DNA of 64,000 nucleotides, taken from Cryptosporangium aurantiacum (GTDB lineage Bacteria; Actinomycetota; Actinomycetes; Mycobacteriales; Cryptosporangiaceae). The DNA lies in NCBI RefSeq assembly GCF_900143005.1, contig NZ_FRCS01000006.1, positions 372,001-436,000 on the forward strand, written 5' to 3'. Both the position numbers and the translations under genes were made by a program. The notes beneath the pieces were generated by a model. That model ran no database searches. It had not been told where the DNA came from and was given only the letters and a program-made list of their open reading frames with translations. Positions 1-64,000 of this stretch are shown in pieces (positions within the stretch are counted from its first letter, which is position 1; every line of letters starts with the position of its first letter).

Positions 1-319
1 GCGCCTTCAACGCGGTGGGCCGCAGGTTCTCGACCAGGACGTCGGCCTTCGCCAGGAGCGCTTGGAACTGCTCGCGCCCCGCCGGATCCTTCAGGTCGAG
101 TTCGATGCTGCGCTTGTTGCGGTTGGCGCGGATGAACGAGAGACTGCGCCGCTCACCGTCGCGCTCGCGAATCGGCTGCACACTGCGCGACGTGTCCCCC
201 GCGCCCGGGATCTCGACCTTCACGACGTCGGCACCGGCGTCCGCTAACCACATCGTGGCGATCGGCGCCGAGATGAAGTTCTCGATCGTCAGCACGCGGA
301 CCCCGGCCAGCGGCCCCAT
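1..319 (-). CDS. Family III (CaiB/BaiF) CoA-transferase, N-terminal part
   Basis: Reverse-strand frame opens with ATG at 319 (MGPLAGVRVLTIENF) and runs off the window start, so only about 106 residues are visible. They include the family's opening pattern: L-x-G-V-R-V-L, then A-D-x-G-A-D-V-V-K-V-E, then R-N-K-R-S-I-x-L-D-L and a V-E-N-L-R-P block. Family members move CoA between an acyl-CoA and a free acid in the cytoplasm; the catalytic Asp lies beyond the window edge. The start codon shares one base with the stop of the upstream crotonase (TGATG), so the two are probably translationally coupled and co-transcribed. Substrate unknown. Confidence 0.85.
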   Translation of the reverse strand, partial: MGPLAGVRVLTIENFISAPIATMWLADAGADVVKVEIPGAGDTSRSVQPIRERDGERRSLSFIRANRNKRSIELDLKDPAGREQFQALLAKADVLVENLRPTALKA

Positions 320-1155
320 CAGGACCGCCACTGCGGTGCGTCACCGGTCGGCCAGTGTGCGCTCAAGCCGAGCGCCTCCGGGCCGCCCTCGTTGCGTCCG
401 AACACCGCCGGACGCTTCTCGGCGAAGGCCGAGAAGCCCTCCAGGGCATCCGGGGTTCGGTAGCCCTCCTCGGTGATCCGCTCTTCCCACTCGAGCGCTT
501 CGTCCCAAGTCAGGTCGATGCTGTCGTACGCGATCCGCTTGGTCGCCGCGACCCCCTCGGGGCTGAACTGAGCGATCACCGCTGCGAGTTCCAACGCTGC
601 GGCGACGGCCTGTCCGGCCGGCACGACCCGCTGCACGAGTCCGATGCGGTAGGCCTTGTCCGCATGCATGTACTCGGAGGTCAACAAACTCTCCAACGCG
701 TTGCCGAGGCCGACGATCCGCACTAACCGGGTGGTGCACCCGGCTCCGTTGACCAGTCCGCGCTTCAGGCCCGAGGCACCGATCCGAACGGTGTCCGATG
801 CCACCCGCAGGTCGCACGCGACGGCCAGCGCGAAGCCGCCGCCGACGCAGTAGCCCTCGATCGCGGCGATGAACGGGGTGGAGATCCGCCACGGCTTGGG
901 CAGCACCGTTCTGCGGCCGGTGCCTTCGGCGCCGACCACGGTCTCCACGTAGTCCGGGACGTAACCGCCGGCGCTGAACGACTCCCCTCCTGCGCCGCTG
1001 ATGACCGCCGCCCGGATGTGCCGGTTGACGTCGATCTCGTCGTAGATCGCCTCGAGCTGCTTCGCCATGGTCGAGGTGACCGCGTTCCGCTTCTCGGGGT
1101 TGTTGATGATGATGTGCCCGACGTGGTCGGCCACCTGGAAGTCGACGCTCGCCAT
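319..1155 (-). CDS. Crotonase-fold (enoyl-CoA hydratase/isomerase family) protein
   Basis: 278 residues, normal crotonase length. The ATG at 1155 is chosen over an in-frame start at 1209 because GGAGGGG lies 5 bases upstream. The N-terminal strand block (VDFQVADHVGHIIINNPEKRNA) and the G-Y-C-V-G-G-G-F-A-L-A oxyanion-hole region are clear. Both acids used by true hydratases are absent: the first Glu position is Ala109, and the usual Pro-Glu is Ser128-Gly129. A simple hydratase role is therefore unlikely; isomerase, hydrolase or C-C lyase chemistry on a CoA ester is possible. It heads a minus-strand pair with the CoA-transferase and lies behind a promoter carrying the 1269-1281 motif. Confidence 0.85.
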   Translation of the reverse strand: MASVDFQVADHVGHIIINNPEKRNAVTSTMAKQLEAIYDEIDVNRHIRAAVISGAGGESFSAGGYVPDYVETVVGAEGTGRRTVLPKPWRISTPFIAAIEGYCVGGGFALAVACDLRVASDTVRIGASGLKRGLVNGAGCTTRLVRIVGLGNALESLLTSEYMHADKAYRIGLVQRVVPAGQAVAAALELAAVIAQFSPEGVAATKRIAYDSIDLTWDEALEWEERITEEGYRTPDALEGFSAFAEKRPAVFGRNEGGPEALGLSAHWPTGDAPQWRS

Positions 1156-1268
1156 CGCCCCTCCGCCTGTGTCGCGGGCGCTCCGCCTCCCCTCGCCGCG
1201 CTGGCTCATCCGATAGCTCGGAGAGCGCGACGGGAAGTCACGGAGTTGAGTGGGTCACACGATCTATC

Positions 1269-1281
1269 ATAATGATTAGGG
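1269..1281. promoter_or_regulatory. Candidate FadR-type operator, copy 1
   Basis: The minus strand reads CCCTAATCATTAT, with the near-palindromic core TAATCATTA. The same 13 bases recur at 2222-2234, across the adjacent regulator gene. On the minus strand a TATGAT hexamer (1266-1271) overlaps it and would serve as the -10 of the crotonase/CoA-transferase transcript, so a bound protein would block RNA polymerase. AT-rich 13-mers are rare in this GC-rich sequence. Inferred target of the 1330-2079 regulator. Confidence 0.55.
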
Positions 1282-1329
1282 TCGTCAAGAGAACCGAGCG
1301 AAGTCGCCGAAACGTGTTCGTGACGAAGG

Positions 1330-2079
1330 TCAGGAGATCAACCAGGACACCGCGCGGTCGATGAGCGTGGGGTTCTCCCGGGCGAAGGTGTCGGCACTCT
1401 GCTCCATGTGGAGCTCCATGAGCAGCGCCGCCTTCGCCGAGTCGCGCCGCTCGATCGCATCGGTGATCCGCTCGTGCACCCGTACCGTCTCGCGCATGAC
1501 GTCCAGGTCACGCCCGCGCCGCTGGTAGATGTCGAAGATGCCGTGCAGTGAGGAGGTCATCAGCGACAACGCCTTGTTGTTGTTGCCGGCCATGTCGGCA
1601 ACGATCGAGTGGAACGCGTGGGCATGGACCATCAGATCGTCGACGTTCCGGGCCTCGCCGTGGGCCTGCAAATTGGCGCGGAGAGCGGAGACCTGATCAG
1701 CGCTTCCGTTCACCGCGGCCAGCTCGGCCATCCGGGGTTCAAGCACGATCCGGGCCTCCAGTAGCTGCCGGAACGTGACACCGGTGGCCTGGAAGTGCAG
1801 CGTGGCCATGCGCGCGAAGTCCTCGTGGTCCATCTCGGCCAACACCGGACCACCGCCTGGCCCGGACTTGATCGTGATCAGGCCGTGCACTTCCAGGATT
1901 CGCAGAGCCTCCCGCAGTGTGCCCCGGCTGACTCCGTGAGCCTGGGCCATCACGGCCTCGGCGGGTAGGCGCTGGCCGGGGGCCATGCCCGCTTTCTCGA
2001 TGTCTTGAAGGATCGCTTGGGCGACTTGCTCGGCCAGCTTGACCGGCCGGCGATTCTTGGCCCGCTGCGGACCGCCCAT
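1330..2079 (-). CDS. GntR/FadR-family transcriptional regulator
   Basis: 249 residues. The start at 2079 (MGGPQRAKNR) has GGGAGG 9 bases upstream; the in-frame extension to 2211 lacks this support. The N-terminal winged helix-turn-helix (about residues 14-85) shows L-P-A-E...V-S-R-G-T-L-R-E-A-L-R-I-L-E and the glycine-rich wing. An all-helical FCD ligand-binding domain follows, with H-A-H-A-F-H and E-L-H-M-E-Q metal/ligand-type histidines. FCD regulators are usually repressors released by an acid or acyl-CoA. It sits between two operons of acyl-CoA genes whose promoters share a 13-base motif, so it very likely controls both and perhaps itself. Confidence 0.92.
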   Translation of the reverse strand: MGGPQRAKNRRPVKLAEQVAQAILQDIEKAGMAPGQRLPAEAVMAQAHGVSRGTLREALRILEVHGLITIKSGPGGGPVLAEMDHEDFARMATLHFQATGVTFRQLLEARIVLEPRMAELAAVNGSADQVSALRANLQAHGEARNVDDLMVHAHAFHSIVADMAGNNNKALSLMTSSLHGIFDIYQRRGRDLDVMRETVRVHERITDAIERRDSAKAALLMELHMEQSADTFARENPTLIDRAVSWLIS

Positions 2080-2188
2080 CCGTTCCCGCCTCCCTGGTCC
2101 GCCTGCCGGTGAAAGACACCGTTCGGCGTCCGTCCGCCTCACGATCACACGTCCGCCGGTCCGGTCGACGATACGTCCCGTCACACCC

Positions 2189-2234
2189 CTTGACGCAGTC
2201 AAGGCCCACACCTAGTTTCTGCCCTAATCATTAT
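2189..2234 (+). promoter_or_regulatory. Promoter and operator of the AtuA-like operon
   Basis: TTGACG (2190-2195) and TAGTTT (2213-2218) are 17 bases apart and form a plausible sigma-A promoter. Transcription would begin near 2225, inside CCCTAATCATTAT (2222-2234), the copy of the motif at 1269-1281. The -35 box also lies in a palindrome, CTTGAC-gca-GTCAAG (2189-2203). An operator over the start site fits repression by the neighbouring FadR-type protein. A further imperfect arm, GATTAG, follows at 2239-2244. Confidence 0.6.
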
Positions 2235-2270
2235 CAGGGATTAGCCGGGCGCACTGGCGCGGAGGCGCAG

Positions 2271-4055
2271 ATGGTGGAACGAGCAGGCAGCGACCCGACC
2301 ACGCGCGGCGTGCGCGTCGGCAACTTCTCCGGCTTCTACGGCGATCGGCTCGACTCGATCGACGAGCTGCTGACCGCGGGCGTCGACTACCTCACCGGTG
2401 ACTACCTCGCCGAACTCACGATGCTCATCCTGCGGAAGAACCAGAAAGCCGGCCGCCCCGGCTACGCGGCCGGGTTCCTCGGCCAGCTGCGCCCCGTGCT
2501 GGCCCGGATCGCGGCGTCGAAGACCAAGGTGGTCTGCAACGCCGGCGGTCTCGACCCGCTCGGCTGCGCCGAGGCGGTCCGCGAACTCTGCCGCGAGCAG
2601 GGATTGTCGCTGAACGTCACGGCCATTTCCGGTGACGACGTCCTCCCGCAGTTGTCGGCGCTGCAGCCCGAGCTCTTACGCAATCTGGACACGGGCGAGG
2701 CACTCGTCGTGGCCCCGGAGCGCGTCCTTACCACCAACGCGTACCTCGGGGCATGGCCGATCGTCGAGGCCTTGGAACGCGGCGCGGACATCGTCATCTG
2801 TCCCCGCGTCACGGATGCCTCCCTGGTCATCGGCCCCGCCGCGTTCCACTTCGGGTGGAAGGCCACCGACTTCGATCGGCTCGCCGGCGCCCTGTGGGCC
2901 GGCCACGCGATCGAGTGCGGTGGTCAGGTGACCGGCGGGAACTACTCGTTCTTCTCCGAGCACGAGCCGCTCGGCATCCCGCCGATGCCGATCGCCGAGA
3001 TCTTCGACGACGGCAGCGCGGTCCTCACCAAGTCCGTCGCCGACCAGGGGTGTCTCACCGTCGACACGGTGAAGGCCCAGCTGCTCTACGAGGTCGGCGG
3101 ACCTCTCTACCACAACCCCGACGTCGTCGGCGATCTGCGCACGGTGCAGGTCAGCGACGCCGGCGACGGAGCGGTCCGGATCTCGCGCGCGGTGGGGTAC
3201 GCGCCCACGTCGACGGCCAAACTGTCGATCTGTTACGACAGCGGCTACCGCAACAGCTTCACAATCGGCCTCACCGGCTCCCACATCCCCGAGAAGATCG
3301 CCTGGCTCCGCCACCAGGTCGACCAGGTACTCACCGGCGCGGACCGCTTCGACGGCTACCGATGGACGGTGATCGGGCCGGCCGACTCCGGAGGATCACT
3401 CGCGGAGGCCACGGCCTGGGTCGTCATCACGGCTCGCTCCCCCGATGCCGACGCCGTGGGACGGCGCGCGTTCTCCGGAGCGATCACCCAGCTCGGCATC
3501 TCCAGTATCCCCGGGTGCTACTTCGTCGGCAGCCCTTCGTCCGAGAAGTCGACGGCCGTCCAGTGGCCGTGCCTGATCGAGAAGAGCCGGGTCGTCGCCC
3601 GGGTCCATCCGCAGGACGCCGAGCCGTTCGACGTCGCCTGGCCCGAGCTGGCCTACGAACTCACCGTCGAGGACCCGCCCGACGACCCGCCGCCGGCCTT
3701 CGAGGACGAGCTGGTCCAGGTCGAGCTGGGCCGGTACTTCGGCACGCGATCCGGTGACAAGGCGGGCCTGGCCAACGTCGGTGTGTGGGCCAGAGACCCC
3801 GAGAGTTACGCCTGGATCAGGTCGTATCTCACTCCGTCGCGCTTCAAGCAACTGGTCGCGGAGGCCGCCGCACTGCCCGTGCAGCGGTACGAGCTACCCG
3901 GGATCCTCGGCCTGAACTTCGTCGTGAACGGCTTCCTCGAGGACGGGACGGCCTCCAGCATCGCGATCGACACCCAAGCGAAAGGGCTGGGCGAGTACCT
4001 CGGCTCACGCGTCATCGAGTTACCCGCCCACCTGGCGTCACGGGGAGACATCTGA
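2271..4055 (+). CDS. AtuA-like protein (DUF1446 plus C-terminal AtuA-type domain)
   Basis: 594 residues. The ATG at 2271 follows GGAGG by 5 bases. The N-terminal domain (about 14-450) has the AtuA signature V-G-N-F-S-G-F-Y-G-D-R, the G-D-Y-L-A-E-L-T block and C-N-A-G-G-L-D-P. The C-terminal domain (about 490-590) carries S-G-D-K-A-G-L-A-N-V-G-V-W. AtuA is required for growth on acyclic terpenes such as citronellol in Pseudomonas, but its reaction is unknown. First gene of a three-gene operon with acyl-CoA dehydrogenase and CoA-transferase, each joined by TGATG. A paralogue lies at 41994-43775. Cytoplasmic; an acyl-CoA catabolic role is inferred from neighbours. Confidence 0.85.
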   Translation: MVERAGSDPTTRGVRVGNFSGFYGDRLDSIDELLTAGVDYLTGDYLAELTMLILRKNQKAGRPGYAAGFLGQLRPVLARIAASKTKVVCNAGGLDPLGCAEAVRELCREQGLSLNVTAISGDDVLPQLSALQPELLRNLDTGEALVVAPERVLTTNAYLGAWPIVEALERGADIVICPRVTDASLVIGPAAFHFGWKATDFDRLAGALWAGHAIECGGQVTGGNYSFFSEHEPLGIPPMPIAEIFDDGSAVLTKSVADQGCLTVDTVKAQLLYEVGGPLYHNPDVVGDLRTVQVSDAGDGAVRISRAVGYAPTSTAKLSICYDSGYRNSFTIGLTGSHIPEKIAWLRHQVDQVLTGADRFDGYRWTVIGPADSGGSLAEATAWVVITARSPDADAVGRRAFSGAITQLGISSIPGCYFVGSPSSEKSTAVQWPCLIEKSRVVARVHPQDAEPFDVAWPELAYELTVEDPPDDPPPAFEDELVQVELGRYFGTRSGDKAGLANVGVWARDPESYAWIRSYLTPSRFKQLVAEAAALPVQRYELPGILGLNFVVNGFLEDGTASSIAIDTQAKGLGEYLGSRVIELPAHLASRGDI

Positions 4056-5236
4056 TGCAGAGCACTGCTTTCCCGCACTTGGAAGCACGCAAGGACGTCC
4101 GCGAAGCGGTGCGAGCACTGTGTGCCAAGTTCCCGGCCTCGTACTGGGAACAGCACGACCGTGAGCACGAGTACGCCCGGGATTTCGTCGAGGCGTTCGC
4201 CGCCGCGGGCTTCCTCGGCATCCTCATTCCCGAGGAGTACGGAGGAGGCGGCGGCACGATCGCCGATTTCTGCGCCGCACTCGAAGAGGTCGGCGCGAGC
4301 GGCGGCGGGCTCAACGCCTGCTCCAGCGTGCACGCTCCCCTGCTCTGCGTGCCCTCGCTGCTCGCTTTCGGCACCGAGGAGCAGCGCCGTACGTTACTGC
4401 CGCGGATCGCGTCCGGCGACCTGCTGATCACGTTCGGAGTCACCGAGCCGGACGCCGGCACGGATACCACCCGGATCAGCGTGTCGGCGACCCGCCGAGG
4501 TGACTCCTGGTTACTCAACGGGCAAAAGACCTGGAACTCCGGCGCGCCGTACGCGCAGAAGGTCATGGTGCTGGCCCGCACCAGCGAGCCCGGGCCGACC
4601 GACCGCCGCGGCGACGGCCTCACGCTGTTCCTCGCCGACTTCGATCGGCCGACGGTCGAGGTGCAGCCCATCCCCAAGATCGGCCGCAACGCGTTCGCGT
4701 CCGCCGACGTGTACTTCGACGATCACGTCGTCGGCTCCGCGGACGTGCTCGGCGAGGTGGGCCAGGGCTTCTACCACCTCCTGCACAGCCTGAACGCCGA
4801 GCGCCTGTACCTGTCCGCGGTGGCGATGGGCATCGGCCGGTGGTGCCTGGAGGCAGGCACCCGCTATGCGTCGGAACGGGTCGTCTTCGACCGGCCGATC
4901 GGGAAGAACCAGTCGGTACAGCATCCGCTGGCCGCCGACTACCTGCATCTTCTGGCGGCCGGACAGGTCTTGCAGACGGCGATCGCGGCCTGCGAGGAGC
5001 ACGGCGCCGCCGCGATCGGCTCGCTGGCCAACTCGGCCAAGTACCTGACGACCGAGGCGGCGTGGAAAACGGCCGACGACGTCATGCAGACGTTCGGCGG
5101 CTACTCGTTCGCCCGCGAGTACCACATCGGACGCCACTGGACCGAGGTGCGGCTCCAGCGGATCGCGCCGGTCAACAACCAGATGGTGCTCAACTACATC
5201 GCCCAGCGGGTTCTCGACCTGCCGAAGAGCTACTGA
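4055..5236 (+). CDS. Acyl-CoA dehydrogenase
   Basis: 393 residues. The ATG at 4055 shares its A with the preceding TGA. All three acyl-CoA dehydrogenase parts are present: the helical N-terminus with I-P-E-E-Y-G-G-G-G-G, the middle beta domain (V-T-E-P-D-A-G-T-D, L-N-G-Q-K-T-W) and the C-terminal helical domain ending Q-T-F-G-G-Y-S-F-A-R-E. The usual Y-E-G-T base is replaced by an A-P-V-N-N segment. A Glu (about 249, N-A-E-R-L) occupies the alternative base position known from isovaleryl- and long-chain acyl-CoA dehydrogenases, so catalysis is plausible. It would desaturate a (possibly branched) acyl-CoA using FAD and pass electrons to ETF. Confidence 0.92.
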   Translation: MQSTAFPHLEARKDVREAVRALCAKFPASYWEQHDREHEYARDFVEAFAAAGFLGILIPEEYGGGGGTIADFCAALEEVGASGGGLNACSSVHAPLLCVPSLLAFGTEEQRRTLLPRIASGDLLITFGVTEPDAGTDTTRISVSATRRGDSWLLNGQKTWNSGAPYAQKVMVLARTSEPGPTDRRGDGLTLFLADFDRPTVEVQPIPKIGRNAFASADVYFDDHVVGSADVLGEVGQGFYHLLHSLNAERLYLSAVAMGIGRWCLEAGTRYASERVVFDRPIGKNQSVQHPLAADYLHLLAAGQVLQTAIAACEEHGAAAIGSLANSAKYLTTEAAWKTADDVMQTFGGYSFAREYHIGRHWTEVRLQRIAPVNNQMVLNYIAQRVLDLPKSY

Positions 5237-6462
5237 TGACGACGCCCGACGAAGCACTCTCCGTCGTCCGGCCGGGCATGACCGTAGCCTGCGGCAGCCT
5301 CAGCGCCGAACCTGTCGTCCTGCTCGAAGCGCTGGCCCGCCGGGTCGCGGACGCAGGCCCGGTCACGCTCCTGTCCGGGATGCTCCTGGACGGCTATCAG
5401 GCGCTCACACCGCATCTGGGCAACGAGCTGAAACTGATCACCTGGTTCATGCCGCAGACCCTGCTCGGCGACGTCGGGCTGGGGCCGAACGTCGACTTCC
5501 TGCCGCTGACCTGGGTGCAGACCTACCGTTACGTGCAGAACCGCACGCTCGACGTGTGCCTGCTCCAAGTCTCCGAGCCGGACGAGCGCGGCTACCACAG
5601 CGTCGGCGTCAGCGCGAGCCTCAACCGTCTGCTGGCCCAGCGCGCCGACGTGGTGATCGCGCAGGTCAACCCGCACATGCCGTTCGTACTCGGCGACACG
5701 CTGCTGCACGAATCCGAACTCGACCACGTCGTCCACGCCGCTCGTCCATTGCGTGCCTTCCCACACCGGGAGCCCGACGAGCGCGACGCAGCCGTCGCCG
5801 GGCACGTGGCGTCGCTGATCCCGGACGGGGCCACCGTGCAGTCCGGGATCGGGACGATCCCCGAGTCCGTGTTACGCGCACTCGTCGGTCGCCGAGAACT
5901 CCTGCTCACGTCGCAGCTCACCGATGCGGGTCGCACACTGATCGAATCGGGCGCATGCGTCTCGGACGGACCGGCCGCCATCGTCGGCGAGGTACTGGGC
6001 AGCACGGACCTCTACAAGTGGGTCGAGCGCAACCCACGTGTGGAGCTACGGCACGCGCTGGACACCCATGGCCTCGAAGCCGTCAGGAGGCGAAGCAACT
6101 TCGTGTCGATCAACTCGACGCTGGAGGTAGACCTCTTCGGCCAGATCAACTCCGAGGTGATCGCCCGCGGGCAGGCCGGCGGTATCGGCGGCAGCGTCGA
6201 CTTCGCGATCGCGTCCATGCTCCCGGGCGCCCGCAGCATCGTGGCACTGCCCTCCACGACCGGGCGTGGGCGCTCCCGGATCGTCCCGGTCATCGACCGT
6301 GGTCTGGTGACGGTGCCGCGGACGCTGACCCAATTCGTGGTCACCGAGTTCGGAATCGCCGATCTGCGCGGCCGCGCAGTCCGCGAGCGCGCCCGCGCAC
6401 TTGCCGCAATCAGCCATCCCGACCACCGCGATGAACTCGCGGCGGTCGCGGTGGCGCTGTGA
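5236..6462 (+). CDS. Acetyl-CoA hydrolase/transferase-family CoA-transferase
   Basis: 408 residues; starts at the ATG overlapping the dehydrogenase stop (TGATG). It matches the 4-hydroxybutyrate/acetyl-CoA transferase family (family I type): G-I-G-T-I-P-E near 200, then S-I-N-S-T-L-E-V-D-L-F-G-Q with the Glu that normally carries the covalent CoA thioester, and G-I-G-G-S-V-D-F near the C-terminus. It probably moves CoA from acetyl-CoA or a product CoA ester onto the substrate acid of this operon, avoiding ATP use. Last gene of the 2271-6462 operon. Donor and acceptor cannot be read from sequence. Confidence 0.87.
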   Translation: MTTPDEALSVVRPGMTVACGSLSAEPVVLLEALARRVADAGPVTLLSGMLLDGYQALTPHLGNELKLITWFMPQTLLGDVGLGPNVDFLPLTWVQTYRYVQNRTLDVCLLQVSEPDERGYHSVGVSASLNRLLAQRADVVIAQVNPHMPFVLGDTLLHESELDHVVHAARPLRAFPHREPDERDAAVAGHVASLIPDGATVQSGIGTIPESVLRALVGRRELLLTSQLTDAGRTLIESGACVSDGPAAIVGEVLGSTDLYKWVERNPRVELRHALDTHGLEAVRRRSNFVSINSTLEVDLFGQINSEVIARGQAGGIGGSVDFAIASMLPGARSIVALPSTTGRGRSRIVPVIDRGLVTVPRTLTQFVVTEFGIADLRGRAVRERARALAAISHPDHRDELAAVAVAL

Positions 6463-6486
6463 CGCAGGGGTGTACTCCCAGTAAGT

Positions 6487-6496
6487 CCCTAATTAG
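6487..6496. promoter_or_regulatory. CCCTAATTAG motif upstream of the lipocalin-like gene
   Basis: CCCTAATTAG contains the 8-base palindrome CTAATTAG and shares its first seven bases with the FadR-type operator at 2222-2234. It lies 25 bases before the next start codon. It may be a degenerate operator or simply an AT-rich promoter element. Confidence 0.25.
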
Positions 6497-6520
6497 CTCG
6501 ATTCTGCCTAGCGTAGGAGC

Positions 6521-6997
6521 ATGACGAAGCGCAGGAATATGCCGTTCGCTCTGGTCGTCGCCGTAGTGCTCGCGCTCGGACTCGTGGCGTCCGCGCCCGC
6601 GCTCGCACGGTCCGACACCGCCGGTCACGGCACATCTTCCCTCGTCGGCGCCTGGCGGATGACGACGCTGGAGGTCGGTACGGGGGGCAATCTCGCTCCG
6701 GTGCCCTACTCCGGCCAGATCATCTTCACCAAGTCCGGGAACGTGTCGGTGCAGGCCATGAACCCCGATCCCGACGCGGCGGACACGGCATACACGGTGA
6801 ACGGATACGAAGCCTTCTATGGGCAGTACACCGTCGACAAAAAGGCGAAGACGTTTCAGGTGACGGTCCAGTCAGCAGCCGTACGCACTCTCATCGGCCA
6901 GCGCCTGACCCGCGTTTTTGTCGTATCCCGCGACACGCTCGTCCTGACACCGGCCGATCCCGCGGAAGGCTGGCGCGTCACCTACGAGCGCCTCTGA
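6521..6997 (+). CDS. Secreted lipocalin-like domain protein
   Basis: 158 residues. The N-terminus is a signal peptide: K-R-R, a hydrophobic stretch of about 18 residues and A-P-A-L-A before R-S-D, with cleavage near residue 30. The remainder starts L-V-G-A-W-R-M-T-T-L and has G-Q-I-I-F-T-K-S-G, typical of lipocalin-like (DUF4488/lipocalin_5) proteins that form a small beta barrel. AGGAG sits only 1 base before the ATG at 6521; an in-frame ATG at 6539 is also possible but would shorten the n-region. Probably binds a small hydrophobic ligand outside the cell. Followed 37 bases later by a secreted esterase, perhaps one transcript. Confidence 0.7.
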   Translation: MTKRRNMPFALVVAVVLALGLVASAPALARSDTAGHGTSSLVGAWRMTTLEVGTGGNLAPVPYSGQIIFTKSGNVSVQAMNPDPDAADTAYTVNGYEAFYGQYTVDKKAKTFQVTVQSAAVRTLIGQRLTRVFVVSRDTLVLTPADPAEGWRVTYERL

Positions 6998-7034
6998 CGG
7001 TTAGCGATCGTTTGTTGAGATGCGGAGGTCTCCG

Positions 7035-8063
7035 ATGAGAGCGACGAATCACCGCTGGTTAGGCACGCTCGCCGTGGCGCTGATCCTTCTCGGCGCGGCA
7101 GCTCTCCCGGTCCCGGCGTCCGCGTCGGCGATACGGGTTCTCACCGGCATCGCCTACGCGGCCCCGCAACCGGCGACGAGTCAGGGCCATTTCCTCGACT
7201 TGTACCTTCCGACGCACTCCCGGCAGCCGACTCCGCTGATCATCTGGGTGCACGGCTCGGGGTGGATGGCCGAGAACGGTCGCGAGAGCGCGGACGTCGT
7301 GGCCTCTCACTTCGTTCCGCGCGGCTACGCGGTCGCCGGTGTGTCGATCCGATCGAGCGGCTTCGCGCAGTTCCCCGGCCAGCTGTACGACATCAAGGCA
7401 GCGATCCGGTTCCTCCGCGCCAACGCCGCTCGCTACCACCTCGATCCGCACCGGTTCGGGATCATCGGTGAGTCCTCCGGCGGGTGGACCGCCGCCATGG
7501 CTGCCGTGACCGGCGACGTGCCACGGCTAGAGGGGAACGTCGGCGTGCGGGGCCCGTCCAGCCGGGTGCAGGCGGCGGCACCGTTCTATCCGCCGACGGA
7601 TTTCCTGCAGATGGACCCGTTCATGCCGCAGGACTGCGTTCCGTTCAACGAAGACTTCGACCTGACCGCCTGCCACGCCGATCCCCGATCACCCGAATCA
7701 CGGCTCCTCGGCTGCGCCATCGAGGCCTGCCCGCAGGCCGTCACCCGCGCCGACCCCTCGACGTACGTCAGCCGAAACGACCCGCCGATGCTCCTCGTCC
7801 ACGGGCAGCAGGATCTCTACGTGCCGTGGCAGCAGAGCCTGCTGCTCTACCGGGCCGCAGCGCGCGCCTGCGCCGACGCGGCGCTCGTGCTACTACCCCG
7901 GGGCGAGCACGGCCAGTGGAACGAGTTCCTCACCGATCCGGCGGTCCGGACCGGCGCCCGGATACAGCGGACGGACGACTGCCGGCAGACGCGCCCTCGA
8001 CCGGTGCAGCCGAGCTGGAACTCCCTGATCCAGTTCTTCGACCGGAGCCTGAACCACCGCTAG
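7035..8063 (+). CDS. Secreted alpha/beta-hydrolase (esterase/lipase)
   Basis: 342 residues from the ATG at 7035, which has GGAGG 6 bases upstream (an ATG at 7020 precedes the ribosome site and is rejected). A signal peptide is evident (hydrophobic L-A-V-A-L-I-L-L-G-A-A, A-S-A-S-A). H-G-S-G-W gives the oxyanion hole, G-E-S-S-G-G the nucleophile Ser, L-L-V-H-G-Q-Q-D the Asp region and G-E-H-G the His. It resembles the BD-FAE/esterase group that acts on small esters. Four or more cysteines in the C-terminal half suggest disulfides in the exported protein. Substrate unknown. Confidence 0.85.
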   Translation: MRATNHRWLGTLAVALILLGAAALPVPASASAIRVLTGIAYAAPQPATSQGHFLDLYLPTHSRQPTPLIIWVHGSGWMAENGRESADVVASHFVPRGYAVAGVSIRSSGFAQFPGQLYDIKAAIRFLRANAARYHLDPHRFGIIGESSGGWTAAMAAVTGDVPRLEGNVGVRGPSSRVQAAAPFYPPTDFLQMDPFMPQDCVPFNEDFDLTACHADPRSPESRLLGCAIEACPQAVTRADPSTYVSRNDPPMLLVHGQQDLYVPWQQSLLLYRAAARACADAALVLLPRGEHGQWNEFLTDPAVRTGARIQRTDDCRQTRPRPVQPSWNSLIQFFDRSLNHR

Positions 8064-8183
8064 CCGGCAGCCGGTCCGTCGCTCGCCGAGCGTACGACGA
8101 CTATCCACTTTCGCGGCTATTCGCGGATCGGAATCGCTCTTAGGCTGCTGTCTCTCGTTGCCGGATTACGTTGGAGTACTCCG

Positions 8184-10121
<1,938 letters not shown>

Positions 10122-10906
10122 GACCGGTACCGGTAGACCGCCTCTTGGCGTGAGCGGGCGCCCAGTCGCGCCATCAGCGCACGCATATAGGTCTTCACGG
10201 TCTGCTCGCTCAGGCCGAGTCGCGCGCCGATCTCCGCGTTACGCAGGCCGAGCTCAGCCAGTTCGAGGACGTCGCGCTGGCGAGGCGTCAGCGCGTCGAG
10301 GCCGGGCGGCCTCGGGTCGGACCCGGAGAGCAGGTCCAATAGTGCTGTCCGGGTCACCGGATCCCGGGTAGTCCGCGCGATGGACCGAAGCCGCTCAGCA
10401 GCCGACGTGAGCACCGGTTCGGCAGATCGCAGTCGTCGTTCGACCTCGTCGCGCACCGACATCTCGACGGACACCGCATGTGCCTCGGCGGCGAGCGAGG
10501 ACATCATCGCGAGCGTGAGGGCCGCGCGTTCGCGGGTCGCGGCGTAGAGGAGGCCCCGCACACCGGGACCGCTCATCAGCGGTACGACGGCCAGGCCGAC
10601 GACGCCCTCCCCGAGGACGGGACCGTCATAGTCATGCGTGATCCCTGGCGCCTGGTCGTAGTGCGGAACCGCCAGCATCTGCTTGCGGAGAAGTGCCTGC
10701 CCGCCCAACCCTCGTGTCGGCCGGATCACCATCGAGGTGAGTGCGGAGGTGCGCGCGCCCACGCACACCGTCACCGGAACCTCCCCGTTGCCGATCCCGC
10801 CGAATACCAGTGCTACGTCCGGACGACAGGACAGCTTGTGCGCGGCACGGGTGAGTAGGGCGCTGTCCGCGGGCCTCGCGTGCGTGTCGGGCACAGTGAC
10901 CTCCGG

Positions 10907-11935
10907 TCAGGGACAGGGATCGAGCGGGATGCGGTGGAGGCGCCGCAGCACGAGCGCCAGCTGCAGTCGGAGGCCACCGTGCGCGTCGGTGAGCGACCAG
11001 CCGAGGAGACGCTCGGCGTGGGTGATGCGTTTCTGGAGCGTCGAGTGGTGCAGGCGCAACCGGGTCGCAGCGCCTCGCAGGCTGGAACTCGCGCTGACCG
11101 CTTCCAGCGTCGCGAGGATCCACGGGGCTGTCCGCGCGGCTCGTTCGAGCGCGGCGACGTCCTCGATCTCCGGGGTACCTGGTCCGACCGTTCGCGCCAG
11201 CACAAGGAGGCCGCCCGCCTCTTCGGCGTGGACGATCCTGGGACCAGGATCGGCGGGAGTGCCGGCGGCGGTGAGGCGCAGCGCGAGCCGCGCCTGTGCC
11301 CAGGAGGCAGGCAGGTCGTCAACGGCGACCAGCGGGCCGATGCCCGCACGGACGGTGCTGGGCGGCGAGCTCTCGCGCTCGGAGGGTACGTCCTCGGACT
11401 CCCCGTAGATCCGTGCCCCACCGTCGGCGAAGGCAGCCGCCCTGGCCCGTTTCCAAGCTGCCATGCCCAGCCGTTGTGCTGCCATGGCCCGGGTGTCAGG
11501 TGCGGCCTCGGCGTCGAGGAGAACCTCGATCGAGGCCGGATCGTGCGGACGACGACGGCCGCTGCCCCGGGTCCGGTCCAGGACCGTGGCGGCCACTGCG
11601 GCCGCGCGCTCCAAGACGATCGCATCGATGGGGCGCGGGGAGCCCGAGCGCTCCAGCCACAGAACGGCGTCTCCGGAACCCACCGAGATGTGCGGCCAGC
11701 GCGGATCGGGGCTTTCGGCAGGCCTGCCGGTCCGTCCGTCCGCGTCGACCCTGATGTGTACCTGGCGGACGTGGTCGACCAGAGCGACAGGGCCTGCGGT
11801 CAGCATGGCCGCTCCCCTGACGATGGACTGGATTCCCGCCCCGTGGGCGAGGAGATCGTCGAAGTAGGTGACGACGCGCAGGGCCGCTCCGGCCTCCGGG
11901 TCCAGGGCGTCGAGCCGGACGGTCAACTCACGCAC
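10907..11935 (-). CDS. PucR-type helix-turn-helix regulator
   Basis: 342 residues; GTG start at 11935 behind a GGGGG stretch. The C-terminal ~60 residues (L-R-G-A-A-T-R-L-R-L-H-H-S-T-L-Q-K-R) match the PucR C-terminal helix-turn-helix, where residues normally read N-x-S-x-T-A-x-x-L-x-x-H-x-N-T-L. The central region resembles the GGDEF-like PucR domain (G-I-G-P-L-V-A-V-D-D-L-P-A-S-W-A-Q-A). PucR regulators usually activate catabolic genes after binding a pathway metabolite. First gene of a two-gene operon with the LuxR-type regulator. Confidence 0.82.
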   Translation of the reverse strand: MRELTVRLDALDPEAGAALRVVTYFDDLLAHGAGIQSIVRGAAMLTAGPVALVDHVRQVHIRVDADGRTGRPAESPDPRWPHISVGSGDAVLWLERSGSPRPIDAIVLERAAAVAATVLDRTRGSGRRRPHDPASIEVLLDAEAAPDTRAMAAQRLGMAAWKRARAAAFADGGARIYGESEDVPSERESSPPSTVRAGIGPLVAVDDLPASWAQARLALRLTAAGTPADPGPRIVHAEEAGGLLVLARTVGPGTPEIEDVAALERAARTAPWILATLEAVSASSSLRGAATRLRLHHSTLQKRITHAERLLGWSLTDAHGGLRLQLALVLRRLHRIPLDPCP

Positions 11936-11955
11936 CGCTCAACCCCCTGACGGGT

Positions 11956-11992
11956 CGCCGGGCCGGGCCGGAGTTCCGGACCCGGCCCGGCG
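11956..11992 (-). terminator. Hairpin terminator after the esterase gene
   Basis: A 12-base arm (11956-11967) pairs perfectly with 11981-11992, and an inner CCGG/CCGG extends the stem with one bulge. It lies between the stop of the 12023-13045 esterase and the start of the PucR-like gene, both on the minus strand. No T-run follows, as is common in actinobacteria. Confidence 0.6.
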
Positions 11993-12022
11993 CCATCGAC
12001 GCTTCACAAGCCTTGACCCAAT

Positions 12023-13045
12023 TTAGGCGACTGAAAGAACCCTGCGCAGCCACAGCACGCGGGCGGCGCGGGCATCCTGCGAGATCACCGCCGGCCGCAC
12101 CATCAGATCGAACCCGTGGAACGCACCGGGCCAGACGTGCAGTTCGGCGCTTCCCCCGGCTTGCCAGATACGGCTCGCGTACGCCACGGCCTCGTCCCGG
12201 AACGTCTCGTTGGTTCCGACGTCGATGAACGCAGGCGGGAGCCCGGACAGATCAGTGGCCCGTGCCGGAGCGGCATACGGCGACACGTCGGCGGTCCCCC
12301 GAGCCTCGCCCAGCAGCGAAGTCCAGCCGAACTCGTTGGACACCCGGTCCCACACACCCAAGCCGGTCATCTGGCGGGCCGAGGGCGTGTCGTTGTGATC
12401 GTCGAGCATCGGGCACATCAACAGCTGAGCGAACAAGGAAGGTCCGCCGCGATCACGAGCCATGAGCGCCAGGGCCGCTGCCAGGCCCCCTCCCGCGCTG
12501 GAGCCGGCGACGAGAATCCGCTCCGCGTCGTAGCCCAGCTCTTCGGCGTGTGCGGCGGTCCATAGCAAACCGGCATAACAGTCGGCGACCGGGCCGGGAT
12601 GCGGCGTCTCCGGCGCGAGCCGGTACTCCACCGACACGACAGCCATGGCGGTACCCAGGTCCTGGATAGTGTCCAGGAGCTCGGGCACCTGGCTTCGCTT
12701 GTCGCCGAGCACCATGCCGCCGCCGTGCATGTGATAGATCACCGGGACAGGCGCGGTCGTTCCGGTCGGGCTGAGAATCAGCAGAGTGATGTCCGGGGCA
12801 CCCTCCGGTCCCGGCACCGTACGCTCTTCTAGCGTGAAAGCGCCTCCCCGGGTGAGTTCCTCGTCCGAGGCGGGCTCGGCGCCCGGACCGCCCTGACGCA
12901 GGGCCGCGAAGATCGCCGGGTTGGCGAATCCGTCCGGTGGTAGCGACTCGTTGATCACACGCAGGGCCGCCGCGAGTTCCGGGTCGAACGGTGGCGGCGG
13001 CCCGACCGGTACGGCGGAGGATTCTTCAGCAGACGTCGTCGTCAT
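12023..13045 (-). CDS. HSL-family (GDXG) alpha/beta-hydrolase
   Basis: 340 residues from ATG at 13045 (MTTTSAEESS), which has GGGAG 5-6 bases upstream; an in-frame GTG at 13099 has no good ribosome site. H-M-H-G-G-G-M is the HSL-family HGGG oxyanion hole, G-S-S-A-G-G the nucleophile elbow, and G-A-F-H-G-F-D supplies the catalytic His, with Asp around D-V-G-T-N-E-T. The family hydrolyses short- to medium-chain esters and some lactones, in the cytoplasm. It lies downstream of a TetR gene on the same strand, 123 bases apart. Confidence 0.88.
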   Translation of the reverse strand: MTTTSAEESSAVPVGPPPPFDPELAAALRVINESLPPDGFANPAIFAALRQGGPGAEPASDEELTRGGAFTLEERTVPGPEGAPDITLLILSPTGTTAPVPVIYHMHGGGMVLGDKRSQVPELLDTIQDLGTAMAVVSVEYRLAPETPHPGPVADCYAGLLWTAAHAEELGYDAERILVAGSSAGGGLAAALALMARDRGGPSLFAQLLMCPMLDDHNDTPSARQMTGLGVWDRVSNEFGWTSLLGEARGTADVSPYAAPARATDLSGLPPAFIDVGTNETFRDEAVAYASRIWQAGGSAELHVWPGAFHGFDLMVRPAVISQDARAARVLWLRRVLSVA

Positions 13046-13168
13046 ACCTGCTCCCAGGCTGGGGATGAGGGTCACATCATCGGTCGTGGCGTTCACCACG
13101 ATCGACCGCCGCGCGGCGGAATCTGACCGCCAACTGGCGGCCTGCGACGCAGGGACTCGGCCGGCCCG

Positions 13169-13768
13169 TCAGGTGGGACGAAGCGCGGCCATCGCCTGGT
13201 CGAGGAGTTCGCCGAACGGCTGGGTGTGACCGCCACCGGTCCATGCGTTCTTGGCCGCGATCAGGCAGGACAGCGCGGCACCGGCGATGGCCGCCGGACG
13301 GGGATCGTCGGCTGATCGCTGGTCGAGGCGCGCACCGATCTGCTCCGCGAGCTGATTCTGGACCCGCGAGATGCGTTCCAACTCCCCCGCGACGAGCGCG
13401 GGATTGCTGTGGATGACCTTCTCCATCGCGAGGGTGCGCGAAAGCTCCGCCTCATCGTCGAAGTAATCGACGACGACGTCGAAGGTCCGTCGGAGCGAGT
13501 CCCACAGCGGCTCGTCGGCCGGACGGGCAGCGAACGCCTCGAGGAGCCTCTCGGCCCAGACGTCGTGCTTGCCAAGGACCAGCTCTTCTTTTGAGGTGAA
13601 ATAGCGGAAGAATGTCCGTTTCGACATGCCCGCCGCCGCGACCAGGTCCTCGATCGTGGTCCGTTCGTAGCCCTGGGCGGCGAACAGATCCTGCGCGAGC
13701 GTCACCAGTTCGGCGCGCACTGCGCGACGGGCGCGTTCACGGACGGGGAGGGGGCGGTGCTGCGGCAT
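13169..13768 (-). CDS. TetR-family transcriptional regulator
   Basis: 199 residues. The N-terminal helix-turn-helix (about 18-65) reads T-T-I-E-D-L-V-A-A-A-G-M-S-K-R-T-F-F-R-Y-F; a helical ligand domain follows. No clear ribosome site precedes the ATG at 13768, so the mRNA may be leaderless or nearly so. It is divergent from the 13867 reductase cluster across a 98-base shared promoter, the classical arrangement for a TetR repressor of its neighbours; it may also control the esterase behind it. Confidence 0.9.
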   Translation of the reverse strand: MPQHRPLPVRERARRAVRAELVTLAQDLFAAQGYERTTIEDLVAAAGMSKRTFFRYFTSKEELVLGKHDVWAERLLEAFAARPADEPLWDSLRRTFDVVVDYFDDEAELSRTLAMEKVIHSNPALVAGELERISRVQNQLAEQIGARLDQRSADDPRPAAIAGAALSCLIAAKNAWTGGGHTQPFGELLDQAMAALRPT

Positions 13769-13866
13769 GCAACCAGTTTACAACCCGGAGGCGCACTTGG
13801 CACTCGGTGGCATGTTTGACGTACAGTGGCTCTCGTAGCCCAGCGATCACTCGAGCCGGAGGCACC
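13769..13866. promoter_or_regulatory. Divergent promoter region, TetR / SDR cluster
   Basis: 98 bases between the two start codons. TTGACG at 13816-13821 is a candidate -35 for the rightward reductase operon; no convincing -10 is visible. GTTTAC near 13785 lies close to the TetR start. GGAGG at 13858-13862 is the ribosome site of the first reductase. No perfect palindrome long enough to name as operator was found. Confidence 0.35.
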
Positions 13867-14784
13867 ATGGGCACCAAATGGAACGAGCGCGCAGTCCCAC
13901 GCCTAGACGACCGAGTCGCCGTCGTCACCGGCGCCAACAGCGGTCTGGGCTTCGAAACGGCACGTGTGCTCGCCGACCGGGGCGCGACCGTGATCCTCGC
14001 GGTCCGCGATACCGACAAGGGCCGGCAGGCCGCCGACCGCATCACGGCGCGCGTCCCTGGTGCCCGGCTGACCGTCCAGCGGCTGGACCTGGCCTCTCTG
14101 GAGTCCGTCCGCGAGGCCGCCGCCGAACTCCGCGCGGCGCATCCGACGATCGATCTGCTGATCAACAACGCCGGACTGATGTACACGCCTCGGCAGAAGA
14201 CCAGCGACGGCTTCGACCTGCAGTTCGGCGTCAACCACCTCGGGCACTTCGCGCTCACCGGGCTGCTGCTCGACCGGCTGCTGCCCGTGCCGGGCTCCCG
14301 GGTGGTGACCGTCAGCAGCGTCGGACACAAGATCCAGGCCGACATCCACTTCGACGACCTGCAGTTCGACCGCTCCTACAACCGGGTCGCCGCCTACGGC
14401 CAGGCCAAGCTCGCGAACCTGATGTTCACCTACGAGTTGCAGCGCCGTCTGACCCAGCACGGCAGTACCACCATCGCCCTCGCGGCGCACCCCGGCAACG
14501 CCCAGACCGAGCTCGGTCGTAACACCCCGGCCCCGGTGCGCGCGGCGATGACAGTTGCCATGCCCCTCATCGCCCAGAAGGCGTCGATGGGCGCGCTACC
14601 CACCCTGCGCGCCGCCACCGACCCCGCCGTGCTCGGCGGCCAGTACTACGGGCCCGACGGAGTGGGCGAGGTTCGCGGGCACCCCCACGTCGTGACCTCC
14701 AGCGACAAGTCCTACGACGTGGCCGTCCAGCAACGTCTGTGGGCGGTGTCGGAACAACTCACCAACGTCAAGTTCCCCGTATGA
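13867..14784 (+). CDS. Short-chain dehydrogenase/reductase, retinol-dehydrogenase-like
   Basis: 305 residues; ATG at 13867 has GGAGG 4 bases upstream. Rossmann motif T-G-A-N-S-G-L-G (residues about 22-29), N-N-A-G, and catalytic Y-G-Q-A-K, followed by the P-G-N-A-Q-T segment. Its length and the F-G-V-N-H-L-G-H-F block place it with RDH/WW-oxidoreductase-like SDRs that act on hydrophobic alcohols or carbonyls with NADP(H). It overlaps the next SDR by 4 bases (ATGA) and is divergent from a TetR gene. Confidence 0.9.
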   Translation: MGTKWNERAVPRLDDRVAVVTGANSGLGFETARVLADRGATVILAVRDTDKGRQAADRITARVPGARLTVQRLDLASLESVREAAAELRAAHPTIDLLINNAGLMYTPRQKTSDGFDLQFGVNHLGHFALTGLLLDRLLPVPGSRVVTVSSVGHKIQADIHFDDLQFDRSYNRVAAYGQAKLANLMFTYELQRRLTQHGSTTIALAAHPGNAQTELGRNTPAPVRAAMTVAMPLIAQKASMGALPTLRAATDPAVLGGQYYGPDGVGEVRGHPHVVTSSDKSYDVAVQQRLWAVSEQLTNVKFPV

Positions 14785-15638
14785 GCGACACCGAGAAGGA
14801 CATCATGAAGACGATCATCATCACTGGTGCCAGCGACGGCATCGGCGCGGCGTCCGCCCGCCAGCTGGCGACCGCGGGTCACGACGTCGTCCTCGTGGGC
14901 CGCTCGCCGCAGAAGACGGCCGCGGTAGCGAAGCAGATCAACGCGCCCTACCACGTGGCCGACTTCACCGATCTGGCCCAGGTGCGCCGACTCGCCGACG
15001 AGCTGCTGGCCGCCCACCCCCAGATCGACGTCCTGGCGAACAACGCCGGCGGCCTCTTCGGTCACGAGACCACCACCGACGGGTTCGACAAGACCTTCCA
15101 GGTCAATCACCTGGCACCGTTCCTGCTCACCAACCTCCTGATGGATCGGCTCCTCACGTCCAGGGCCGCGCTGATCCAGACCTCCAGCGTCGGCGCCAAG
15201 GCGTTCGGCAACCTGGATCTCGACGACCTGAACAACACCAAGAAATGGGGCGCCAACAAGGCCTACGGCGACGGCAAGCTGGCCAACATCCTGTTCACGC
15301 AGGAGCTGCACCGCCGCTACCACGACCGCGGTCTCAGCGCCGTCGCCTTCCACCCCGGAAACGTGGCCACGAACTTCGCGAGCGACACGTCCAGCCCCAT
15401 CCGCTGGCTGTACCGCACGCCCCTCTCTCGGCTGATCCTCGTCGACGCCGGCAAAGGTGGAGCGGCGCTCACCTGGCTGGCCGCAGGGACACCGGGCGTG
15501 ACCTGGCAGTCCGGCGCCTACTACGAGAAGAACAAGCCCGTCCCGGAGAAGAAGCTGCACGCGCAGGCCCGCGACGCGTCCGTCGCCCGTGGGCTGTGGG
15601 AGCGTAGCGAGGCGCTGTTGCAGAAGGCCGGCGCATGA
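14781..15638 (+). CDS. Short-chain dehydrogenase/reductase
   Basis: 285 residues from the ATG that overlaps the previous stop (ATGA). An inner ATG at 14805 has a better ribosome site (AGAAGGA, 4 bases away) and may be the true start. T-G-A-S-D-G-I-G (NADP-binding), N-N-A-G-G, and Y-G-D-G-K active site. It is closely similar along its whole length to the product of 17907-18752 (shared blocks I-G-A-A-S-A-R-Q-L-A and P-G-V-T-W-Q-S-G), so the two are recent duplicates. Substrate unknown. Confidence 0.88.
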   Translation: MSDTEKDIMKTIIITGASDGIGAASARQLATAGHDVVLVGRSPQKTAAVAKQINAPYHVADFTDLAQVRRLADELLAAHPQIDVLANNAGGLFGHETTTDGFDKTFQVNHLAPFLLTNLLMDRLLTSRAALIQTSSVGAKAFGNLDLDDLNNTKKWGANKAYGDGKLANILFTQELHRRYHDRGLSAVAFHPGNVATNFASDTSSPIRWLYRTPLSRLILVDAGKGGAALTWLAAGTPGVTWQSGAYYEKNKPVPEKKLHAQARDASVARGLWERSEALLQKAGA

Positions 15639-16309
15639 GCACCCGACGCGTCATCGTCTTCGGCGCCACCGGCATGGTGGGCCAGGGAGTACTGGAAGCC
15701 TGCCTGCGCGACGACACGATCACCGAAGTCCTCGTCATCGGCCGCTCCTCCACCGGGCGCACCCACCCGAAGCTCCGCGAGCTCCACCACGAAGATTTCA
15801 CTGACTTCACGCCCATCCAGGATCAGCTCTCCGGTTATGACGCCTGCTTCTTCTGCCTGGGCGTCTCGGCCCTGGGAATGACCGAAGCCGCGTACCGCGC
15901 GATCACCGTCGACTTCACGCTGGCGGCCGCGAAGACCCTGCTGGCGGTCAACCCCGACCTGGCCTTCTGTTACGTCTCCGGCGCGGGCACCGACGGCACC
16001 GGCAAGACCCGGATGATGTGGGCGCGAGTCAAGGGCGAGCTGGAGAACACGCTGCTGGCGATGACACCCCGGGCCTACATGTTCCGCCCCGCGTTCATCC
16101 TTCCGCTGCCGGGGGGCAAGGCGAAAACCAAGTCGTACGTTCTCCTCTACCGCGTCGTAACACCGCTCTACCCCGCCCTGCGACGCCTCGCGCCGCGGAT
16201 CGTCACCACGAGCCTGCTGCTGGGACAGGCCATGATCGCGGTCACCCGCACTGGCCGGACCAACCGCGTCCTGGCCACCGGCGACATCAACGAGGTAGCC
16301 GCTCGGTAG
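15635..16309 (+). CDS. NAD(P)-binding epimerase-like (atypical SDR) protein
   Basis: 224 residues, overlapping the preceding SDR by 4 bases. The N-terminal G-A-T-G-M-V-G-Q-G is an atypical-SDR dinucleotide site; V-S-G-A-G-T-D and the W-A-R-V-K-G segment resemble the HTATIP2/YbjT-like NAD(P)H-binding group. No Y-x-x-x-K of classical SDRs is evident. Third gene of the 13867-16309 operon. It may act as a reductase accessory or sensor; function unproven. Confidence 0.75.
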   Translation: MSTRRVIVFGATGMVGQGVLEACLRDDTITEVLVIGRSSTGRTHPKLRELHHEDFTDFTPIQDQLSGYDACFFCLGVSALGMTEAAYRAITVDFTLAAAKTLLAVNPDLAFCYVSGAGTDGTGKTRMMWARVKGELENTLLAMTPRAYMFRPAFILPLPGGKAKTKSYVLLYRVVTPLYPALRRLAPRIVTTSLLLGQAMIAVTRTGRTNRVLATGDINEVAAR

Positions 16310-16357
16310 CACCCGAACACTGACCGAACGGGTCTCAAGCCCCCGGCTTCGGCGCCG

Positions 16358-17827
16358 ATGCTGCACGAGGACGGCAGCACCCGGCGGCCGAGACAGGGGG
16401 CCCGTGCTGTGCTGACGTCAGCCTCGCTGCGCGCTGTGCGCGGCACGCTGCGCACCTTCCTCGATGCGCTCTGCGTCATCGCGGCCTACCTCGGGCTACT
16501 GACGCTCGGTTACGGTGGCGACGCACCCTGGGTGTGCCTGACCCTGGGCGCGCTCGGGTGCGCTCAACAGCATCCCGGCCTCCAGCGTTTCCTGGCCGGG
16601 GGCGATCTGCGGCGGCGACCGATCCTGCGGATGGCACTGCTGATGGCCACCGGAGCGGCGTTCGTCTACGCCACGGGGTGGGGGCCAGTTCTTCTCTCCG
16701 GGCTCGCCCTCGTCGTCGCCCTGCACATGCGCCTCTCCGGATCCCGTATGTGGCGGCCCGGGCTCGCTCTCGCGGTGGCGGGCGCGGGCGCGGGCCAGGT
16801 GGCGATCGCGCTCGGCGCCGCGCCCAGCTACCTCCCGGTCGCGCAAGCGCACGCCGTCGCCCTCGCGGCGATGGTCATCTCCACACTGATCATCCGCACG
16901 ATCGGTCTGGCCGCCGCGGAGCGTGACGAAGCCAACGAAGCCACGCTGGCGAGCGAGCGCCGGTTCCGCGCGCTCGTCCAGGACTCGGGCGACGCCCTCG
17001 CCGTCAGCGACGCCGATGGGGTGATCACGTACGTCAGCCCGGCGGTGCGCAGGGTGATCGGGATCGAACCGGACACGCTGATCGGTTCGTCGATCGTCCC
17101 GTTGATCCACGTGGACGATCTGCCCGCCGTGCGTGACCTGTTCGCGGCGGCCGCGAGCAGGCCCGGCCACATCAGCCGCGCCGAGATCCGTGCACGCCAC
17201 GTGGACGGTACGCACGTCTGGGTCGAAGCCTGTATGCGTGACCTGACGGCAGATCCCGACGTCCGCGGCTACATCGCCACGGTCCGCGACATCACCGTTC
17301 GGAAGGCCCACGAGCAGCAACTGGCCTACGCGGCCAGTCATGATTCGCTCACCGGGCTGGTCAACCGCGCCGAGTTCGGCCGCGGGCTGGACGTGGCCTG
17401 CGAGACCGGCCGCGCGGCCGTGCTCTTCGTCGACCTCGACGGATTCAAGCAGGTCAACGATCGATACGGCCACGACGTCGGCGATGCCCTGCTTCTCGGG
17501 GCTGCCGAGCTGATGCGTACCGCCGCGCCCGCGGGCAGCGTAGTGGGCCGGTTCGGCGGCGACGAATTCGGCCTTGTTCTCCCGGGCGACACGGCCGACG
17601 GCGCGATCGCCCTCGCCGAGCGGATCCTCGACCGCATGAACACGCCGGTGCGCACCAGCGCCGGTCCCCTGCTCCTGCGCGCCAGCATCGGCGTCGCGAT
17701 GCTCCCCGACTGCCGGTCGGCCGGCGCGAGTGGACTGCTCCGCGCCGCCGACCTCGCGATGTACGACGCCAAACGCAGCGGTACTCACCGGTTCCAGGTG
17801 GCCTCGCCGACACAGGTCGCTGCCTGA
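16358..17827 (+). CDS. Membrane PAS-GGDEF diguanylate cyclase
   Basis: 489 residues. The N-terminal ~190 residues contain several hydrophobic segments (likely 4-6 membrane helices), then a PAS domain (about 200-320: F-R-A-L-V-Q-D-S-G-D-A-L-A-V-S-D-A-D-G, ending R-D-I-T-V-R-K), then a GGDEF domain with intact G-G-D-E-F at 400-404 and D-L-D-G-F-K-Q-V-N-D. It should make cyclic di-GMP in response to a signal sensed at the membrane or by PAS. The five-upstream R-x-x-D inhibitory site is absent (P-A-G-S there), so product feedback may be lacking. No EAL domain. No clear ribosome site at 16358; the start may be slightly downstream. Confidence 0.87.
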   Translation: MLHEDGSTRRPRQGARAVLTSASLRAVRGTLRTFLDALCVIAAYLGLLTLGYGGDAPWVCLTLGALGCAQQHPGLQRFLAGGDLRRRPILRMALLMATGAAFVYATGWGPVLLSGLALVVALHMRLSGSRMWRPGLALAVAGAGAGQVAIALGAAPSYLPVAQAHAVALAAMVISTLIIRTIGLAAAERDEANEATLASERRFRALVQDSGDALAVSDADGVITYVSPAVRRVIGIEPDTLIGSSIVPLIHVDDLPAVRDLFAAAASRPGHISRAEIRARHVDGTHVWVEACMRDLTADPDVRGYIATVRDITVRKAHEQQLAYAASHDSLTGLVNRAEFGRGLDVACETGRAAVLFVDLDGFKQVNDRYGHDVGDALLLGAAELMRTAAPAGSVVGRFGGDEFGLVLPGDTADGAIALAERILDRMNTPVRTSAGPLLLRASIGVAMLPDCRSAGASGLLRAADLAMYDAKRSGTHRFQVASPTQVAA

Positions 17828-17850
17828 TGTCAGCGGGTCGCCTCCTCGCA

Positions 17851-17885
17851 GAATCTGGACGGGTCTATGTTTAGATTCATCGAAT
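17851..17885. promoter_or_regulatory. Promoter region with inverted repeats before SDR
   Basis: GAATCT (17851-17856) pairs with AGATTC (17873-17878), and ATTC-atc-GAAT forms a second palindrome at 17875-17885. This AT-rich patch lies 22 bases before the 17907 start and may include its -10 and an operator. Evidence is sequence symmetry only. Confidence 0.35.
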
Positions 17886-17906
17886 GAGTGACCGGAAAGG
17901 CTTTTC

Positions 17907-18752
17907 ATGACCGAGCAGCGAACGATAGTCATCACAGGCGCCAGTCATGGCATCGGCGCCGCCTCCGCCCGGCAACTGGCGGCCACCGGGGCACGCGTCG
18001 TGCTCGTGGGCCGCGAGTCGGAGGAGACCGCCGCGGTGGCGAACGAGATCGACGCGCCATACCACGCCGCCGACTTCACTGATCTCAGCCAGGTCAACCG
18101 GCTCGCTGACGAGCTGCTCGCCGCCTACCCCCGGATCGACGTGCTGGCCAACAACGCCGGAGGCCTCTTCAAGCACGACACCACCAAGGACGGCTTCGAA
18201 AAGACCGTCCAGGTCAACTACCTGGCCCCGTTCCTGCTGACCACCCGGCTGGTGGACCGGCTCATCGAGTCCGAGGCCTCGCTGATCCAGACCGCGAGCA
18301 TCGGCCACCGGATGTACGGGAACCTCGACCTCGACGACCTGAACAACGAGAAGAAGTGGAGCGCCACGAAGGCATACGGGGACAGCAAAGTGGCCCTGAT
18401 TCTCTTCAGCATGGAGCTGCACCGCCGGTATCACGCCCGCGGCATCAACACCGTCGCCTTCCACCCCGGGAACGTCTCGACCAGCTTCGGCACCGACACG
18501 GCCCTGCTTTTCCGGCTCTTCTACCGCAGCCCTATCGTCCAGCGCCTTCTCCTGATCAGCGCTGACAAGGGTGGCGCGGCACTGACGCGTTTCATCGACG
18601 GCACCCCGGGCGTCACCTGGCAGTCCGGCGAGTACTACGAGGACAACAAGATCGCCCCGGCCAAGAAGCGCAATCCGCAGATCGACGACAAGACCCTGGG
18701 CCGGCAGCTGTGGGAGCGCAGCGAAGCCCTGCTGGGCATCAGCGCCGCCTAA
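17907..18752 (+). CDS. Short-chain dehydrogenase/reductase (paralogue of 14781 gene)
   Basis: 281 residues; ATG at 17907 behind GGAAAGG. T-G-A-S-H-G-I-G, N-N-A-G-G, active site Y-G-D-S-K, and P-G-V-T-W-Q-S-G-E-Y-Y near the C-terminus. Nearly collinear with the SDR at 14781-15638, indicating a gene duplication with the PAS-GGDEF gene now in between. It has its own promoter region with symmetric repeats, so control probably differs from its twin. Likely NADP-dependent carbonyl or alcohol redox; substrate unknown. Confidence 0.88.
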   Translation: MTEQRTIVITGASHGIGAASARQLAATGARVVLVGRESEETAAVANEIDAPYHAADFTDLSQVNRLADELLAAYPRIDVLANNAGGLFKHDTTKDGFEKTVQVNYLAPFLLTTRLVDRLIESEASLIQTASIGHRMYGNLDLDDLNNEKKWSATKAYGDSKVALILFSMELHRRYHARGINTVAFHPGNVSTSFGTDTALLFRLFYRSPIVQRLLLISADKGGAALTRFIDGTPGVTWQSGEYYEDNKIAPAKKRNPQIDDKTLGRQLWERSEALLGISAA

Positions 18753-18827
18753 ACAGGATCCTTAATTACGGAAACCTGATAACTTTCCCCTGTAGCCGCA
18801 GCCGGAGCAGACCAGGGGTCGAGTGAG

Positions 18828-19727
18828 ATGAAGGTGCTGATCGTCGGAGCGTCCGGGTTCGTCGGCTCGGGGGTGACACGACACCTCGCCGACACGCACG
18901 AGGTGCTCGGCCTGGCCCGCAGCGAGGAGTCGGCCGACCGGATCGCGTCCCTCGGCGCCGAGCCGGTTCGGGGCAGCGTCGACGACCTGGACGGGCTCCT
19001 CGGGCACGCCGCCGCCGCCGACGCGACCGTCTTCGTCCCGCAACTGCTCCAGGACCTGGAGCACACCACGGTGTCCGCGCTGCTGCGCAGCTACGCGGGC
19101 ACCGGCAAGACCTTCGTGTTCACGTCCGGAACCGGCGTCCTCGGACAGCGCACGTTCGGGGAGTGGAGCGAGGACACCTTCGCCGAGGATGACGAGTTCG
19201 TGACGTCGAAGTACCTCGTCCAGCGGCGGCACACGGAGCTGGTCACTCGAGCCGCGTCTCAGAACGGCGTACGAGCCGTCGTGGTCCGGCCGCCGGCCAT
19301 CTGGGGTGACGGATTCCACCCCTTCGTGGGGGACATCCTGACGTCGGTGGACAAGACCGGATCGGCCTGTTACATCGGCCGCGGGCTGAACCTGTACACG
19401 CACGTCTCGCTCGACGACCTCGCCGAGCTCTACCGGCTCGTGCTCGACCGCGGCGTGGCCGGCGCCCTCTACCACGCGGCCGGGGGCGAGCTGAACAACC
19501 GCACCCTGGCCGAGTGCGTCGCCCGCGTCCACGGCGTGCAGACACGCAGCGTCTCCATCGAGGAGGCATTCGAGATCTGGGGCAAGTTCACGCCGCTGGT
19601 GACCCTTGGAGTGTCCAGCAGGTCCCGAAGCCCGCGTTCGCGTCGCGAACTCGGCTGGTCACCGCAGCGTACGGACGTCGCGCAGGCGATCCTGGACGGC
19701 GAACTGAACGGCAAGCGGCGGTCCTGA
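18828..19727 (+). CDS. NAD-dependent epimerase/dehydratase-family protein
   Basis: 299 residues. N-terminal G-A-S-G-F-V-G-S-G dinucleotide site, central F-T-S-G-T-G-V-L-G, an S-K-Y-L-V-Q-R-R segment that departs from the usual Y-x-x-x-K, and R-P-P-A-I-W-G-D-G typical of extended SDRs. Starts 75 bases after the previous SDR. Ends at a strong bidirectional terminator. Extended SDRs of this type reduce ketones or epimerise sugars; here the neighbours favour ketone/aldehyde reduction. Confidence 0.82.
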   Translation: MKVLIVGASGFVGSGVTRHLADTHEVLGLARSEESADRIASLGAEPVRGSVDDLDGLLGHAAAADATVFVPQLLQDLEHTTVSALLRSYAGTGKTFVFTSGTGVLGQRTFGEWSEDTFAEDDEFVTSKYLVQRRHTELVTRAASQNGVRAVVVRPPAIWGDGFHPFVGDILTSVDKTGSACYIGRGLNLYTHVSLDDLAELYRLVLDRGVAGALYHAAGGELNNRTLAECVARVHGVQTRSVSIEEAFEIWGKFTPLVTLGVSSRSRSPRSRRELGWSPQRTDVAQAILDGELNGKRRS

Positions 19728-19730
19728 CAG

Positions 19731-19770
19731 CAGGTGGGGAGCGTGCCCGTCGGGCCACGCTCCCCACCTG
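19731..19770. terminator. Strong bidirectional hairpin terminator
   Basis: A perfect 15-base stem (19731-19745 with 19756-19770) encloses a loop, CCCGTCGGGC, that can itself fold. It fills the gap between convergent genes ending at 19727 (plus) and 19775 (minus), so it stops both transcripts. Confidence 0.85.
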
Positions 19771-19774
19771 TCAG

Positions 19775-20290
19775 TCATCCCGCGACGACATCTCCTGCGT
19801 TGTGCTCGGACTCGGCCGGCATGCCGAAGTCAATCGCGGTGCCCCGCGCCTCGAACTGGAAACTCGCTCCGTGAGGGATGTTGGGATCGCCCGGGCCGAC
19901 CAGGCTCGAGATCCGCCACTCGCCCTGCTCACGGCGGAACCGGACGTCGTAGGTCGCGTCGACCACGACGACCTTCGTGGCGCCGTCACTCTGCGGGAGA
20001 ACCAGATGGGCGATGCCATGGACGAAGCCGGCCGCCTCATCGCCGTCGACCTCGATGTTGACTCCGCCGAAGCTCGTCGGGTTCTCGGCGATCGGCCTCA
20101 TCATCGCGAAGAACCCGTCGGCCTGGGCGGTGATCGCGTCCCGGCCGACCGCCGCACCCCACCGACCGTCCTCGGTGAAGAGGGCAGTGAGCCCTGCCGC
20201 GTCACGCCGACTCTCGGTCCACCAGTACTTCTCGATCAGCCGGCGACACGCGAACTCGTCGAGAAGGTTCTGCGTGTAGGGATCCACCAT
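19775..20290 (-). CDS. SnoaL-like (NTF2-fold) protein
   Basis: 171 residues; ATG at 20290 with GGAGG 7 bases upstream. The cone-shaped NTF2 fold is indicated by the helix C-R-R-L-I-E-K-Y-W-W, D-A-A-G-L-T-A-L-F-T-E-D-G-R-W, and the late strands Y-D-V-R-F-R-R-E-Q-G-E-W-R-I. Members act as isomerases, cyclases, hydroxylase partners or ring-hydroxylating beta-subunit relatives. It follows a ferredoxin gene by 84 bases and is opposite a P450, so it may handle the P450 product. No catalytic assignment is possible. Confidence 0.75.
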   Translation of the reverse strand: MVDPYTQNLLDEFACRRLIEKYWWTESRRDAAGLTALFTEDGRWGAAVGRDAITAQADGFFAMMRPIAENPTSFGGVNIEVDGDEAAGFVHGIAHLVLPQSDGATKVVVVDATYDVRFRREQGEWRISSLVGPGDPNIPHGASFQFEARGTAIDFGMPAESEHNAGDVVAG

Positions 20291-20374
20291 GGTCTGCCTC
20301 CACTGTCGATCGAGGCACCGCTGCCTCGTCTCGGGCTGAACAGTAATGAGTATCAGGAATCGATGCGGCCGCGC

Positions 20375-20623
20375 TCAGCCGCTGACCTCGATCGCCGCCC
20401 ACGGGCAGGCATCCGCGGCGCTCTTCACCGTGGCGCCGTCGACCTGGTCCCATGCCACGTCGGCGCGCACATAGGACTTGCCCGTCTCCGCCTGCACGTC
20501 GCCGAGGATGACGAACACGTCGCTCGCCCGCCGCGCGCAGGCGCCGGTCCCATAGCACAGTTCGTGATCGATCGTGATCGTGACGCCGGCTCCAGACGCC
20601 GTCCGGGTGCCCGTGTCGGTCAT
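20375..20623 (-). CDS. Single-cluster ferredoxin (P450 partner type)
   Basis: 82 residues from ATG at 20623 (MTDTGTRTAS), with AGGAGG 4 bases upstream. The cluster ligands are C-Y-G-T-G-A-C and a late A-C-P, the C-x5-C...C-P pattern of actinobacterial [3Fe-4S] ferredoxins that feed cytochromes P450. The acidic, small and soluble character fits an electron carrier. It is divergent from the P450 gene at 20883 across a 259-base region, which makes the P450 its probable partner. No ferredoxin reductase is encoded nearby. Confidence 0.88.
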   Translation of the reverse strand: MTDTGTRTASGAGVTITIDHELCYGTGACARRASDVFVILGDVQAETGKSYVRADVAWDQVDGATVKSAADACPWAAIEVSG

Positions 20624-20804
20624 AAGTCCTCCTGGTGAGCGGGAGCGATCAGAGGATGGGGCGCCCCACGGAGTCAGGCGATGACACCCCGTTGAACGAA
20701 TCCCTCGCCCGCGCCGAGGTTCCGGCCGCGGGGCACTTCGAGACAGAAGGCCCATCGCCGGTAAAGCGTAGCCGGATTGGCGCTGGACCAGCCGTCCAGG
20801 ACGC

Positions 20805-20844
20805 TATACGGTGACCTCGGCCACTGCAATTCGTATACGGAATT
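20805..20844. promoter_or_regulatory. P450 promoter region with repeated TATACGG and palindrome
   Basis: TATACGG occurs at 20805-20811 and again at 20834-20840, 29 bases apart. The second copy lies in the inverted repeat AATTC-N7-GAATT (20828-20844), whose centre is the palindrome GTATAC. This is 39 bases before the P450 start, in the region shared with the divergent ferredoxin gene. The rest of the 259-base region (20624-20882) shows no other clear structure. Likely regulator site; binding protein unknown. Confidence 0.45.
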
Positions 20845-20882
20845 GGGGTCTAGACAACGATGTTAGACGTGCGGAGGGCGCC

Positions 20883-22130
20883 ATGACCGCGACACCGACT
20901 GTGACCGCCATCGACGTGGACGAACGCGGCATCCCCAGCATCGACCCGGAGCTGATGCCGCGGGTGGTCCGCGGCGTCGACTGGCGCGCGCAGATGGACG
21001 CGCTGCGCGAGGCGTTCCCCTACTTCCGGGTGGGCACCGACAAGACGATCTGGGTGACGCGCTGGGAAGCCGCGCGTGACGTGTTCGCCGACCAGGAGAC
21101 GTACTACGAACCGAACTGGGTCGAGGCGTTCGGCAGCCACGACGCCTTGCTCGACGGCTCCGGGTTCCAGTTCCGCGACGGATTCGATCCCGCTGCCGGC
21201 TTGAAGCGACAGCTCCGCCTGCGCCAGGCCGTCATGGAGCACTTCTCGCCGAAGTACATCCAGGCCTGGCAGTCCACGATGCACGAGATCGCCACCGACC
21301 TGCTGGCACGGTTCAGCGACCGGGGAGAGTGCGACTTCGTCAACGAGTTCTCGAAGTTCTACTTCCCCTACGTGTCGGCCCGCTGGCTGGGAGCACCGCA
21401 GGAGGACTGGGACACGCTGGTCCACTGGCAGCACGAGATCTTCCAGCTGAAGCAGTCCTCGGGTGACGACCGCATGCTGCACATGTCGGGCGAGGCCATG
21501 AACGGTGTGCTCGGCTACATCAACAAGCTCATGGACGACAAGCGCGCCAAGCCGGACGAGAGCTTCACGAGCTACGTGTTGCAAGCGTCGATCGACGGGC
21601 GGCAGCTCACCGAGGAAGAGGCGCGGGGCGTTCTCACGATCACCGTGCTGGGCAGCGGCCACACGGTGACGTCCCACCTCGGCGAGACGTTCCGGCATTT
21701 GGCCACCCACCCGCCCCTGCAGCAGATGATCGCCGCCCACCCGGACTCCATCGATCAGCTGGCCGAAGAGATGCTCCGCCTGTACTCGCCGTTCGGCCAC
21801 AGCCGCACCGTGACCCGGGACGTCGAGCTGCACGGGCTCCAGCTGCACCGCGGCGATCAGGTGTTCATGATGTACACGATGGCCAACCGGGACCCTCGCT
21901 GCCCCGGCTTCGGCAGCGTCGACGTCGAACGCAAGCCGAATCCGCACCTGGCGTTCAACTTCGGCCCGCGGCGGTGCATCGGGATCCACTGGGCACGCAT
22001 CAGCCGGAACATCGCGATCGAGGAGTGGCACCGGCGGATCCCGAGCTACCGGATCAAGGACGGCGTCGAGCTCACCGAGCAGATCTACGCGGGTACGGGA
22101 TTCCCCAGCCTGCCGTTGGTCTGGGGGTAA
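20883..22130 (+). CDS. Cytochrome P450
   Basis: 415 residues; ATG at 20883 has GGAGG about 6 bases upstream. Heme loop F-N-F-G-P-R-R-C-I-G with ligand Cys365; K-helix E-x-x-R at Glu296-Arg299. The I-helix reads G-S-G-H-T (257-261): the Thr is kept but His260 occupies the place of the usual Asp/Glu of the acid-alcohol pair, which should alter proton delivery. It is a soluble bacterial P450, probably a hydroxylase using the divergent ferredoxin. The substrate is likely a hydrophobic compound of the surrounding pathway. Followed 104 bases later by a double FadR-type regulator. Confidence 0.93.
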   Translation: MTATPTVTAIDVDERGIPSIDPELMPRVVRGVDWRAQMDALREAFPYFRVGTDKTIWVTRWEAARDVFADQETYYEPNWVEAFGSHDALLDGSGFQFRDGFDPAAGLKRQLRLRQAVMEHFSPKYIQAWQSTMHEIATDLLARFSDRGECDFVNEFSKFYFPYVSARWLGAPQEDWDTLVHWQHEIFQLKQSSGDDRMLHMSGEAMNGVLGYINKLMDDKRAKPDESFTSYVLQASIDGRQLTEEEARGVLTITVLGSGHTVTSHLGETFRHLATHPPLQQMIAAHPDSIDQLAEEMLRLYSPFGHSRTVTRDVELHGLQLHRGDQVFMMYTMANRDPRCPGFGSVDVERKPNPHLAFNFGPRRCIGIHWARISRNIAIEEWHRRIPSYRIKDGVELTEQIYAGTGFPSLPLVWG

Positions 22131-22134
22131 TAGG

Positions 22135-22148
22135 CCGGATCGATCCGG
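22135..22148. promoter_or_regulatory. CCGGATC/GATCCGG palindrome
   Basis: A perfect 14-base palindrome begins 5 bases after the P450 stop, and a further GATCCG follows at 22152-22157. It lies 87 bases before the start of the double FadR regulator. It could be an operator of that regulator or a weak stem ending P450 transcription. Confidence 0.4.
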
Positions 22149-22234
22149 ATTGATCCGCACCCGGGGCGCCGAGGGCACATGCCGCGCTCCCAGCCCAGCA
22201 TGTGCCCGTCCATCCGCCGACGAGGAGGCCGCCC

Positions 22235-23710
22235 ATGACCGTTGCCGCCGACGCCGACTCGACAGCCGAGGACCCCGACCCAGGTCGGGCCGGAGAGCCC
22301 GGCATCGGAAGGCTGGCCGTCCAGGTGGCGCGGCGCATCGAGGCGGATGTCGTCCGGCGTGGCTGGCCGGTGGGCGAGTCGCTGGGTTCCGAGCCTGAGC
22401 TACGGCAACGTCACGAGGTGAGTCGGTCGGTGCTCCGCGAGGCCGTCCGGCTCGTCGAACACCACCAGGTGGCGCGGATGCGTCGGGGGCCCAACGGCGG
22501 GCTCTTCGTGAAGGCCCCCGACGCCGGCCCCGCGGCCCGGGCGATCGTCATCTACCTGGAGTACGTCGGAACCACCGTCGCCGATCTGATGGAAGCGCGC
22601 CGATTGCTCGAGCCGGTGGCTGCCGTCCTGGCGGCCCAAAACCTCACCGAGGACGGCATCACCCTGGTCCGCGGCGCCGTCGACGCCGGGTCGATCATCG
22701 ACCCACCGGAGCCCGGCAGCGCCGAGACGCTCCACGTCGTGCTCGGCCGGCTGTCGGCCAATCCGGCACTCCAGCTGTTCATCGACGTGCTGATCCGACT
22801 CACCACCCGCTTCGCGGTGCCCGTCAAGGCCTCCCCCCGAGAGCTTCGCCAGGCGCGCGCGGAGGCAATCCGCCGCCACGCCGACATCGCCGACGCTGTG
22901 ATCGCAGGCAACGGCGGAAAGGCGGAGGCCAGGCTGGCCGCTTACCTCGACGGCGTCTCGTCCTGGATGCGCACCAACAGCCTCGGCGCGGCGCACGGAC
23001 GCACCGTACCCGTGGTCGGCCGCGTGCGGACGGGCGAGCCGAAAGCGAAGCTCGCCGAGGTGGTGGCCGAACAGCTGCGTGAGGAGATCGCGGCGAGCGG
23101 CTGGCCGGTCGGATCCGTCCTCGGCTCGGAGACCGACCTGCTGTCCCGCTACCGGATCAGCCGCGCGGTCCTGCGCGAGGCCGTGCGGCTGCTGGAGTGC
23201 CATTCGGTAGCGCGGATGCGGCGCGGGCCGGGCGGAGGCCTTGTCGTCGGGGTCCCCGACCCGCAGGCCAGCATCGACTCGATAGCGCTCTACCTGGAGT
23301 TCAAGAGGGTCTCCGGTGCCGATCTGGTCGCCGTCCGCGACGCGATCGAGCTGGGCATCGTCACGCGAGTGGTCGAACGGCACGACCAATCCGGGATCAC
23401 CGAGCGACTCGAACGGGCGGTGCGGTGGATCAGCGAAGGCCCGGACGACGACCAGGACAACGCCGACCACTTCCACACCGTGCTGGCCGAGGTCGCCGGG
23501 AATCCGGTCCTCCTCCTGTTCCTGCGTGTCCTCACCCAGCTCTGGCGTCGGCACTCCGGTACCGAACGGGCCGACACCGGCCCGGCCACACGCGCCGGGG
23601 TCGAACACGTGCACCGGAGGATCGCCGAGGCGGTTCTTGCCGGGGACGAGGCGCTCGCCCGCCACCGAATGCGCCGCCACCTCGCCGTACTCACCGAATG
23701 GTGGCACTGA
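22235..23710 (+). CDS. Double-module FadR/GntR-family regulator
   Basis: 491 residues, twice the size of a normal FadR-type protein. ATG at 22235 has GAGGAGG 6 bases upstream. Module 1 (about 25-250) and module 2 (about 269-491) each have a winged helix-turn-helix (G-W-P-V-G...L-G-S-E...S-R-x-V-L-R-E-A-V-R-L) with an R-M-R-R-G-P-x-G-G-L wing, then a helical FCD domain. Each module ends near a helical R-R-H/M-R-R-H segment. One polypeptide would thus carry the fold of a FadR dimer. It heads the acyl-CoA operon that begins 46 bases later, so it probably controls it. A close paralogue is at 56032-57519. Confidence 0.92.
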   Translation: MTVAADADSTAEDPDPGRAGEPGIGRLAVQVARRIEADVVRRGWPVGESLGSEPELRQRHEVSRSVLREAVRLVEHHQVARMRRGPNGGLFVKAPDAGPAARAIVIYLEYVGTTVADLMEARRLLEPVAAVLAAQNLTEDGITLVRGAVDAGSIIDPPEPGSAETLHVVLGRLSANPALQLFIDVLIRLTTRFAVPVKASPRELRQARAEAIRRHADIADAVIAGNGGKAEARLAAYLDGVSSWMRTNSLGAAHGRTVPVVGRVRTGEPKAKLAEVVAEQLREEIAASGWPVGSVLGSETDLLSRYRISRAVLREAVRLLECHSVARMRRGPGGGLVVGVPDPQASIDSIALYLEFKRVSGADLVAVRDAIELGIVTRVVERHDQSGITERLERAVRWISEGPDDDQDNADHFHTVLAEVAGNPVLLLFLRVLTQLWRRHSGTERADTGPATRAGVEHVHRRIAEAVLAGDEALARHRMRRHLAVLTEWWH

Positions 23711-23756
23711 CACCGACGCCGCCGTTCCCGATTCGATCAACCATCAGGAGGTGCCG

Positions 23757-24908
23757 GTGCTTGCCGAGCTCGATGAGCCCCAGCGGGAGTTCGCGGAGGC
23801 GGTACGCGGCTTCGCCCACAAACACCTGGCCGAGGGAGCGCACGCCCGGGCACACGATCCGGAGGTCCCCTGGGACGTCGCGGAACTGCTGGCGGGACAG
23901 GGCCTGCTCGGCCTGACCGTTCCGGAGGCCGACGGCGGGCAAGGCGCGAGCTTGCTCGACGCCGTCATCGCGATCCAGGAGGTCGGCGCCGTCTGCCCCA
24001 AGAGCGCCGACCTCGTCCAGGCAGGCAACTTCGGTCCGCTCCGGACCGTCGCCGAGTACGCGACCCCGGAGCAGAAGCAGCGTTGGCTGCCCGACGTGCT
24101 CGCCGGGCGCGCGCTGATCTCGCTCGGCATGAGCGAGCCGGAGGCTGGCTCCGCGGTCACCGACCTCGCCACGTCGGCGACCGAGGACGGCGACGGCTTC
24201 CGGATCAACGGAACCAAGATCTGGGGTACGCACAGCGTCGACGCGAACCTCTTCCTCGTTTACGTCCGCTTCGGGCCGGGCGTCGGTGGCATCGGATCGG
24301 TGCTGGTGGAACGCGGCACGCCCGGCTTCACCCAGGGCCGGCCGTCGGACTACATGAGCGGCGAACGCTGGGCTCCCCTGCACTTCGACGACTGTTGGAT
24401 CCCGAAGGAGAACGTGCTGCTCGGGGCCGGTGGGTTCAAAAGGCAGATCAGCGGGTTCAACGTCGAACGGCTCGGCAACGCTGCCCGCTCGCTCGCCGTC
24501 GGCCGGCTGGCGTTCGAGACCGCGAAGGCGCACATCCTCGAGCGTGAGCAGTTCGGCAGGCCACTGGCGGAATTCCAGGGCCTGCAGTGGAAGGTCGCCG
24601 AAGTCGCCGTGGCCCTCGAGTCAGCCCAGCTACTGCTGTTCCGTGCCGCGCAGCCCGCTCCCGGGACGCTGCCGGACGCCTACGCCACGTCGGTCGCGAA
24701 GCTCGCGGCGAACGAGGCGGGCTTCCGGGCCGCGAACGAGGCGATGCAGATGATGGGCGCGATGGGGTACAGCCAGGAGAGCCTGGTCGAGTACTGCTTG
24801 CGCCGCACCCGTGGCTGGATGATCGCGGGCGGGTCGCTGGAGATCCTCAAGAACCGCATCGCCGAGGAGGTTCTCGGACGGCGGTTCAACCAGCGGGCGT
24901 CACGATGA
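23757..24908 (+). CDS. Acyl-CoA dehydrogenase
   Basis: 383 residues; GTG at 23757 with AGGAGG 5 bases upstream. Features include V-P-E-A-D-G-G-Q-G, M-S-E-P-E-A-G-S-A, I-N-G-T-K-I-W-G and Q-F-G-R-P-L-A-E-F-Q. The usual Y-E-G-T base is replaced by A-G-G-S, but Glu237 (N-V-E-R-L) sits at the alternative base position of isovaleryl-/long-chain-type enzymes. FAD-dependent alpha,beta-desaturation of an acyl-CoA, electrons to ETF. Its stop overlaps the ADP-forming ligase start by 4 bases. Confidence 0.92.
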   Translation: MLAELDEPQREFAEAVRGFAHKHLAEGAHARAHDPEVPWDVAELLAGQGLLGLTVPEADGGQGASLLDAVIAIQEVGAVCPKSADLVQAGNFGPLRTVAEYATPEQKQRWLPDVLAGRALISLGMSEPEAGSAVTDLATSATEDGDGFRINGTKIWGTHSVDANLFLVYVRFGPGVGGIGSVLVERGTPGFTQGRPSDYMSGERWAPLHFDDCWIPKENVLLGAGGFKRQISGFNVERLGNAARSLAVGRLAFETAKAHILEREQFGRPLAEFQGLQWKVAEVAVALESAQLLLFRAAQPAPGTLPDAYATSVAKLAANEAGFRAANEAMQMMGAMGYSQESLVEYCLRRTRGWMIAGGSLEILKNRIAEEVLGRRFNQRASR

Positions 24909-27013
24909 CGGTCGCGCCTCCCCTCTCCGGCGCAGAACTCGCCCGTGCGTTGTTCGCACCGCGCAGCGTCGCTCTGATCGGCGCGAGTTCGGATCCGGTG
25001 AAGGCATCCTCCCGGCCGCTCCGCTACCTGCGGCGGGACGGGTTCGCCGGCGCGGTGTACCCGGTGAATCGGCGGGGTGGGGTGATCGGCGGCGAGCCCG
25101 TCCACCGCACGCTGGCCGAATTACCGGAGGTCCCCGAGCACGCATTCCTCATGACCCCCACCGCGGCGACCGTGGCAGCCGTCCGCGAGTGCGGCGAGGC
25201 CGGGGTCCGGCTCGCCACCGTGCTCAGTGGTGGCTTCGGGGAGAACGGCCCTACCGGTCGGGAACGCGAGCGCGCCTTGCGCGAGACCGCGGCGGCATAC
25301 GGGGTACGGCTGCTCGGCCCGAACAGCCTGGGCGTGGTCAACCCCCGCCGCAGGCTGGCTCTCACCGCGAACGCCGCGTTCAGCGAGCCGGACCTGCCGG
25401 TGGGCGGGACCATGGTGGCGTCCCAGTCGGGGAGCCTGCTGGGTGCGCTGATGTCCCGGAGTCGTGGACGGGGCACCGGTTTCTCCCGGATGGTGTCCGT
25501 CGGCGCCGAAGCCGACCTGTCGCTCGGCGAGATCTGCGCCGCGACTGTTGCCGACGACGACGTCACGGGTTACCTGCTGTTCCTCGAATCGTTGCGGCAT
25601 GCCGATCGGTTGCGCGCGTTCGCGATCGCCGCAGCCGCCGAGGGCAAACCCGTGGTGGCGTACAAGCTGGGCCGGTCGCGGGTGGGTGCCGAGCTCGCGC
25701 TGTCCCACACCGGCGCTCTCGCCGGGGAGGACGACGTGGCTACGGCGTTCCTCGCCGACTGCGGCATCGCCCGGATCAGCACTCTCGACGGACTGTTGGA
25801 GGCACTGCCGCTGCTCGACGCCGTGCCGGCCCGCCGGGCCGGTGAACGGCCCCGGCGGGTCGGAGTGGTCACGACGACCGGCGGCGGCGCGGCCATGGTC
25901 GTCGACCAGATCGGCGTCCGCGGCGTGCCCCTGGCCACCGTGAGCGCCGCGACCCACGCCCGGCTCACCGCCGCCGGGGTGGCCGCCGAGCCCGGCCCGA
26001 TCGTGGATCTCACGCTGGCCGGAACCCGGCCCGAAATCATGGGGGCAGCGCTGGACGTGCTGCGCACCGCCCCCGAGATCGACCTGCTCGTCGCGGTGAT
26101 CGGCAGTTCGGCGCGTTCTCAGCCGGAGCTCGCCACCACCCCGCTGGTGGATCGCGCGGGCCGGCCGGGCTGCCCGCTCGCCGTGTTCGTCGTCCCCGAG
26201 GCACCGGACGCCTCGGCGATGCTCGCGGCGACGGGCCTGCCGGTGTCCCGCACACCGGAGTCGTGCGCGGACGTGGTCGCGGCCGCGCTGGGGCGCACGG
26301 CGCCGACGCCCCGCACAGTGCCGACCGCGGCGGTCCCCGGTCCGGCGAGGCTGCTGGACGAAGCCGCATCGTATGCCCGGATCGCCGCGCTGGGCGTCCC
26401 GGTGGCGCCGTTCCGCGTGGTGCCGGTCGGTGCTGTCGCACCGGAGGATCTGGCCTTCCCCGTCGCGGTCAAGGCGCTGTCCGCGGCGCTACCGCACAAG
26501 TCGGACGTCGGCGGAGTCGTGCTGGGAGTCGGTTCGCCCGCCGACGTGAGGACGGCGTCGCGGCGAGTCGCGGCGGACGTCGCCGCCGGCGCCGGCGTCC
26601 AGATCCACGAGGTGCTGGTGCAGGAGATGCGCCCGGCGCTGGGTGAGGTACTCGTCGGCTACCGGGTCGATCCGGAGGCGGGCCCGATGGTGCTCGTCGC
26701 CGCCGGCGGAGTGCTGGCCGAACTCCTGCGCGACCGCGCCGTCCGGATGGCCCCGGTGGACCGGGAGACCGCCCTGGAAATGCTGGACGAGGTGGTGTCC
26801 CTGGGTGTGCTGCGGGGGTTCCGTGGTGCGCCGCGTGGGGACCTCGGGGCGCTCGCCGACGTCGTCGTCGCGTTGTCCCGGCTGGCCGAGGACGCCGGCG
26901 TGGTCACCGCTGAGCTGAATCCGGTCCTCGTCGGGGCCACGGGCGTCACCGCGGTGGACGCTGTCGTCCACTGCGTCGACGACAGCAGCAACGACCGGCA
27001 GGAGGACCGATGA
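24905..27013 (+). CDS. ADP-forming acyl-CoA synthetase (acetate-CoA ligase family)
   Basis: 702 residues; starts at the ATGA overlap. Domain order: CoA-binding Rossmann domain (about 10-140, V-A-L-I-G-A-S), two succinyl-CoA-ligase-like domains (about 150-460) with phospho-acceptor His268 in S-H-T-G-A-L-A-G-E-D, and a C-terminal ATP-grasp domain (about 480-700, V-K-A-L-S...H-K-S-D-V-G-G-V, E-L-N-P-V-L-V). It joins or releases CoA from an acid with ADP/ATP exchange and could run in the ATP-making direction from an acyl-CoA product. Its presence among ligases, transferases and thioesterase genes suggests several routes for CoA turnover in this operon. Confidence 0.9.
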   Translation: MTVAPPLSGAELARALFAPRSVALIGASSDPVKASSRPLRYLRRDGFAGAVYPVNRRGGVIGGEPVHRTLAELPEVPEHAFLMTPTAATVAAVRECGEAGVRLATVLSGGFGENGPTGRERERALRETAAAYGVRLLGPNSLGVVNPRRRLALTANAAFSEPDLPVGGTMVASQSGSLLGALMSRSRGRGTGFSRMVSVGAEADLSLGEICAATVADDDVTGYLLFLESLRHADRLRAFAIAAAAEGKPVVAYKLGRSRVGAELALSHTGALAGEDDVATAFLADCGIARISTLDGLLEALPLLDAVPARRAGERPRRVGVVTTTGGGAAMVVDQIGVRGVPLATVSAATHARLTAAGVAAEPGPIVDLTLAGTRPEIMGAALDVLRTAPEIDLLVAVIGSSARSQPELATTPLVDRAGRPGCPLAVFVVPEAPDASAMLAATGLPVSRTPESCADVVAAALGRTAPTPRTVPTAAVPGPARLLDEAASYARIAALGVPVAPFRVVPVGAVAPEDLAFPVAVKALSAALPHKSDVGGVVLGVGSPADVRTASRRVAADVAAGAGVQIHEVLVQEMRPALGEVLVGYRVDPEAGPMVLVAAGGVLAELLRDRAVRMAPVDRETALEMLDEVVSLGVLRGFRGAPRGDLGALADVVVALSRLAEDAGVVTAELNPVLVGATGVTAVDAVVHCVDDSSNDRQEDR

Positions 27014-27369
27014 CCCCCGAGACACTGAAGCGACTGTCCGACGCGGATCCTGCCCTGGCCCGCCGCGGCGCCCTGGTGGACGGGGTGATCCAGGTGGATG
27101 TCGGTGCGGAGCCCTGGTACCTCACGGTCGAACGGGGAGCGATACGGGCGGCTGGGACGCGGCCACCCGCCGGGCCGGTGCGGTTGCGCCTCTCCGCACC
27201 GCGCGCGGAGTGGGAAGCGTTCTGGGAGCCGCGCCCGAGACCCGGCCACCACGACGTGATGGCTCTGATGCGCCGGCGCGTGCTGACCGTGGAGGGCGAC
27301 CTGCACTTGTTCATGGCCCATCTGCGCTACGTGAAGGATCTGCTGGAGAAACCCCGGAGCGCCGCATGA
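27010..27369 (+). CDS. Small SCP2-like (sterol-carrier fold) protein
   Basis: 119 residues, overlapping its neighbours by 4 bases on both sides. The pattern V-I-Q-V-D-V-G...W-Y-L-T-V-E-R-G-A-I, then L-R-L-S-A-P-R-A-E-W-E-A-F-W, then V-E-G-D-L-H-L-F-M-A-H-L-R-Y-V is the strand/helix order of SCP2-type lipid-binding domains. It may hold a hydrophobic acyl-CoA or substrate for the flanking enzymes. The family call is by pattern only; a DUF of similar fold is possible. Confidence 0.55.
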   Translation: MTPETLKRLSDADPALARRGALVDGVIQVDVGAEPWYLTVERGAIRAAGTRPPAGPVRLRLSAPRAEWEAFWEPRPRPGHHDVMALMRRRVLTVEGDLHLFMAHLRYVKDLLEKPRSAA

Positions 27370-28217
27370 CCGCCCGCGTCGAGCCGATCGTCGGCCGCTA
27401 TCTCCACGTCGACCTGCCGACCGGCCGCGCGCGGCTCTACGTCGAGGAGGCGGGGACCGGCGCGATCCCGCTGTTGTGCCTGCACACCGCGGGCTCGGAC
27501 GGCCGCCAGTACCGGCACCTGCTCAACGACGAGGGCCTCCTGGAGCGCTTCCGGGTCGTCACCTTCGACCTGCCCTGGCACGGCCGATCGTCGGTGCCCG
27601 CTGACTGGCGGGACCGCGAGTACGTGCTGACCTCGGACGACTACGTCGGGATCGTGCTCGCCGTCGTCGACGCTCTGGGGCTGGACCGACCCGTGGTGAT
27701 GGGCTGCTCCATCGGCGGACGACTGGTACTGCGGCTCGCCGTGGACCACCCTGATCGCTTCCGGGCGCTCATCGGACTCCAGGCCGGGGCCGCCGTCGCC
27801 CCGTACTACGACCGGGAGTACCTGCATCGCCCGGACGTCCACGGTGGAGAGCTGTGTGCGGCGCTGATGTCCGGTCTGGTCGGCCCGGACGCCCCGGCGG
27901 CGGACCGCGCCGAGACGCTGTGGCACTACGCGCAGGGTGGGCCCGGCGTGTTCAAGGGCGACCTGCACTTCTACAAGGACGAGTCGGTCAGCCCCGAGCA
28001 ACTGGCCACGATCGACACCGGCCGCTGCCCGCTGTACCTGCTCAGCGGCGAATACGACTACTCGTGCCTGCCCGAGGACACGATGGCCGTCGCGAAGGCC
28101 GTTCCCGGGGCCGTGGTGACGATCATGGAAGGACTGGGACACTTCCCGATGAGCGAGAACCACGCCGCCTTCATGGCCCACCTCGGTCCGGTGCTCGACC
28201 GGATCGCCGCGTCGTGA
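27366..28217 (+). CDS. Alpha/beta-hydrolase
   Basis: 283 residues; ATG at 27366 in an ATGA overlap. L-C-L-H-T-A-G gives the oxyanion loop, G-C-S-I-G-G the nucleophile Ser elbow, S-G-E-Y-D-Y the Asp region, and G-L-G-H-F-P the catalytic His. It resembles C-C bond hydrolases and esterases of catabolic operons (MhpC/BphD-like size). Position between the SCP2-like gene and aldehyde dehydrogenase suggests it opens a ring or cleaves an ester whose product is oxidised next. Cytoplasmic. Confidence 0.88.
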   Translation: MTARVEPIVGRYLHVDLPTGRARLYVEEAGTGAIPLLCLHTAGSDGRQYRHLLNDEGLLERFRVVTFDLPWHGRSSVPADWRDREYVLTSDDYVGIVLAVVDALGLDRPVVMGCSIGGRLVLRLAVDHPDRFRALIGLQAGAAVAPYYDREYLHRPDVHGGELCAALMSGLVGPDAPAADRAETLWHYAQGGPGVFKGDLHFYKDESVSPEQLATIDTGRCPLYLLSGEYDYSCLPEDTMAVAKAVPGAVVTIMEGLGHFPMSENHAAFMAHLGPVLDRIAAS

Positions 28218-29635
28218 GCGAGCTCGGCTCGTTCATCGACGGCAAGTGGAGCCGAGGTGGCGGCGGCAGCATCCCCGTGTGGAACCCGGCCACCGGCACA
28301 CAGCTCGCTGAGCTCCCACTGGTCGCCGCGGACGATCTCGAGCAGGCGCTCGCGGCCGCGGATGCGGCGTTCCCCTCCTGGCGGGCCACCTCGGCGCTAC
28401 GCCGCGAGGAGATTCTGCGCACCGCGGCCGGGCTCGTCCGGGAACGCTCCGAGTCGATCGCGGCCGCGATCGCCCGCGAGCTGGGCAAGCCGCTGCGCGA
28501 GGCACGCGTGGAGGTACGCACCGCCTGCGAGCACATCGAGTGGGCCGCCGGGGAAGGCAGGCGGGCCTACGGCCGGGTGATCCCTGGCCGCGAGCCCGGC
28601 GTGCACGCGAGCACGCGGATCGAGCCGCTCGGACCGATCGCCGCGTTCGCCCCCTGGAACGCCCCCCTCATCACTCCGGCCCGCAAGATCGCGGGGGCAC
28701 TGGCTGCGGGGTGCACGGTCGTGCTCAAGCCCGCCGAGGAGACCCCGACCGCCGCCTGCGAGCTGGTGCGGGCGTTCGACGAGGCCGGTACCCCGCCCGG
28801 GGTGCTCAACGTCGTCTTCGGCGAGCCCGCCGACGTCGGGGCGCGGCTGATCGGTTCCCCGCTGACGAAGGGCGCCACGTTCACCGGCTCGACAGCGGTG
28901 GGCAAGCAGCTGCTGGCGCAGGCCGCGCCGACGGTGACCGTGACGACGATGGAGCTCGGCGGGTACGCACCGGTGTTCGTGCTCCCGGATGCCGATCCGG
29001 AGGCCGTGGCGGACACCGCGGTCACCGCCGCGATGCGCAACTCCGGCCAGGTCTGCACCTCCCCCACGCGGTTCTACGTGCACGCCGACCTGCACGATCG
29101 GTTCGTCGCGCGGTTCGCTGAGCGGGCGGACGCGCTGCGGCTCGGGGACCCGTTCGACGACGCCACGGACATGGGCCCGGTCGCCACCCCGCGCCGGCTC
29201 GCCGCCATGGCGGAGCTGACCGCGGACGCCCGGGACCACGTCGTCGCCGGCGGTTATCAGGAGGATCGGCCCGGGTGGTTCTGGCGCCCGACGCTGCTCG
29301 CCGACCTGGGTGACGACGCCCGTGCCGCGACCGTCGAACCGTTCGGGCCGATGGCTCTCACCACCGCTTACACCGACCTCGACGCCGCGCTGCGCTCAGC
29401 GAACCGGCTCGGGCTCGGGCTGGCGGCGTACGTCTGGTCCTCCGCGCTGACCGCGATCGACCACGTGACGACCGGCCTGGAGGCCGGCGCCATCGCAGTG
29501 AACAGTTGGCAGGTCTCGCTGGCCGAGACCCCTTTCGGAGGAGTCGGGGAGAGCGGAGTGGGTTACGAAGGCGGCACCGAGGGCCTGCGCGCGTTCCAGC
29601 GGGTGAAGTTCGTAAGTCTCCGGAGCGGATCATGA
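28214..29635 (+). CDS. NAD(P)-dependent aldehyde dehydrogenase
   Basis: 473 residues; GTG at 28214 in a GTGA overlap. W-N-P-A-T-G near the start, P-W-N-A-P-L in the cofactor region, G-S-T-A-V-G-K, catalytic Glu247 (M-E-L-G-G) and nucleophile Cys281 (N-S-G-Q-V-C), with the normal 34-residue spacing. It oxidises an aldehyde to the free acid, which the ADP-forming ligase could then load with CoA. The aldehyde is probably released by the preceding hydrolase or by P450 chemistry. Confidence 0.93.
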   Translation: MSELGSFIDGKWSRGGGGSIPVWNPATGTQLAELPLVAADDLEQALAAADAAFPSWRATSALRREEILRTAAGLVRERSESIAAAIARELGKPLREARVEVRTACEHIEWAAGEGRRAYGRVIPGREPGVHASTRIEPLGPIAAFAPWNAPLITPARKIAGALAAGCTVVLKPAEETPTAACELVRAFDEAGTPPGVLNVVFGEPADVGARLIGSPLTKGATFTGSTAVGKQLLAQAAPTVTVTTMELGGYAPVFVLPDADPEAVADTAVTAAMRNSGQVCTSPTRFYVHADLHDRFVARFAERADALRLGDPFDDATDMGPVATPRRLAAMAELTADARDHVVAGGYQEDRPGWFWRPTLLADLGDDARAATVEPFGPMALTTAYTDLDAALRSANRLGLGLAAYVWSSALTAIDHVTTGLEAGAIAVNSWQVSLAETPFGGVGESGVGYEGGTEGLRAFQRVKFVSLRSGS

Positions 29636-30492
29636 CGGCGGGTACCGTGACCGAGTTCGACCGCGCGCTCGCTCTGGTCGACAGTGCACCGGACGTCGCG
29701 CTCGCCGAGTTGGGCGCGGGCTGGCGGTTCGGCACCGCGATGCACGGCGGTCTGTTGCTGGCTGTCGCAGCCGCAGCGGCCGGTCGCCGGATCCGGGCGG
29801 AAGGCCGCCCCGGGGATCCGCTGTCGATCAGCGCGCATTTCCTGTCCGCGGCGGTGGCCGGGCCCGCCGAGCTGCGGACCGAGGTCGTCCGGCTCGGCCG
29901 TACGCTCTCCACCGCCGCGGTGTCGCTCGCGCAGCGCGTCGACGGCGTCGACGTCGAGCGTGTGCGAGCGCTGGTCACCGTCACCGACCTCGAGCGGCTC
30001 GACGCCGACGTCCGGCTGCAACCGGAGCCCCCCGCGATGCCGCCACCGGAGCAGTGCCTGCCGTGCCCGGCCTTTCTCGAGGACGCGACGCTGTGGGACC
30101 GGGTGGAGATCCGGCTCGATCCCGCGACGGCGGGCTGGGTCCGCGGCGAGCCCGGCCACCGGCCCCACCACCAGGGCTGGGCCCGCTTCACGGACGGCCG
30201 CGACCCCGATCCGCTCGCCCTGCTGCTGATCTGCGACGCCATGCCGAACACCGTGGCGGCCCTCGGAATCCCGGGATACGTACCGACGCTGGAGCTCACC
30301 GCACACGTCCGGGGCGTGCCGTCACCGGGCTGGCTGCGCTTCACCCAGACCACCCGCAACTACTCCGCCGGGATGATCGAGGAGGACGCCGAGATCTTCG
30401 ACGCCACCGGGCGGATGGTGCTGCAGTCACGCCAGCTGGCGCGCGCGCCCCGGACGGGGCCGCACCACTCGACGACGAGGAGCGCACGATGA
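29632..30492 (+). CDS. Double-hotdog acyl-CoA thioesterase
   Basis: 286 residues in an ATGA overlap. Two hotdog halves: the first (about 15-125) with M-H-G-G-L-L-L-A and I-S-A-H-F-L-S; the second (about 150-270) with L-L-I-C-D-A-M-P-N-T and L-E-L-T-A-H-V-R-G, as in TesB-like (4HBT_3) enzymes. It hydrolyses acyl-CoA to acid and CoA and could release stalled intermediates in this pathway. Chain-length preference is not visible. Confidence 0.85.
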   Translation: MTAGTVTEFDRALALVDSAPDVALAELGAGWRFGTAMHGGLLLAVAAAAAGRRIRAEGRPGDPLSISAHFLSAAVAGPAELRTEVVRLGRTLSTAAVSLAQRVDGVDVERVRALVTVTDLERLDADVRLQPEPPAMPPPEQCLPCPAFLEDATLWDRVEIRLDPATAGWVRGEPGHRPHHQGWARFTDGRDPDPLALLLICDAMPNTVAALGIPGYVPTLELTAHVRGVPSPGWLRFTQTTRNYSAGMIEEDAEIFDATGRMVLQSRQLARAPRTGPHHSTTRSAR

Positions 30493-30860
30493 TCAAGGTC
30501 CTGCTGTTCGTGAAGCGGAAGGACGGCCTCAGCCGCGAGGAGTTCCGCGCACGGTACGAGTCCGGCCACGTCCCGCTCGCGATCGCGGAGCTGGAGCACT
30601 TGCGGCGCTACGCGCGCAACTTCGTCCGTCCGGTGAAGGGCCTGCCCGAGCCGGGCTTCGACGTCGTGACCGAGTTCTGGTTCGAGGACTGGGAGGCGTG
30701 GAAGGCCACGTCGGCCTATGCCCTCGGCGAGACGGGCCGCACCCTCGCCGAGGACGAGGCGGTGTTCATGGATCGCGCCAGCATGCGTTTCGTGGTGGTG
30801 GACGAACACGTCTCGGATGTGGACGCGGTGCGGGCTTCGGCGAGCGCGGGGTCCGCGTGA
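30489..30860 (+). CDS. EthD-domain protein
   Basis: 123 residues, ATGA overlap at 30489. The N-terminal I-K-V-L-L-F-V-K-R-K-D-G-L-S-R-E-E-F-R-A-R-Y and G-H-V-P-L-A pattern defines the EthD/dimeric alpha-beta barrel. Such proteins accompany P450 or catabolic operons; some are decarboxylases, isomerases or cyclases, most are uncharacterised. The C-terminal ~20 residues are acidic/Ala-rich and probably disordered. Confidence 0.82.
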   Translation: MIKVLLFVKRKDGLSREEFRARYESGHVPLAIAELEHLRRYARNFVRPVKGLPEPGFDVVTEFWFEDWEAWKATSAYALGETGRTLAEDEAVFMDRASMRFVVVDEHVSDVDAVRASASAGSA

Positions 30861-31720
30861 AACGGGTCGTCGTCACCGGGGGCAGCGGGAAGCTCGGCCG
30901 GGCCGTCGTGGCGGAGCTGGTGGCCGCTGGTCACCGGGTCGTCAACCTCGATCTCGTTCCGCCGGCCGAGCCGCAGGCCCCGTTCATCCCGCTTGATCTG
31001 GGGAATTACGGCCAGGTCCTGGAAGCGTTCACCGCGATCGATGCCCGCTATTCGCACGTGGACGCCGTCGTCCACCTGGGCGCGATCCCCGGTCCGGGCC
31101 TGGCGACCAACACGACCGTCTTCACCAACAACCTGACCGCCACCTATCACGTCTTCGCCGCGGCCAGGGCGGCGTCGATCCGCACGGTGGTCTGGGCGTC
31201 CAGCGAGACCCTCCTCGGGATTCCGCTGAACCTGAACCCGCCGCCCTACCTCCCGGTCGACGAGGAGTACCCGGCCCGTCCGGAGTCCTCTTACGCGCTG
31301 GCCAAGCACCTCGAGGAGGCCATGGCCGCCCAGTTCTGCCGCTGGGATCCCACCCTCAAGGCCATCGGCCTGCGCTTCTCCCACGTGATGGCTCCGGGAG
31401 ACTACGCGGGGTTCCCCGACTTCGACACCGATCCCGCCAAGCGTGTCTGGAACGCGTGGGCCTACATCGACGCGCGCGACGGCGCGCAGGCTGTCCGGCT
31501 GGCCCTCGATCACGACGGCGTCGGCATGGACGTTTTCGTCATCGCGAGCGCGGACACGGTCATGAGCCGTCCCAGTGCGGAGCTGGCCGCGAAGTACTTC
31601 CCGGACGTACCGATCCGCCGGCCGCTGGAGGGCACCGAGACGCTGCTCTCCATCGACAAAGCCCGACGGGTCCTCGGGTACTCCCCCCGCCACAGCTGGC
31701 GGGACCACCAGGCAGTCTGA
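30857..31720 (+). CDS. NAD-dependent epimerase/dehydratase-family protein
   Basis: 287 residues; GTG at 30857 in a GTGA overlap. Dinucleotide motif T-G-G-S-G-K-L-G, H-L-G-A-I-P-G, and active site Y-A-L-A-K (S-S-Y-A-L-A-K-H-L). The N-N-L-T-A-T-Y-H-V-F segment and V-W-A-S-S-E-T are typical extended-SDR blocks. It probably oxidises or reduces a hydroxyl in the pathway. Last of the tightly overlapped set that begins at 23757. Confidence 0.87.
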   Translation: MKRVVVTGGSGKLGRAVVAELVAAGHRVVNLDLVPPAEPQAPFIPLDLGNYGQVLEAFTAIDARYSHVDAVVHLGAIPGPGLATNTTVFTNNLTATYHVFAAARAASIRTVVWASSETLLGIPLNLNPPPYLPVDEEYPARPESSYALAKHLEEAMAAQFCRWDPTLKAIGLRFSHVMAPGDYAGFPDFDTDPAKRVWNAWAYIDARDGAQAVRLALDHDGVGMDVFVIASADTVMSRPSAELAAKYFPDVPIRRPLEGTETLLSIDKARRVLGYSPRHSWRDHQAV

Positions 31721-31737
31721 CCACGAGAGGGACTTCA

Positions 31738-32552
31738 TGAGCAAGGTCTGGCTGATCACCGGCACATCCCGCGGCTTCGGGCGCTACTTCGCCGAGTCCG
31801 CCCTGGAGCGGGGCGACCGGGTGGCCGCGACCGCCCGCGACGTCAGCTCACTGGGCGGGTTGACCGCCAAGTACGGCGACGCGATCCTGCCGCTGACGCT
31901 CGACGTCACCGACAAGGCCGCCGTAGGCGTGGCCGTGGCCACCGCCCACGACACGTTCGGGCGCCTCGACGTCGTGGTCAACAACGCAGGCTACGGTCTG
32001 TTCGGCGCGGCCGAGGAGATCACCGAGCAGCTGCTGCGCGACCAGATGGAGACCAATTTCTATGGCGCGGTCTGGGTCACCCAGGCCGTCCTCCCGATCC
32101 TGCGCGCTCAGGCCGGTGGACACATCGTCCAGATCTCCACGATCGGCGGCGTCGCCGCCTTCCCGACGCTGAGCGGCTACCACGCGTCCAAATGGGCCCT
32201 CGAGGGGTACAGCGAAGCCCTCGCCCAGGAGGTCAAGGGCTTCGGCATCAAGGTCACCCTGGTCGAGCCCGGCAGCTTCGCCACCGACTGGGCAGGCTCG
32301 TCCGCGAAGCACGCCGAGCCCCACCCCGCCTACCAGCCGATCCGCGACGCGATGGCCGCGCGTGCCACCACCGCGCAGCCGGGCAACCCGGCCGCGGCCG
32401 GCCCGGCGCTGCTGGAGATCGTCGACGCGGAGAAGCCGCCGTTGCGGGTGCTCTTCGGTTCGGCTCCGGTGGACATCGTCAAGCACGTGTATGCCCGGCG
32501 GCTGCAGACCTGGGCCGACTGGGAGCACGTCGCCCACGCAGCTCAGGGCTGA
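31738..32552 (+). CDS. Short-chain dehydrogenase/reductase
   Basis: 271 residues; ATG at 31738, 17 bases after the previous stop, with GAGAGGGA upstream. T-G-T-S-R-G-F-G, N-N-A-G-Y-G, S-G-Y-H-A-S-K active site and the V-E-P-G-S-F-A-T-D block, typical of NADP-dependent SDRs of the retinol/17-beta-hydroxysteroid-like group. Final gene of the ten-gene run that starts with the double FadR regulator; a terminator follows. Confidence 0.9.
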
Positions 32553-32562
32553 GTACACGGGG

Positions 32563-32586
32563 CGGGCCGGCGCTCGCGCCGGCCCG
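32563..32586. terminator. Bidirectional hairpin terminator
   Basis: A perfect 10-base GC stem (32563-32572 with 32577-32586) encloses a CTCG tetraloop. It lies between convergent genes ending at 32552 (plus) and 32618 (minus). Confidence 0.82.
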
Positions 32587-32617
32587 GCCGGCGTCATCGA
32601 GGCGCCATCCCGGCTTC

Positions 32618-33772
32618 CTAGAGGCCCAGGGACTTGCTGATGATCGTCTTCATGACCTCGCTCGTGCCGCCGTAGATGCGTGCGACACGGGCGTCCGCGA
32701 ACAGCCGGGCGATCGGGTATTCGAGGATGTAGCCGTAACCGCCGAACAGCTGCAGGCATCGATCGACAGCGCGGGCCTGCATCTCGGTGCAGAACAGCTT
32801 CACCATCGCCGCGTCGCTCCCCGACAGCCGGCCTTCCGTGTGCTCGAGCACGGCGCGGTCCAGCATCGCCTGCGCCGCCTCGATCTCGGTGGCCACCGCC
32901 GCCAGCTCGAATTTCGTGTTCTGGAACGAGCTCACCGGCGTTCCGAAGGCGGAGCGCTCCTTGACGTAACGAGTGGTCGCGTCGAGCGCAGCGCGCGACT
33001 GGGCCACGGCGCCGACGGCGATCGCCAGCCGCTCCTGCGCGAGGTTCGCACCGAGATAGGAGAACGCCTCTCCCTCCTGCCCCAGCAGATTGGCGGCGGG
33101 CACCCGGACGTCGCTGAACGCGAGCTCGATGGTGTCCTGCGCCTTCAGACCCAGCTTCTGAAGCACTCGCCCCTTGGTGAACCCCGGCATGCCGTCCTCC
33201 ACGACCAGCAGCGAGAGGCCTCGCCGCCGGTTTCCGGGCTCGGTCGACGTCCGTGCGACGACGAGGACGAGGTCCGCCAGCAAGCCGCCGGTGATGAAGG
33301 TCTTCGCACCGTTCAGAACGTAGGTGTCGCCCGTGCGCACTGCCGTCGTCCGGATGCCGGCGAGATCCGATCCGGTACCCGGCTCGGTCATCGCGATCGC
33401 GGTGAGCGTGCGGCCGGCGGCGATGCCCGGCAGCCACCGTCGTTTCTGCGCGTCGTCCGCGTAGGTGAGGAAGTACGGCAGGATGATGTCGAGCTGGGTT
33501 CGCAGGGTGCCGAAGTACACCAACGCCCGAGCGGCCTCCTCCTGCAACACGACGTTGTAGCGATAGTCGTTCTGGCCGCCGCCGCCGTACTCCTCGGGGA
33601 TCGCCGTTCCGATGAGTCCCAGATCGCCGAGCTTCTCGAAGACGTCGCGAGGCAGCCGACCGGCCTGCTCCCACGCGGCGAAGTGCGGGACCACCTCTTT
33701 CCCGACGAAGTCGCGGACCACCGACCGGAAGGCCTCGTGGTCAGGCGTGAAGACGTTCCGCCGCATCGGCAT
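32618..33772 (-). CDS. Acyl-CoA dehydrogenase (long-chain/isovaleryl type)
   Basis: 384 residues; ATG at 33772 shares one base with the thiolase stop (TGATG). I-P-E-E-Y-G-G-G-G, M-T-E-P-G-T-G-S-D, L-N-G-A-K-T-F-I-T-G-G and I-Y-G-G-T-S-E-V. Gly replaces the medium-chain-type Glu in Y-G-G-T, and Glu247 in A-Q-E-R-L is the likely base, as in long-chain and isovaleryl-CoA dehydrogenases. Co-transcribed behind the thiolase as the second gene. FAD enzyme passing electrons to ETF. Confidence 0.93.
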   Translation of the reverse strand: MPMRRNVFTPDHEAFRSVVRDFVGKEVVPHFAAWEQAGRLPRDVFEKLGDLGLIGTAIPEEYGGGGQNDYRYNVVLQEEAARALVYFGTLRTQLDIILPYFLTYADDAQKRRWLPGIAAGRTLTAIAMTEPGTGSDLAGIRTTAVRTGDTYVLNGAKTFITGGLLADLVLVVARTSTEPGNRRRGLSLLVVEDGMPGFTKGRVLQKLGLKAQDTIELAFSDVRVPAANLLGQEGEAFSYLGANLAQERLAIAVGAVAQSRAALDATTRYVKERSAFGTPVSSFQNTKFELAAVATEIEAAQAMLDRAVLEHTEGRLSGSDAAMVKLFCTEMQARAVDRCLQLFGGYGYILEYPIARLFADARVARIYGGTSEVMKTIISKSLGL

Positions 33773-34914
33773 CAGACCAGCTCGACGATGGTCGCGTTCG
33801 CGGTACCACCGCCCTCGCACATCGTCTGCAGCCCATAGCGCAGGCCGTTGTCCCGCATGTGATGGATCAACCGCGTCATCAGGACAGCACCCGACGCACC
33901 GAGCGGATGGCCCAGCGCGATCGCGCCGCCGAGCGGATTGAGTTTCGCGGGGTCGGCGCCGGTCTCGTCCAGCCAGGCGAGGGGCACCGGGGCGAAAGCC
34001 TCGTTGACTTCATACGCTCCGATGTCCTGGATGGTCAGATTCGCCTTTCCGAGCACCTTCTCCGTCGCCGGGATCGGGCCGGTGAGCATGAGCACCGGAT
34101 CGGCGCCGGTCACCGCACCCGAGTGGTAGCGTACAAGGGGCGTCAGTCCCAGTTCTCGCGCCGTCTCCGGGGTGGTGACCAGCAGCGCAGCGGCACCGTC
34201 GGAGATCTGCGAGGCGTTGCCCGCGTGGATGACGCCGTCTTCGGTGAACGACGGTTTCAGCGCCGCGAGTGACTGCACGCTGCTGCCACGCCGGACACCC
34301 TCGTCCGCGACGACGACCCCCGCATCGACCGGGACCGGGACCACTTGCGCGTCGAAGGCTCCGGCGTCCTGCGCGGCGGCTGCCCGTTCGTGCGAGAGCG
34401 CGGCGAACTCGTCGAGCCGCTCGCGGGAGTAGCCCCGCTTCTCCGCGATCAGTTCCGCGCTGATGCCCTGGTTGAACGAAAAGCCGTCGTAGCGGGCCAG
34501 AACCTTGGGTCCGTACGGGAAGCCCGTCTCCCGCGCCGCTCCGAGCGGTACCCGGCTCATCGTTTCGACGCCGCCGGCCACCACCAGATCCTGCTGACCG
34601 GACATCACCATCGCGGCGGCGAAGTCCAGCGCCTGCTGGCTCGATCCGCACGCCCGGTTGATCGTGGTACCGGGAACGTGGTCGGGCCAGCCCGCAGCGA
34701 GGACAGCAAAGCGGGCGATGTTGCTGGATTGGTCGCCGATCTGCGAGACGCAACCCCAGATCACGTCGTCGACGGATCCTGGGTCGATCCCGGTCCGGTC
34801 GACCAACTCGGTCAGGACCAGAGCGGACAGGTCCACCGCGTGCACCCCGGCCAGTCCACCGTTCCGCTTTCCGACCGGTGTTCGCACGGCCGCTGCCACG
34901 ACTGCCTCGCGCAT
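33772..34914 (-). CDS. Thiolase (acetyl-CoA C-acyltransferase)
   Basis: 380 residues. R-T-P-V-G-K-R-N-G-G near the start, nucleophile Cys89 (N-R-A-C-G-S-S), N-E-A-F-A-P-V, G-H-P-L-G-A-S-G with the active-site His, and Cys366 in C-E-G-G-G. All catalytic residues are present, so it should cleave a 3-ketoacyl-CoA with CoA. Collinear with the second thiolase at 53540-54679 (both begin M-R-(E/D)-A-V with Cys89). First gene of a thiolase/dehydrogenase pair, divergent from an aldo-keto reductase. Confidence 0.94.
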   Translation of the reverse strand: MREAVVAAAVRTPVGKRNGGLAGVHAVDLSALVLTELVDRTGIDPGSVDDVIWGCVSQIGDQSSNIARFAVLAAGWPDHVPGTTINRACGSSQQALDFAAAMVMSGQQDLVVAGGVETMSRVPLGAARETGFPYGPKVLARYDGFSFNQGISAELIAEKRGYSRERLDEFAALSHERAAAAQDAGAFDAQVVPVPVDAGVVVADEGVRRGSSVQSLAALKPSFTEDGVIHAGNASQISDGAAALLVTTPETARELGLTPLVRYHSGAVTGADPVLMLTGPIPATEKVLGKANLTIQDIGAYEVNEAFAPVPLAWLDETGADPAKLNPLGGAIALGHPLGASGAVLMTRLIHHMRDNGLRYGLQTMCEGGGTANATIVELV

Positions 34915-34949
34915 CCGAGATCTCCCGTCCCGAGGTTGACGTCGAGCCT

Positions 34950-34965
34950 TTTTAGTATACTTAAA
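34950..34965. promoter_or_regulatory. AGTATACT palindrome in the thiolase / reductase promoter
   Basis: Core AGTATACT (34954-34961) with matching TTT/AAA outer arms makes an imperfect 16-base palindrome. On the minus strand it supplies TATACT as a -10 for the thiolase; TTGACG at 34936-34941 lies on the other strand. It is the only AT-rich patch in the 94-base divergent region. The core resembles GGTATACC at 46287 and GGTAT-N5-ATACC at 54705. Confidence 0.5.
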
Positions 34966-35008
34966 TGGGCGCCTCAGGGGCTCCCATCAGCATGGAGGGA
35001 AGTTCAGC

Positions 35009-35983
35009 GTGGAATACACCCGACTCGGAAAATCCGGCCTGCGCGTGAGCCGTATCGCGCTGGGTTGCATGAGCTACGGCGACCCCGCCGCGCCCGCCAG
35101 CTACAGCTGGGTCCTCGATGAGGACGCCGCGCAGCCGTTCTTCCGGCAGGCGGTCGAACTCGGCATCACGTTCTGGGACACGGCGAACGCCTACGGCCTC
35201 GGAAAGTCCGAAGAGGTGGTCGGGCGAGCCATCCGCACCTTCTCCCGGCGCGAGGACGTCGTGCTGGCGACCAAGGTGTACGCGCGGATACACAAGGGCT
35301 CGGGCGGCTCCGGCCTGTCCCGCAAGGCGATCCTGGAGCAGATCGACGCCTCGCTCACCCGGCTCGGCACGGACTTCGTCGACCTGTATCAGATCCACCG
35401 CTTCGATCCGAAGACTCCGATCGAAGAGACCATGGAGGCTCTGCACGACGTCGTCCGGGCCGGCAAGGCCCGCTACATCGGCGCCTCGTCGATGTGGGCC
35501 TGGCAATTCGCCACCATGCAGCACGTCGCCGAGCGGAACGGCTGGACACGGTTCATCTCGATGCAGGATCAGTACAGCCTCCTGCAACGCGAGGAAGAAC
35601 GCGAGATGTTCGGCCTGCTCGCCCATCAGGGCGTCGGCAGCATCCCGTGGAGCCCGCTGGCCCGAGGGCGCGTCACCCGTCCCTGGGGTACGCAGACCCA
35701 GCGGCTGGAGACCGACAACTTCGGCGCCACGCTCTTCACCGCCGACGTCGACAAACCCATCATCGACGCGGTCGAACGGGTCGCCGGCGCCCGCGACGTG
35801 CCGATGGCGCAGGTAGCACTCGCCTGGGTGCTGCAGAACCCGGTGGTCACCGCACCCATCGTCGGTGCGACGAAACAGCACCACCTCACGGACGCCGTCG
35901 CCGCGCTCGACATCCACTTGACCGACGCCGAGATCAAGGCGCTGGAAGACCCGTACACCCCGCGCCTGCCCACCGGATTCTGA
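35009..35983 (+). CDS. Aldo/keto reductase
   Basis: 324 residues; GTG at 35009 behind GGAGGG. TIM-barrel reductase signatures: L-G-K-S-G-L-R-V-S, F-W-D-T-A-N-A-Y-G (Asp and Tyr of the tetrad), T-K-V-Y with Lys, and L-Y-Q-I-H-R with His. C-terminal A-L-A-W-V-L-Q-N-P-V-V-T-A-P-I-V-G-A-T binds NADP(H). It reduces aldehydes or ketones, perhaps of the pathway beside it. Single-gene transcript ending at a terminator. Confidence 0.93.
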   Translation: MEYTRLGKSGLRVSRIALGCMSYGDPAAPASYSWVLDEDAAQPFFRQAVELGITFWDTANAYGLGKSEEVVGRAIRTFSRREDVVLATKVYARIHKGSGGSGLSRKAILEQIDASLTRLGTDFVDLYQIHRFDPKTPIEETMEALHDVVRAGKARYIGASSMWAWQFATMQHVAERNGWTRFISMQDQYSLLQREEEREMFGLLAHQGVGSIPWSPLARGRVTRPWGTQTQRLETDNFGATLFTADVDKPIIDAVERVAGARDVPMAQVALAWVLQNPVVTAPIVGATKQHHLTDAVAALDIHLTDAEIKALEDPYTPRLPTGF

Positions 35984-36001
35984 TCCGCACCCGCCGTCCG
36001 T

Positions 36002-36026
36002 GACCGCGCCCGGTCAGGGCGCGGTC
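36002..36026. terminator. Bidirectional hairpin terminator containing the DoxX stop codon
   Basis: GACCGCGCCC (36002-36011) pairs perfectly with GGGCGCGGTC (36017-36026) around GGTCA. The stop codon of the minus-strand DoxX gene (36014-36016) lies in the loop, so the last codons of that gene form one arm. It separates convergent transcripts. Confidence 0.78.
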
Positions 36027-36517
36027 CGGCCGGCCGGGCGCCAGGCGACCGCCAGGAGTAATGCCGCACCGCCGACGCCTCCCACCACGGCGATCGCCAG
36101 ACCCAACGGTCCGCGGATCACGATGTCGAGGGCGTGATCGAGCGAGGCCGCACCGGGGCCGATCAGCGCGATCGCCGCGGCGACGACCGCGATCATCAGC
36201 ACGTACTCCCAGCCGTCGCGGAAGACGAAGAACCCGTTGCGGCGGTGTGCCGCGATGCCTGCCACGACCATCGGTCCGATCGCCGCCACGCAGGCCAGCG
36301 GCGTCAACAGACCGACGATCAAGCCCAGACCGGCGGCGATCTCGGTGACGATGCTGGCCCACGCGTGCAGCCGCCCCGGCCGCAGCCCGAGGCTCTCGAA
36401 CCAGCCGGCCGTGCCGGCCACCTTCCCGCCGCCGAACCAGTGGTTCCAGGCATGCATCAGCAGGGTCGCACCCACGACGACCCGAATCAGTAACAGCCCG
36501 ACATCGATCGAACTCAT
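36014..36517 (-). CDS. DoxX-family membrane protein
   Basis: 167 residues with four predicted hydrophobic segments: about 5-22, 52-72, 75-90 and 105-125, plus a hydrophobic C-terminal stretch near 135-160. L-L-L-I-R-V-V-V-G-A-T-L-L-M-H-A and the following G-W-F-E-S-L-G are DoxX-like. Family members are linked to redox and thiosulfate metabolism or stress in the membrane, often without known activity. Its start overlaps the stop of the short AMP-ligase by 4 bases, so the two are co-translated. Confidence 0.82.
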   Translation of the reverse strand: MSSIDVGLLLIRVVVGATLLMHAWNHWFGGGKVAGTAGWFESLGLRPGRLHAWASIVTEIAAGLGLIVGLLTPLACVAAIGPMVVAGIAAHRRNGFFVFRDGWEYVLMIAVVAAAIALIGPGAASLDHALDIVIRGPLGLAIAVVGGVGGAALLLAVAWRPAGRTAP

Positions 36518-37707
36518 GCGAACGCCCCGATCATCGCGTCATCTGTGCGGCCCTCGATCCAGAGGAAGCCGTCTTCGTCGAGGCGCGCCAGGTCACTGGT
36601 CCGCACCCACTGCCGCCCCGCGTCGGCCTCCCGGGCGGACCGGATCTCCAGGACACCGGACGTCCCCGCGGGCAACTCCACGCCACCCCTGCCGACGACC
36701 CGCAGCGCGACACCCGGGAGCGCGCGGCCGGCCGCTCCCTGTTTGCGTATCCACCACCGCACGTGGTCGGCTCTCGTCCATCCGGCGACCGCCCCGGAGA
36801 ACTCGACCGCTCCGTAGGTCAGAACGACGCGGATCCCGTACCGGCTGAACAGCGCGTCGGCGAGTTGCGGCGGGCAGGGATCGGTTCCACAGGTGATGAC
36901 CTGGAGGCTGGCCAACCGGTGCGCCGACGCATTCGCCTCGACTAGCGCCCGCATCGCGCCCGGGGTCAGCTCGGCGGCGTACGGCCGGTACCGCTCGACC
37001 GCGTGGACCCACTCGTCGACGAGGAAGCCGTCGAGAAGCACCGTCCGGCGTCCCGCGTACATCGAGGCCACGAGCGAGACCAGTCCACCGATCTGCGCGA
37101 TCGGCGTGGAGACGATCGTCGCACCGGTCTCGTGCGCGACGGTGCCCGCGTCGCCTGCGCGGCCGCGCGCGCCCGCCGACCGGAACGCGGTCGCCAGTTG
37201 CTGGTAGGTCAGCAGCACCTGCTTCCGCCCTCCGACGGTGAGCGTCTCGACCGCGACGCCGGGCGCCGTCGAGCGGTCCGTCACGAGGACCGGCTCGACC
37301 GACTCCATCTCGCACGTCCCGTCCCAGTCCACGACGATGGTCCGGCCGTGCCGAGCGATCGCGCGCCGCACCCCGGGCAGCGCGAGCACGTGCGACGACG
37401 CCACCACGACCGGGAGCGCGTTGGCCTCGATGTCGGCACACAGGCGCTCGGGGCCGCGCAGCGGATTCAGCGCCGTCAGGCACCGATCCGTGGCGAGGAG
37501 AGCAGCCACCACGGCGCCGGACTGCGGTCGGTTCTCCAGCGCGACGCCGATCCTGGCCCCGTCGCCGAGCGCCACCATATTGAGTAGCCTGTTCAGCTTC
37601 TCCGACAGCGCGGCGAGCTGAGTCCACGTCCACGCCGTTTCGCCGTACACAACCGCGGCGCGCGCCGGTGCTCGCTTCAACAGGCTCCCGAGACGCTGCT
37701 GAATCAT
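36514..37707 (-). CDS. Shortened AMP-binding (acyl-CoA ligase-like) protein
   Basis: 397 residues; ATG at 37707 behind AAGGGGGA. Late adenylation motifs are present: Y-G-A-V-E-F (A5-like) and T-S-D-L-A-R-L-D-E-D-G-F-L-W-I-E-G-R (A7/A8). The phosphate loop, normally Y-T-S-G-T-T-G-x-P-K, is reduced to L-T-V-G-G-R-K-Q near 156-163. The protein stops just after the hinge, so the ~100-residue C-terminal domain with the catalytic Lys is missing. ATP-dependent ligation is doubtful; it may be a binding or regulatory remnant, or need a separate C-terminal domain. Joined to DoxX by ATGA. Confidence 0.8.
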   Translation of the reverse strand: MIQQRLGSLLKRAPARAAVVYGETAWTWTQLAALSEKLNRLLNMVALGDGARIGVALENRPQSGAVVAALLATDRCLTALNPLRGPERLCADIEANALPVVVASSHVLALPGVRRAIARHGRTIVVDWDGTCEMESVEPVLVTDRSTAPGVAVETLTVGGRKQVLLTYQQLATAFRSAGARGRAGDAGTVAHETGATIVSTPIAQIGGLVSLVASMYAGRRTVLLDGFLVDEWVHAVERYRPYAAELTPGAMRALVEANASAHRLASLQVITCGTDPCPPQLADALFSRYGIRVVLTYGAVEFSGAVAGWTRADHVRWWIRKQGAAGRALPGVALRVVGRGGVELPAGTSGVLEIRSAREADAGRQWVRTSDLARLDEDGFLWIEGRTDDAMIGAFA

Positions 37708-37861
37708 TCCGATCCCCCTTCCGGCGCGACCCCTGCGACAGACAGAAAAGGTACCTGATTTAGTTGGTCTACACCTAGTAGCGCAGCTGGGCCGCGTCAC
37801 AGCGGGTAAATAGCGTACTCTTTGCGGCAGAACGCAGGGTGGCGCGGAAAGGCGGAGGCAC
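37708..37861. promoter_or_regulatory. Divergent promoter region, short AMP-ligase / crotonase
   Basis: 154 bases between start codons. AGGTACCT (37749-37756) is a perfect 8-base palindrome, followed by an AT-rich patch (TGATTTAGTTGGTCTACACCT) and a second one near 37806-37824. No -35/-10 pair is convincing. GGAGG precedes the crotonase start. Confidence 0.35.
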
Positions 37862-38656
37862 ATGGGCAGCGGATTCGACCCGGCGCGCCTGGAGACCGTG
37901 ACGTACGACGTGGCGGACCACATCGCGACCGTGACGCTGAACCGTCCGGAAGCCATGAACAGCTTCAACCAGACCATGTGTAAGGAATTCACTGCGATCT
38001 GGAACCAGGTCAAGAGCGACGACGACGTTCACGTCGTGGTCCTGCGCGCCGCCGGGGATCGAGCCTTCTGTACGGGAGTGGACGTCAAGGAGGGTGTTCC
38101 CCAGGAGTCGAACATCTGGAGTCAGACCGATCCCGGCGAGAGGCTCTCCCCCAAGACGAACCACGTGTGGAAGCCCGTGGTGTGTGCCGTCCACGGCATG
38201 GCCGCCGGTGGCGCGTTCTACTGGATCAACGAGTCGGACATCGTCATCTGCTCCGACGACGCCACGTTCTTCGACCCCCACGTCTCCTACGGGCTGACCG
38301 CGGCTCTGGAGCCGATCGGGCTGGCCCGCCGCATTCCGCTGGGCGAGACGTTGCGCATCGCTCTACTCGGCCTCGACGAACGGCTGTCCCCCGAGCGGGC
38401 ACTCCAGATCGGCCTGGTCAGCGAGGTCGTGCCGCGTGCCGAGCTGTGGAAGCGCGCGGCCGAGCTGGCGGCCATCATCGCGAGCAAGCCACCGGTGGCC
38501 ATCCAGGGCACCGTCCGGGCGGTGTGGGAGTCCCTCGACTCCACTCGTTCGCAGGCACTGCGCACCGCGTACTCCTATCCGCAGCTGGGCAACCCCATCG
38601 GCCAGTCGCAGGTCAGCCGCTCATCGGTGAACCGGCGCGACTGGACCCTGCGCTGA
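37862..38656 (+). CDS. Crotonase-fold (enoyl-CoA hydratase/isomerase family) protein
   Basis: 264 residues; ATG at 37862 behind GGAGG. Crotonase fold is clear (V-T-L-N-R-P-E-A-M-N, A-F-C-T-G-V-D, A-A-G-G-A-F). The two hydratase Glu positions are Tyr120 and His140, so classical water addition is not expected. His140 and nearby Asp138 might support a different reaction. First gene of a plus-strand group with an AMP-ligase (13 bases on) and SDR. Confidence 0.87.
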   Translation: MGSGFDPARLETVTYDVADHIATVTLNRPEAMNSFNQTMCKEFTAIWNQVKSDDDVHVVVLRAAGDRAFCTGVDVKEGVPQESNIWSQTDPGERLSPKTNHVWKPVVCAVHGMAAGGAFYWINESDIVICSDDATFFDPHVSYGLTAALEPIGLARRIPLGETLRIALLGLDERLSPERALQIGLVSEVVPRAELWKRAAELAAIIASKPPVAIQGTVRAVWESLDSTRSQALRTAYSYPQLGNPIGQSQVSRSSVNRRDWTLR

Positions 38657-38669
38657 GCGGGGCGGCGGC

Positions 38670-40187
38670 ATGCACCTCGGCGACTTAGCCGCGCTCCACC
38701 CCGAGAAGCCCGCCGTCGTGATGCCCGACGGCCGCACGCTCACGTACGCCGAGCTCGACCTCGGCAGCCGGCAGGTCGCCGACCTGCTCCGATCCCGGGG
38801 CGTCGGCACGCGGGACCACATCGCCGTACTGATGGAGAACTGCCCGGAATTCCTGGTCGTCGCCCTGGGTGCGCAGCGCGCCGGTGTCTACTGGACTCCG
38901 GTGAACTGGCACCTCACGGCCGACGAAGCGGCGTACGTGGTGCGCGACTGCGGCGCCCGGGCACTGTTCGCCTCTCCGCAGGTCGCCGCGCTGGCCGGGA
39001 GAATCGTCCGCGAGAACCCCACGGTGGAGTTCGCGGCCGTCGCGGGGCCACCCCTGCACGGTCTGGCTCCGCTCGACGAGCTGGTCCGGCAGGTCGACCC
39101 CGACGACGGCGCCGAGGAGATCGAAGGCGTCTACTTCTTCTACTCCTCCGGCACGACCGGAGCGCCCAAAGGCATCCTGCCCGGACACGACTTCCCGCCG
39201 TTCGGCACCGGCCTGCCGATCGAGCACACGATGGCCGCGCGCTTCGGCTTCGGGCCCGACAGCGTGTACCTCTGCCCCGCCCCGCTGTACCACGCGGCGC
39301 CCGCCGGGTGGTCCCTCGGCACGATCCGGAACGGCGGAACCGTCGTCCTGCTCGAACGGTTCGACCCGGCGGACTGCCTCGCGGCGATGGAGCGGTACCG
39401 GGTCACGCACGCCCAGTTCGTCCCCACCCACTTCGTCCGGATGCTCAAGCTGCCCGCGGAGCAACGCGCGCGCTACGACCTCTCCTCCCTGCGGTCCGTC
39501 GTCCACGCGGCCGCGCCCTGCCCCATCGACGTCAAGCACGCGATGATCGACTGGCTGGGGCCGAAGCTCGTCGAGTTTTACGCCGGCAGCGAGGGCGCCG
39601 GGATGACCGTGGCGACCTCCGAGGACTGGCTCGCACATCCGGGCACCGTCGGGCGAGCCGCGGTCGGCACGGTGCACATCGTCGGCGACGACGGCGCGGA
39701 GCTGCCGGCCGGCGAGATCGGATCGATCTGGTTCTCCGGCGGCGGCAGCTTCGAGTACCACAACGACCCCGAGAAGACCGCCGGAGCCCACGACGAACGA
39801 GGCCGGGCAACCCTCGGCGATCTGGGCCACCTCGACGAGGACGGGTTTCTCTATCTCGCGGACCGGCGCACGGACCTGATCATCTCGGGCGGCGTCAACG
39901 TCTACCCGGCCGAGATCGAGAACGCGCTGGTCATGCACCCCGCGGTCGCCGACGTGGCGGTGATCGGCGTACCCGATCCGGAGATGGGCCAGTCCGTGCG
40001 GGCCGTCGTTCAGCCGGAGGCCGGGACGGATCCGACGGCCGAGCTGGCCGAGGAACTCGTGCGGCACTGCCGTGAGCGTCTCGCCGGTTTCAAGTGTCCC
40101 CGGTCGATCGTGTTCACGGCCGAACTCCCGCGGCTGCCCAGCGGCAAGTTGCTGCGCCGACGCGTCCGCGAAGCCTTCGCGGACTGA
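38670..40187 (+). CDS. AMP-forming acyl-CoA synthetase
   Basis: 505 residues, complete. Y-S-S-G-T-T-G-A-P-K-G phosphate loop (about 154-164), Y-A-G-S-E-G-A-G, the T-L-G-D-L-G-H-L-D-E-D-G-F hinge region, G-G-V-N-V-Y-P-A-E-I-E, and catalytic Lys in L-P-S-G-K-L-L-R-R near the C-terminus. It converts a free acid, ATP and CoA to acyl-CoA. FadD-like in actinobacteria; substrate unknown. It lies between a crotonase and an SDR in one transcript, fitting activation of the acid they process. Confidence 0.92.
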   Translation: MHLGDLAALHPEKPAVVMPDGRTLTYAELDLGSRQVADLLRSRGVGTRDHIAVLMENCPEFLVVALGAQRAGVYWTPVNWHLTADEAAYVVRDCGARALFASPQVAALAGRIVRENPTVEFAAVAGPPLHGLAPLDELVRQVDPDDGAEEIEGVYFFYSSGTTGAPKGILPGHDFPPFGTGLPIEHTMAARFGFGPDSVYLCPAPLYHAAPAGWSLGTIRNGGTVVLLERFDPADCLAAMERYRVTHAQFVPTHFVRMLKLPAEQRARYDLSSLRSVVHAAAPCPIDVKHAMIDWLGPKLVEFYAGSEGAGMTVATSEDWLAHPGTVGRAAVGTVHIVGDDGAELPAGEIGSIWFSGGGSFEYHNDPEKTAGAHDERGRATLGDLGHLDEDGFLYLADRRTDLIISGGVNVYPAEIENALVMHPAVADVAVIGVPDPEMGQSVRAVVQPEAGTDPTAELAEELVRHCRERLAGFKCPRSIVFTAELPRLPSGKLLRRRVREAFAD

Positions 40188-40215
40188 CCTCCTGCCATTC
40201 GATCGGAAGGCACCC

Positions 40216-40983
40216 GTGAACCCCTTACTCGATCTGTTCCGTCTCGACGGCCGCGTCGCGATCGTCACCGGAGCGAGCTCCGGGCTCGGCGCCGGCTTCG
40301 CGGTGGCACTCGCCCACGCCGGGGCCGACGTCGTCCTGGGAGCGCGTCGCGTCGATCGTCTGGCCGACACGGCGAAGGCGGTCGAGGCCACCGGACGGCG
40401 TGCGCACGCCGTGGCCACCGACGTCGCTCGCCCGGAGGACTGCACCGCGCTGGCGGAGGCCGCGATGGACACCTTCGGCCGGGTCGACGTGCTGGTCAAC
40501 AACGCGGGGGTCGGCAGTGCCGTGCCTGCGGTGCGCGAGACACCCGAGCAGTTCCGCAGCGTCGTCGACGTGAATCTCGACGGTGCCTACTGGATGGCGC
40601 AGGCCTGCGCGCGCGTGATGCAGCCCGGCTCGAGCATCGTCAACATCGCCAGCATGCTCGGTCTGATCGCCTCCTACCAGCCGCAGGCGGCCTACGCGGC
40701 CAGCAAAGCCGGGTTGATCGGGCTCACCCGCGACCTGTCGCAGCAGTGGGCAGGCCGGCGGGGCATCCGGGTCAACGCGATCGCACCGGGCTACTTCGCC
40801 AGCGAGATGACCGCCGACCTCCCGCCGGAGAAGCTCATGGCGTTCATCAACAGCCGTAGTCCGCTGGGTCGCTTCGGCGAGCAACACGAACTCGATGCCG
40901 CCGTCGTGTTCCTCGCCGCACCGGCGTCGAGCTACATCACCGGTACCACACTCGCCGTCGACGGAGGTATGTCCGGCCACTGA
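40216..40983 (+). CDS. Short-chain dehydrogenase/reductase
   Basis: 255 residues; GTG at 40216 with GGAAGG 5 bases upstream. T-G-A-S-S-G-L-G, N-N-A-G-V-G, A-Y-A-A-S-K active site and the C-terminal S-Y-I-T-G-T-T-L-A-V-D-G-G block of classical FabG-like SDRs. Probably a 3-hydroxyacyl-CoA or alcohol dehydrogenase completing the crotonase/ligase group. Convergent with the LysR gene, only 12 bases apart. Confidence 0.92.
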   Translation: MNPLLDLFRLDGRVAIVTGASSGLGAGFAVALAHAGADVVLGARRVDRLADTAKAVEATGRRAHAVATDVARPEDCTALAEAAMDTFGRVDVLVNNAGVGSAVPAVRETPEQFRSVVDVNLDGAYWMAQACARVMQPGSSIVNIASMLGLIASYQPQAAYAASKAGLIGLTRDLSQQWAGRRGIRVNAIAPGYFASEMTADLPPEKLMAFINSRSPLGRFGEQHELDAAVVFLAAPASSYITGTTLAVDGGMSGH

Positions 40984-40995
40984 TACCCGGACACG

Positions 40996-41901
40996 TCAGC
41001 CGTCCTGCGCCACGGCGTCCACGCAGGATGCCAGGTCGGCCACCACGTCGCCGGGGTGCTCACGATCGCTGCGCCAGACGGCGTCGGTGGTCAGCTGGAT
41101 CCGGGCTCCGTCGACGGGCAGGACCACCACGGGTTCCCCGGCGAACGCCTTGTGCGTCGCGCCGGAGGTGAGTCCGGCGAACGTGAACGCCTTCCCACCG
41201 GCGACCACGTGCGCGAGATCGGCGACGCTGGTGCTCTCCAGCTCCATCCGTCGCCGAATCCCGTGGCGACGCAGCAGTGTTTCGACCCCGCGGTAGACCG
41301 AGGGGGCGGCGTCGGGGTTGATGGAGACATACGACAGCGCGGCGAGCTCCTCGAGCCGCAGTGACGTCCGCCCCTCGAATCCGGCCCGCCGACCGACCGC
41401 CACTCCGGCGGGCTGAGTGTGGACGCGGACGGCCACCAGGTCGCTGCCGCTGACCCGGCCGTGCACGAACGCCAGGTCGACCTGGCCGGCCCGCACGGCA
41501 CGGAGGAGTGGGGCGGTGTTGTCCGCGTGGATGGCCACCGGCAGGCCAGGCGCCCGGTTCCGGACCGCGTCGAGGTACCGGTCCCGGATCCCGGGCGGCA
41601 CGTCCGGCGCCACCCCCACGATCGCGGACCGCCGGGTGTCGCCGACGCTCCGGCGAAGCTCGTCCGGGAGCGCGTCGAACCGCGCCAGCACGTCGCGCGC
41701 CAGCGGCAGGAGAGCCGCTCCGGCGGGGGTGAGCGTGACGTCGTGGTGAGCACGGACGAACAGCGGCGCGTCGAGTTCGCGCTCGAGGTCGCGGATCCGT
41801 CGGGACAGCGGCGAGGTCGCCATCGACAGCCGCTCCGCGGCGCGGGTGAAATGCAGTTCCTCCGCGACGACGACGAAATAGCGCAGGTGGAGAATCTGCA
41901 C
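40996..41901 (-). CDS. LysR-family transcriptional regulator
   Basis: 301 residues; GTG at 41901 with GAGGAGG about 6 bases upstream. N-terminal helix-turn-helix (F-T-R-A-A-E-R-L-S-M-A-T-S-P-L-S-R-R-I-R-D-L-E) then a periplasmic-binding-like effector domain. Divergent from the 41994 AtuA-like operon across 92 bases holding a perfect 21-base palindrome, so it almost certainly controls that operon and itself, probably as an activator with a pathway metabolite as inducer. Confidence 0.93.
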   Translation of the reverse strand: MQILHLRYFVVVAEELHFTRAAERLSMATSPLSRRIRDLERELDAPLFVRAHHDVTLTPAGAALLPLARDVLARFDALPDELRRSVGDTRRSAIVGVAPDVPPGIRDRYLDAVRNRAPGLPVAIHADNTAPLLRAVRAGQVDLAFVHGRVSGSDLVAVRVHTQPAGVAVGRRAGFEGRTSLRLEELAALSYVSINPDAAPSVYRGVETLLRRHGIRRRMELESTSVADLAHVVAGGKAFTFAGLTSGATHKAFAGEPVVVLPVDGARIQLTTDAVWRSDREHPGDVVADLASCVDAVAQDG

Positions 41902-41919
41902 TACGGCCTCCTCGTCCTG

Positions 41920-41940
41920 ACGTGACCGCTGCGGTCACGT
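41920..41940. promoter_or_regulatory. 21-base palindrome, candidate LysR operator
   Basis: ACGTGACCGC and GCGGTCACGT flank a single central T, a perfect inverted repeat. It lies 19 bases from the LysR start and 54 bases from the AtuA-like start in the shared promoter region, the normal place for a LysR regulatory binding site. Confidence 0.75.
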
Positions 41941-41993
41941 GCCTGACTCAAACGGACGTGGCCAGCGGCTATCCGCCGTCTTAACGTCGGTCC

Positions 41994-43775
41994 ATGAGTG
42001 TTCGACCGATCAGGATCGGCAATTTCTCCGGCTATCTCGGTGACCGGATGACCGCGCTCGATGAGGTGCTCGCGGGCGACCCCGTGGACGTCGTGATGGG
42101 CGACTACCTCGCCGAGGTCACGCTCGCGATCCTCGCCGAGAGCCACCGCAAGGGCCGCGCCGGCTACGTCGCGTACTTCCTTCGCCAGCTGCGACCGCAT
42201 CTGGGCACGATCGCCGAACGCGGGATCAAGGTGGTCACGAACGCCGGCGGGTTCGACCCCGCCGGGCTCGCCACCGCCGTGCGTGAGCTCGCGGCGGGCG
42301 ACGGCATCCCGCTGCGGGTGGCGTACGTCGAGGGGGACGCGGTGCTCGATCGGCTCGACGAGTTCCGGGCCGACGGCCTCGCGTTGGAGCATCTGGACAC
42401 CGGCGCACCGCTCGCGGACTGGGGATTCGAGCCGATCGCGGCCAACGCGTACCTCGGTGGCTTCGGTATCGCCGCGGCGCTGCAGGCAGGGGCCGACATC
42501 GTCGTCACCGGCCGGGTCACCGACGCGTCCCTGACCGCGGGACCGGCCGCGTGGTGGCACGGATGGTCGCCCGACGACTACGACGCGCTGGCCGGAGCGG
42601 TCACGGCGGGCCACATCATCGAGTGCGGCGCGCACGCGACCGGCGGGAACTTCTCCGGCTTCCGCTCGGTACCGGGAATGGTGAAGCCCGGTTTCCCGAT
42701 CGCCGAGATCGCTGCCGACGGCAGTTCGGTGATCACCAAGCACGGCCGCGACGGCGGAACGGTCACCGTCGACACCGTCATCGCCCAGCTCGTCTACGAG
42801 ATCCAGGGCCCGCGCTATCTCAACCCGGACGCGACGGTGCACCTCGACACCGTACGGCTGGAGCAGGTCGGCCCCGACCGGGTGGCCATCGGCCCGGTGA
42901 CCGGTTCGGCGCCGCCGCCGACCACGAAGGTGGCCACGTTCGCCGAGGTCGGCTACCAGATGGTGCAGTTCCTGTTCTGCAGCGCCCCGGACGTCGCGGA
43001 GAAGGTCGCGCTGCTCCGCGCTCAGCTGCACGCCCACCTCGACGACCGGGTCGACCAGCTCGACGTCACGCCGCTCGGCACCGCCGCGGAGGACCCCGCG
43101 TCGCAGTGGGAGGCGACGGTCCCGATCCGCGTGATGGCTACGGCGCGGACATCGGAGCAGCTCCGCGGGTTCACGCAGGTGATGGGGAGCATCTACCTGC
43201 AGGGCTTCCCCGGCTTCTTCCACGACACCCACAGCCCGCGGGTGACGACTCCCTGGCCCCGCATCGACTACTGGCCCGCGCTGCTGCCCACTGACCGGCT
43301 CCTCCACCGGGCGGTGTTCGAGGACGGGACGACCGTGGACGCGCCGGTCGCGACCGGCGCGGAGCCGTCGCCGCAGCCGGTTCATCCCGAACCACCGGAG
43401 CTCGCGGTCGGTGCCACCCGGCGGGTGCCGCTGGGCACGGTCGCGTACGCGCGGTCCGGCGACAAGGGCGGGAACTGCAACATCGGGGTCTGGCTTCCGC
43501 GCGAAATCGAAGGCCCGGAGGCCTGGGAGTGGCTGCGGCGGGCGCTGTCGACCGAGAACATCCGGGCACTGCTGCCCGAAGCGAAGGACTGCCGGGTGAT
43601 CCGGCACGAGTTCCCCGAGCTCCGCGCCGTGAACCTCGTCCTGGTGGGTCTGCTCGGCAATGGCGGATCGTCGAACCTGCGGGTGGACCAGGTGGGCAAG
43701 TCGGTGGGCGAGTACCTGCGCGCCAAGCACGTCCCGATTCCGGAGACCGTGCTCGACGGCATCGGGCGGCGATGA
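41994..43775 (+). CDS. AtuA-like protein (DUF1446 plus C-terminal domain), second copy
   Basis: 593 residues. Aligns from end to end with the product of 2271-4055: I-G-N-F-S-G-Y-L-G-D-R, G-D-Y-L-A-E-V-T, N-A-G-G-F-D-P, T-G-R-V-T-D-A-S, and S-G-D-K-G-G-N-C-N-I-G-V-W in the C-terminal domain (about 480-593). No ribosome site is obvious before 41994. AtuA proteins are needed for terpene catabolism in Pseudomonas, reaction unknown. Here it pairs with an alpha/beta-hydrolase (ATGA overlap) and is controlled by a LysR regulator, unlike the first copy. Confidence 0.88.
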   Translation: MSVRPIRIGNFSGYLGDRMTALDEVLAGDPVDVVMGDYLAEVTLAILAESHRKGRAGYVAYFLRQLRPHLGTIAERGIKVVTNAGGFDPAGLATAVRELAAGDGIPLRVAYVEGDAVLDRLDEFRADGLALEHLDTGAPLADWGFEPIAANAYLGGFGIAAALQAGADIVVTGRVTDASLTAGPAAWWHGWSPDDYDALAGAVTAGHIIECGAHATGGNFSGFRSVPGMVKPGFPIAEIAADGSSVITKHGRDGGTVTVDTVIAQLVYEIQGPRYLNPDATVHLDTVRLEQVGPDRVAIGPVTGSAPPPTTKVATFAEVGYQMVQFLFCSAPDVAEKVALLRAQLHAHLDDRVDQLDVTPLGTAAEDPASQWEATVPIRVMATARTSEQLRGFTQVMGSIYLQGFPGFFHDTHSPRVTTPWPRIDYWPALLPTDRLLHRAVFEDGTTVDAPVATGAEPSPQPVHPEPPELAVGATRRVPLGTVAYARSGDKGGNCNIGVWLPREIEGPEAWEWLRRALSTENIRALLPEAKDCRVIRHEFPELRAVNLVLVGLLGNGGSSNLRVDQVGKSVGEYLRAKHVPIPETVLDGIGRR

Positions 43776-44677
43776 CGACCACACAACCCGCCGACGGCGA
43801 GTTCGCGCTGCTGGCCGAGAACGCCGCCGAAGTCGGCGTTCCGGTCGGCCGCGTCCTGCCGGTACGCCGCGTCGAGGCCGAGACGCCGACCGGCCGGGTG
43901 TCCGCGCTCCGCTGGGGCGTGGGCCCGGTCCGGCTGGTGTTGCTGCACGGGGGCGGGCAGAACGCCCACACCTGGGACTCGGTGCTGGTCGCACTCGGCG
44001 TGCCCGCGCTGGCCGTCGATCTTCCCGGCCATGGCCACTCCGGGTGGAGGCAGGACAAGGATTACTCCCCCGGCACGAACGCCGGAACGGTGGCGGCCGC
44101 TCTCGCCTCGTGGGGGGTCGGCCTCGTACCGGTGGTCGGGATGTCGCTCGGCGGGCTGACCGGTATCGCGCTCACCGCGAGGTATCCGGGCACGGCCACC
44201 GGCCTGGTCGTCGTCGACGTCACGCCCTCGGTGCTCGCACGAACCGTCGGGATGACGGCCCAGCAGCGAGGGACGACGGCCCTGGTGGCCGGCCCGGCGG
44301 AGTTCGACAGCCTGGACGCGATGGTCGAAGCAGCCGCCGCGGGTGCCCCGCAGCGGCCCCGGGCGGCGCTCCGGCGCGGCGTCACGCACAACGCCCGCCA
44401 ATTGCCCAGCGGGCGCTGGGCGTGGCGCTACGACCGCCAGACCGCCTCCCCCGAGGTGTACGAGCGGTTGTGGGACGACCTGTCCCGCATCGACGTCCCG
44501 ATCGCGCTGGTGCCCGGGGGCGATTCGGACTTCGTGGGCCGGGCCGACATCGCGGAGTTCGCCGGGCGTCAGCCGGGGGCGACCGTCGAGATGATTCCCG
44601 GTGCCGGACATTCCGTGCAGTCCGACCGGCCACGGGAACTCGCGGCGTTTCTCCATCGGTTCCTCCGACTCGGCTGA
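43772..44677 (+). CDS. Alpha/beta-hydrolase
   Basis: 301 residues in an ATGA overlap with the AtuA-like gene. L-L-H-G-G-G oxyanion loop, D-L-P-G-H-G-H-S, G-M-S-L-G-G nucleophile elbow, V-P-G-G-D-S-D acid region and G-A-G-H-S-V catalytic His. A soluble esterase or C-C hydrolase working beside the AtuA-like protein. Convergent with the 44697 ligase, 19 bases apart. Confidence 0.9.
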   Translation: MTTTQPADGEFALLAENAAEVGVPVGRVLPVRRVEAETPTGRVSALRWGVGPVRLVLLHGGGQNAHTWDSVLVALGVPALAVDLPGHGHSGWRQDKDYSPGTNAGTVAAALASWGVGLVPVVGMSLGGLTGIALTARYPGTATGLVVVDVTPSVLARTVGMTAQQRGTTALVAGPAEFDSLDAMVEAAAAGAPQRPRAALRRGVTHNARQLPSGRWAWRYDRQTASPEVYERLWDDLSRIDVPIALVPGGDSDFVGRADIAEFAGRQPGATVEMIPGAGHSVQSDRPRELAAFLHRFLRLG

Positions 44678-44696
44678 CACCGGTTCGGGCATCTCG

Positions 44697-46241
44697 TCAG
44701 CGCGGCTGCGTCAGCTCCCGCCGGAGAAGGTACTTCTGCACCTTCCCGGCGGGCGTCCGGGGCAGCTCGGTCACCACCTCGACCCGCTCCGGTGTCTTCT
44801 GCTTCGCCAGGCCCGACGCGGCGAAGTGCTCCCGGACCTGGTCGAGGTCCAGGCTCTGTCCCGTGCCGAGCACGACCACCGCGCAGACACGCTCCCCCAT
44901 TCGCTCGTCGGGCAGTCCGACCGCGGCCACGTCGAGCACGGCCGGGTGCTCGGCGAGCACGTCCTCGACCTCTTTCGACGAGATGTTCTCCCCGCCGCGG
45001 ATGATGATGTCCTTCTTGCGGTCGGTGATCGTCAGGTAGCCGTCGCCGTCGAGCCGGCCGACGTCGCCGGTGCGGAACCAGCGTCCGGGCAGGAACGCGT
45101 CCCGGTCGAGCGCCGGATCGGTGTAGCCGAGGAAGAGCTCCGGCCCGCGGCTGGCGATCTCGCCCTCCGCGCCGTCCGGCACGTCGTTCCCCTCGTCGTC
45201 CACCAGCCTGATCTCGCTGCCGGCGATGATCCGCCCGTCGGTGTTCGCCCGCTTGGTCAGTGGATCGTTCCGGACGCCCGTGCTGATCGTCGGGTGCTCG
45301 CTGGATCCGTAGCACCGGTAGGCGGGCAGGCCGGCACGCTCGGCTCGGCTGATCAGAGCCGGTGGCACGTTCGCCGCCCCGGTCATGAACTCCTCCAGCG
45401 TGGCCAGCGTCGCCGCCCCGCGGGCCTGTTGATCGAGAAGGCCGGCGAGCTGGACGGGCGCTCCGACCCCGTACGTGAGCGCGAACTCGTCGACGAGTGC
45501 CGCGGCCCGGCCGGGGTCCCACGTCTCGAGGACGACGGTCGGCCACCCGTGCACGAGGATGCGCATCAGCCCGAGCAACCCGGCGACGTGCCCGGCCGGG
45601 AACAGGGCCAGCTGCCGTAACCGGCGCTGCAGGATCGGCGAGAAGATCTCTCCGAGCAGCGTGCGATGGGAGTGCTGGACGCCTTTCGGGTCCGCGGTGG
45701 TGCCCGAGGTGTAGACCAGCAGCGCGCGCTGGTCCGGACGCAGCGTGGGACGGGCGAGCGCGCCGTTCAGGTCGTCGAAGGCGATCGCGCCGTCGACACC
45801 GGCGGTGCTGCCCACCACGACGACGGTGCGTAGCGACGGCGGCCGCTCCAGCGCACCGAGCACGGTAGCCGCGTGCCTGCGTCCTTTGACTTCGCCGGGG
45901 AGCACGAGCGCGACCGCACCGGACTGCCGGAGGATGAACCCGAGCTCCCGCGGACCGTAGATGAGGACCACGGGGAGCAGCACGGCACCGCACAACGCCA
46001 CCGCAGCCTGGGCCACCGCACCCTCGTAGACACTGCCGAGTTGCACCGCGACGACGTCGCCGGGGCCGACTCCGCGCGCCTGCAGGCCTCCGGCCACCCG
46101 TTCCGCGTCCGCGACCAGCTCGGCGACGGTGGCCCGGCGGCTGCCGCGGGGTCCGTCGAAGACGATCTCGACCGTGCCGTGAGTCTCGGCTCCCCGGACA
46201 ATCTGCCCCGCCAGCGTCCCGTCGTCACTCACCGTCGGCAT
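44697..46241 (-). CDS. AMP-forming acyl-CoA synthetase
   Basis: 514 residues; ATG at 46241 preferred over in-frame 46400, which would run into the divergent promoter. Y-T-S-G-T-T-A-D-P-K-G phosphate loop, Y-G-S-S-E-H, R-T-G-D-V-G-R-L-D-G-D-G-Y, G-G-E-N-I-S-S-K-E-V-E and catalytic Lys in P-A-G-K-V-Q-K-Y. Complete ligase of the cyclohexanecarboxylate-/fatty-acyl-CoA type. Divergent from the mycofactocin-type SDR across a region with GGTATACC. Confidence 0.92.
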   Translation of the reverse strand: MPTVSDDGTLAGQIVRGAETHGTVEIVFDGPRGSRRATVAELVADAERVAGGLQARGVGPGDVVAVQLGSVYEGAVAQAAVALCGAVLLPVVLIYGPRELGFILRQSGAVALVLPGEVKGRRHAATVLGALERPPSLRTVVVVGSTAGVDGAIAFDDLNGALARPTLRPDQRALLVYTSGTTADPKGVQHSHRTLLGEIFSPILQRRLRQLALFPAGHVAGLLGLMRILVHGWPTVVLETWDPGRAAALVDEFALTYGVGAPVQLAGLLDQQARGAATLATLEEFMTGAANVPPALISRAERAGLPAYRCYGSSEHPTISTGVRNDPLTKRANTDGRIIAGSEIRLVDDEGNDVPDGAEGEIASRGPELFLGYTDPALDRDAFLPGRWFRTGDVGRLDGDGYLTITDRKKDIIIRGGENISSKEVEDVLAEHPAVLDVAAVGLPDERMGERVCAVVVLGTGQSLDLDQVREHFAASGLAKQKTPERVEVVTELPRTPAGKVQKYLLRRELTQPR

Positions 46242-46286
46242 CAGCACCCCACTTCGATGAAGGATCCGTCCACGGTAACGGAATTT

Positions 46287-46294
46287 GGTATACC
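46287..46294. promoter_or_regulatory. GGTATACC palindrome in divergent promoter
   Basis: Perfect 8-base palindrome in the only AT-rich patch between the ligase (start 46241) and SDR (start 46335). It can act as a -10 (TATACC) on either strand. Its half-site GGTAT matches the inverted repeats at 54704-54768. Confidence 0.45.
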
Positions 46295-46334
46295 TTTCTC
46301 GCGTTCCACGAGGTTCGATCAAGAGGAGTGACAC

Positions 46335-47147
46335 ATGGGGCGAATCGACGGACAGGTCGTGTGGGTGACCGGCGCCGGCCGGGGCCAGGGCCGCTCCCAC
46401 GCCGTGCGGCTGGCGGAGGAGGGCGCGGATGTCCTGGTTACGGACGTCTGTGCGCCCATCAGCCCGGCGCTTCCGTACCAGCTCGCCACTCCGGAAGACC
46501 TCGAAGAGACCGCCGAGTTGGTCCGCGCGACAGGCCGCCGCTGTCTGGCTCGGCGCGCCGATGTCCGGGACGTCGATGCGCTGCGTGCTGCGGTGGCCGA
46601 CGCCGTCGCCGAGTTGGGCAACCTCAATACGGTTGTTGCCAACGCTGGCGTCATCTCGTCAGGACGTGCCTGGGAGTTGACCGAGGAGGCGTGGAACATC
46701 GTCATCGGAGTGAACCTGACCGGCGTCTGGAACACCGCGCGAGCCGCGATCCCGGGCATGCTGGCGGCAGGCAACGGCGGCTCGATCGTGCTGATCAGCT
46801 CGGCAGGCGGCCTCCGCGGGCACGTGCCGTACGCGCACTACGTGGCGAGCAAGCACGGCGTCGTGGGGCTCGCCCGAGCGCTCTCCAACGAACTGGCCGA
46901 ACACGGCATCCGGGTCAACAGCGTCCACCCGACGGGGGTCTCCGACACCGGGCTGGCACTGAACTCGTCACTCGAGGAACTCGCGGCGACCCATCCGCTG
47001 TTCGGCATGGGCGCGACGAACACGCTGGCTCCGGCGGTCACACCGCGCGACGTCTCGAACGCGGTCCTGTTCCTCGCCTCGGACGAGGGCCGGTACGTCA
47101 CCGGCTTGCAGATGACCGTCGACGCGGGTTCGACGACCAAGCCCTGA
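46335..47147 (+). CDS. Mycofactocin-coupled SDR-family oxidoreductase
   Basis: 270 residues. T-G-A-G-R-G-Q-G-R-S-H-A-V-R-L-A-E-E-G-A-D, then an inserted Y-Q-L-A-T-P-E-D-L-E-E-T segment and R-R-A-D-V-R-D, and active-site Y-V-A-S-K. The R-G-Q-G-R-S-H pattern with the extra loop is characteristic of SDRs with non-exchangeable NAD that use mycofactocin as electron acceptor. Likely oxidises a cyclic or terpenoid alcohol. Divergent from an acyl-CoA ligase; the mycofactocin biosynthesis genes are not in this window. Confidence 0.88.
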   Translation: MGRIDGQVVWVTGAGRGQGRSHAVRLAEEGADVLVTDVCAPISPALPYQLATPEDLEETAELVRATGRRCLARRADVRDVDALRAAVADAVAELGNLNTVVANAGVISSGRAWELTEEAWNIVIGVNLTGVWNTARAAIPGMLAAGNGGSIVLISSAGGLRGHVPYAHYVASKHGVVGLARALSNELAEHGIRVNSVHPTGVSDTGLALNSSLEELAATHPLFGMGATNTLAPAVTPRDVSNAVLFLASDEGRYVTGLQMTVDAGSTTKP

Positions 47148-47172
47148 CGTCGCGGGGTGCGGATCGTTCCCT

Positions 47173-47186
47173 TGACCTGGAGGTCA
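47173..47186. promoter_or_regulatory. TGACCT-gg-AGGTCA inverted repeat
   Basis: Perfect 6+2+6 inverted repeat, 66 bases before the fused CoA-transferase start. It lies in the 104-base gap after the SDR and could be an operator for a regulator of the 47252-50526 pair. Confidence 0.45.
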
Positions 47187-47251
47187 CCGGGAGGACACAC
47201 TTCGCTTCCAATAGCGGGTACTGAATTCCCCTCAATGGCGGAGGAGAAGCC

Positions 47252-49723
47252 GTGACCGGACGTGCGTCGGACAGCGAAGTGTCGAGCACCGAGCAGGTGA
47301 CCGGCCCTCTCACTGGGGTGCGCGTGGTCGATCTCTCGACGACCGCGCCGGGAGGTCAGGCAACCCAATTCCTCGCCGAGGCCGGGGCCGACGTGGTTCT
47401 CGTCGAGCCGCCGGGAGGCAGCCCGCTGCGGTCGCTGGCCGCGTGGCCCGCGATGAGCGGCGGGAAGCGGAGCGTCGTCCTCGACCTTCAGAACGAGGCC
47501 GGCCGCGCCGACCTCGATCGCCTCCTGGCGGACGCCGACGTCTGCGTGACGACGATGCGTCCCCGCAGCCTGGAACGGCTCGGGCTGACCGGTGACCGGC
47601 TCACCAGCCTCAACCCCCGGCTGGTCAGCTGTGCGATCACCGGCTTCGGCACGTCCGGGCCGTGGGCGGCGTTACCCGGCTACGAAGCGTTGGTCATGGC
47701 CAAGCTCGGGATGTTCCACAGCAAGGCGCGGATGATCGAACGGCCGGGGCCGGCGTTCGTCAGCGTTCCGTACGCCTCCTGGGGGGCGGCACAGACGGCT
47801 GTCCACGGAATCCTGGCCGCCTTGCTCGACCGCGAGTCGACCGGTCTCGGGCAGCACGTGGAGGCCGACCTGGTCCGCGGCGTGAGCATGATCGACACCT
47901 GGAACTGGTCCGGTCAGCTGATCGGCGTCCGCTGGCCCGGCGCGTACGAGACGGTCGAACCCTTTGACCCGAACGGCGAGCCGCTGAGCCCGATGCTCTA
48001 CTCGCTGATGGCCGCCCCCACCAAGGACGGCCACTTCCTCCAGTTCGCCCAGACCGACCCCCGGCTGTTCCTGGCCATGCTCGAGGAGTTCGGGCTGTCG
48101 TACATGCTCACCGACCCACGGTGGAAGGACGTCCCCAAGTTCGAGTCCCAGGAGCTGCGGACCGAGTTCTGGGAGATCGTGCTGGAGAAGGCGGGCGAGC
48201 GGACGCTGGCGGAGTGGCGGGAGGTCTTCGAGACCAATCCGAACGTGAGCGCGGAGCTGTTCCGGCAGGGCCCGGAGGCGCTCGACCACCCGCAGTTGCA
48301 GTGGGAGCGCCGCGACGTGCGGGTCGAGGACCCCGAGCGGGGCACCGTGCGTCGTCCGGGTGCGCTCGTCCACTCCGACGACCGGCCCTTCCTGCCGGTC
48401 CGCCCGGCCCCGCGGCTCGACGAACACGGCGCCGAGATCCGTACAGCGATCGAGGCCGCTGCACCGAGTGCTGCGGCAGGCGACGGACCGTCCGAACTAC
48501 CGCTGGCGGGGGTGACGATCCTCGAGTTCGGCGTCATGTTCGCCGGACCGTTCGGCAGCACCCAGCTGACCGACCTCGGCGCACGGGTCATCAAGGTGGA
48601 GACGCTGGCCGGGGACACGATCCGCAACACGCTGCCCTTCCCCGAAGCCGGCGGGGTGCGGGTCATGCAGGGCAAGGAGTCGATCGCGCTGGACCTGCGG
48701 ACCGACGAGGGACTGCGGATCGTGCACGAGCTGGCACGCCGCAGCGACATCGTGCTGCAAGCCTTCCGCGCCGGTGCGGCCGCCCGCGCCGGTGTCGACC
48801 CGGAGACGCTGCGCCGGGTCAACCCCGACCTGATCTATGTCAATGCTCCCGGGTACGGCACCGGCGGCCCGTACGGCCACCGCCCCGCCTACGCCCCGAG
48901 CGTCGCGGCGGCCGCCGGACTGGCGCTGACCGACGCCCCGTTCGCGGTCCGCGCCGCGAACACGATGGCCGCCAAGAAGTCGGCGATGCGCCAGCTCGGC
49001 TCGGCGACCGCCGTACCGAGCCTGCAGGCCGACGGCCTCTCGGCGCTGGCGGTCGCCTCCACGATCCTGCTCGGCCTGCTCGCTCGGCAGCGGCAGCGCC
49101 CGACCGGTGCGCTGACCGTCACGATGCTGGCCACCGGGACGCACGTCTTACTCGAACGCATCGTCGACTTTCCCGGCCGTCCGCAGGCACCGGAGGTCGA
49201 CGACGACGCCATGGGCTGGTCGGCTCTCTACCGCATGTACCGCACGGCCGAGGGTTGGGTGTGCCTCACTGCTCCGGCGGCACGGGAGTGGGGCGCACTC
49301 GTCGAGGCGCTGGCCACCGAGGTGGACCTGGCCGGCGACGACCGGTTCGCGACGCCGGAGGGCCGCGCCGCGCACGACCGGGAGCTCGCCGACGTCCTGA
49401 CCGACGTCTTCGCCCGGCGCTCCGCGGGCGACTGGGAGAAGCGCCTTCTCGGGGCCGGCGTGGGCTGCGTGCAGGTCACCGAGGTCCTGCCCGAGTACCA
49501 GATGCAGACCGACCCCGCGCTGGCGGCCGAGTACGCCGGTACCGCGGTCAGCCCGATCTTCGAGGAGTACCTGCGTTTCGGGCCGTCGGTGAAGTTCTCC
49601 CGGTCCTCGACGCAGACCAAGGGTGGCTGCCTCGTCGGCGAACACACCGACGCGCTGCTGCGCGAGATCGGCTACGACGACGCGACGATCGCCGACCTGC
49701 GCGAACGGGGCGTGATCGGCTGA
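47252..49723 (+). CDS. Fused double family III CoA-transferase (two CaiB domains)
   Basis: 823 residues; GTG at 47252 behind GGAGGAGA. Two CaiB/BaiF modules: about 18-400 (G-V-R-V-V-D-L-S, A-G-A-D-V-V-L-V-E) and about 413-823 (G-V-T-I-L-E-F-G, L-G-A-R-V-I-K-V-E). The catalytic Asp, normally in an A-D-x-x-x-G block before the A-L-x-x-R helix, is Tyr174 in module 1 (P-Y-A-S-W-G) but Asp594 in module 2 (Q-A-D-G-L-S-A). One half is thus probably structural, the other active. Native CaiB enzymes are interlocked dimers; the fusion would mimic a heterodimer. It moves CoA onto an unknown acid. Followed by a hydrolase with a 4-base or near overlap. Confidence 0.9.
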   Translation: MTGRASDSEVSSTEQVTGPLTGVRVVDLSTTAPGGQATQFLAEAGADVVLVEPPGGSPLRSLAAWPAMSGGKRSVVLDLQNEAGRADLDRLLADADVCVTTMRPRSLERLGLTGDRLTSLNPRLVSCAITGFGTSGPWAALPGYEALVMAKLGMFHSKARMIERPGPAFVSVPYASWGAAQTAVHGILAALLDRESTGLGQHVEADLVRGVSMIDTWNWSGQLIGVRWPGAYETVEPFDPNGEPLSPMLYSLMAAPTKDGHFLQFAQTDPRLFLAMLEEFGLSYMLTDPRWKDVPKFESQELRTEFWEIVLEKAGERTLAEWREVFETNPNVSAELFRQGPEALDHPQLQWERRDVRVEDPERGTVRRPGALVHSDDRPFLPVRPAPRLDEHGAEIRTAIEAAAPSAAAGDGPSELPLAGVTILEFGVMFAGPFGSTQLTDLGARVIKVETLAGDTIRNTLPFPEAGGVRVMQGKESIALDLRTDEGLRIVHELARRSDIVLQAFRAGAAARAGVDPETLRRVNPDLIYVNAPGYGTGGPYGHRPAYAPSVAAAAGLALTDAPFAVRAANTMAAKKSAMRQLGSATAVPSLQADGLSALAVASTILLGLLARQRQRPTGALTVTMLATGTHVLLERIVDFPGRPQAPEVDDDAMGWSALYRMYRTAEGWVCLTAPAAREWGALVEALATEVDLAGDDRFATPEGRAAHDRELADVLTDVFARRSAGDWEKRLLGAGVGCVQVTEVLPEYQMQTDPALAAEYAGTAVSPIFEEYLRFGPSVKFSRSSTQTKGGCLVGEHTDALLREIGYDDATIADLRERGVIG

Positions 49724-49734
49724 ACACCGTCACG

Positions 49735-50526
49735 GTGGCCGGCGCCGACGTGCGCTACGCCGTGCACGGCACCGGGTCGCGCGACCTGGTGCTGGTGCAC
49801 GGCAGCCGCGCGCACTCCGGGTGGTGGCACGCGGTCATGCCGCTGCTGACCGCGGACCGGCGGGTCATCACCGTCGACCTGAGCGGCCATGGCGACAGCG
49901 CTCACCGCGCGTCCTACGACGGGTGGACCTGGGCGGCGGAGCTGCTCGCAGTGGCCGACGCCGTCGGCGCCGGGCGTCCCCTGGTCGTCGCGCACAGTCT
50001 GGGGGGCCGCGTCGCGCTGTACGCGGCGACCGTGCAGCCGGACCGTTTCGCCGGCCTCGTTCTGCTCGATACGGGCCTCTGGGCGCCCGGTTCCCTGCGG
50101 GAGCGGATCGGCACGCGCAGACCGGCACGCGTCTACCCGACGTATGCCGAGGCTCGCGCGAGGTTCCGGCTGACGCCGCCGCAGCCCGAACTCCCCGCCG
50201 CGGTCCTCGACCCGGTCGCGGAGTACGGCCTCCGGGCGGTACCCGGTGGCTGGGCGTGGAAGCACGATCCCGCCGAGCTCCCGCACCTCTACGGTGACGA
50301 CGTCGAGCGCTGCGCGGCCACGGGGGCCCTCCCCGTTTGCTACGTCTCCGGGGCGCTGAGCAGCGTCGTCAACCCGGCATTCGCCGAGCGAGCCGCGGTC
50401 GTCCACCCTGGGTGGACGACCGTACGGCTACCCGGCGCGCACCATCACCTACCGCTCGAGGAGCCGGAGGCCTGCGCGGAACTGATCAGGACGGCGCCCC
50501 GGACGCCGCGATCACCTGTCCGTTGA
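49735..50526 (+). CDS. Alpha/beta-hydrolase
   Basis: 263 residues from GTG at 49735. The N-terminal pattern T-V-T-V-A-G-A-D-V-R-Y would fit a CTG start at 49720 that overlaps the CoA-transferase stop (CTGA), in line with the NTGA overlaps of other genes here, so the true start may be 5 codons upstream. L-V-H-G-S-R-A, D-L-S-G-H-G-D-S, A-H-S-L-G-G nucleophile elbow and A-H-H-H-L-P near the C-terminus. Its 3' end overlaps the convergent SDR by 41 bases. Confidence 0.85.
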   Translation: MAGADVRYAVHGTGSRDLVLVHGSRAHSGWWHAVMPLLTADRRVITVDLSGHGDSAHRASYDGWTWAAELLAVADAVGAGRPLVVAHSLGGRVALYAATVQPDRFAGLVLLDTGLWAPGSLRERIGTRRPARVYPTYAEARARFRLTPPQPELPAAVLDPVAEYGLRAVPGGWAWKHDPAELPHLYGDDVERCAATGALPVCYVSGALSSVVNPAFAERAAVVHPGWTTVRLPGAHHHLPLEEPEACAELIRTAPRTPRSPVR

Positions 50527-51232
50527 CGTAGCTGGCGTCGTCGGAGAGCAGGAACGTGACCATCGCGGCGATCTCCTCGGGCCGCCCACCACGCCCCAGC
50601 GGCAGCTTGCGCTCCATCTCGGCCCGGGTCCGTGGGTCGACCGTCTCCGTCCGCGGCGTCGCGACGAAGCCCGGCGCGACCGCGTTGACCCGGATGTTGT
50701 CGCGGATGAGCGCGAGCGCGGCGGTCTGGGTGAAGTGGTTGAGCGCGGCCTTCGAGGCCCCGTACGCCATCATGCTGGGATCCGGCTTGAGCGACGAGGT
50801 CGAGGAGATGTTGACGATCGCTCCTCCCCCGCGGCGCCGCATGTCGTCCTTCACCAGCCAGGTCAGGTGGAACACCGCCTCGGCGTTGGCCGCGAAGATG
50901 CGCCGCCACATCTTCAGGGTCATCTGCTCCGGGTCGATCAAGCGCGTGTACGCCGCGTTGTTGACCAGCAAGTCGACCGGTCCCAGCTCGGCACGCACGC
51001 GCTCCACCATCGCGAGCGCGGCCGCGTCGTCGGTGACGTCGGCCGGGACCAGCAGCGCCCGGCGACCGCGTTTCTCAACCTCGGCGGCAGTCTCGGCGGC
51101 GGCATCGGCGTCGCTGCGGAAGTTGATCGCGACGTCGGCGCCCTCGTCGGCCAGCGCCAGGGAGATCGCACCCCCGATGCCCTTGCCACCGCCGGTGACC
51201 AGGGCGATCTTCCCCTCGAACCGGTCGCTCAT
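50486..51232 (-). CDS. Short-chain dehydrogenase/reductase (FabG-like)
   Basis: 248 residues; T-G-G-G-K-G-I-G-G, N-N-A-A-Y, active site M-A-Y-G-A-S-K and the C-terminal D-D-A-S-Y-V-N-G-Q block. ATG at 51232 overlaps the stop of the LLM-class gene by 4 bases (ATGA). Last gene of the five-gene minus operon 54679-50486. Probably oxidises a 3-hydroxyacyl-CoA or alcohol with NAD(P). Confidence 0.92.
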   Translation of the reverse strand: MSDRFEGKIALVTGGGKGIGGAISLALADEGADVAINFRSDADAAAETAAEVEKRGRRALLVPADVTDDAAALAMVERVRAELGPVDLLVNNAAYTRLIDPEQMTLKMWRRIFAANAEAVFHLTWLVKDDMRRRGGGAIVNISSTSSLKPDPSMMAYGASKAALNHFTQTAALALIRDNIRVNAVAPGFVATPRTETVDPRTRAEMERKLPLGRGGRPEEIAAMVTFLLSDDASYVNGQVIAASGAPS

Positions 51233-52095
51233 CGAGCACCCTCCGATGCCAGACCGGCCGTCCGGGCGAACGCTTCGATGCCGGCGAGAGCTTCGCGGCT
51301 ACTCGACCACGGCGTCGCCACCATCCGGTGGACCCCGGCCTTCTCGTAGCCCGCGACCAGATCGGCGTCGTACCCCTTCCCCCACGCGGTGAGCACGGTG
51401 ATCTCGAACGGACGGTCCGCCCGTTCGTACTCCTCCCGGTACCGCTGCAGCTTCTCGATGATGGCGACCACCTCCTCCGGGGGCTGCTGGCCGCCGTACC
51501 AGCCGTCGCCCGCCCGGGCGGCGCGCCGGAGGGCGACCTCGGACGAGCCGCCGACGAGCATCGGGGGACGCGGTCGCTGCAGCGGCTTCGGCTGGAAGCC
51601 CATTTCCGGCAGCGTGTAGAACTCACCCGCGAAACTCGGCCGCTCCTCGGTGAAGAGGGTGTCGAGTACGGCGAGCATCTCGTCCATCCGTCGCCCCCGT
51701 GTGGTGAAGTCCTGACCGACCGCGTCGAACTCTTCGCGCATCCAGCCGACGCCCACCCCGACGCTCACCCGTCCTCCCGAGAGGACGTCGACGGTCGCGA
51801 TGGAGCGAGCGAGCGCGAGGGGTGCGTGCAGCGGCAGGATCGCGATACCGGTGCCGAGCCGTACCCGGGAGGTGACGGCACCCAGATGGGCCAGTGTCGC
51901 GAACGGCTCGGTGAACCGCGAGTCGGGCGAGAACGGCGGCTTGCCGGTCGCGCCGGGATACTTCGGCGCGACCGCGACCGGGGTGAGGATGTGCTCGCCG
52001 ACCCAGAGTGACTCGAAGCCGAGCGCCTCGGCCCGCTGGGCGGCGTCGGTCAGCTCCCCGAGCCGGACCGGCACCATGTTCAGCCCGAAGTGCAT
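51229..52095 (-). CDS. LLM-class (F420-type) oxidoreductase
   Basis: 288 residues. TIM-barrel luciferase-like monooxygenase family: F-G-L-N-M-V-P at the start, W-V-G-E-H-I-L, L-G-T-G-I-A-I-L-P-L-H-A-P-L-A-L-A, G-V-G-V-G-W-M-R-E-E-F and G-G-S-S-E-V-A-L-R-R-A-A-R. The W-x-G-E-H and G-V-G-x-G-W motifs match the actinobacterial TIGR03619-like group that uses cofactor F420 rather than FMN. Role: hydride transfer to or from a pathway ketone/alkene. Starts 46 bases after the crotonase and overlaps the SDR. Confidence 0.9.
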   Translation of the reverse strand: MHFGLNMVPVRLGELTDAAQRAEALGFESLWVGEHILTPVAVAPKYPGATGKPPFSPDSRFTEPFATLAHLGAVTSRVRLGTGIAILPLHAPLALARSIATVDVLSGGRVSVGVGVGWMREEFDAVGQDFTTRGRRMDEMLAVLDTLFTEERPSFAGEFYTLPEMGFQPKPLQRPRPPMLVGGSSEVALRRAARAGDGWYGGQQPPEEVVAIIEKLQRYREEYERADRPFEITVLTAWGKGYDADLVAGYEKAGVHRMVATPWSSSREALAGIEAFARTAGLASEGAR

Positions 52096-52141
52096 GCGTG
52101 TGCTCCCTTGCTCACGAACTCGGTCTCACGAAACGCGTGTA

Positions 52142-52897
52142 CTACTCATTGCGGCCGGGCCCCGGCTTGCGGGCTCGGTAGTCCTCACTGCCGAAGAGCG
52201 CCACCTGCGCCAGGAGCTCGGCGCGGAGCGCGGTGTGGAGCTGGCCGTGCCACACGCCGTCGACGGTGGCCTTGAGCATCGTCAGCGCCGCGGTGGAGTG
52301 GCCAGCGATCTCGATGGCCAGCGAGAAGCTCACGTCGTCCAGCTCGGCCGGTGCGACGACCTGGTCGACCAGGCCCCAGGCCAACGCCTGCCCGGCGTCG
52401 ATCCGTCTCCCGGTCATGAGCATGAGCTTGGCCCGCGACGGGCCGGCGAGGGCCGTCGCCAACCCCGAACCGCCGGTGTCGGTCATCAGCCCGTACCGGA
52501 TCTCCGGGAAGCCCATCGCGACGTCGCTCGCCGCGATGCGGATGTCGGCGGCCAGCGCCATCTCCAGGCCACCGCCGAGCACGGCACCGCGTACCGCGGC
52601 GATCACCGGCTTGGGGCTGTCGAGCTGATCGATGCGCGTGCGCTGGTGCCGCCGGATGAACGATAGGTCGCTCTCCCCCGCCACCCGTTCGCCGAGCTGC
52701 GCGGTGTCCCGCCCGGAGCAGAACGACGGACCGTTGCCCCGCAGCACGACCACCCGAACGTCCGGATCCGCCTGAACCGCTGCCCAGATCCGGAGCAGCT
52801 CCTTGTGCAGCTCGTCGTCGACGGCGTTGTGGCGGTGCGGCCGGTTCAGCGAGATGACGCCGACGCCGCCCTCGACGGTCAGCTCGACAGTGCTCAT
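52142..52897 (-). CDS. Enoyl-CoA hydratase
   Basis: 251 residues. Unlike the other two crotonases here, both acids are present: Glu112 (G-G-G-L-E-M-A) and Glu132 (G-F-P-E-I-R-Y-G-L). L-N-R-P-H-R-H-N and S-G-R-D complete the fold. It should hydrate a trans-2-enoyl-CoA to 3-hydroxyacyl-CoA, followed by SDR oxidation and thiolase cleavage in the same operon. Starts 7 bases after the isochorismatase-fold gene. Confidence 0.92.
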   Translation of the reverse strand: MSTVELTVEGGVGVISLNRPHRHNAVDDELHKELLRIWAAVQADPDVRVVVLRGNGPSFCSGRDTAQLGERVAGESDLSFIRRHQRTRIDQLDSPKPVIAAVRGAVLGGGLEMALAADIRIAASDVAMGFPEIRYGLMTDTGGSGLATALAGPSRAKLMLMTGRRIDAGQALAWGLVDQVVAPAELDDVSFSLAIEIAGHSTAALTMLKATVDGVWHGQLHTALRAELLAQVALFGSEDYRARKPGPGRNE

Positions 52898-52904
52898 CCG
52901 GAGC

Positions 52905-53522
52905 TCATTCGGATCCGAGGGCAGCGGTCACGGCGGCGCCGTGCGTGATCGTCGCGAGCAGCGGCAGGTGCAGGCTGATCTGCGCCTGGTGCGACTCCGC
53001 GGTGCCTCCGGCGGTGCAGTCCTCGACGAGGACCACCTCGTAGCCGAGCGCGACCGCCTCGGTGGCGGCTCCCGGAAGCGCGATGTTGGTCGACACGCCT
53101 GCGAGGACGACCGTGTCGACGTCGTGGCCGCGCAACACCGCGTCGAGCTCGGTGCCGGTGAAGGGGGCCATCCCGTGCATCCGTTCCAGCACGCGGTCGC
53201 CGTCGTGGAGGGGCAGGTCGTCGTGCACGGCGGCGTACGGCGTGCCGGTGACGAGCTTCCCCTGCTTGGCGATCCGCGCGGCGAGCGCACAGTTGACCCG
53301 GAAGCCGACGAATCCGGGCGGCGCGGCGATCGTCACGTGGATGACCGGGAGGCCGGCCGCGCGGAACGCCCCGGCGAGGACGTCGATCCGCGGGATGATG
53401 CCGCGCTCGGTCACCTGCTCGATGAGCGGGCTCTGCTCGTACGCGAGGTTGGTGATGCCGTTCTGACACTCCGAAATGACCAGCGCGGGACGCTGCCCAC
53501 GGTCCAGTCCCCTGACCGCCAT
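52905..53522 (-). CDS. Isochorismatase-fold protein lacking the catalytic triad
   Basis: 205 residues; ATG at 53522 behind GGAGGAG. The fold is clear (P-A-L-V-I-S-E-C-Q-N-G, F-T-G-T-E-L-D-A-V-L, V-V-L-A-G-V-S-T-N, G-Y-E-V-V-L-V-E-D). The cysteine-hydrolase triad Asp-Lys-Cys reads Glu18, Arg114 and Ala148, so the normal hydrolase reaction is not expected. It may bind a ligand, act as a subunit, or use other residues. Between thiolase (17 bases) and enoyl-CoA hydratase in one operon. A G-V-S-T-N subgroup may exist in actinobacteria, so the substitutions may be ancestral rather than decay. Confidence 0.82.
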   Translation of the reverse strand: MAVRGLDRGQRPALVISECQNGITNLAYEQSPLIEQVTERGIIPRIDVLAGAFRAAGLPVIHVTIAAPPGFVGFRVNCALAARIAKQGKLVTGTPYAAVHDDLPLHDGDRVLERMHGMAPFTGTELDAVLRGHDVDTVVLAGVSTNIALPGAATEAVALGYEVVLVEDCTAGGTAESHQAQISLHLPLLATITHGAAVTAALGSE

Positions 53523-53539
53523 GGTGAAGATCTCCTCCG

Positions 53540-54679
53540 TCAGAGCAGTTCGAGGATGGTGGCGTTGGCCTGGCCGCCGCCCTCGCACATGGTCTGCAGG
53601 CCGTACCGGATGCCGTTGTCGCGCATGTGGTGCACGAGCGTGGTCATGATCCGCGCCCCGGACCCGCCCAGGGGGTGGCCCAGTGCGATCGCGCCGCCGT
53701 TGGGGTTGAGCGTCTTCGCGTCGGCGCCGATGTCGGCGAGCCAGGCGAGCGGCACGGGCGCGAATGCCTCGTTGACCTCGAAGGCCCCGATCTCGTCGAG
53801 CGAGAGCCCCGATTTGGCCAGCGCCTTCTGCGTCGCCGGGATCGGCGCGGTCAGCATCAGCACCGGGTCGGCGCCGGCCAGAACCGCGGTGTGCACGCGG
53901 GCGATGGGGGTCAGCCCCAACTCGGCTGCCTTCTCGGACGTGGTCATCAGCAGCGGCGCGGAGCCGTCCGAGATCTGCGAGGAGTTGCCGGCGTGAATGA
54001 CGCCGTCCGGCTTGAAAACCGGTTTGAGCGTGGCGAGCTTCTCCACCGTCGACGCGCGGACGCCCTCGTCGTGCTGCACCACGCCGGCGTCAGTGGTCAC
54101 CGGTGCGATCTGCGCGTCGAACCGACCCTCGGCGCGGGCGGCGGCAGCCTTCTCGTGGGACGCGACGGAGAACTCGTCGAGCCGCGTGCGGGGGAATCCC
54201 CATCGCTCGGCGATCAGCTCCGCGCCGACGCCCTGGTTCGGAGCGACTCCGCCGTAGCGGTTCAAGAACGTGTCCGGATAGGGCTTCTGATCACCGACGG
54301 ACGAGCCCATCGGCACCCGGCTCATCGACTCCACTCCGCCGGCAACGACCAGGTCGTACTGCCCGGCGATCAGCCCGGCGGCGGCGAAGTGCACCGACTG
54401 CTGGGACGAGCCGCACTGCCGATCGACGGTGACGCCGGTGACCGACTCCGGCCAGCCCGCGGTCAGCGCGGCGGTACGCGCGATGTCGAACGTCTGCTCG
54501 CCGACCTGTCCGACACAGCCCCAGACCACGTCGTCGATGAGCGCCGGATCGACGCCCGCGCGCCCGACCAGCGCGTTGAGCACGTGCGCGGACAGGTCCG
54601 CGGGATGAACTCCAGACAGGCCCCCGTTGCGCTTGCCGACCGGCGTCCGCACGGCCTCCACGATCACTGCGTCCCGCAT
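53540..54679 (-). CDS. Thiolase (acetyl-CoA C-acyltransferase), second copy
   Basis: 379 residues. R-T-P-V-G-K-R-N-G-G, nucleophile Cys89 (D-R-Q-C-G-S-S-Q-Q), N-E-A-F-A-P-V-P-L-A-W, G-H-P-L-G-G-S-G with His, and Cys365 in C-E-G-G-G. Complete active site. Same subtype as 33772-34914 but with a different neighbourhood. First gene of the 54679-50486 operon (thiolase, isochorismatase-fold, hydratase, LLM, SDR), behind a GGTAT-type inverted repeat shared with the divergent dehydrogenase. Confidence 0.94.
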   Translation of the reverse strand: MRDAVIVEAVRTPVGKRNGGLSGVHPADLSAHVLNALVGRAGVDPALIDDVVWGCVGQVGEQTFDIARTAALTAGWPESVTGVTVDRQCGSSQQSVHFAAAGLIAGQYDLVVAGGVESMSRVPMGSSVGDQKPYPDTFLNRYGGVAPNQGVGAELIAERWGFPRTRLDEFSVASHEKAAAARAEGRFDAQIAPVTTDAGVVQHDEGVRASTVEKLATLKPVFKPDGVIHAGNSSQISDGSAPLLMTTSEKAAELGLTPIARVHTAVLAGADPVLMLTAPIPATQKALAKSGLSLDEIGAFEVNEAFAPVPLAWLADIGADAKTLNPNGGAIALGHPLGGSGARIMTTLVHHMRDNGIRYGLQTMCEGGGQANATILELL

Positions 54680-54703
54680 GCGCGCCCCTCACCAGTGGAA
54701 TTT

Positions 54704-54768
54704 CGGTATCCTCAATACCGTTGCATGGTCCGCGACTCTACCTCGACATGACCCGGTATTGAGGATAC
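54704..54768. promoter_or_regulatory. Paired inverted-repeat operators between thiolase and dehydrogenase
   Basis: CGGTAT-CCTCA-ATACCG (54704-54720) is itself a 17-base palindrome. Fifteen of its bases (54706-54720) recur exactly, inverted, at 54754-54768 (CGGTATTGAGGATAC). One copy lies 25 bases before the thiolase ATG, the other 9 bases before the dehydrogenase ATG, so each covers a leader. GGTAT-N5-ATACC resembles FadR-type operators; the double FadR regulator at 56032 is the nearest candidate. Confidence 0.75.
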
Positions 54769-54777
54769 TTTTCAGGC

Positions 54778-55902
54778 ATGGATTTTGAGCTCACCGACGA
54801 GCAGGCCCTGCTCCGGGAGGCGTCGCGCGACCTCCTGACCGACCGGGCGCCCGTCTCGGTCCTGCGAACGCAGCTGGACGACGACGCCGAGGTCGACCCC
54901 ACCCTCTGGCGGCTGGCCGGCGATCTCGGCTGGACCGGCCTGCTGATCGGCGAGGAACACGGCGGCTCCGGGCAAGGCCTGATCGAAGCGGCGCTGGTCG
55001 CCGAGGAGACCGGCCGGGCCGTCGCCCGCGGGCCGTTCCTGCCTGCCTTGCTCGTCGCCCGCGCCGTCGACCGGGGTGGCGCGGAGGAGCTGCGCACCGA
55101 GGTGCTTCCGGCGTTGGCCGACGGTAGCGCCTGGGCCACCTGGGCGTTCGCCGAGCCGGGCCGGCCGTGGTCGCCCGAAGGGCTCGGCACCACCGTGCGC
55201 GCCGAAGGCAACGATGTCCTCCTCACCGGGACGAAAACCGCTGTGCAGGATGCCGACGGCGCCCGCTGGCTGCTGGTGACCGCGCTGGAGCGCGGCGAGC
55301 CGGTCTCCTACCTCGTCGACAGGGACTCCGCGGGTCTGACCGTGCGTCGCCAACGCACGCTCGACCTCACCCGCACCTTCGCCGAGGTCCGCCTCGACGA
55401 CGTCCGTGTACCCTCTTCCCGCCGCCTGGACGGAGCGCCGGGTGCTCTACACCGGCTGCTCGACGACGCGGCGGTCCTGTCCGCCGCGCAGACGCTCGGC
55501 ACGCTCGAACGCCTGCTGGAACTCACGGTCGAGTACGTGAAGGTGCGGGTCCAGTTCGGCCGCTCGATCGGCAGCTTCCAGGCGGTGAAACAAGCGGTCG
55601 CGACAATGGCCATGCAGGTTCAGGGCGCCCGGGCCGCGACTTACTACGCGGCCATGGCTGCCGACGCCGACGCCGAGGACGCCGCCCGAGCTGCCTGTGT
55701 GGCCGCCTCGTACACCTCGGCGGTCGCCGGCGACGTCGCGGGCTCGGCGTTGCAGCTTCACGGTGGGATCGGTTTCACCTGGGAGCACGATCTGCACCTG
55801 TTCCTTCGACGCGCCAAGGCCGACGCGGTGCTCCAGGGGGACGCCGCCCTGCACCGGTCCCGCCTCGTGGACCTGCTCACGGGGCAGTCCGTAGCCTCGT
55901 AA
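54778..55902 (+). CDS. Acyl-CoA dehydrogenase-family subunit without catalytic Glu
   Basis: 374 residues. The acyl-CoA dehydrogenase fold is clear: L-T-D-E-Q-A-L-L-R-E, I-G-E-E-H-G-G-S-G, V-Q-F-G-R-S-I-G-S-F-Q and L-H-G-G-I-G-F-T-W-E-H. Neither catalytic-base position is filled: the Y-E-G-T site reads Q-G-D-A, and the alternative E-R-L site reads D-D-A-A. Such sequences occur as non-catalytic partners in heteromeric FadE dehydrogenases (for example ChsE types), yet no partner lies beside it. It may pair with a dehydrogenase elsewhere in the window. Confidence 0.85.
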   Translation: MDFELTDEQALLREASRDLLTDRAPVSVLRTQLDDDAEVDPTLWRLAGDLGWTGLLIGEEHGGSGQGLIEAALVAEETGRAVARGPFLPALLVARAVDRGGAEELRTEVLPALADGSAWATWAFAEPGRPWSPEGLGTTVRAEGNDVLLTGTKTAVQDADGARWLLVTALERGEPVSYLVDRDSAGLTVRRQRTLDLTRTFAEVRLDDVRVPSSRRLDGAPGALHRLLDDAAVLSAAQTLGTLERLLELTVEYVKVRVQFGRSIGSFQAVKQAVATMAMQVQGARAATYYAAMAADADAEDAARAACVAASYTSAVAGDVAGSALQLHGGIGFTWEHDLHLFLRRAKADAVLQGDAALHRSRLVDLLTGQSVAS

Positions 55903-56031
55903 CGTCACTCCGGTAGCAGCACCACCCCCGGACGATTCAGGTAACTCGAAACGTATTGGACATCGAACGACACGCGACGCACATACCCGACGGTCTAAAC
56001 TGAGTATCCCCGAACTACCAGGAGCTCTCAG
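55903..56031. promoter_or_regulatory. Upstream region of the second double FadR regulator
   Basis: 129 bases. AT-rich patches CTCGAAACGTATTGG (55947 on) and TCTAAACTGAGTATCC (55994 on) may hold the promoter; the latter contains AGTATC, a half-match to the GGTAT motif. AGGAG at 56020-56024 is the ribosome site, 7 bases before ATG. No full palindrome was found. Confidence 0.3.
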
Positions 56032-57519
56032 ATGGCTGTCGCCGATGTCGTCCCCTCGGGGTCCGACTCGACCGCGGAGGTTCTCGACGTCGAACATCCC
56101 GACGACGCGACGGTCGGCAAGCTCGCCGCGCAGGTCGCGCGGCGTATCGAGGCCGACGTCGTCCGCCGGGGCTGGCCGGTCGGCGAGCTTCTCGGATCCG
56201 AGCCGGAGCTGCGGGAGCGGTACGGGGTGAGCCGTTCCGTCCTGCGCGAGGCGGTTCGCCTGGTCGAACACCACCAGGTGGCCCGGATGCGGCGGGGACC
56301 CAACGGCGGGCTGTTCGTGTCGCCGCCGGACGCCGGTCCGGCCGCCCAGGCGGTGGTCATCTACCTGGAGTACGTCGGGGCCAGCGTCGCCGACCTCATC
56401 GAGGCACGCCGGCTGCTCGAGCCACTGGCCGCCGGCCTCGCCGCACAGCACGTCACCGAGGACGGTATCGACCTCGTGCGCCGCACCATCGACGCCGAGA
56501 CGATCACGGACTCGCCCGAGGACCGCACCACCCAGCCACTGCACGTCGTCCTGAGCGAACTGTCCACCAACCCGGTGCTGCGGCTGTTCATCGACGTCCT
56601 CATCCGGCTGACGAACCGCTACACGGATCCGTCCGGCATTCCGCCGCGCGACTACCGGCGGGCACGCGCGGAGGCCGTTCGCCGTCATGCCGAGATCGCC
56701 GACGCCGTGATCGCCGGCGACCGCAGCAAGGCCGAGGCATGGATGGGGGACTATCTCGAGGCCATCTCGGGGTGGATGCTCAAGTACAGCCGGACGCCGC
56801 ACTCCGGTCTGGCGGGTTCGTCGACGATCCCGGCCGGCGAGGAGACGCCGGGCGCCAAGCTGGCGGAGGTCGTCGCGAGTCGGCTGCGCGAGGAGATCGC
56901 GTCCTCCGGTTGGTCGGTCGGCACCGTCCTCGGGTCGGAGGCCGACCTGCTGGCGCGGTACGGCATCAGCCGGGCGGTGCTCCGTGAGGCGGTCCGGCTT
57001 CTCGAGTACCACTCGGTCGCTCGTATGCGTCGTGGCCCGGGCGGTGGCTTGGTCGTCGGCTCCCCGGATCCGCAGGCCAGCATCGACACGATGGCGCTCT
57101 ACCTGGAGTACCAGCGTGTGACCGGGGCGGACCTCGTCATGGTCCGGGACGCCATCGAGCTCGGTCTCATCAGCCGGGTGACCGGCCGATACCACGATCC
57201 GCTGGTCGCCGAGCGTCTGGAGGAGGCCGTCACCTGGACCGGGGACGGCACCGCGGACGACGAAGACTGGGCAGAGCATTACCACGAGGTTCTCGCGGAG
57301 TTGGCCGGCAATCCGGTGCTCGCTCTGTTCTTGCGCATCCTCGCCGAGCTGTGGCGTCGGCACACGAACAAGGAGCGGGCCGAGATCAGCGATTCCGCCC
57401 GCGCCGAGGTGGAACACGTCCATCGGCGCATCACCGAGGCCGTGCTGGCCGGAGACGAAGGCCTCGCCCGGCACCGGATGCGGCGTCACCTGACCGCGGT
57501 CACCGAGTGGTGGCACTGA
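56032..57519 (+). CDS. Double-module FadR/GntR-family regulator, second copy
   Basis: 495 residues; ATG at 56032. Same layout as the 22235 protein: module 1 (about 26-255) and module 2 (about 273-495), each with a winged helix-turn-helix (G-W-(P/S)-V-G...S-R-(S/A)-V-L-R-E-A-V-R-L) and an FCD domain. Most of the sequence aligns with the first copy, so the internal duplication predates the gene duplication. Follows the 54778 dehydrogenase on the same strand and faces the transporter operon's 3' end. Likely controls the 54.7 kb divergent operons through GGTAT-type sites. Confidence 0.92.
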   Translation: MAVADVVPSGSDSTAEVLDVEHPDDATVGKLAAQVARRIEADVVRRGWPVGELLGSEPELRERYGVSRSVLREAVRLVEHHQVARMRRGPNGGLFVSPPDAGPAAQAVVIYLEYVGASVADLIEARRLLEPLAAGLAAQHVTEDGIDLVRRTIDAETITDSPEDRTTQPLHVVLSELSTNPVLRLFIDVLIRLTNRYTDPSGIPPRDYRRARAEAVRRHAEIADAVIAGDRSKAEAWMGDYLEAISGWMLKYSRTPHSGLAGSSTIPAGEETPGAKLAEVVASRLREEIASSGWSVGTVLGSEADLLARYGISRAVLREAVRLLEYHSVARMRRGPGGGLVVGSPDPQASIDTMALYLEYQRVTGADLVMVRDAIELGLISRVTGRYHDPLVAERLEEAVTWTGDGTADDEDWAEHYHEVLAELAGNPVLALFLRILAELWRRHTNKERAEISDSARAEVEHVHRRITEAVLAGDEGLARHRMRRHLTAVTEWWH

Positions 57520-57539
57520 AGCCCTGAGCGACGGGGCCC

Positions 57540-58277
57540 TCAGCGAAGACCACCGCCGCCGTCCACGCGGAGCGTCTGGCCGGTGACCCACCCGGCGGCA
57601 TCGCCGCAGAAGTACACGATCGCCTCGTAGAGCTCCCGGCTCGTCCCCACCCTCGGAACGGCCAGGCCCGCCACGATGTCGTCGGCGTTGCCGAGCTTGC
57701 TCCCGGCGGCTTCGAACGCGGAGATACCCGGCGCCACGCAATTGACCGTGATTCCCAGCCGGCCCACCTCGTGGGCCATGCCGGCCGTCATGCGCTCGAC
57801 CGCGTTCTTGGTCAGCCCGTAAGCGTCGGCGCCGGAGCGCGACGCGACCGAGGACACGTTGACGATCCGGCCCCCACCGCCCTTCGCCATCGCCGGGACC
57901 GCCGCCTGGTAAGCCCGCAGCGTGCCGGTCACGTTGACCGACCAGGCCGCGTCCCACGCCTCGTCCGGACAGTCGAGAAGGCCGGCTTGGGCCAGACCCC
58001 GCCACAGACCGGCGTTGTTGACCAGCACGTCGAGGCGGCCGAACTCCGCGATCGTGCGGTCGACGAGCGCGTGGGTACTCGCCCGCGACGTCACGTCGGT
58101 CTCGACCCCGATGCACCGAGGACCGGCCGCCGACGCCTCGTCCGCGGCGGCCTCGGTGCCTTTCACGTCGGCCAGCACGACGTGCGCACCGTCCTGCGCG
58201 AAATATCGGGCGTAATCACGCCCCAGTCCCCGGGCGCTCCCGGTGACGATGACGACCTGCCCGTCCAAGCGTCCCAC
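57540..58277 (-). CDS. Short-chain dehydrogenase/reductase
   Basis: 245 residues; GTG at 58277 with AAGGAG 6 bases upstream. T-G-S-A-R-G-L-G-R-D-Y-A-R-Y, N-N-A-G-L-W, D-A-Y-G-L-T-K active site, and C-terminal W-V-T-G-Q-T-L-R-V-D-G-G. Starts 9 bases after the LivF-like gene and closes the transporter operon, suggesting oxidation of the imported substrate as the first step. Confidence 0.92.
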   Translation of the reverse strand: MGRLDGQVVIVTGSARGLGRDYARYFAQDGAHVVLADVKGTEAAADEASAAGPRCIGVETDVTSRASTHALVDRTIAEFGRLDVLVNNAGLWRGLAQAGLLDCPDEAWDAAWSVNVTGTLRAYQAAVPAMAKGGGGRIVNVSSVASRSGADAYGLTKNAVERMTAGMAHEVGRLGITVNCVAPGISAFEAAGSKLGNADDIVAGLAVPRVGTSRELYEAIVYFCGDAAGWVTGQTLRVDGGGGLR

Positions 58278-58286
58278 GGACTCTCC

Positions 58287-59018
58287 TTACTTCTCGCCGG
58301 CGGAGACCGCGACGGTCTCGCCCAGGTAGGCCCGCTCGAGAATCGACGGCTCGGCGATGAGCTCGGCGGCGGACCGGGACAGCACTGTGGCTCCGTGCGC
58401 CAGGACGACGGCGTCGTCGGCGATCGTCAGTGCGAGCCGCACATGCTGCTCGACCAGGAGCACCGCGGCGTTCGTCTCGGTCGCGACCCGCCGCACGATC
58501 GGCAGCAACTCTTCGACGATGACCGGCGCCAGACCCATCGACAACTCGTCGATCAGCAGCACCCGCGGATCCAGCATCAGCGCTCTGGAGACCGCGAGCA
58601 TTTGCTGCTCGCCACCCGAGAGCTTGCCTGCGTCGACCTTGATCCGCTTGCGCAGCGCGGGAAAGAAGTCCAGCACCTGGTCGATCGTCGTGCCGCCGCG
58701 GCGCCGGCACAGCGCGAGGTTCTCCCTGGTCGTCAGCCCGGTGAACAGCGCCCGGTCGTCCGGCACGAGTACGACGCCCTTGCGTGCGGCCGCCCGCGCG
58801 CTGCCCTTGGGTAATGCCACCCCGTCCAGCAGCACTTCGCCGCCCAGTGCGGGCTGCAGACCTCCGAGCGTGAGCAGCACGGTCGTCTTGCCCGCGCCGT
58901 TCGGACCCAGCAGCGCAGTGACCCGCCCCGGCTCCAGGGCCAGGTCGAATCCGCGGACGACCGGCCGCCCCTTCACGTATCCGGCGTCCAGGCTCCGGCA
59001 CTCCAGCAGGGAGCTCAT
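58287..59018 (-). CDS. livF: ABC transporter ATP-binding protein, LivF type
   Basis: 243 residues; ATG at 59018 shares one base with the upstream stop (TGATG). Walker A G-P-N-G-A-G-K-T-T, Q-loop region V-P-D-D-R, signature L-S-G-G-E-Q-Q-M-L, Walker B L-L-I-D-E, and the H-loop H-V. LivF-type ATPase of branched-chain-amino-acid/hydrophobic-amide transporters. Partner ATPase and both permeases are fused in the next gene. Confidence 0.92.
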   Translation of the reverse strand: MSSLLECRSLDAGYVKGRPVVRGFDLALEPGRVTALLGPNGAGKTTVLLTLGGLQPALGGEVLLDGVALPKGSARAAARKGVVLVPDDRALFTGLTTRENLALCRRRGGTTIDQVLDFFPALRKRIKVDAGKLSGGEQQMLAVSRALMLDPRVLLIDELSMGLAPVIVEELLPIVRRVATETNAAVLLVEQHVRLALTIADDAVVLAHGATVLSRSAAELIAEPSILERAYLGETVAVSAGEK

Positions 59019-61822
59019 CAGCGCGTCACCATCCGATCGTCCGACGTGTCCGACGTGCCGAGGTAGGCCTGGGTGACCTTCGGATCGGTCCGGATGGCGG
59101 CGGGCGGACCGTCGGCGATGACCTTGCCGAGGTCGAGGACGACCACACGATCGCAGATCTCCAGCACCAGACTCATGTCGTGATCGATCAGCAGGATCGT
59201 CACCCCGTAGTCCCGCACCGCACGCAACCGCTGCCCCAGCCACGCGCTCTCTGTGCTGTCCAACCCACCGGCCGGCTCGTCGAGCAGGATGAGCTTCGGT
59301 CTGCCTGCCAGCGCACGGGCGACCGACACCAGCTGCCGGTGCCCCTGGGAGAGCTCGCCGACCGGGCGGCGCCGGACCTCGTCGAGCTTGAGCACAGTGA
59401 ACAGGCGAGCCAGGTAGTCCTCGTCCTGCGACCAGTCGGCGTGTGCCCCTCCGTGTCGAGCGGCCTCCTGCCCCACCGAGACGTTCTCCTCGACGCTGAG
59501 GTCCTCGTAGAGCTCGATGCCCTGGAACGTCCGGCCCATGCCGGCCCAGGTCCGCCGATGCGGGGTGAGAGCGCTGACGTCCTCACCGAGCAGCTCGACC
59601 CGTCCGGTCGCAGACGTGAAGCCGGTCACCGCGTCCACCAGCGTAGTCTTACCGGCGCCGTTCGGCCCGATCAGACCGACGATCTCGCCCTCCCGTACGC
59701 CGAAGGACACATCGTCGACCGCGACCACGCCGCCGTAGCGCACGCTCACCGCGTCGATCCGGAGGATGGTGTCACCAGGGGGCGCGGCCGTGGCCGGTGT
59801 GGCGGGCAGCGGGTCCGCGCCCTCCGCCACGATCTCGCCCTCGTCGAGGAAGCTCTCGTCGTGGCGCTCGGGCGCCGAGACGGGCCGCCGGGCGAACCGA
59901 GCGCGCAGCCGGTCGATCAGCCGGTGATACGGGCCGACGATGCCCTCCGGTTCGGCGATCACGGTCACGATCAGGCCGATACCGGCGACGATCTCGTACC
60001 AGTGGCCCAGCGAGAACGAATCGTTGAGAACGGTGTAGAGGACCCCTCCGGGGGCGAGCACGCCGGTCGCGATGCCACCCGCCAGCGACGTCACGCCGGC
60101 GATGTACACCGTGGCGAACAAACCGAGACCGCCGATCGCGGTGAACGCGTCCGCCGTGGCGAGAGTCTGGCCGTAGCCGAGCAGCGCACCGCCGATGCCC
60201 GCGAGGAAGGACCCGATTGCGAACGCGATGATCTTCGTCCGGGCGACCGGGATGCCGGCCGCGGCCGCCGACCGTTCGTTCGCCCGGACGGCCAGCATGG
60301 CGGCGCCGAGCCTGCTCCGCCGGAGCACAGCGACACCCAGGCCGGCCGCGAGCAGCAGTCCCAGGCACAGGAGCCCGAAGGACAGCCGCGGGTAGGCGTC
60401 ACCCTCGCCGATGCCGAAATCGAGGCCGAACAGCGTCGGCGCGCTGATCGGCGCGCCGGCCAGTCCGCCGTTCCACTCCGGATTCCGGAACCAGAGGCCC
60501 TCCACCGCGACGGCCAGAGCGAGGGTGACGATCGCGACCGGGAGGCCGCGGATGCGCAGCGCGGGCAGCCCTACCACGACGCCGATGAGTGTCGCGACGA
60601 GCGCCGCCAGCAGCGGAGCGAGCGGAAATGGCACACCCCATGCCTCGGCGAACCGGTTGAGCGCGAACGCGGAGACCCCGGCCAGCGCGAGCTGCGCCAG
60701 GCTGACCTGCCCCGCGTAGCCGGTCACGACCACCCACGACAAGCCGATGAACGCGTAGACGAGGGTGAAGATGACTCCCGCCCGGGTGCCGCCGCTGGTC
60801 AGCAGCAGCGCGATGAGGGCAACGCCGGTGGCGATAACGGCCGGGACGATCAGGTTCCGCGGACGAGGCGCCCGGCCGAGAGACCGTTGCACGATCGCAC
60901 CGCGCGACGGCAGCGGCCGCCCACGGAGCACGAGGAAGACCAGCAGGATGACCAGTGGCACCAGCTGCGCCGTGCCGCTGGCCGGTAGCCAGTCCCAGAC
61001 GCCCTGCAGGTAGGTGAGCTCCGACTGGAGCATGCCGATGACCAGCGCCGCGCCGATCGCCGGGCCCAACGCGGTGAGGTTGCCGACCAGGGCCGCTGCC
61101 AGCGCGGGCACGATGAAGAGCGTGTAAGCGCTGGGCACGACCGGGACGATCGGCGCGATCAGGATTCCGGCCAGTCCGGCGACCGCCGAGCTGATGGCCC
61201 AGTTGACCACCGCGATGCGCTCGGGTGACAGGCCGCTGACCAACGCCCCCTTCTCCGACTCCGCGGCCGCGCGGGTCGCGAGCCCGAAGCGGGTGAACCG
61301 GAACCACAGGGTCAGTCCCACGGCGACGAACACGATGATCCCGGCGAACCAGACGCGGTCCTGGGGGATCCGGATGCCGGCGAACTCGATGACGTCACGG
61401 GGCAGGATCGGCGCGACCGACTGCGCCGCCGTACCGACCTGCGCGGCCAGGGCCGCCTGAATAATGAGCAACACTCCGACCGAGGCGACCGCCTTGGCCA
61501 CCGGCGAGGCATTGCGCAGGGGGCGGAACACGAGGGCGTAGAGCAGCATGCCGAACAGTGCGGTGATCACCAGCGCGATGACGATCGACGGAACCAGACC
61601 GGGGTCACCGCCGATGCTCACCGAACGATCGAAGCCGGGAACGGGGATGAACAGCTCGCCCTTGCGGAGGAACGAGTAGAGGTAGGCCGCCAGCAGTGCG
61701 ATCGCACCGGTGGCGAAGTTGACCACACCCGAGCTGCGATAGGTCACCACCAGTGCCAGCGCCAGCGCGGCGAAGACGGCACCGTTGCCCAGGCCTAGTA
61801 ACAGGAACCCAATGTGCAGCAC
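59018..61822 (-). CDS. Fused LivH-LivM-LivG transporter protein
   Basis: 934 residues; GTG at 61822. Residues about 1-300 are a LivH permease (G-A-V-F-A-A-L-A-L-A-L-V, many hydrophobic helices, E-S-E-K-G-A-L-V-S-G-L-S-P coupling region). About 320-640 is a LivM permease (F-I-G-L-S-W-V-V-V-T-G-Y-A-G-Q-V-S-L, R-A-N-E-R-S-A-A-A-A-G). About 690-934 is a LivG ATPase with Walker A near 717 and Walker B near 844; its signature reads L-S-Q-G-H-R-Q. Normally three proteins; here one chain, with the LivF ATPase separate. Imports a hydrophobic or branched compound through the membrane. Confidence 0.93.
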   Translation of the reverse strand: MLHIGFLLLGLGNGAVFAALALALVVTYRSSGVVNFATGAIALLAAYLYSFLRKGELFIPVPGFDRSVSIGGDPGLVPSIVIALVITALFGMLLYALVFRPLRNASPVAKAVASVGVLLIIQAALAAQVGTAAQSVAPILPRDVIEFAGIRIPQDRVWFAGIIVFVAVGLTLWFRFTRFGLATRAAAESEKGALVSGLSPERIAVVNWAISSAVAGLAGILIAPIVPVVPSAYTLFIVPALAAALVGNLTALGPAIGAALVIGMLQSELTYLQGVWDWLPASGTAQLVPLVILLVFLVLRGRPLPSRGAIVQRSLGRAPRPRNLIVPAVIATGVALIALLLTSGGTRAGVIFTLVYAFIGLSWVVVTGYAGQVSLAQLALAGVSAFALNRFAEAWGVPFPLAPLLAALVATLIGVVVGLPALRIRGLPVAIVTLALAVAVEGLWFRNPEWNGGLAGAPISAPTLFGLDFGIGEGDAYPRLSFGLLCLGLLLAAGLGVAVLRRSRLGAAMLAVRANERSAAAAGIPVARTKIIAFAIGSFLAGIGGALLGYGQTLATADAFTAIGGLGLFATVYIAGVTSLAGGIATGVLAPGGVLYTVLNDSFSLGHWYEIVAGIGLIVTVIAEPEGIVGPYHRLIDRLRARFARRPVSAPERHDESFLDEGEIVAEGADPLPATPATAAPPGDTILRIDAVSVRYGGVVAVDDVSFGVREGEIVGLIGPNGAGKTTLVDAVTGFTSATGRVELLGEDVSALTPHRRTWAGMGRTFQGIELYEDLSVEENVSVGQEAARHGGAHADWSQDEDYLARLFTVLKLDEVRRRPVGELSQGHRQLVSVARALAGRPKLILLDEPAGGLDSTESAWLGQRLRAVRDYGVTILLIDHDMSLVLEICDRVVVLDLGKVIADGPPAAIRTDPKVTQAYLGTSDTSDDRMVTR

Positions 61823-61856
61823 GGCTGCACCACCTTCTCTCAGGGGTAGGGGTGGC

Positions 61857-63164
61857 TCAGCCGGCGAGTGCGTCCGCGGCGTCGACCGGCTCGAACGTGC
61901 CGGGCTTCACGCCTGTGTACGTGGTCACGAACGACTTGGAGTTGCAGATCGTGGCCTTGATCGCCGGGTACGGGAACTGCGTCTTGTCGCAGGAGAACGT
62001 CTGGCCGGCGCCGATCGGCAGCGGCACGTCCTTCGCCGCCCGAAGAGCGGCGAGGATCGTCTGGGGAGTGGCGTCGCCGGTCAATCCGCCCGCGTTGACG
62101 GCCCGGACGAAACCGAGCATCGAGAGGAACCCGACCGGAGTGAGACCACCGGTCGGTGCTTTCGACGCGTACTCCTGCATCACGGCCCGGTAGAGCTGGG
62201 CTTCCTTGTCGTCGCTGAGGGTGTCGCCGTTGGCGAACAGAACGGTGCGATCGATACCGGCTTCACCCACGGCGTCGATGACCTCCGGCGAGACGCAGGC
62301 CGCGTTCACCATCTTCGGCTGGGTCGCTCCGACGGTCGCGATGGCGGACAACACCGCCTGGCATCCGGTGGCGTCGGCGACGATCGACAGCGCATCCGGA
62401 TTCCGCCGCGTGGCCGCCGCGACCTGTGAGCTCGCGTCTGCCGTTCCCTGCGGCACGGTGACGAGGTCGAGGGTCACGCCCTGGCTCTGGAACAGCGGCT
62501 TGCCGACACCGTTCACCGCGGCCACGACCTGGGGATTCTCCGACCCCATCATCGTCACGCGCTTCCAACCCTGCTTCTTCGCGTACACGGCCTCACCGGC
62601 GAGCAGCCCGATGAACCCGGACGAGAAGAAGAAGGCGTCGGTGTTGCCGAGCTCCGAAGGCGCGGCCGGCGACGAGCCGACCCACGGAATCCCGGCGCCG
62701 CGCACCGTCGGCACGATCTGGTCGGCGGTCGCGGGCTGACCGGTCACCACCGCCGCCACCCGCTCCTGGACGAAGGTGTTGCCGCAGGCCGCGGCCGACG
62801 CTCCGTCGGCTTTGTCACCGCACCGCACGATCTCGATCCGGTGGCCGCCAAGGCCACCCAGATAGTCGTTGGCGTACGAGGCGGCTGCCGCGGCCGCATC
62901 AGCGATCTCCGGACTGCTGACCGCCGATCCACCCTCGACGTTGAACAGACCAATCTTCACCGGGCTGCCGGTCGCGGCCTTCTTCTCCCCCAGCACGGCG
63001 GTGTCGACCGGGGTCGACGAGCTCGACGAGTCGCTCGGCCCGCTGTTCCCGCTGCAGCCGCTGAGCAGGGCAGCCGCCGCCGCGAGGACCGCGACCGCGG
63101 CCTGTCCCCGTTTCCACCCGACATCGCGCACCGCTCGACTCCTTTGCCGAAAGGGGACACTCAT
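61857..63164 (-). CDS. ABC transporter substrate-binding lipoprotein, LivK-like
   Basis: 435 residues. Signal peptide with lipobox L-L-S-G-C; lipidated Cys37, followed by a Ser-rich linker. The mature part shows type I periplasmic-binding fold: V-K-I-G-L-F-N-V-E-G, Y-A-N-D-Y-L-G-G-L-G-G-H-R-I-E-I-V, G-F-L-S-M-L-G-F-V-R-A-V. Several cysteines may form disulfides. First gene of the LivK / LivHMG fusion / LivF / SDR operon (34 bases before the permease gene). Captures the substrate outside the membrane. Confidence 0.92.
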   Translation of the reverse strand: MSVPFRQRSRAVRDVGWKRGQAAVAVLAAAAALLSGCSGNSGPSDSSSSSTPVDTAVLGEKKAATGSPVKIGLFNVEGGSAVSSPEIADAAAAAASYANDYLGGLGGHRIEIVRCGDKADGASAAACGNTFVQERVAAVVTGQPATADQIVPTVRGAGIPWVGSSPAAPSELGNTDAFFFSSGFIGLLAGEAVYAKKQGWKRVTMMGSENPQVVAAVNGVGKPLFQSQGVTLDLVTVPQGTADASSQVAAATRRNPDALSIVADATGCQAVLSAIATVGATQPKMVNAACVSPEVIDAVGEAGIDRTVLFANGDTLSDDKEAQLYRAVMQEYASKAPTGGLTPVGFLSMLGFVRAVNAGGLTGDATPQTILAALRAAKDVPLPIGAGQTFSCDKTQFPYPAIKATICNSKSFVTTYTGVKPGTFEPVDAADALAG

Positions 63165-63180
63165 CTGTGGGAGAGTAGGA

Positions 63181-63194
63181 CACTCAATCGAGTG
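63181..63194. promoter_or_regulatory. CACTC-AATC-GAGTG palindrome upstream of the transporter operon
   Basis: A 5+4+5 inverted repeat 17 bases before the LivK start on the minus strand; GAGATCTC at 63198-63205 is a second short palindrome. The divergent gap (63165-63329) is 165 bases. Likely operator region for the transporter; regulator unknown. Confidence 0.4.
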
Positions 63195-63329
63195 GCGTCG
63201 AGATCTCTCTCACTTTTTACCGATCGATGCGGGGAAGAGACGATCACGATCGAACGACCCTCGCTAACCAGCAGGCGGATGAGTAACCTCAATCCGGACG
63301 GAAGGTCGTCCCACTATCTCAGGAGCGCG

Positions 63330-64000
63330 ATGAAGACTCCGGACAGAACCGGCCTGCCCTTGGCGATCGTCATCGGCGGCAGCGGCGGCATGGGCCAGGC
63401 GTGCGCACGGCGGCTGGGCGAGCGACACGCCGTAGTCCTCGCCAACCGAAACGTGGGAAAGGGCGAGGAGGTCGCCGACGACCTCCGCAGCGAGGGAATC
63501 GTCGCGACACCGATCGCGTGCGACCTCACCGATCCCCCGTCAGTGAAAGCGATGGTCGACGAGGCCGTCGGACGATTCGGACCGGTCCGGGTACTCGCCG
63601 GAGTGGCCGGGTTGTCGCCGAGCATGGGCGACGCACGCCGGATCCTCGCGGTGAACCTGGGCGGTACCGCCACCGTCCTCGAGGCGGCGCTTCCCCACAT
63701 GGCAGCGGGCGGTGCGGCAGTCGTCGTCTCGTCGATCGCAGGCGTCACGAGCGCTCCCGCTGCGGAGGTCACCGCCCCTCTGGACGACCCGCTCTCGCCG
63801 ACGCTGGTCGACGACGTCGAGGCGGCCCTGGGTCGAGAGATGACAACCGAAGACGCCTATCGGCTGTCGAAGTTCGGCGAGAACCGGATGGTGCGCCGGT
63901 CCGTCGTGCGCTTCGCCGAGCGCGGTGCCCGCATCGTCTCCCTGACCCCCGGTCTCATCCGTACCCCGATGGGGGCCAGGGAGTTCGAGCGGATGCCGGC
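63330..64000 (+). CDS. Short-chain dehydrogenase/reductase, C-terminus beyond window
   Basis: ATG at 63330 has AGGAG 4 bases upstream. The frame stays open to the window end, 223 residues seen. I-G-G-S-G-G-M-G dinucleotide site (in place of T-G-x-x-x-G-x-G), N-L-G-G-T-A, and Y-R-L-S-K active site after a longer-than-usual loop with several Pro-Leu-Asp residues. The T-P-G-L-I-R-T-P-M segment follows. Divergent from the LivK operon. Confidence 0.88.
   Translation, partial: MKTPDRTGLPLAIVIGGSGGMGQACARRLGERHAVVLANRNVGKGEEVADDLRSEGIVATPIACDLTDPPSVKAMVDEAVGRFGPVRVLAGVAGLSPSMGDARRILAVNLGGTATVLEAALPHMAAGGAAVVVSSIAGVTSAPAAEVTAPLDDPLSPTLVDDVEAALGREMTTEDAYRLSKFGENRMVRRSVVRFAERGARIVSLTPGLIRTPMGAREFERMP

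Follow-up and report, generated by a model that had tools for sequence, protein, structure and literature searches.

An operon of eight overlapping genes in Cryptosporangium aurantiacum joins two recurring gene units, one with an SCP2-coupled hydrolase, in a putative acid degradation pathway

Hydroxycinnamate clusters of the FerA/Hca type combine an ADP-forming ligase with an acyl-CoA dehydrogenase (ACAD) and an aldehyde dehydrogenase (ALDH), and in the Hca/Fer pathway a crotonase-type hydratase/lyase stands beside the ligase and the ALDH. The 3-sulfinopropionyl-CoA desulfinase Acd works with succinyl-CoA synthetase; we take PDB entry 5af7 to be this desulfinase and presume that its Arg84 is important for function. 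The association of Acd with succinyl-CoA synthetase also appears in the reference list of a paper on a Variovorax thiodipropionate pathway (PMC6370202). As presented in the available sections of PMC12290011, the itaconate/methylsuccinate cluster comprises genes encoding a methylsuccinyl-C4-CoA dehydrogenase, an MmgE/PrpD isomerase, a CoA transferase, a hydratase, and a lyase, and the characterized MmgE/PrpD substrates have a 1,4-dicarboxylate backbone in common.

Here, we analyzed a 64,000-nucleotide stretch (hereafter the window; G000:C6:372001-436000) of the 9.58-Mb genome of C. aurantiacum, in which eight open reading frames on the + strand, at positions 23757-31720, form one tightly packed operon. 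A first-pass annotation made from the sequence had proposed eight overlapping genes at this place and had assigned each to a protein family; both proposals were borne out, since all seven junctions are 4-base in-frame overlaps and the assignments agree with Pfam domain content. The operon, for which the end coordinates are those of the stops, and the genes on either side are as follows:

22202..23710, + strand: double GntR-FCD regulator, 502-aa reading frame (Pfam: two GntR and two FCD stretches)
23757..24908, + strand: acyl-CoA dehydrogenase, 383 aa (Pfam ACAD domains; alignment to 1ukw and 5af7)
24905..27013, + strand: ADP (NDP)-forming acyl-CoA ligase, 702 aa, fused alpha-beta type (CoA_binding_2, Succ_CoA_lig, ATP-grasp_5)
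27010..27369, + strand: stand-alone SCP2-like protein, 119 aa (Pfam SCP2, 25.4 bits, cut-off 21.3)
27366..28217, + strand: alpha/beta-hydrolase, 283 aa (Abhydrolase_1)
28214..29635, + strand: aldehyde dehydrogenase, SSADH-like, 473 aa (Aldedh, 474.6 bits)
29632..30492, + strand: double-hotdog acyl-CoA thioesterase, 286 aa, accessory (4HBT_3 and 4HBT_3C; matches 3bbj)
30489..30860, + strand: EthD-domain protein, 123 aa, accessory (PF07110, 53 bits)
30857..31720, + strand: NAD-dependent epimerase/dehydratase-type SDR, 287 aa, accessory (PF01370)
31737..32552, + strand: classical SDR (adh_short)

Five of the overlaps read ATGA and two GTGA. We tested 23 pairs of neighboring genes on the same strand of the window, and 9 of them overlap in this manner, 7/7 within the operon and 2/16 outside, a split with a chance of about 1.5e-4 by hand arithmetic; these counts are based on 31 genes from the ORF lists and not on every window gene, which makes the outside figure an approximation. 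The first gene starts at 23757 with a GTG preceded by AGGAGG, 46 bases after the stop of the gene encoding the double GntR-FCD protein, a possible local regulator. At the other end, the classical SDR gene follows the epimerase stop after a gap of 16 bases, with no overlap, and is possibly a ninth gene on the same transcript. The window is a large catabolic region that also holds a P450 gene, two AtuA-family genes, AMP-forming ligases, a double CaiB-type transferase, thiolases, enoyl-CoA hydratases, further ACADs, and a Liv-type ABC transporter.

Conservation of the first five genes and of the tail

A scan of named genomes for the ACAD confirmed at least 576 stretches, and the best 80 loci (64-74% identity) were used; counts over these loci cover the nearest relatives only, some of them on truncated contigs, and the homolog thresholds drop some loci, for example L061, where the hydrolase frame is broken. 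Genes encoding ACAD, ligase, SCP2-like protein, hydrolase, and ALDH occurred in that order at 20 of the best 80 ACAD loci, the first four in order at 23, and ACAD and ligase adjacent on one strand at 55. Most five-gene loci belong to Alphaproteobacteria, joined by Nocardia and Mycolicibacterium; represented among the 20 are Nocardia, a Mycolicibacterium MAG, Bradyrhizobium, Rhodopseudomonas, Azospirillum, Chelatococcus, Rhizobium, and one Pseudomonas MAG. The ALDH gene lies no more than 31 bases after the hydrolase gene in 5 of these 20 (L052, L074, L077, L082, and L111) and is separated from it by 1.2-3.8 kb in the other 15; at L046 the gap holds genes for a periplasmic binding protein and MmgE/PrpD. 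In two Acidovorax loci (L084 and L086), the SCP2, hydrolase, and ALDH genes are on the opposite strand. Genes 1-5 are a recurring set kept in order across two phyla, to which genes 6-8 do not belong. Conservation of the gene order had been named as the check on the first-pass annotation: the order of five genes survived it and that of eight did not. The preservation of the five-gene order across two phyla would mark a real sequence of catabolic steps.

In the ligase tree, the window sequence pairs with that of Nocardia jinanensis (support 100), and in the ACAD tree it falls inside one actinobacterial clade (99/96); long end branches leave its exact place unsure. Neither the SCP2-like gene nor the ACAD family was present in three same-genus genomes and one other genome of the family (best relative of P0001, 36% identical), and the hydrolase was likewise absent from these four at E <= 1e-60; the module is therefore dispensable in the three congeners. 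At that threshold the hydrolase was found in 13 of 249 sampled genomes of the order, source genome included, and 13 regions from the other 12 genomes, three of them short, contained no such ligase and no ACAD above 29% identity. Megablast of the operon against plasmids gave no match.

The thioesterase, EthD protein, and epimerase had zero matches at E <= 1e-5 in 93 related loci (the 80 ACAD loci, 12 annotated plasmid loci, and one genome region), so the view of all eight genes as one conserved pathway could not be upheld. Relaxing the threshold to E <= 0.01 gave a sole match for the three proteins in these loci, to the epimerase (126 residues, 30%, E 1.9e-4, locus L092). Across 394 genomes of the class, source genome included, thioesterase relatives (E <= 1e-30) occur in 144 and epimerase relatives (E <= 1e-40) in 72, and an epimerase paralog of 65% identity is encoded elsewhere in the source genome (G000:C3:288785). 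Within about 1.5-kb flanks of the 29 loci fetched for each of these two proteins, no module gene adjoined except an ALDH of 32% identity at L170, and eleven epimerase-relative loci had an SDR at 28-34% identity. EthD relatives shared no gene order with the window in the loci seen, although a nearby ACAD at 30-31% (L243 and L249) and an epimerase match at 31% (L252) were present, and a PDB sequence search with the EthD protein returned nothing specific. Taken together, these results make it most likely that the eight genes were assembled locally, and the thioesterase, EthD, and epimerase genes look like a local addition.

The five conserved genes split further into two units that also occur apart, SCP2-hydrolase-ALDH and ACAD-ligase. 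The former, with neither ligase nor ACAD, is carried by plasmids of Peribacillus frigoritolerans, Rhodococcus qingshengii, and R. rhodochrous, and in Palleronia and Martelella it is accompanied by Liv transporter and TcuAB genes. Counting the R. etli locus, 7 of 11 annotated SCP2-hydrolase plasmid loci have an ALDH gene, at L201, L204, and L303 only behind other genes, and no ALDH gene was found in the stretch at the remaining four (L202, L203, L304, and L305). The ACAD-ligase unit often occurs without the hydrolase. Genes around the best 80 ACAD loci include those for FadJ-like proteins (32), MmgE/PrpD (32), TctC (33), and a pcaF-like thiolase (13), and an Acinetobacter plasmid carries MmgE/PrpD, FadJ-like, pcaF thiolase, and DcaP porin genes. 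Neighbor gene calls by a GC3 script were rough and served only for choosing proteins.

The SCP2-hydrolase pair

The pairing of the SCP2-like protein with the hydrolase is the most interesting part of the operon. In the window and 100 loci searched, we found 41 hydrolase places, and at 40 of them an SCP2-like gene lies directly upstream (L050 counted twice for its two pairs, L061 twice for its broken hydrolase frame, and the window once). The exact in-frame 4-base overlap recurs in 29 of the 40 pairs; seven pairs (L002-L008) had been fetched with the SCP2 protein as query, none of them with the exact overlap. At the 41st place, in an alphaproteobacterial MAG (L109), the two are a single 413-residue SCP2-hydrolase protein with a Gly/Pro-rich linker.

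For a less biased set, the 13 regions fetched by the hydrolase alone were scanned with a profile of the module's SCP2. An SCP2 domain adjoins the hydrolase in five and shares its open frame in five; the same-frame scores were 41 bits in L228 and 35 bits in L237, and only 15-22 bits in L227, L235, and L236. The profile detected no domain in the other three (L232, L234, and L238). On fusion proteins it scored 178 bits for L109, 51 bits for Natronorubrum aibiense, and a weak 24 bits for Rhodococcus DK17, and it did not recognize the N terminus of the R. etli fusion candidate; separate genes reached 88 bits in Peribacillus, 70 in each of two Rhodococcus, and 102 in Sulfitobacter. The Pfam SCP2 model found the window copy and, at E <= 0.05, none of 10 other proteins (six separate copies and four fusion-candidate N termini).

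Searching plasmids with the L109 fusion matched 116 records, and in 89 of these a single place spans 80% or more of the fusion. Among the 60 matches listed, 30 were in two pieces, 11 in one piece under a single annotated gene, 8 in one piece over two genes, 1 unannotated, and 10 to the hydrolase part only; Palleronia, one of these last 10, does carry an SCP2 gene. A PDB sequence search with the window SCP2 protein returned nothing specific, and its AlphaFold model (pLDDT 94) matches UbiJ-SCP2 and SCP2 folds, the ten top-ranked matches having TM 0.60-0.78 when scaled to query length.

We tentatively suggest, as a proposal that may well prove wrong, that the SCP2-like protein and the hydrolase are one two-part enzyme, either split or fused, in which SCP2 would present a hydrophobic lactone or enol ester and the released aldehyde would pass to the ALDH. 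If so, this would be a previously undescribed type of hydrolase that has a lipid carrier as its dedicated subunit, spread over Actinomycetota, Pseudomonadota, Bacillota, and haloarchaea. The claim of a carrier subunit is directly testable, and the natural fusions are ready single-chain proteins for study.

Predicted chemistry and alternative readings

Both residue tests place the window ACAD with the isovaleryl-CoA/long-chain (IVD/LCAD) type, judged on alignment. Its Glu237, in the NVER motif at the helix G position, aligns to a Thr of 1ukw, and Ala357-Gly358 stand opposite the Tyr-Glu of 1ukw, with Gly358 at the place of MCAD Glu376; at least 97% of 81 sequences retain Glu237 and Gly358. This arrangement corresponds to the base position of LCAD and IVD in the available text of PMC10925408, and according to the accessible part of PMC12369846, IVD accommodates branched acyl chains through small residues at the loop that holds Tyr-Glu in MCAD. 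With such a site and small loop residues, a branched or bulky acyl-CoA is to be expected, and a branched or bulky acid is the likely substrate.

A single chain of the ligase combines CoA-binding, Succ_CoA_lig, and ATP-grasp domains, the layout of ADP-forming acyl-CoA synthetases. Among PDB entries the ligase matches those of 3HP-CoA and 4HB-CoA ligases, although every matching NCBIfam model scored below its cut-off. His268 in its SHTGAL motif is a candidate phospho-His, which at least 97% of 68 sequences retain; the SHTG-motif His of these synthetases is presumably the phosphorylated one. In the hydrolase, Ser115, Asp231, and His259 are invariant in 25 aligned sequences and likely form the triad, with GCSIGGR as the nucleophile elbow and HTAG-DGRQYR and GEYDYSC as further conserved motifs. 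The best NCBIfam model of the ALDH is SSADH (392 bits, below the 646 cut-off), and at least 97% of 26 sequences retain its Cys281 and Glu247, suggesting that it is probably acid-forming. Conservation of these two residues and of the hydrolase triad makes hydrolysis and oxidation to an acid plausible.

Gene content, overlaps, conservation, pairing, natural fusion, and key residues were observed; from them we predict the individual reactions, their order, and the type of substrate. The first-pass annotation had implied that a compound is cleaved to an aldehyde, oxidized to an acid, and loaded onto CoA, a scheme that would suit the five conserved genes and is consistent with SCP2-hydrolase-ALDH also being found as its own cluster. 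In the first unit, the SCP2-like protein would hold a hydrophobic substrate for the hydrolase, which would cut a lactone, enol-lactone, or similar ester-like bond to give an aldehyde (semialdehyde), and the ALDH would oxidize this to a carboxylic acid. In the second, the ligase would convert the acid to its CoA thioester, into which the ACAD would introduce an alpha,beta double bond, the entry to beta-oxidation; the thioesterase, EthD protein, and epimerase would be local helpers. On balance, we somewhat favor this reading, in which two reusable units and a local tail make up a single catabolic operon with the chemistry just described.

The acid probably carries a branch at its beta-carbon or is bulky, and it is possibly a substituted dicarboxylate. 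Steroids, terpenoids, and alicyclic acids, the compounds put forward in the first-pass annotation, are possible substrates. MmgE/PrpD neighbors at other loci hint at substituted succinates because of the 1,4-dicarboxylate backbone of the substrates described in the available sections of PMC12290011. Against a dicarboxylate, Asp85 of the ACAD, nearly invariant, is not obviously suited to one, and MmgE/PrpD is not encoded in the window operon. Also weighing against the scheme, an ALDH partner is not universal at SCP2-hydrolase loci, hydrolase and ALDH genes are more than 1.2 kb apart in 15 of the 20 five-gene loci, 3 of the 13 hydrolase regions gave no SCP2 domain, the three congeners lack the module genes tested, the hydrolase fold search was unspecific, and the P450 encoded just upstream (20811-22130) could be the source of the aldehyde.

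That P450 gene, which precedes the regulator gene, and the SDR gene directly downstream (31737-32552) allow a chain that starts at the ALDH: P450 and SDR would make an aldehyde, the ALDH would oxidize it to the acid, ligase and ACAD would start beta-oxidation, and SCP2-hydrolase would act late, on a CoA thioester or ring-opened ester. The fold search with the hydrolase model (pLDDT 77) returned only generic esterases, enol-lactonases, C-C hydrolases, and similar proteins, and the matches, mostly esterases, include RhlA, titled a dual thioesterase/acyltransferase, which would accommodate such a late role. We nevertheless consider this sequence unlikely, as the Peribacillus and two Rhodococcus clusters, lacking ligase and ACAD, would make no CoA thioester themselves, and the window operon already carries a thioesterase gene.

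Alternatively, the two units could be merely co-regulated and serve different compounds, SCP2-hydrolase-ALDH removing a toxic lactone or aldehyde while ACAD-ligase degrades an unrelated acid, as the occurrence of each unit without the other would permit. Their joining in the same order at 20 of the best 80 loci in two phyla and the overlap of all window operon junctions speak against separate roles, to which we assign a low probability, a little below that of the ALDH-first chain.

A side-chain pathway for phenylpropanoid-type acids is improbable: although ligase, ACAD, and ALDH are the three enzyme types of Hca/FerA clusters, Pfam identified no crotonase-type hydratase/lyase among the eight genes, and neighbor genes at other loci point to carboxylate/dicarboxylate handling. 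Desulfination of a 3-sulfinopropionate-type compound by a succinyl-CoA-synthetase-like ligase and an ACAD-like desulfinase is very improbable, for while the ACAD scores best against the NCBIfam model of 3-sulfinopropanoyl-CoA desulfinase (NF042439) and has 5af7 as its best PDB sequence match, both without the MCAD Glu, the NF042439 score of 279.4 bits is far below the 600 cut-off and the ACAD differs from 5af7 at two residues.

Comparison with known systems

The Variovorax thiodipropionate pathway, as far as the accessible text of PMC6370202 describes it, has ideas in common with the operon and a different gene set. In the available part of a dicarboxylic-acid RB-TnSeq paper (PMC12543098), the words NDP and ADP-forming are absent, so it offers no experimental anchor. 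The open-access papers searched contained no description of the five-gene set or of the SCP2-hydrolase pair, in agreement with the initial impression that the combination is not a described pathway; subscription papers were mostly outside this search.

The operon resembles the Acd system in combining an ACAD-like protein that lacks the MCAD Glu with a succinyl-CoA-synthetase-like ligase. However, Arg84 and the Gln of 5af7 are replaced in the window ACAD by Asp85, kept in at least 97% of the 81 sequences, and Glu237; on these two residues and the NCBIfam score, a desulfinase was rejected. The itaconate/methylsuccinate cluster places an ACAD beside MmgE/PrpD, as do 32 of the best 80 loci of the window-type ACAD, yet the window operon has an ADP-forming ligase in place of a CoA transferase. 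A Bordetella ACAD encoded between MmgE/PrpD and CaiB genes, at a locus not proven to be an itaconate cluster, is 27% identical and keeps the ordinary Glu. With no transferase, hydratase, lyase, or MmgE/PrpD gene, the window operon was rejected as a cluster of this kind, and the analogy is kept for the ACAD-MmgE loci.

At the level of single enzymes, the window ACAD shares with IVD/LCAD-type ACADs the catalytic helix G Glu and the Gly at the MCAD Glu376 position, but it forms its own subfamily, with 64-74% identity to its 80 nearest relatives and a nearly invariant Asp85. The hydrolase has the fold and size of enol-lactone and C-C hydrolases (2xua and 4lxg) and a putative triad like theirs, yet is only about 20% identical to them and differs in its SCP2 neighbor and its own conserved motifs. 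Likewise, the SCP2-like protein has the fold of SCP2 and UbiJ-SCP2 proteins but is coupled or fused to an alpha/beta-hydrolase. Identifying the substrate would assign function to many genes whose current names are 'hypothetical protein', 'acetate--CoA ligase family protein', and 'alpha/beta hydrolase'. The enzyme families are all known, and the operon is probably one of CoA-dependent acid degradation with an unusual SCP2-coupled hydrolase.

Probable SCP2-hydrolase fusions and an extended hydrolase

In two same-order genome regions fetched with the hydrolase, matches to the hydrolase and to a profile built from the SCP2 proteins of the module fell together in one open frame (L228, 8983-10257; L237, 9214-10524). 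Because the two matches share a frame, these are likely additional natural SCP2-hydrolase fusions. The hydrolase of R. etli p42d has 409 aa, with an N-terminal extension of ~130 residues (L305, 6983-8212), and this extension was not recognised by the SCP2 profile. Genes encoding a flavin reductase, an LLM oxygenase, and a lactonase were found near the R. etli ORF.

Duplicated and composite frames in the window

Tandem duplication of a GntR-FCD regulator within one chain occurred in two separate frames of the window, which also held the other ORFs listed here and two AtuA-family (acyclic terpene utilisation) genes:

2109-4055, AtuA-family gene
22202-23710, two GntR and two FCD domains in a single reading frame
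41994-43775, AtuA-family gene
47252-49723, two stretches of CaiB-type CoA transferase within an 823-aa frame
56032-57519, two GntR and two FCD domains in a single reading frame
59018-61822, permease domains of the branched-chain amino acid type together with ATPase domains in a single 934-aa frame
61857-63164, Peripla_BP_6 binding protein, adjoining the permease-ATPase frame

Gene neighbours in other bacteria

In Palleronia, an AtuA gene was likewise located near the SCP2-hydrolase pair. On a Sulfitobacter plasmid, the pair was colocated with a catechol-type dioxygenase, LysR, and ben genes (L202, 8618-9852), neighbours that hint at an enol-lactone-like substrate. In a Mycolicibacterium MAG, the module was flanked by genes encoding a UbiD-type decarboxylase and a luciferase-like monooxygenase (L111, 7027-8481 and 14720-15829).
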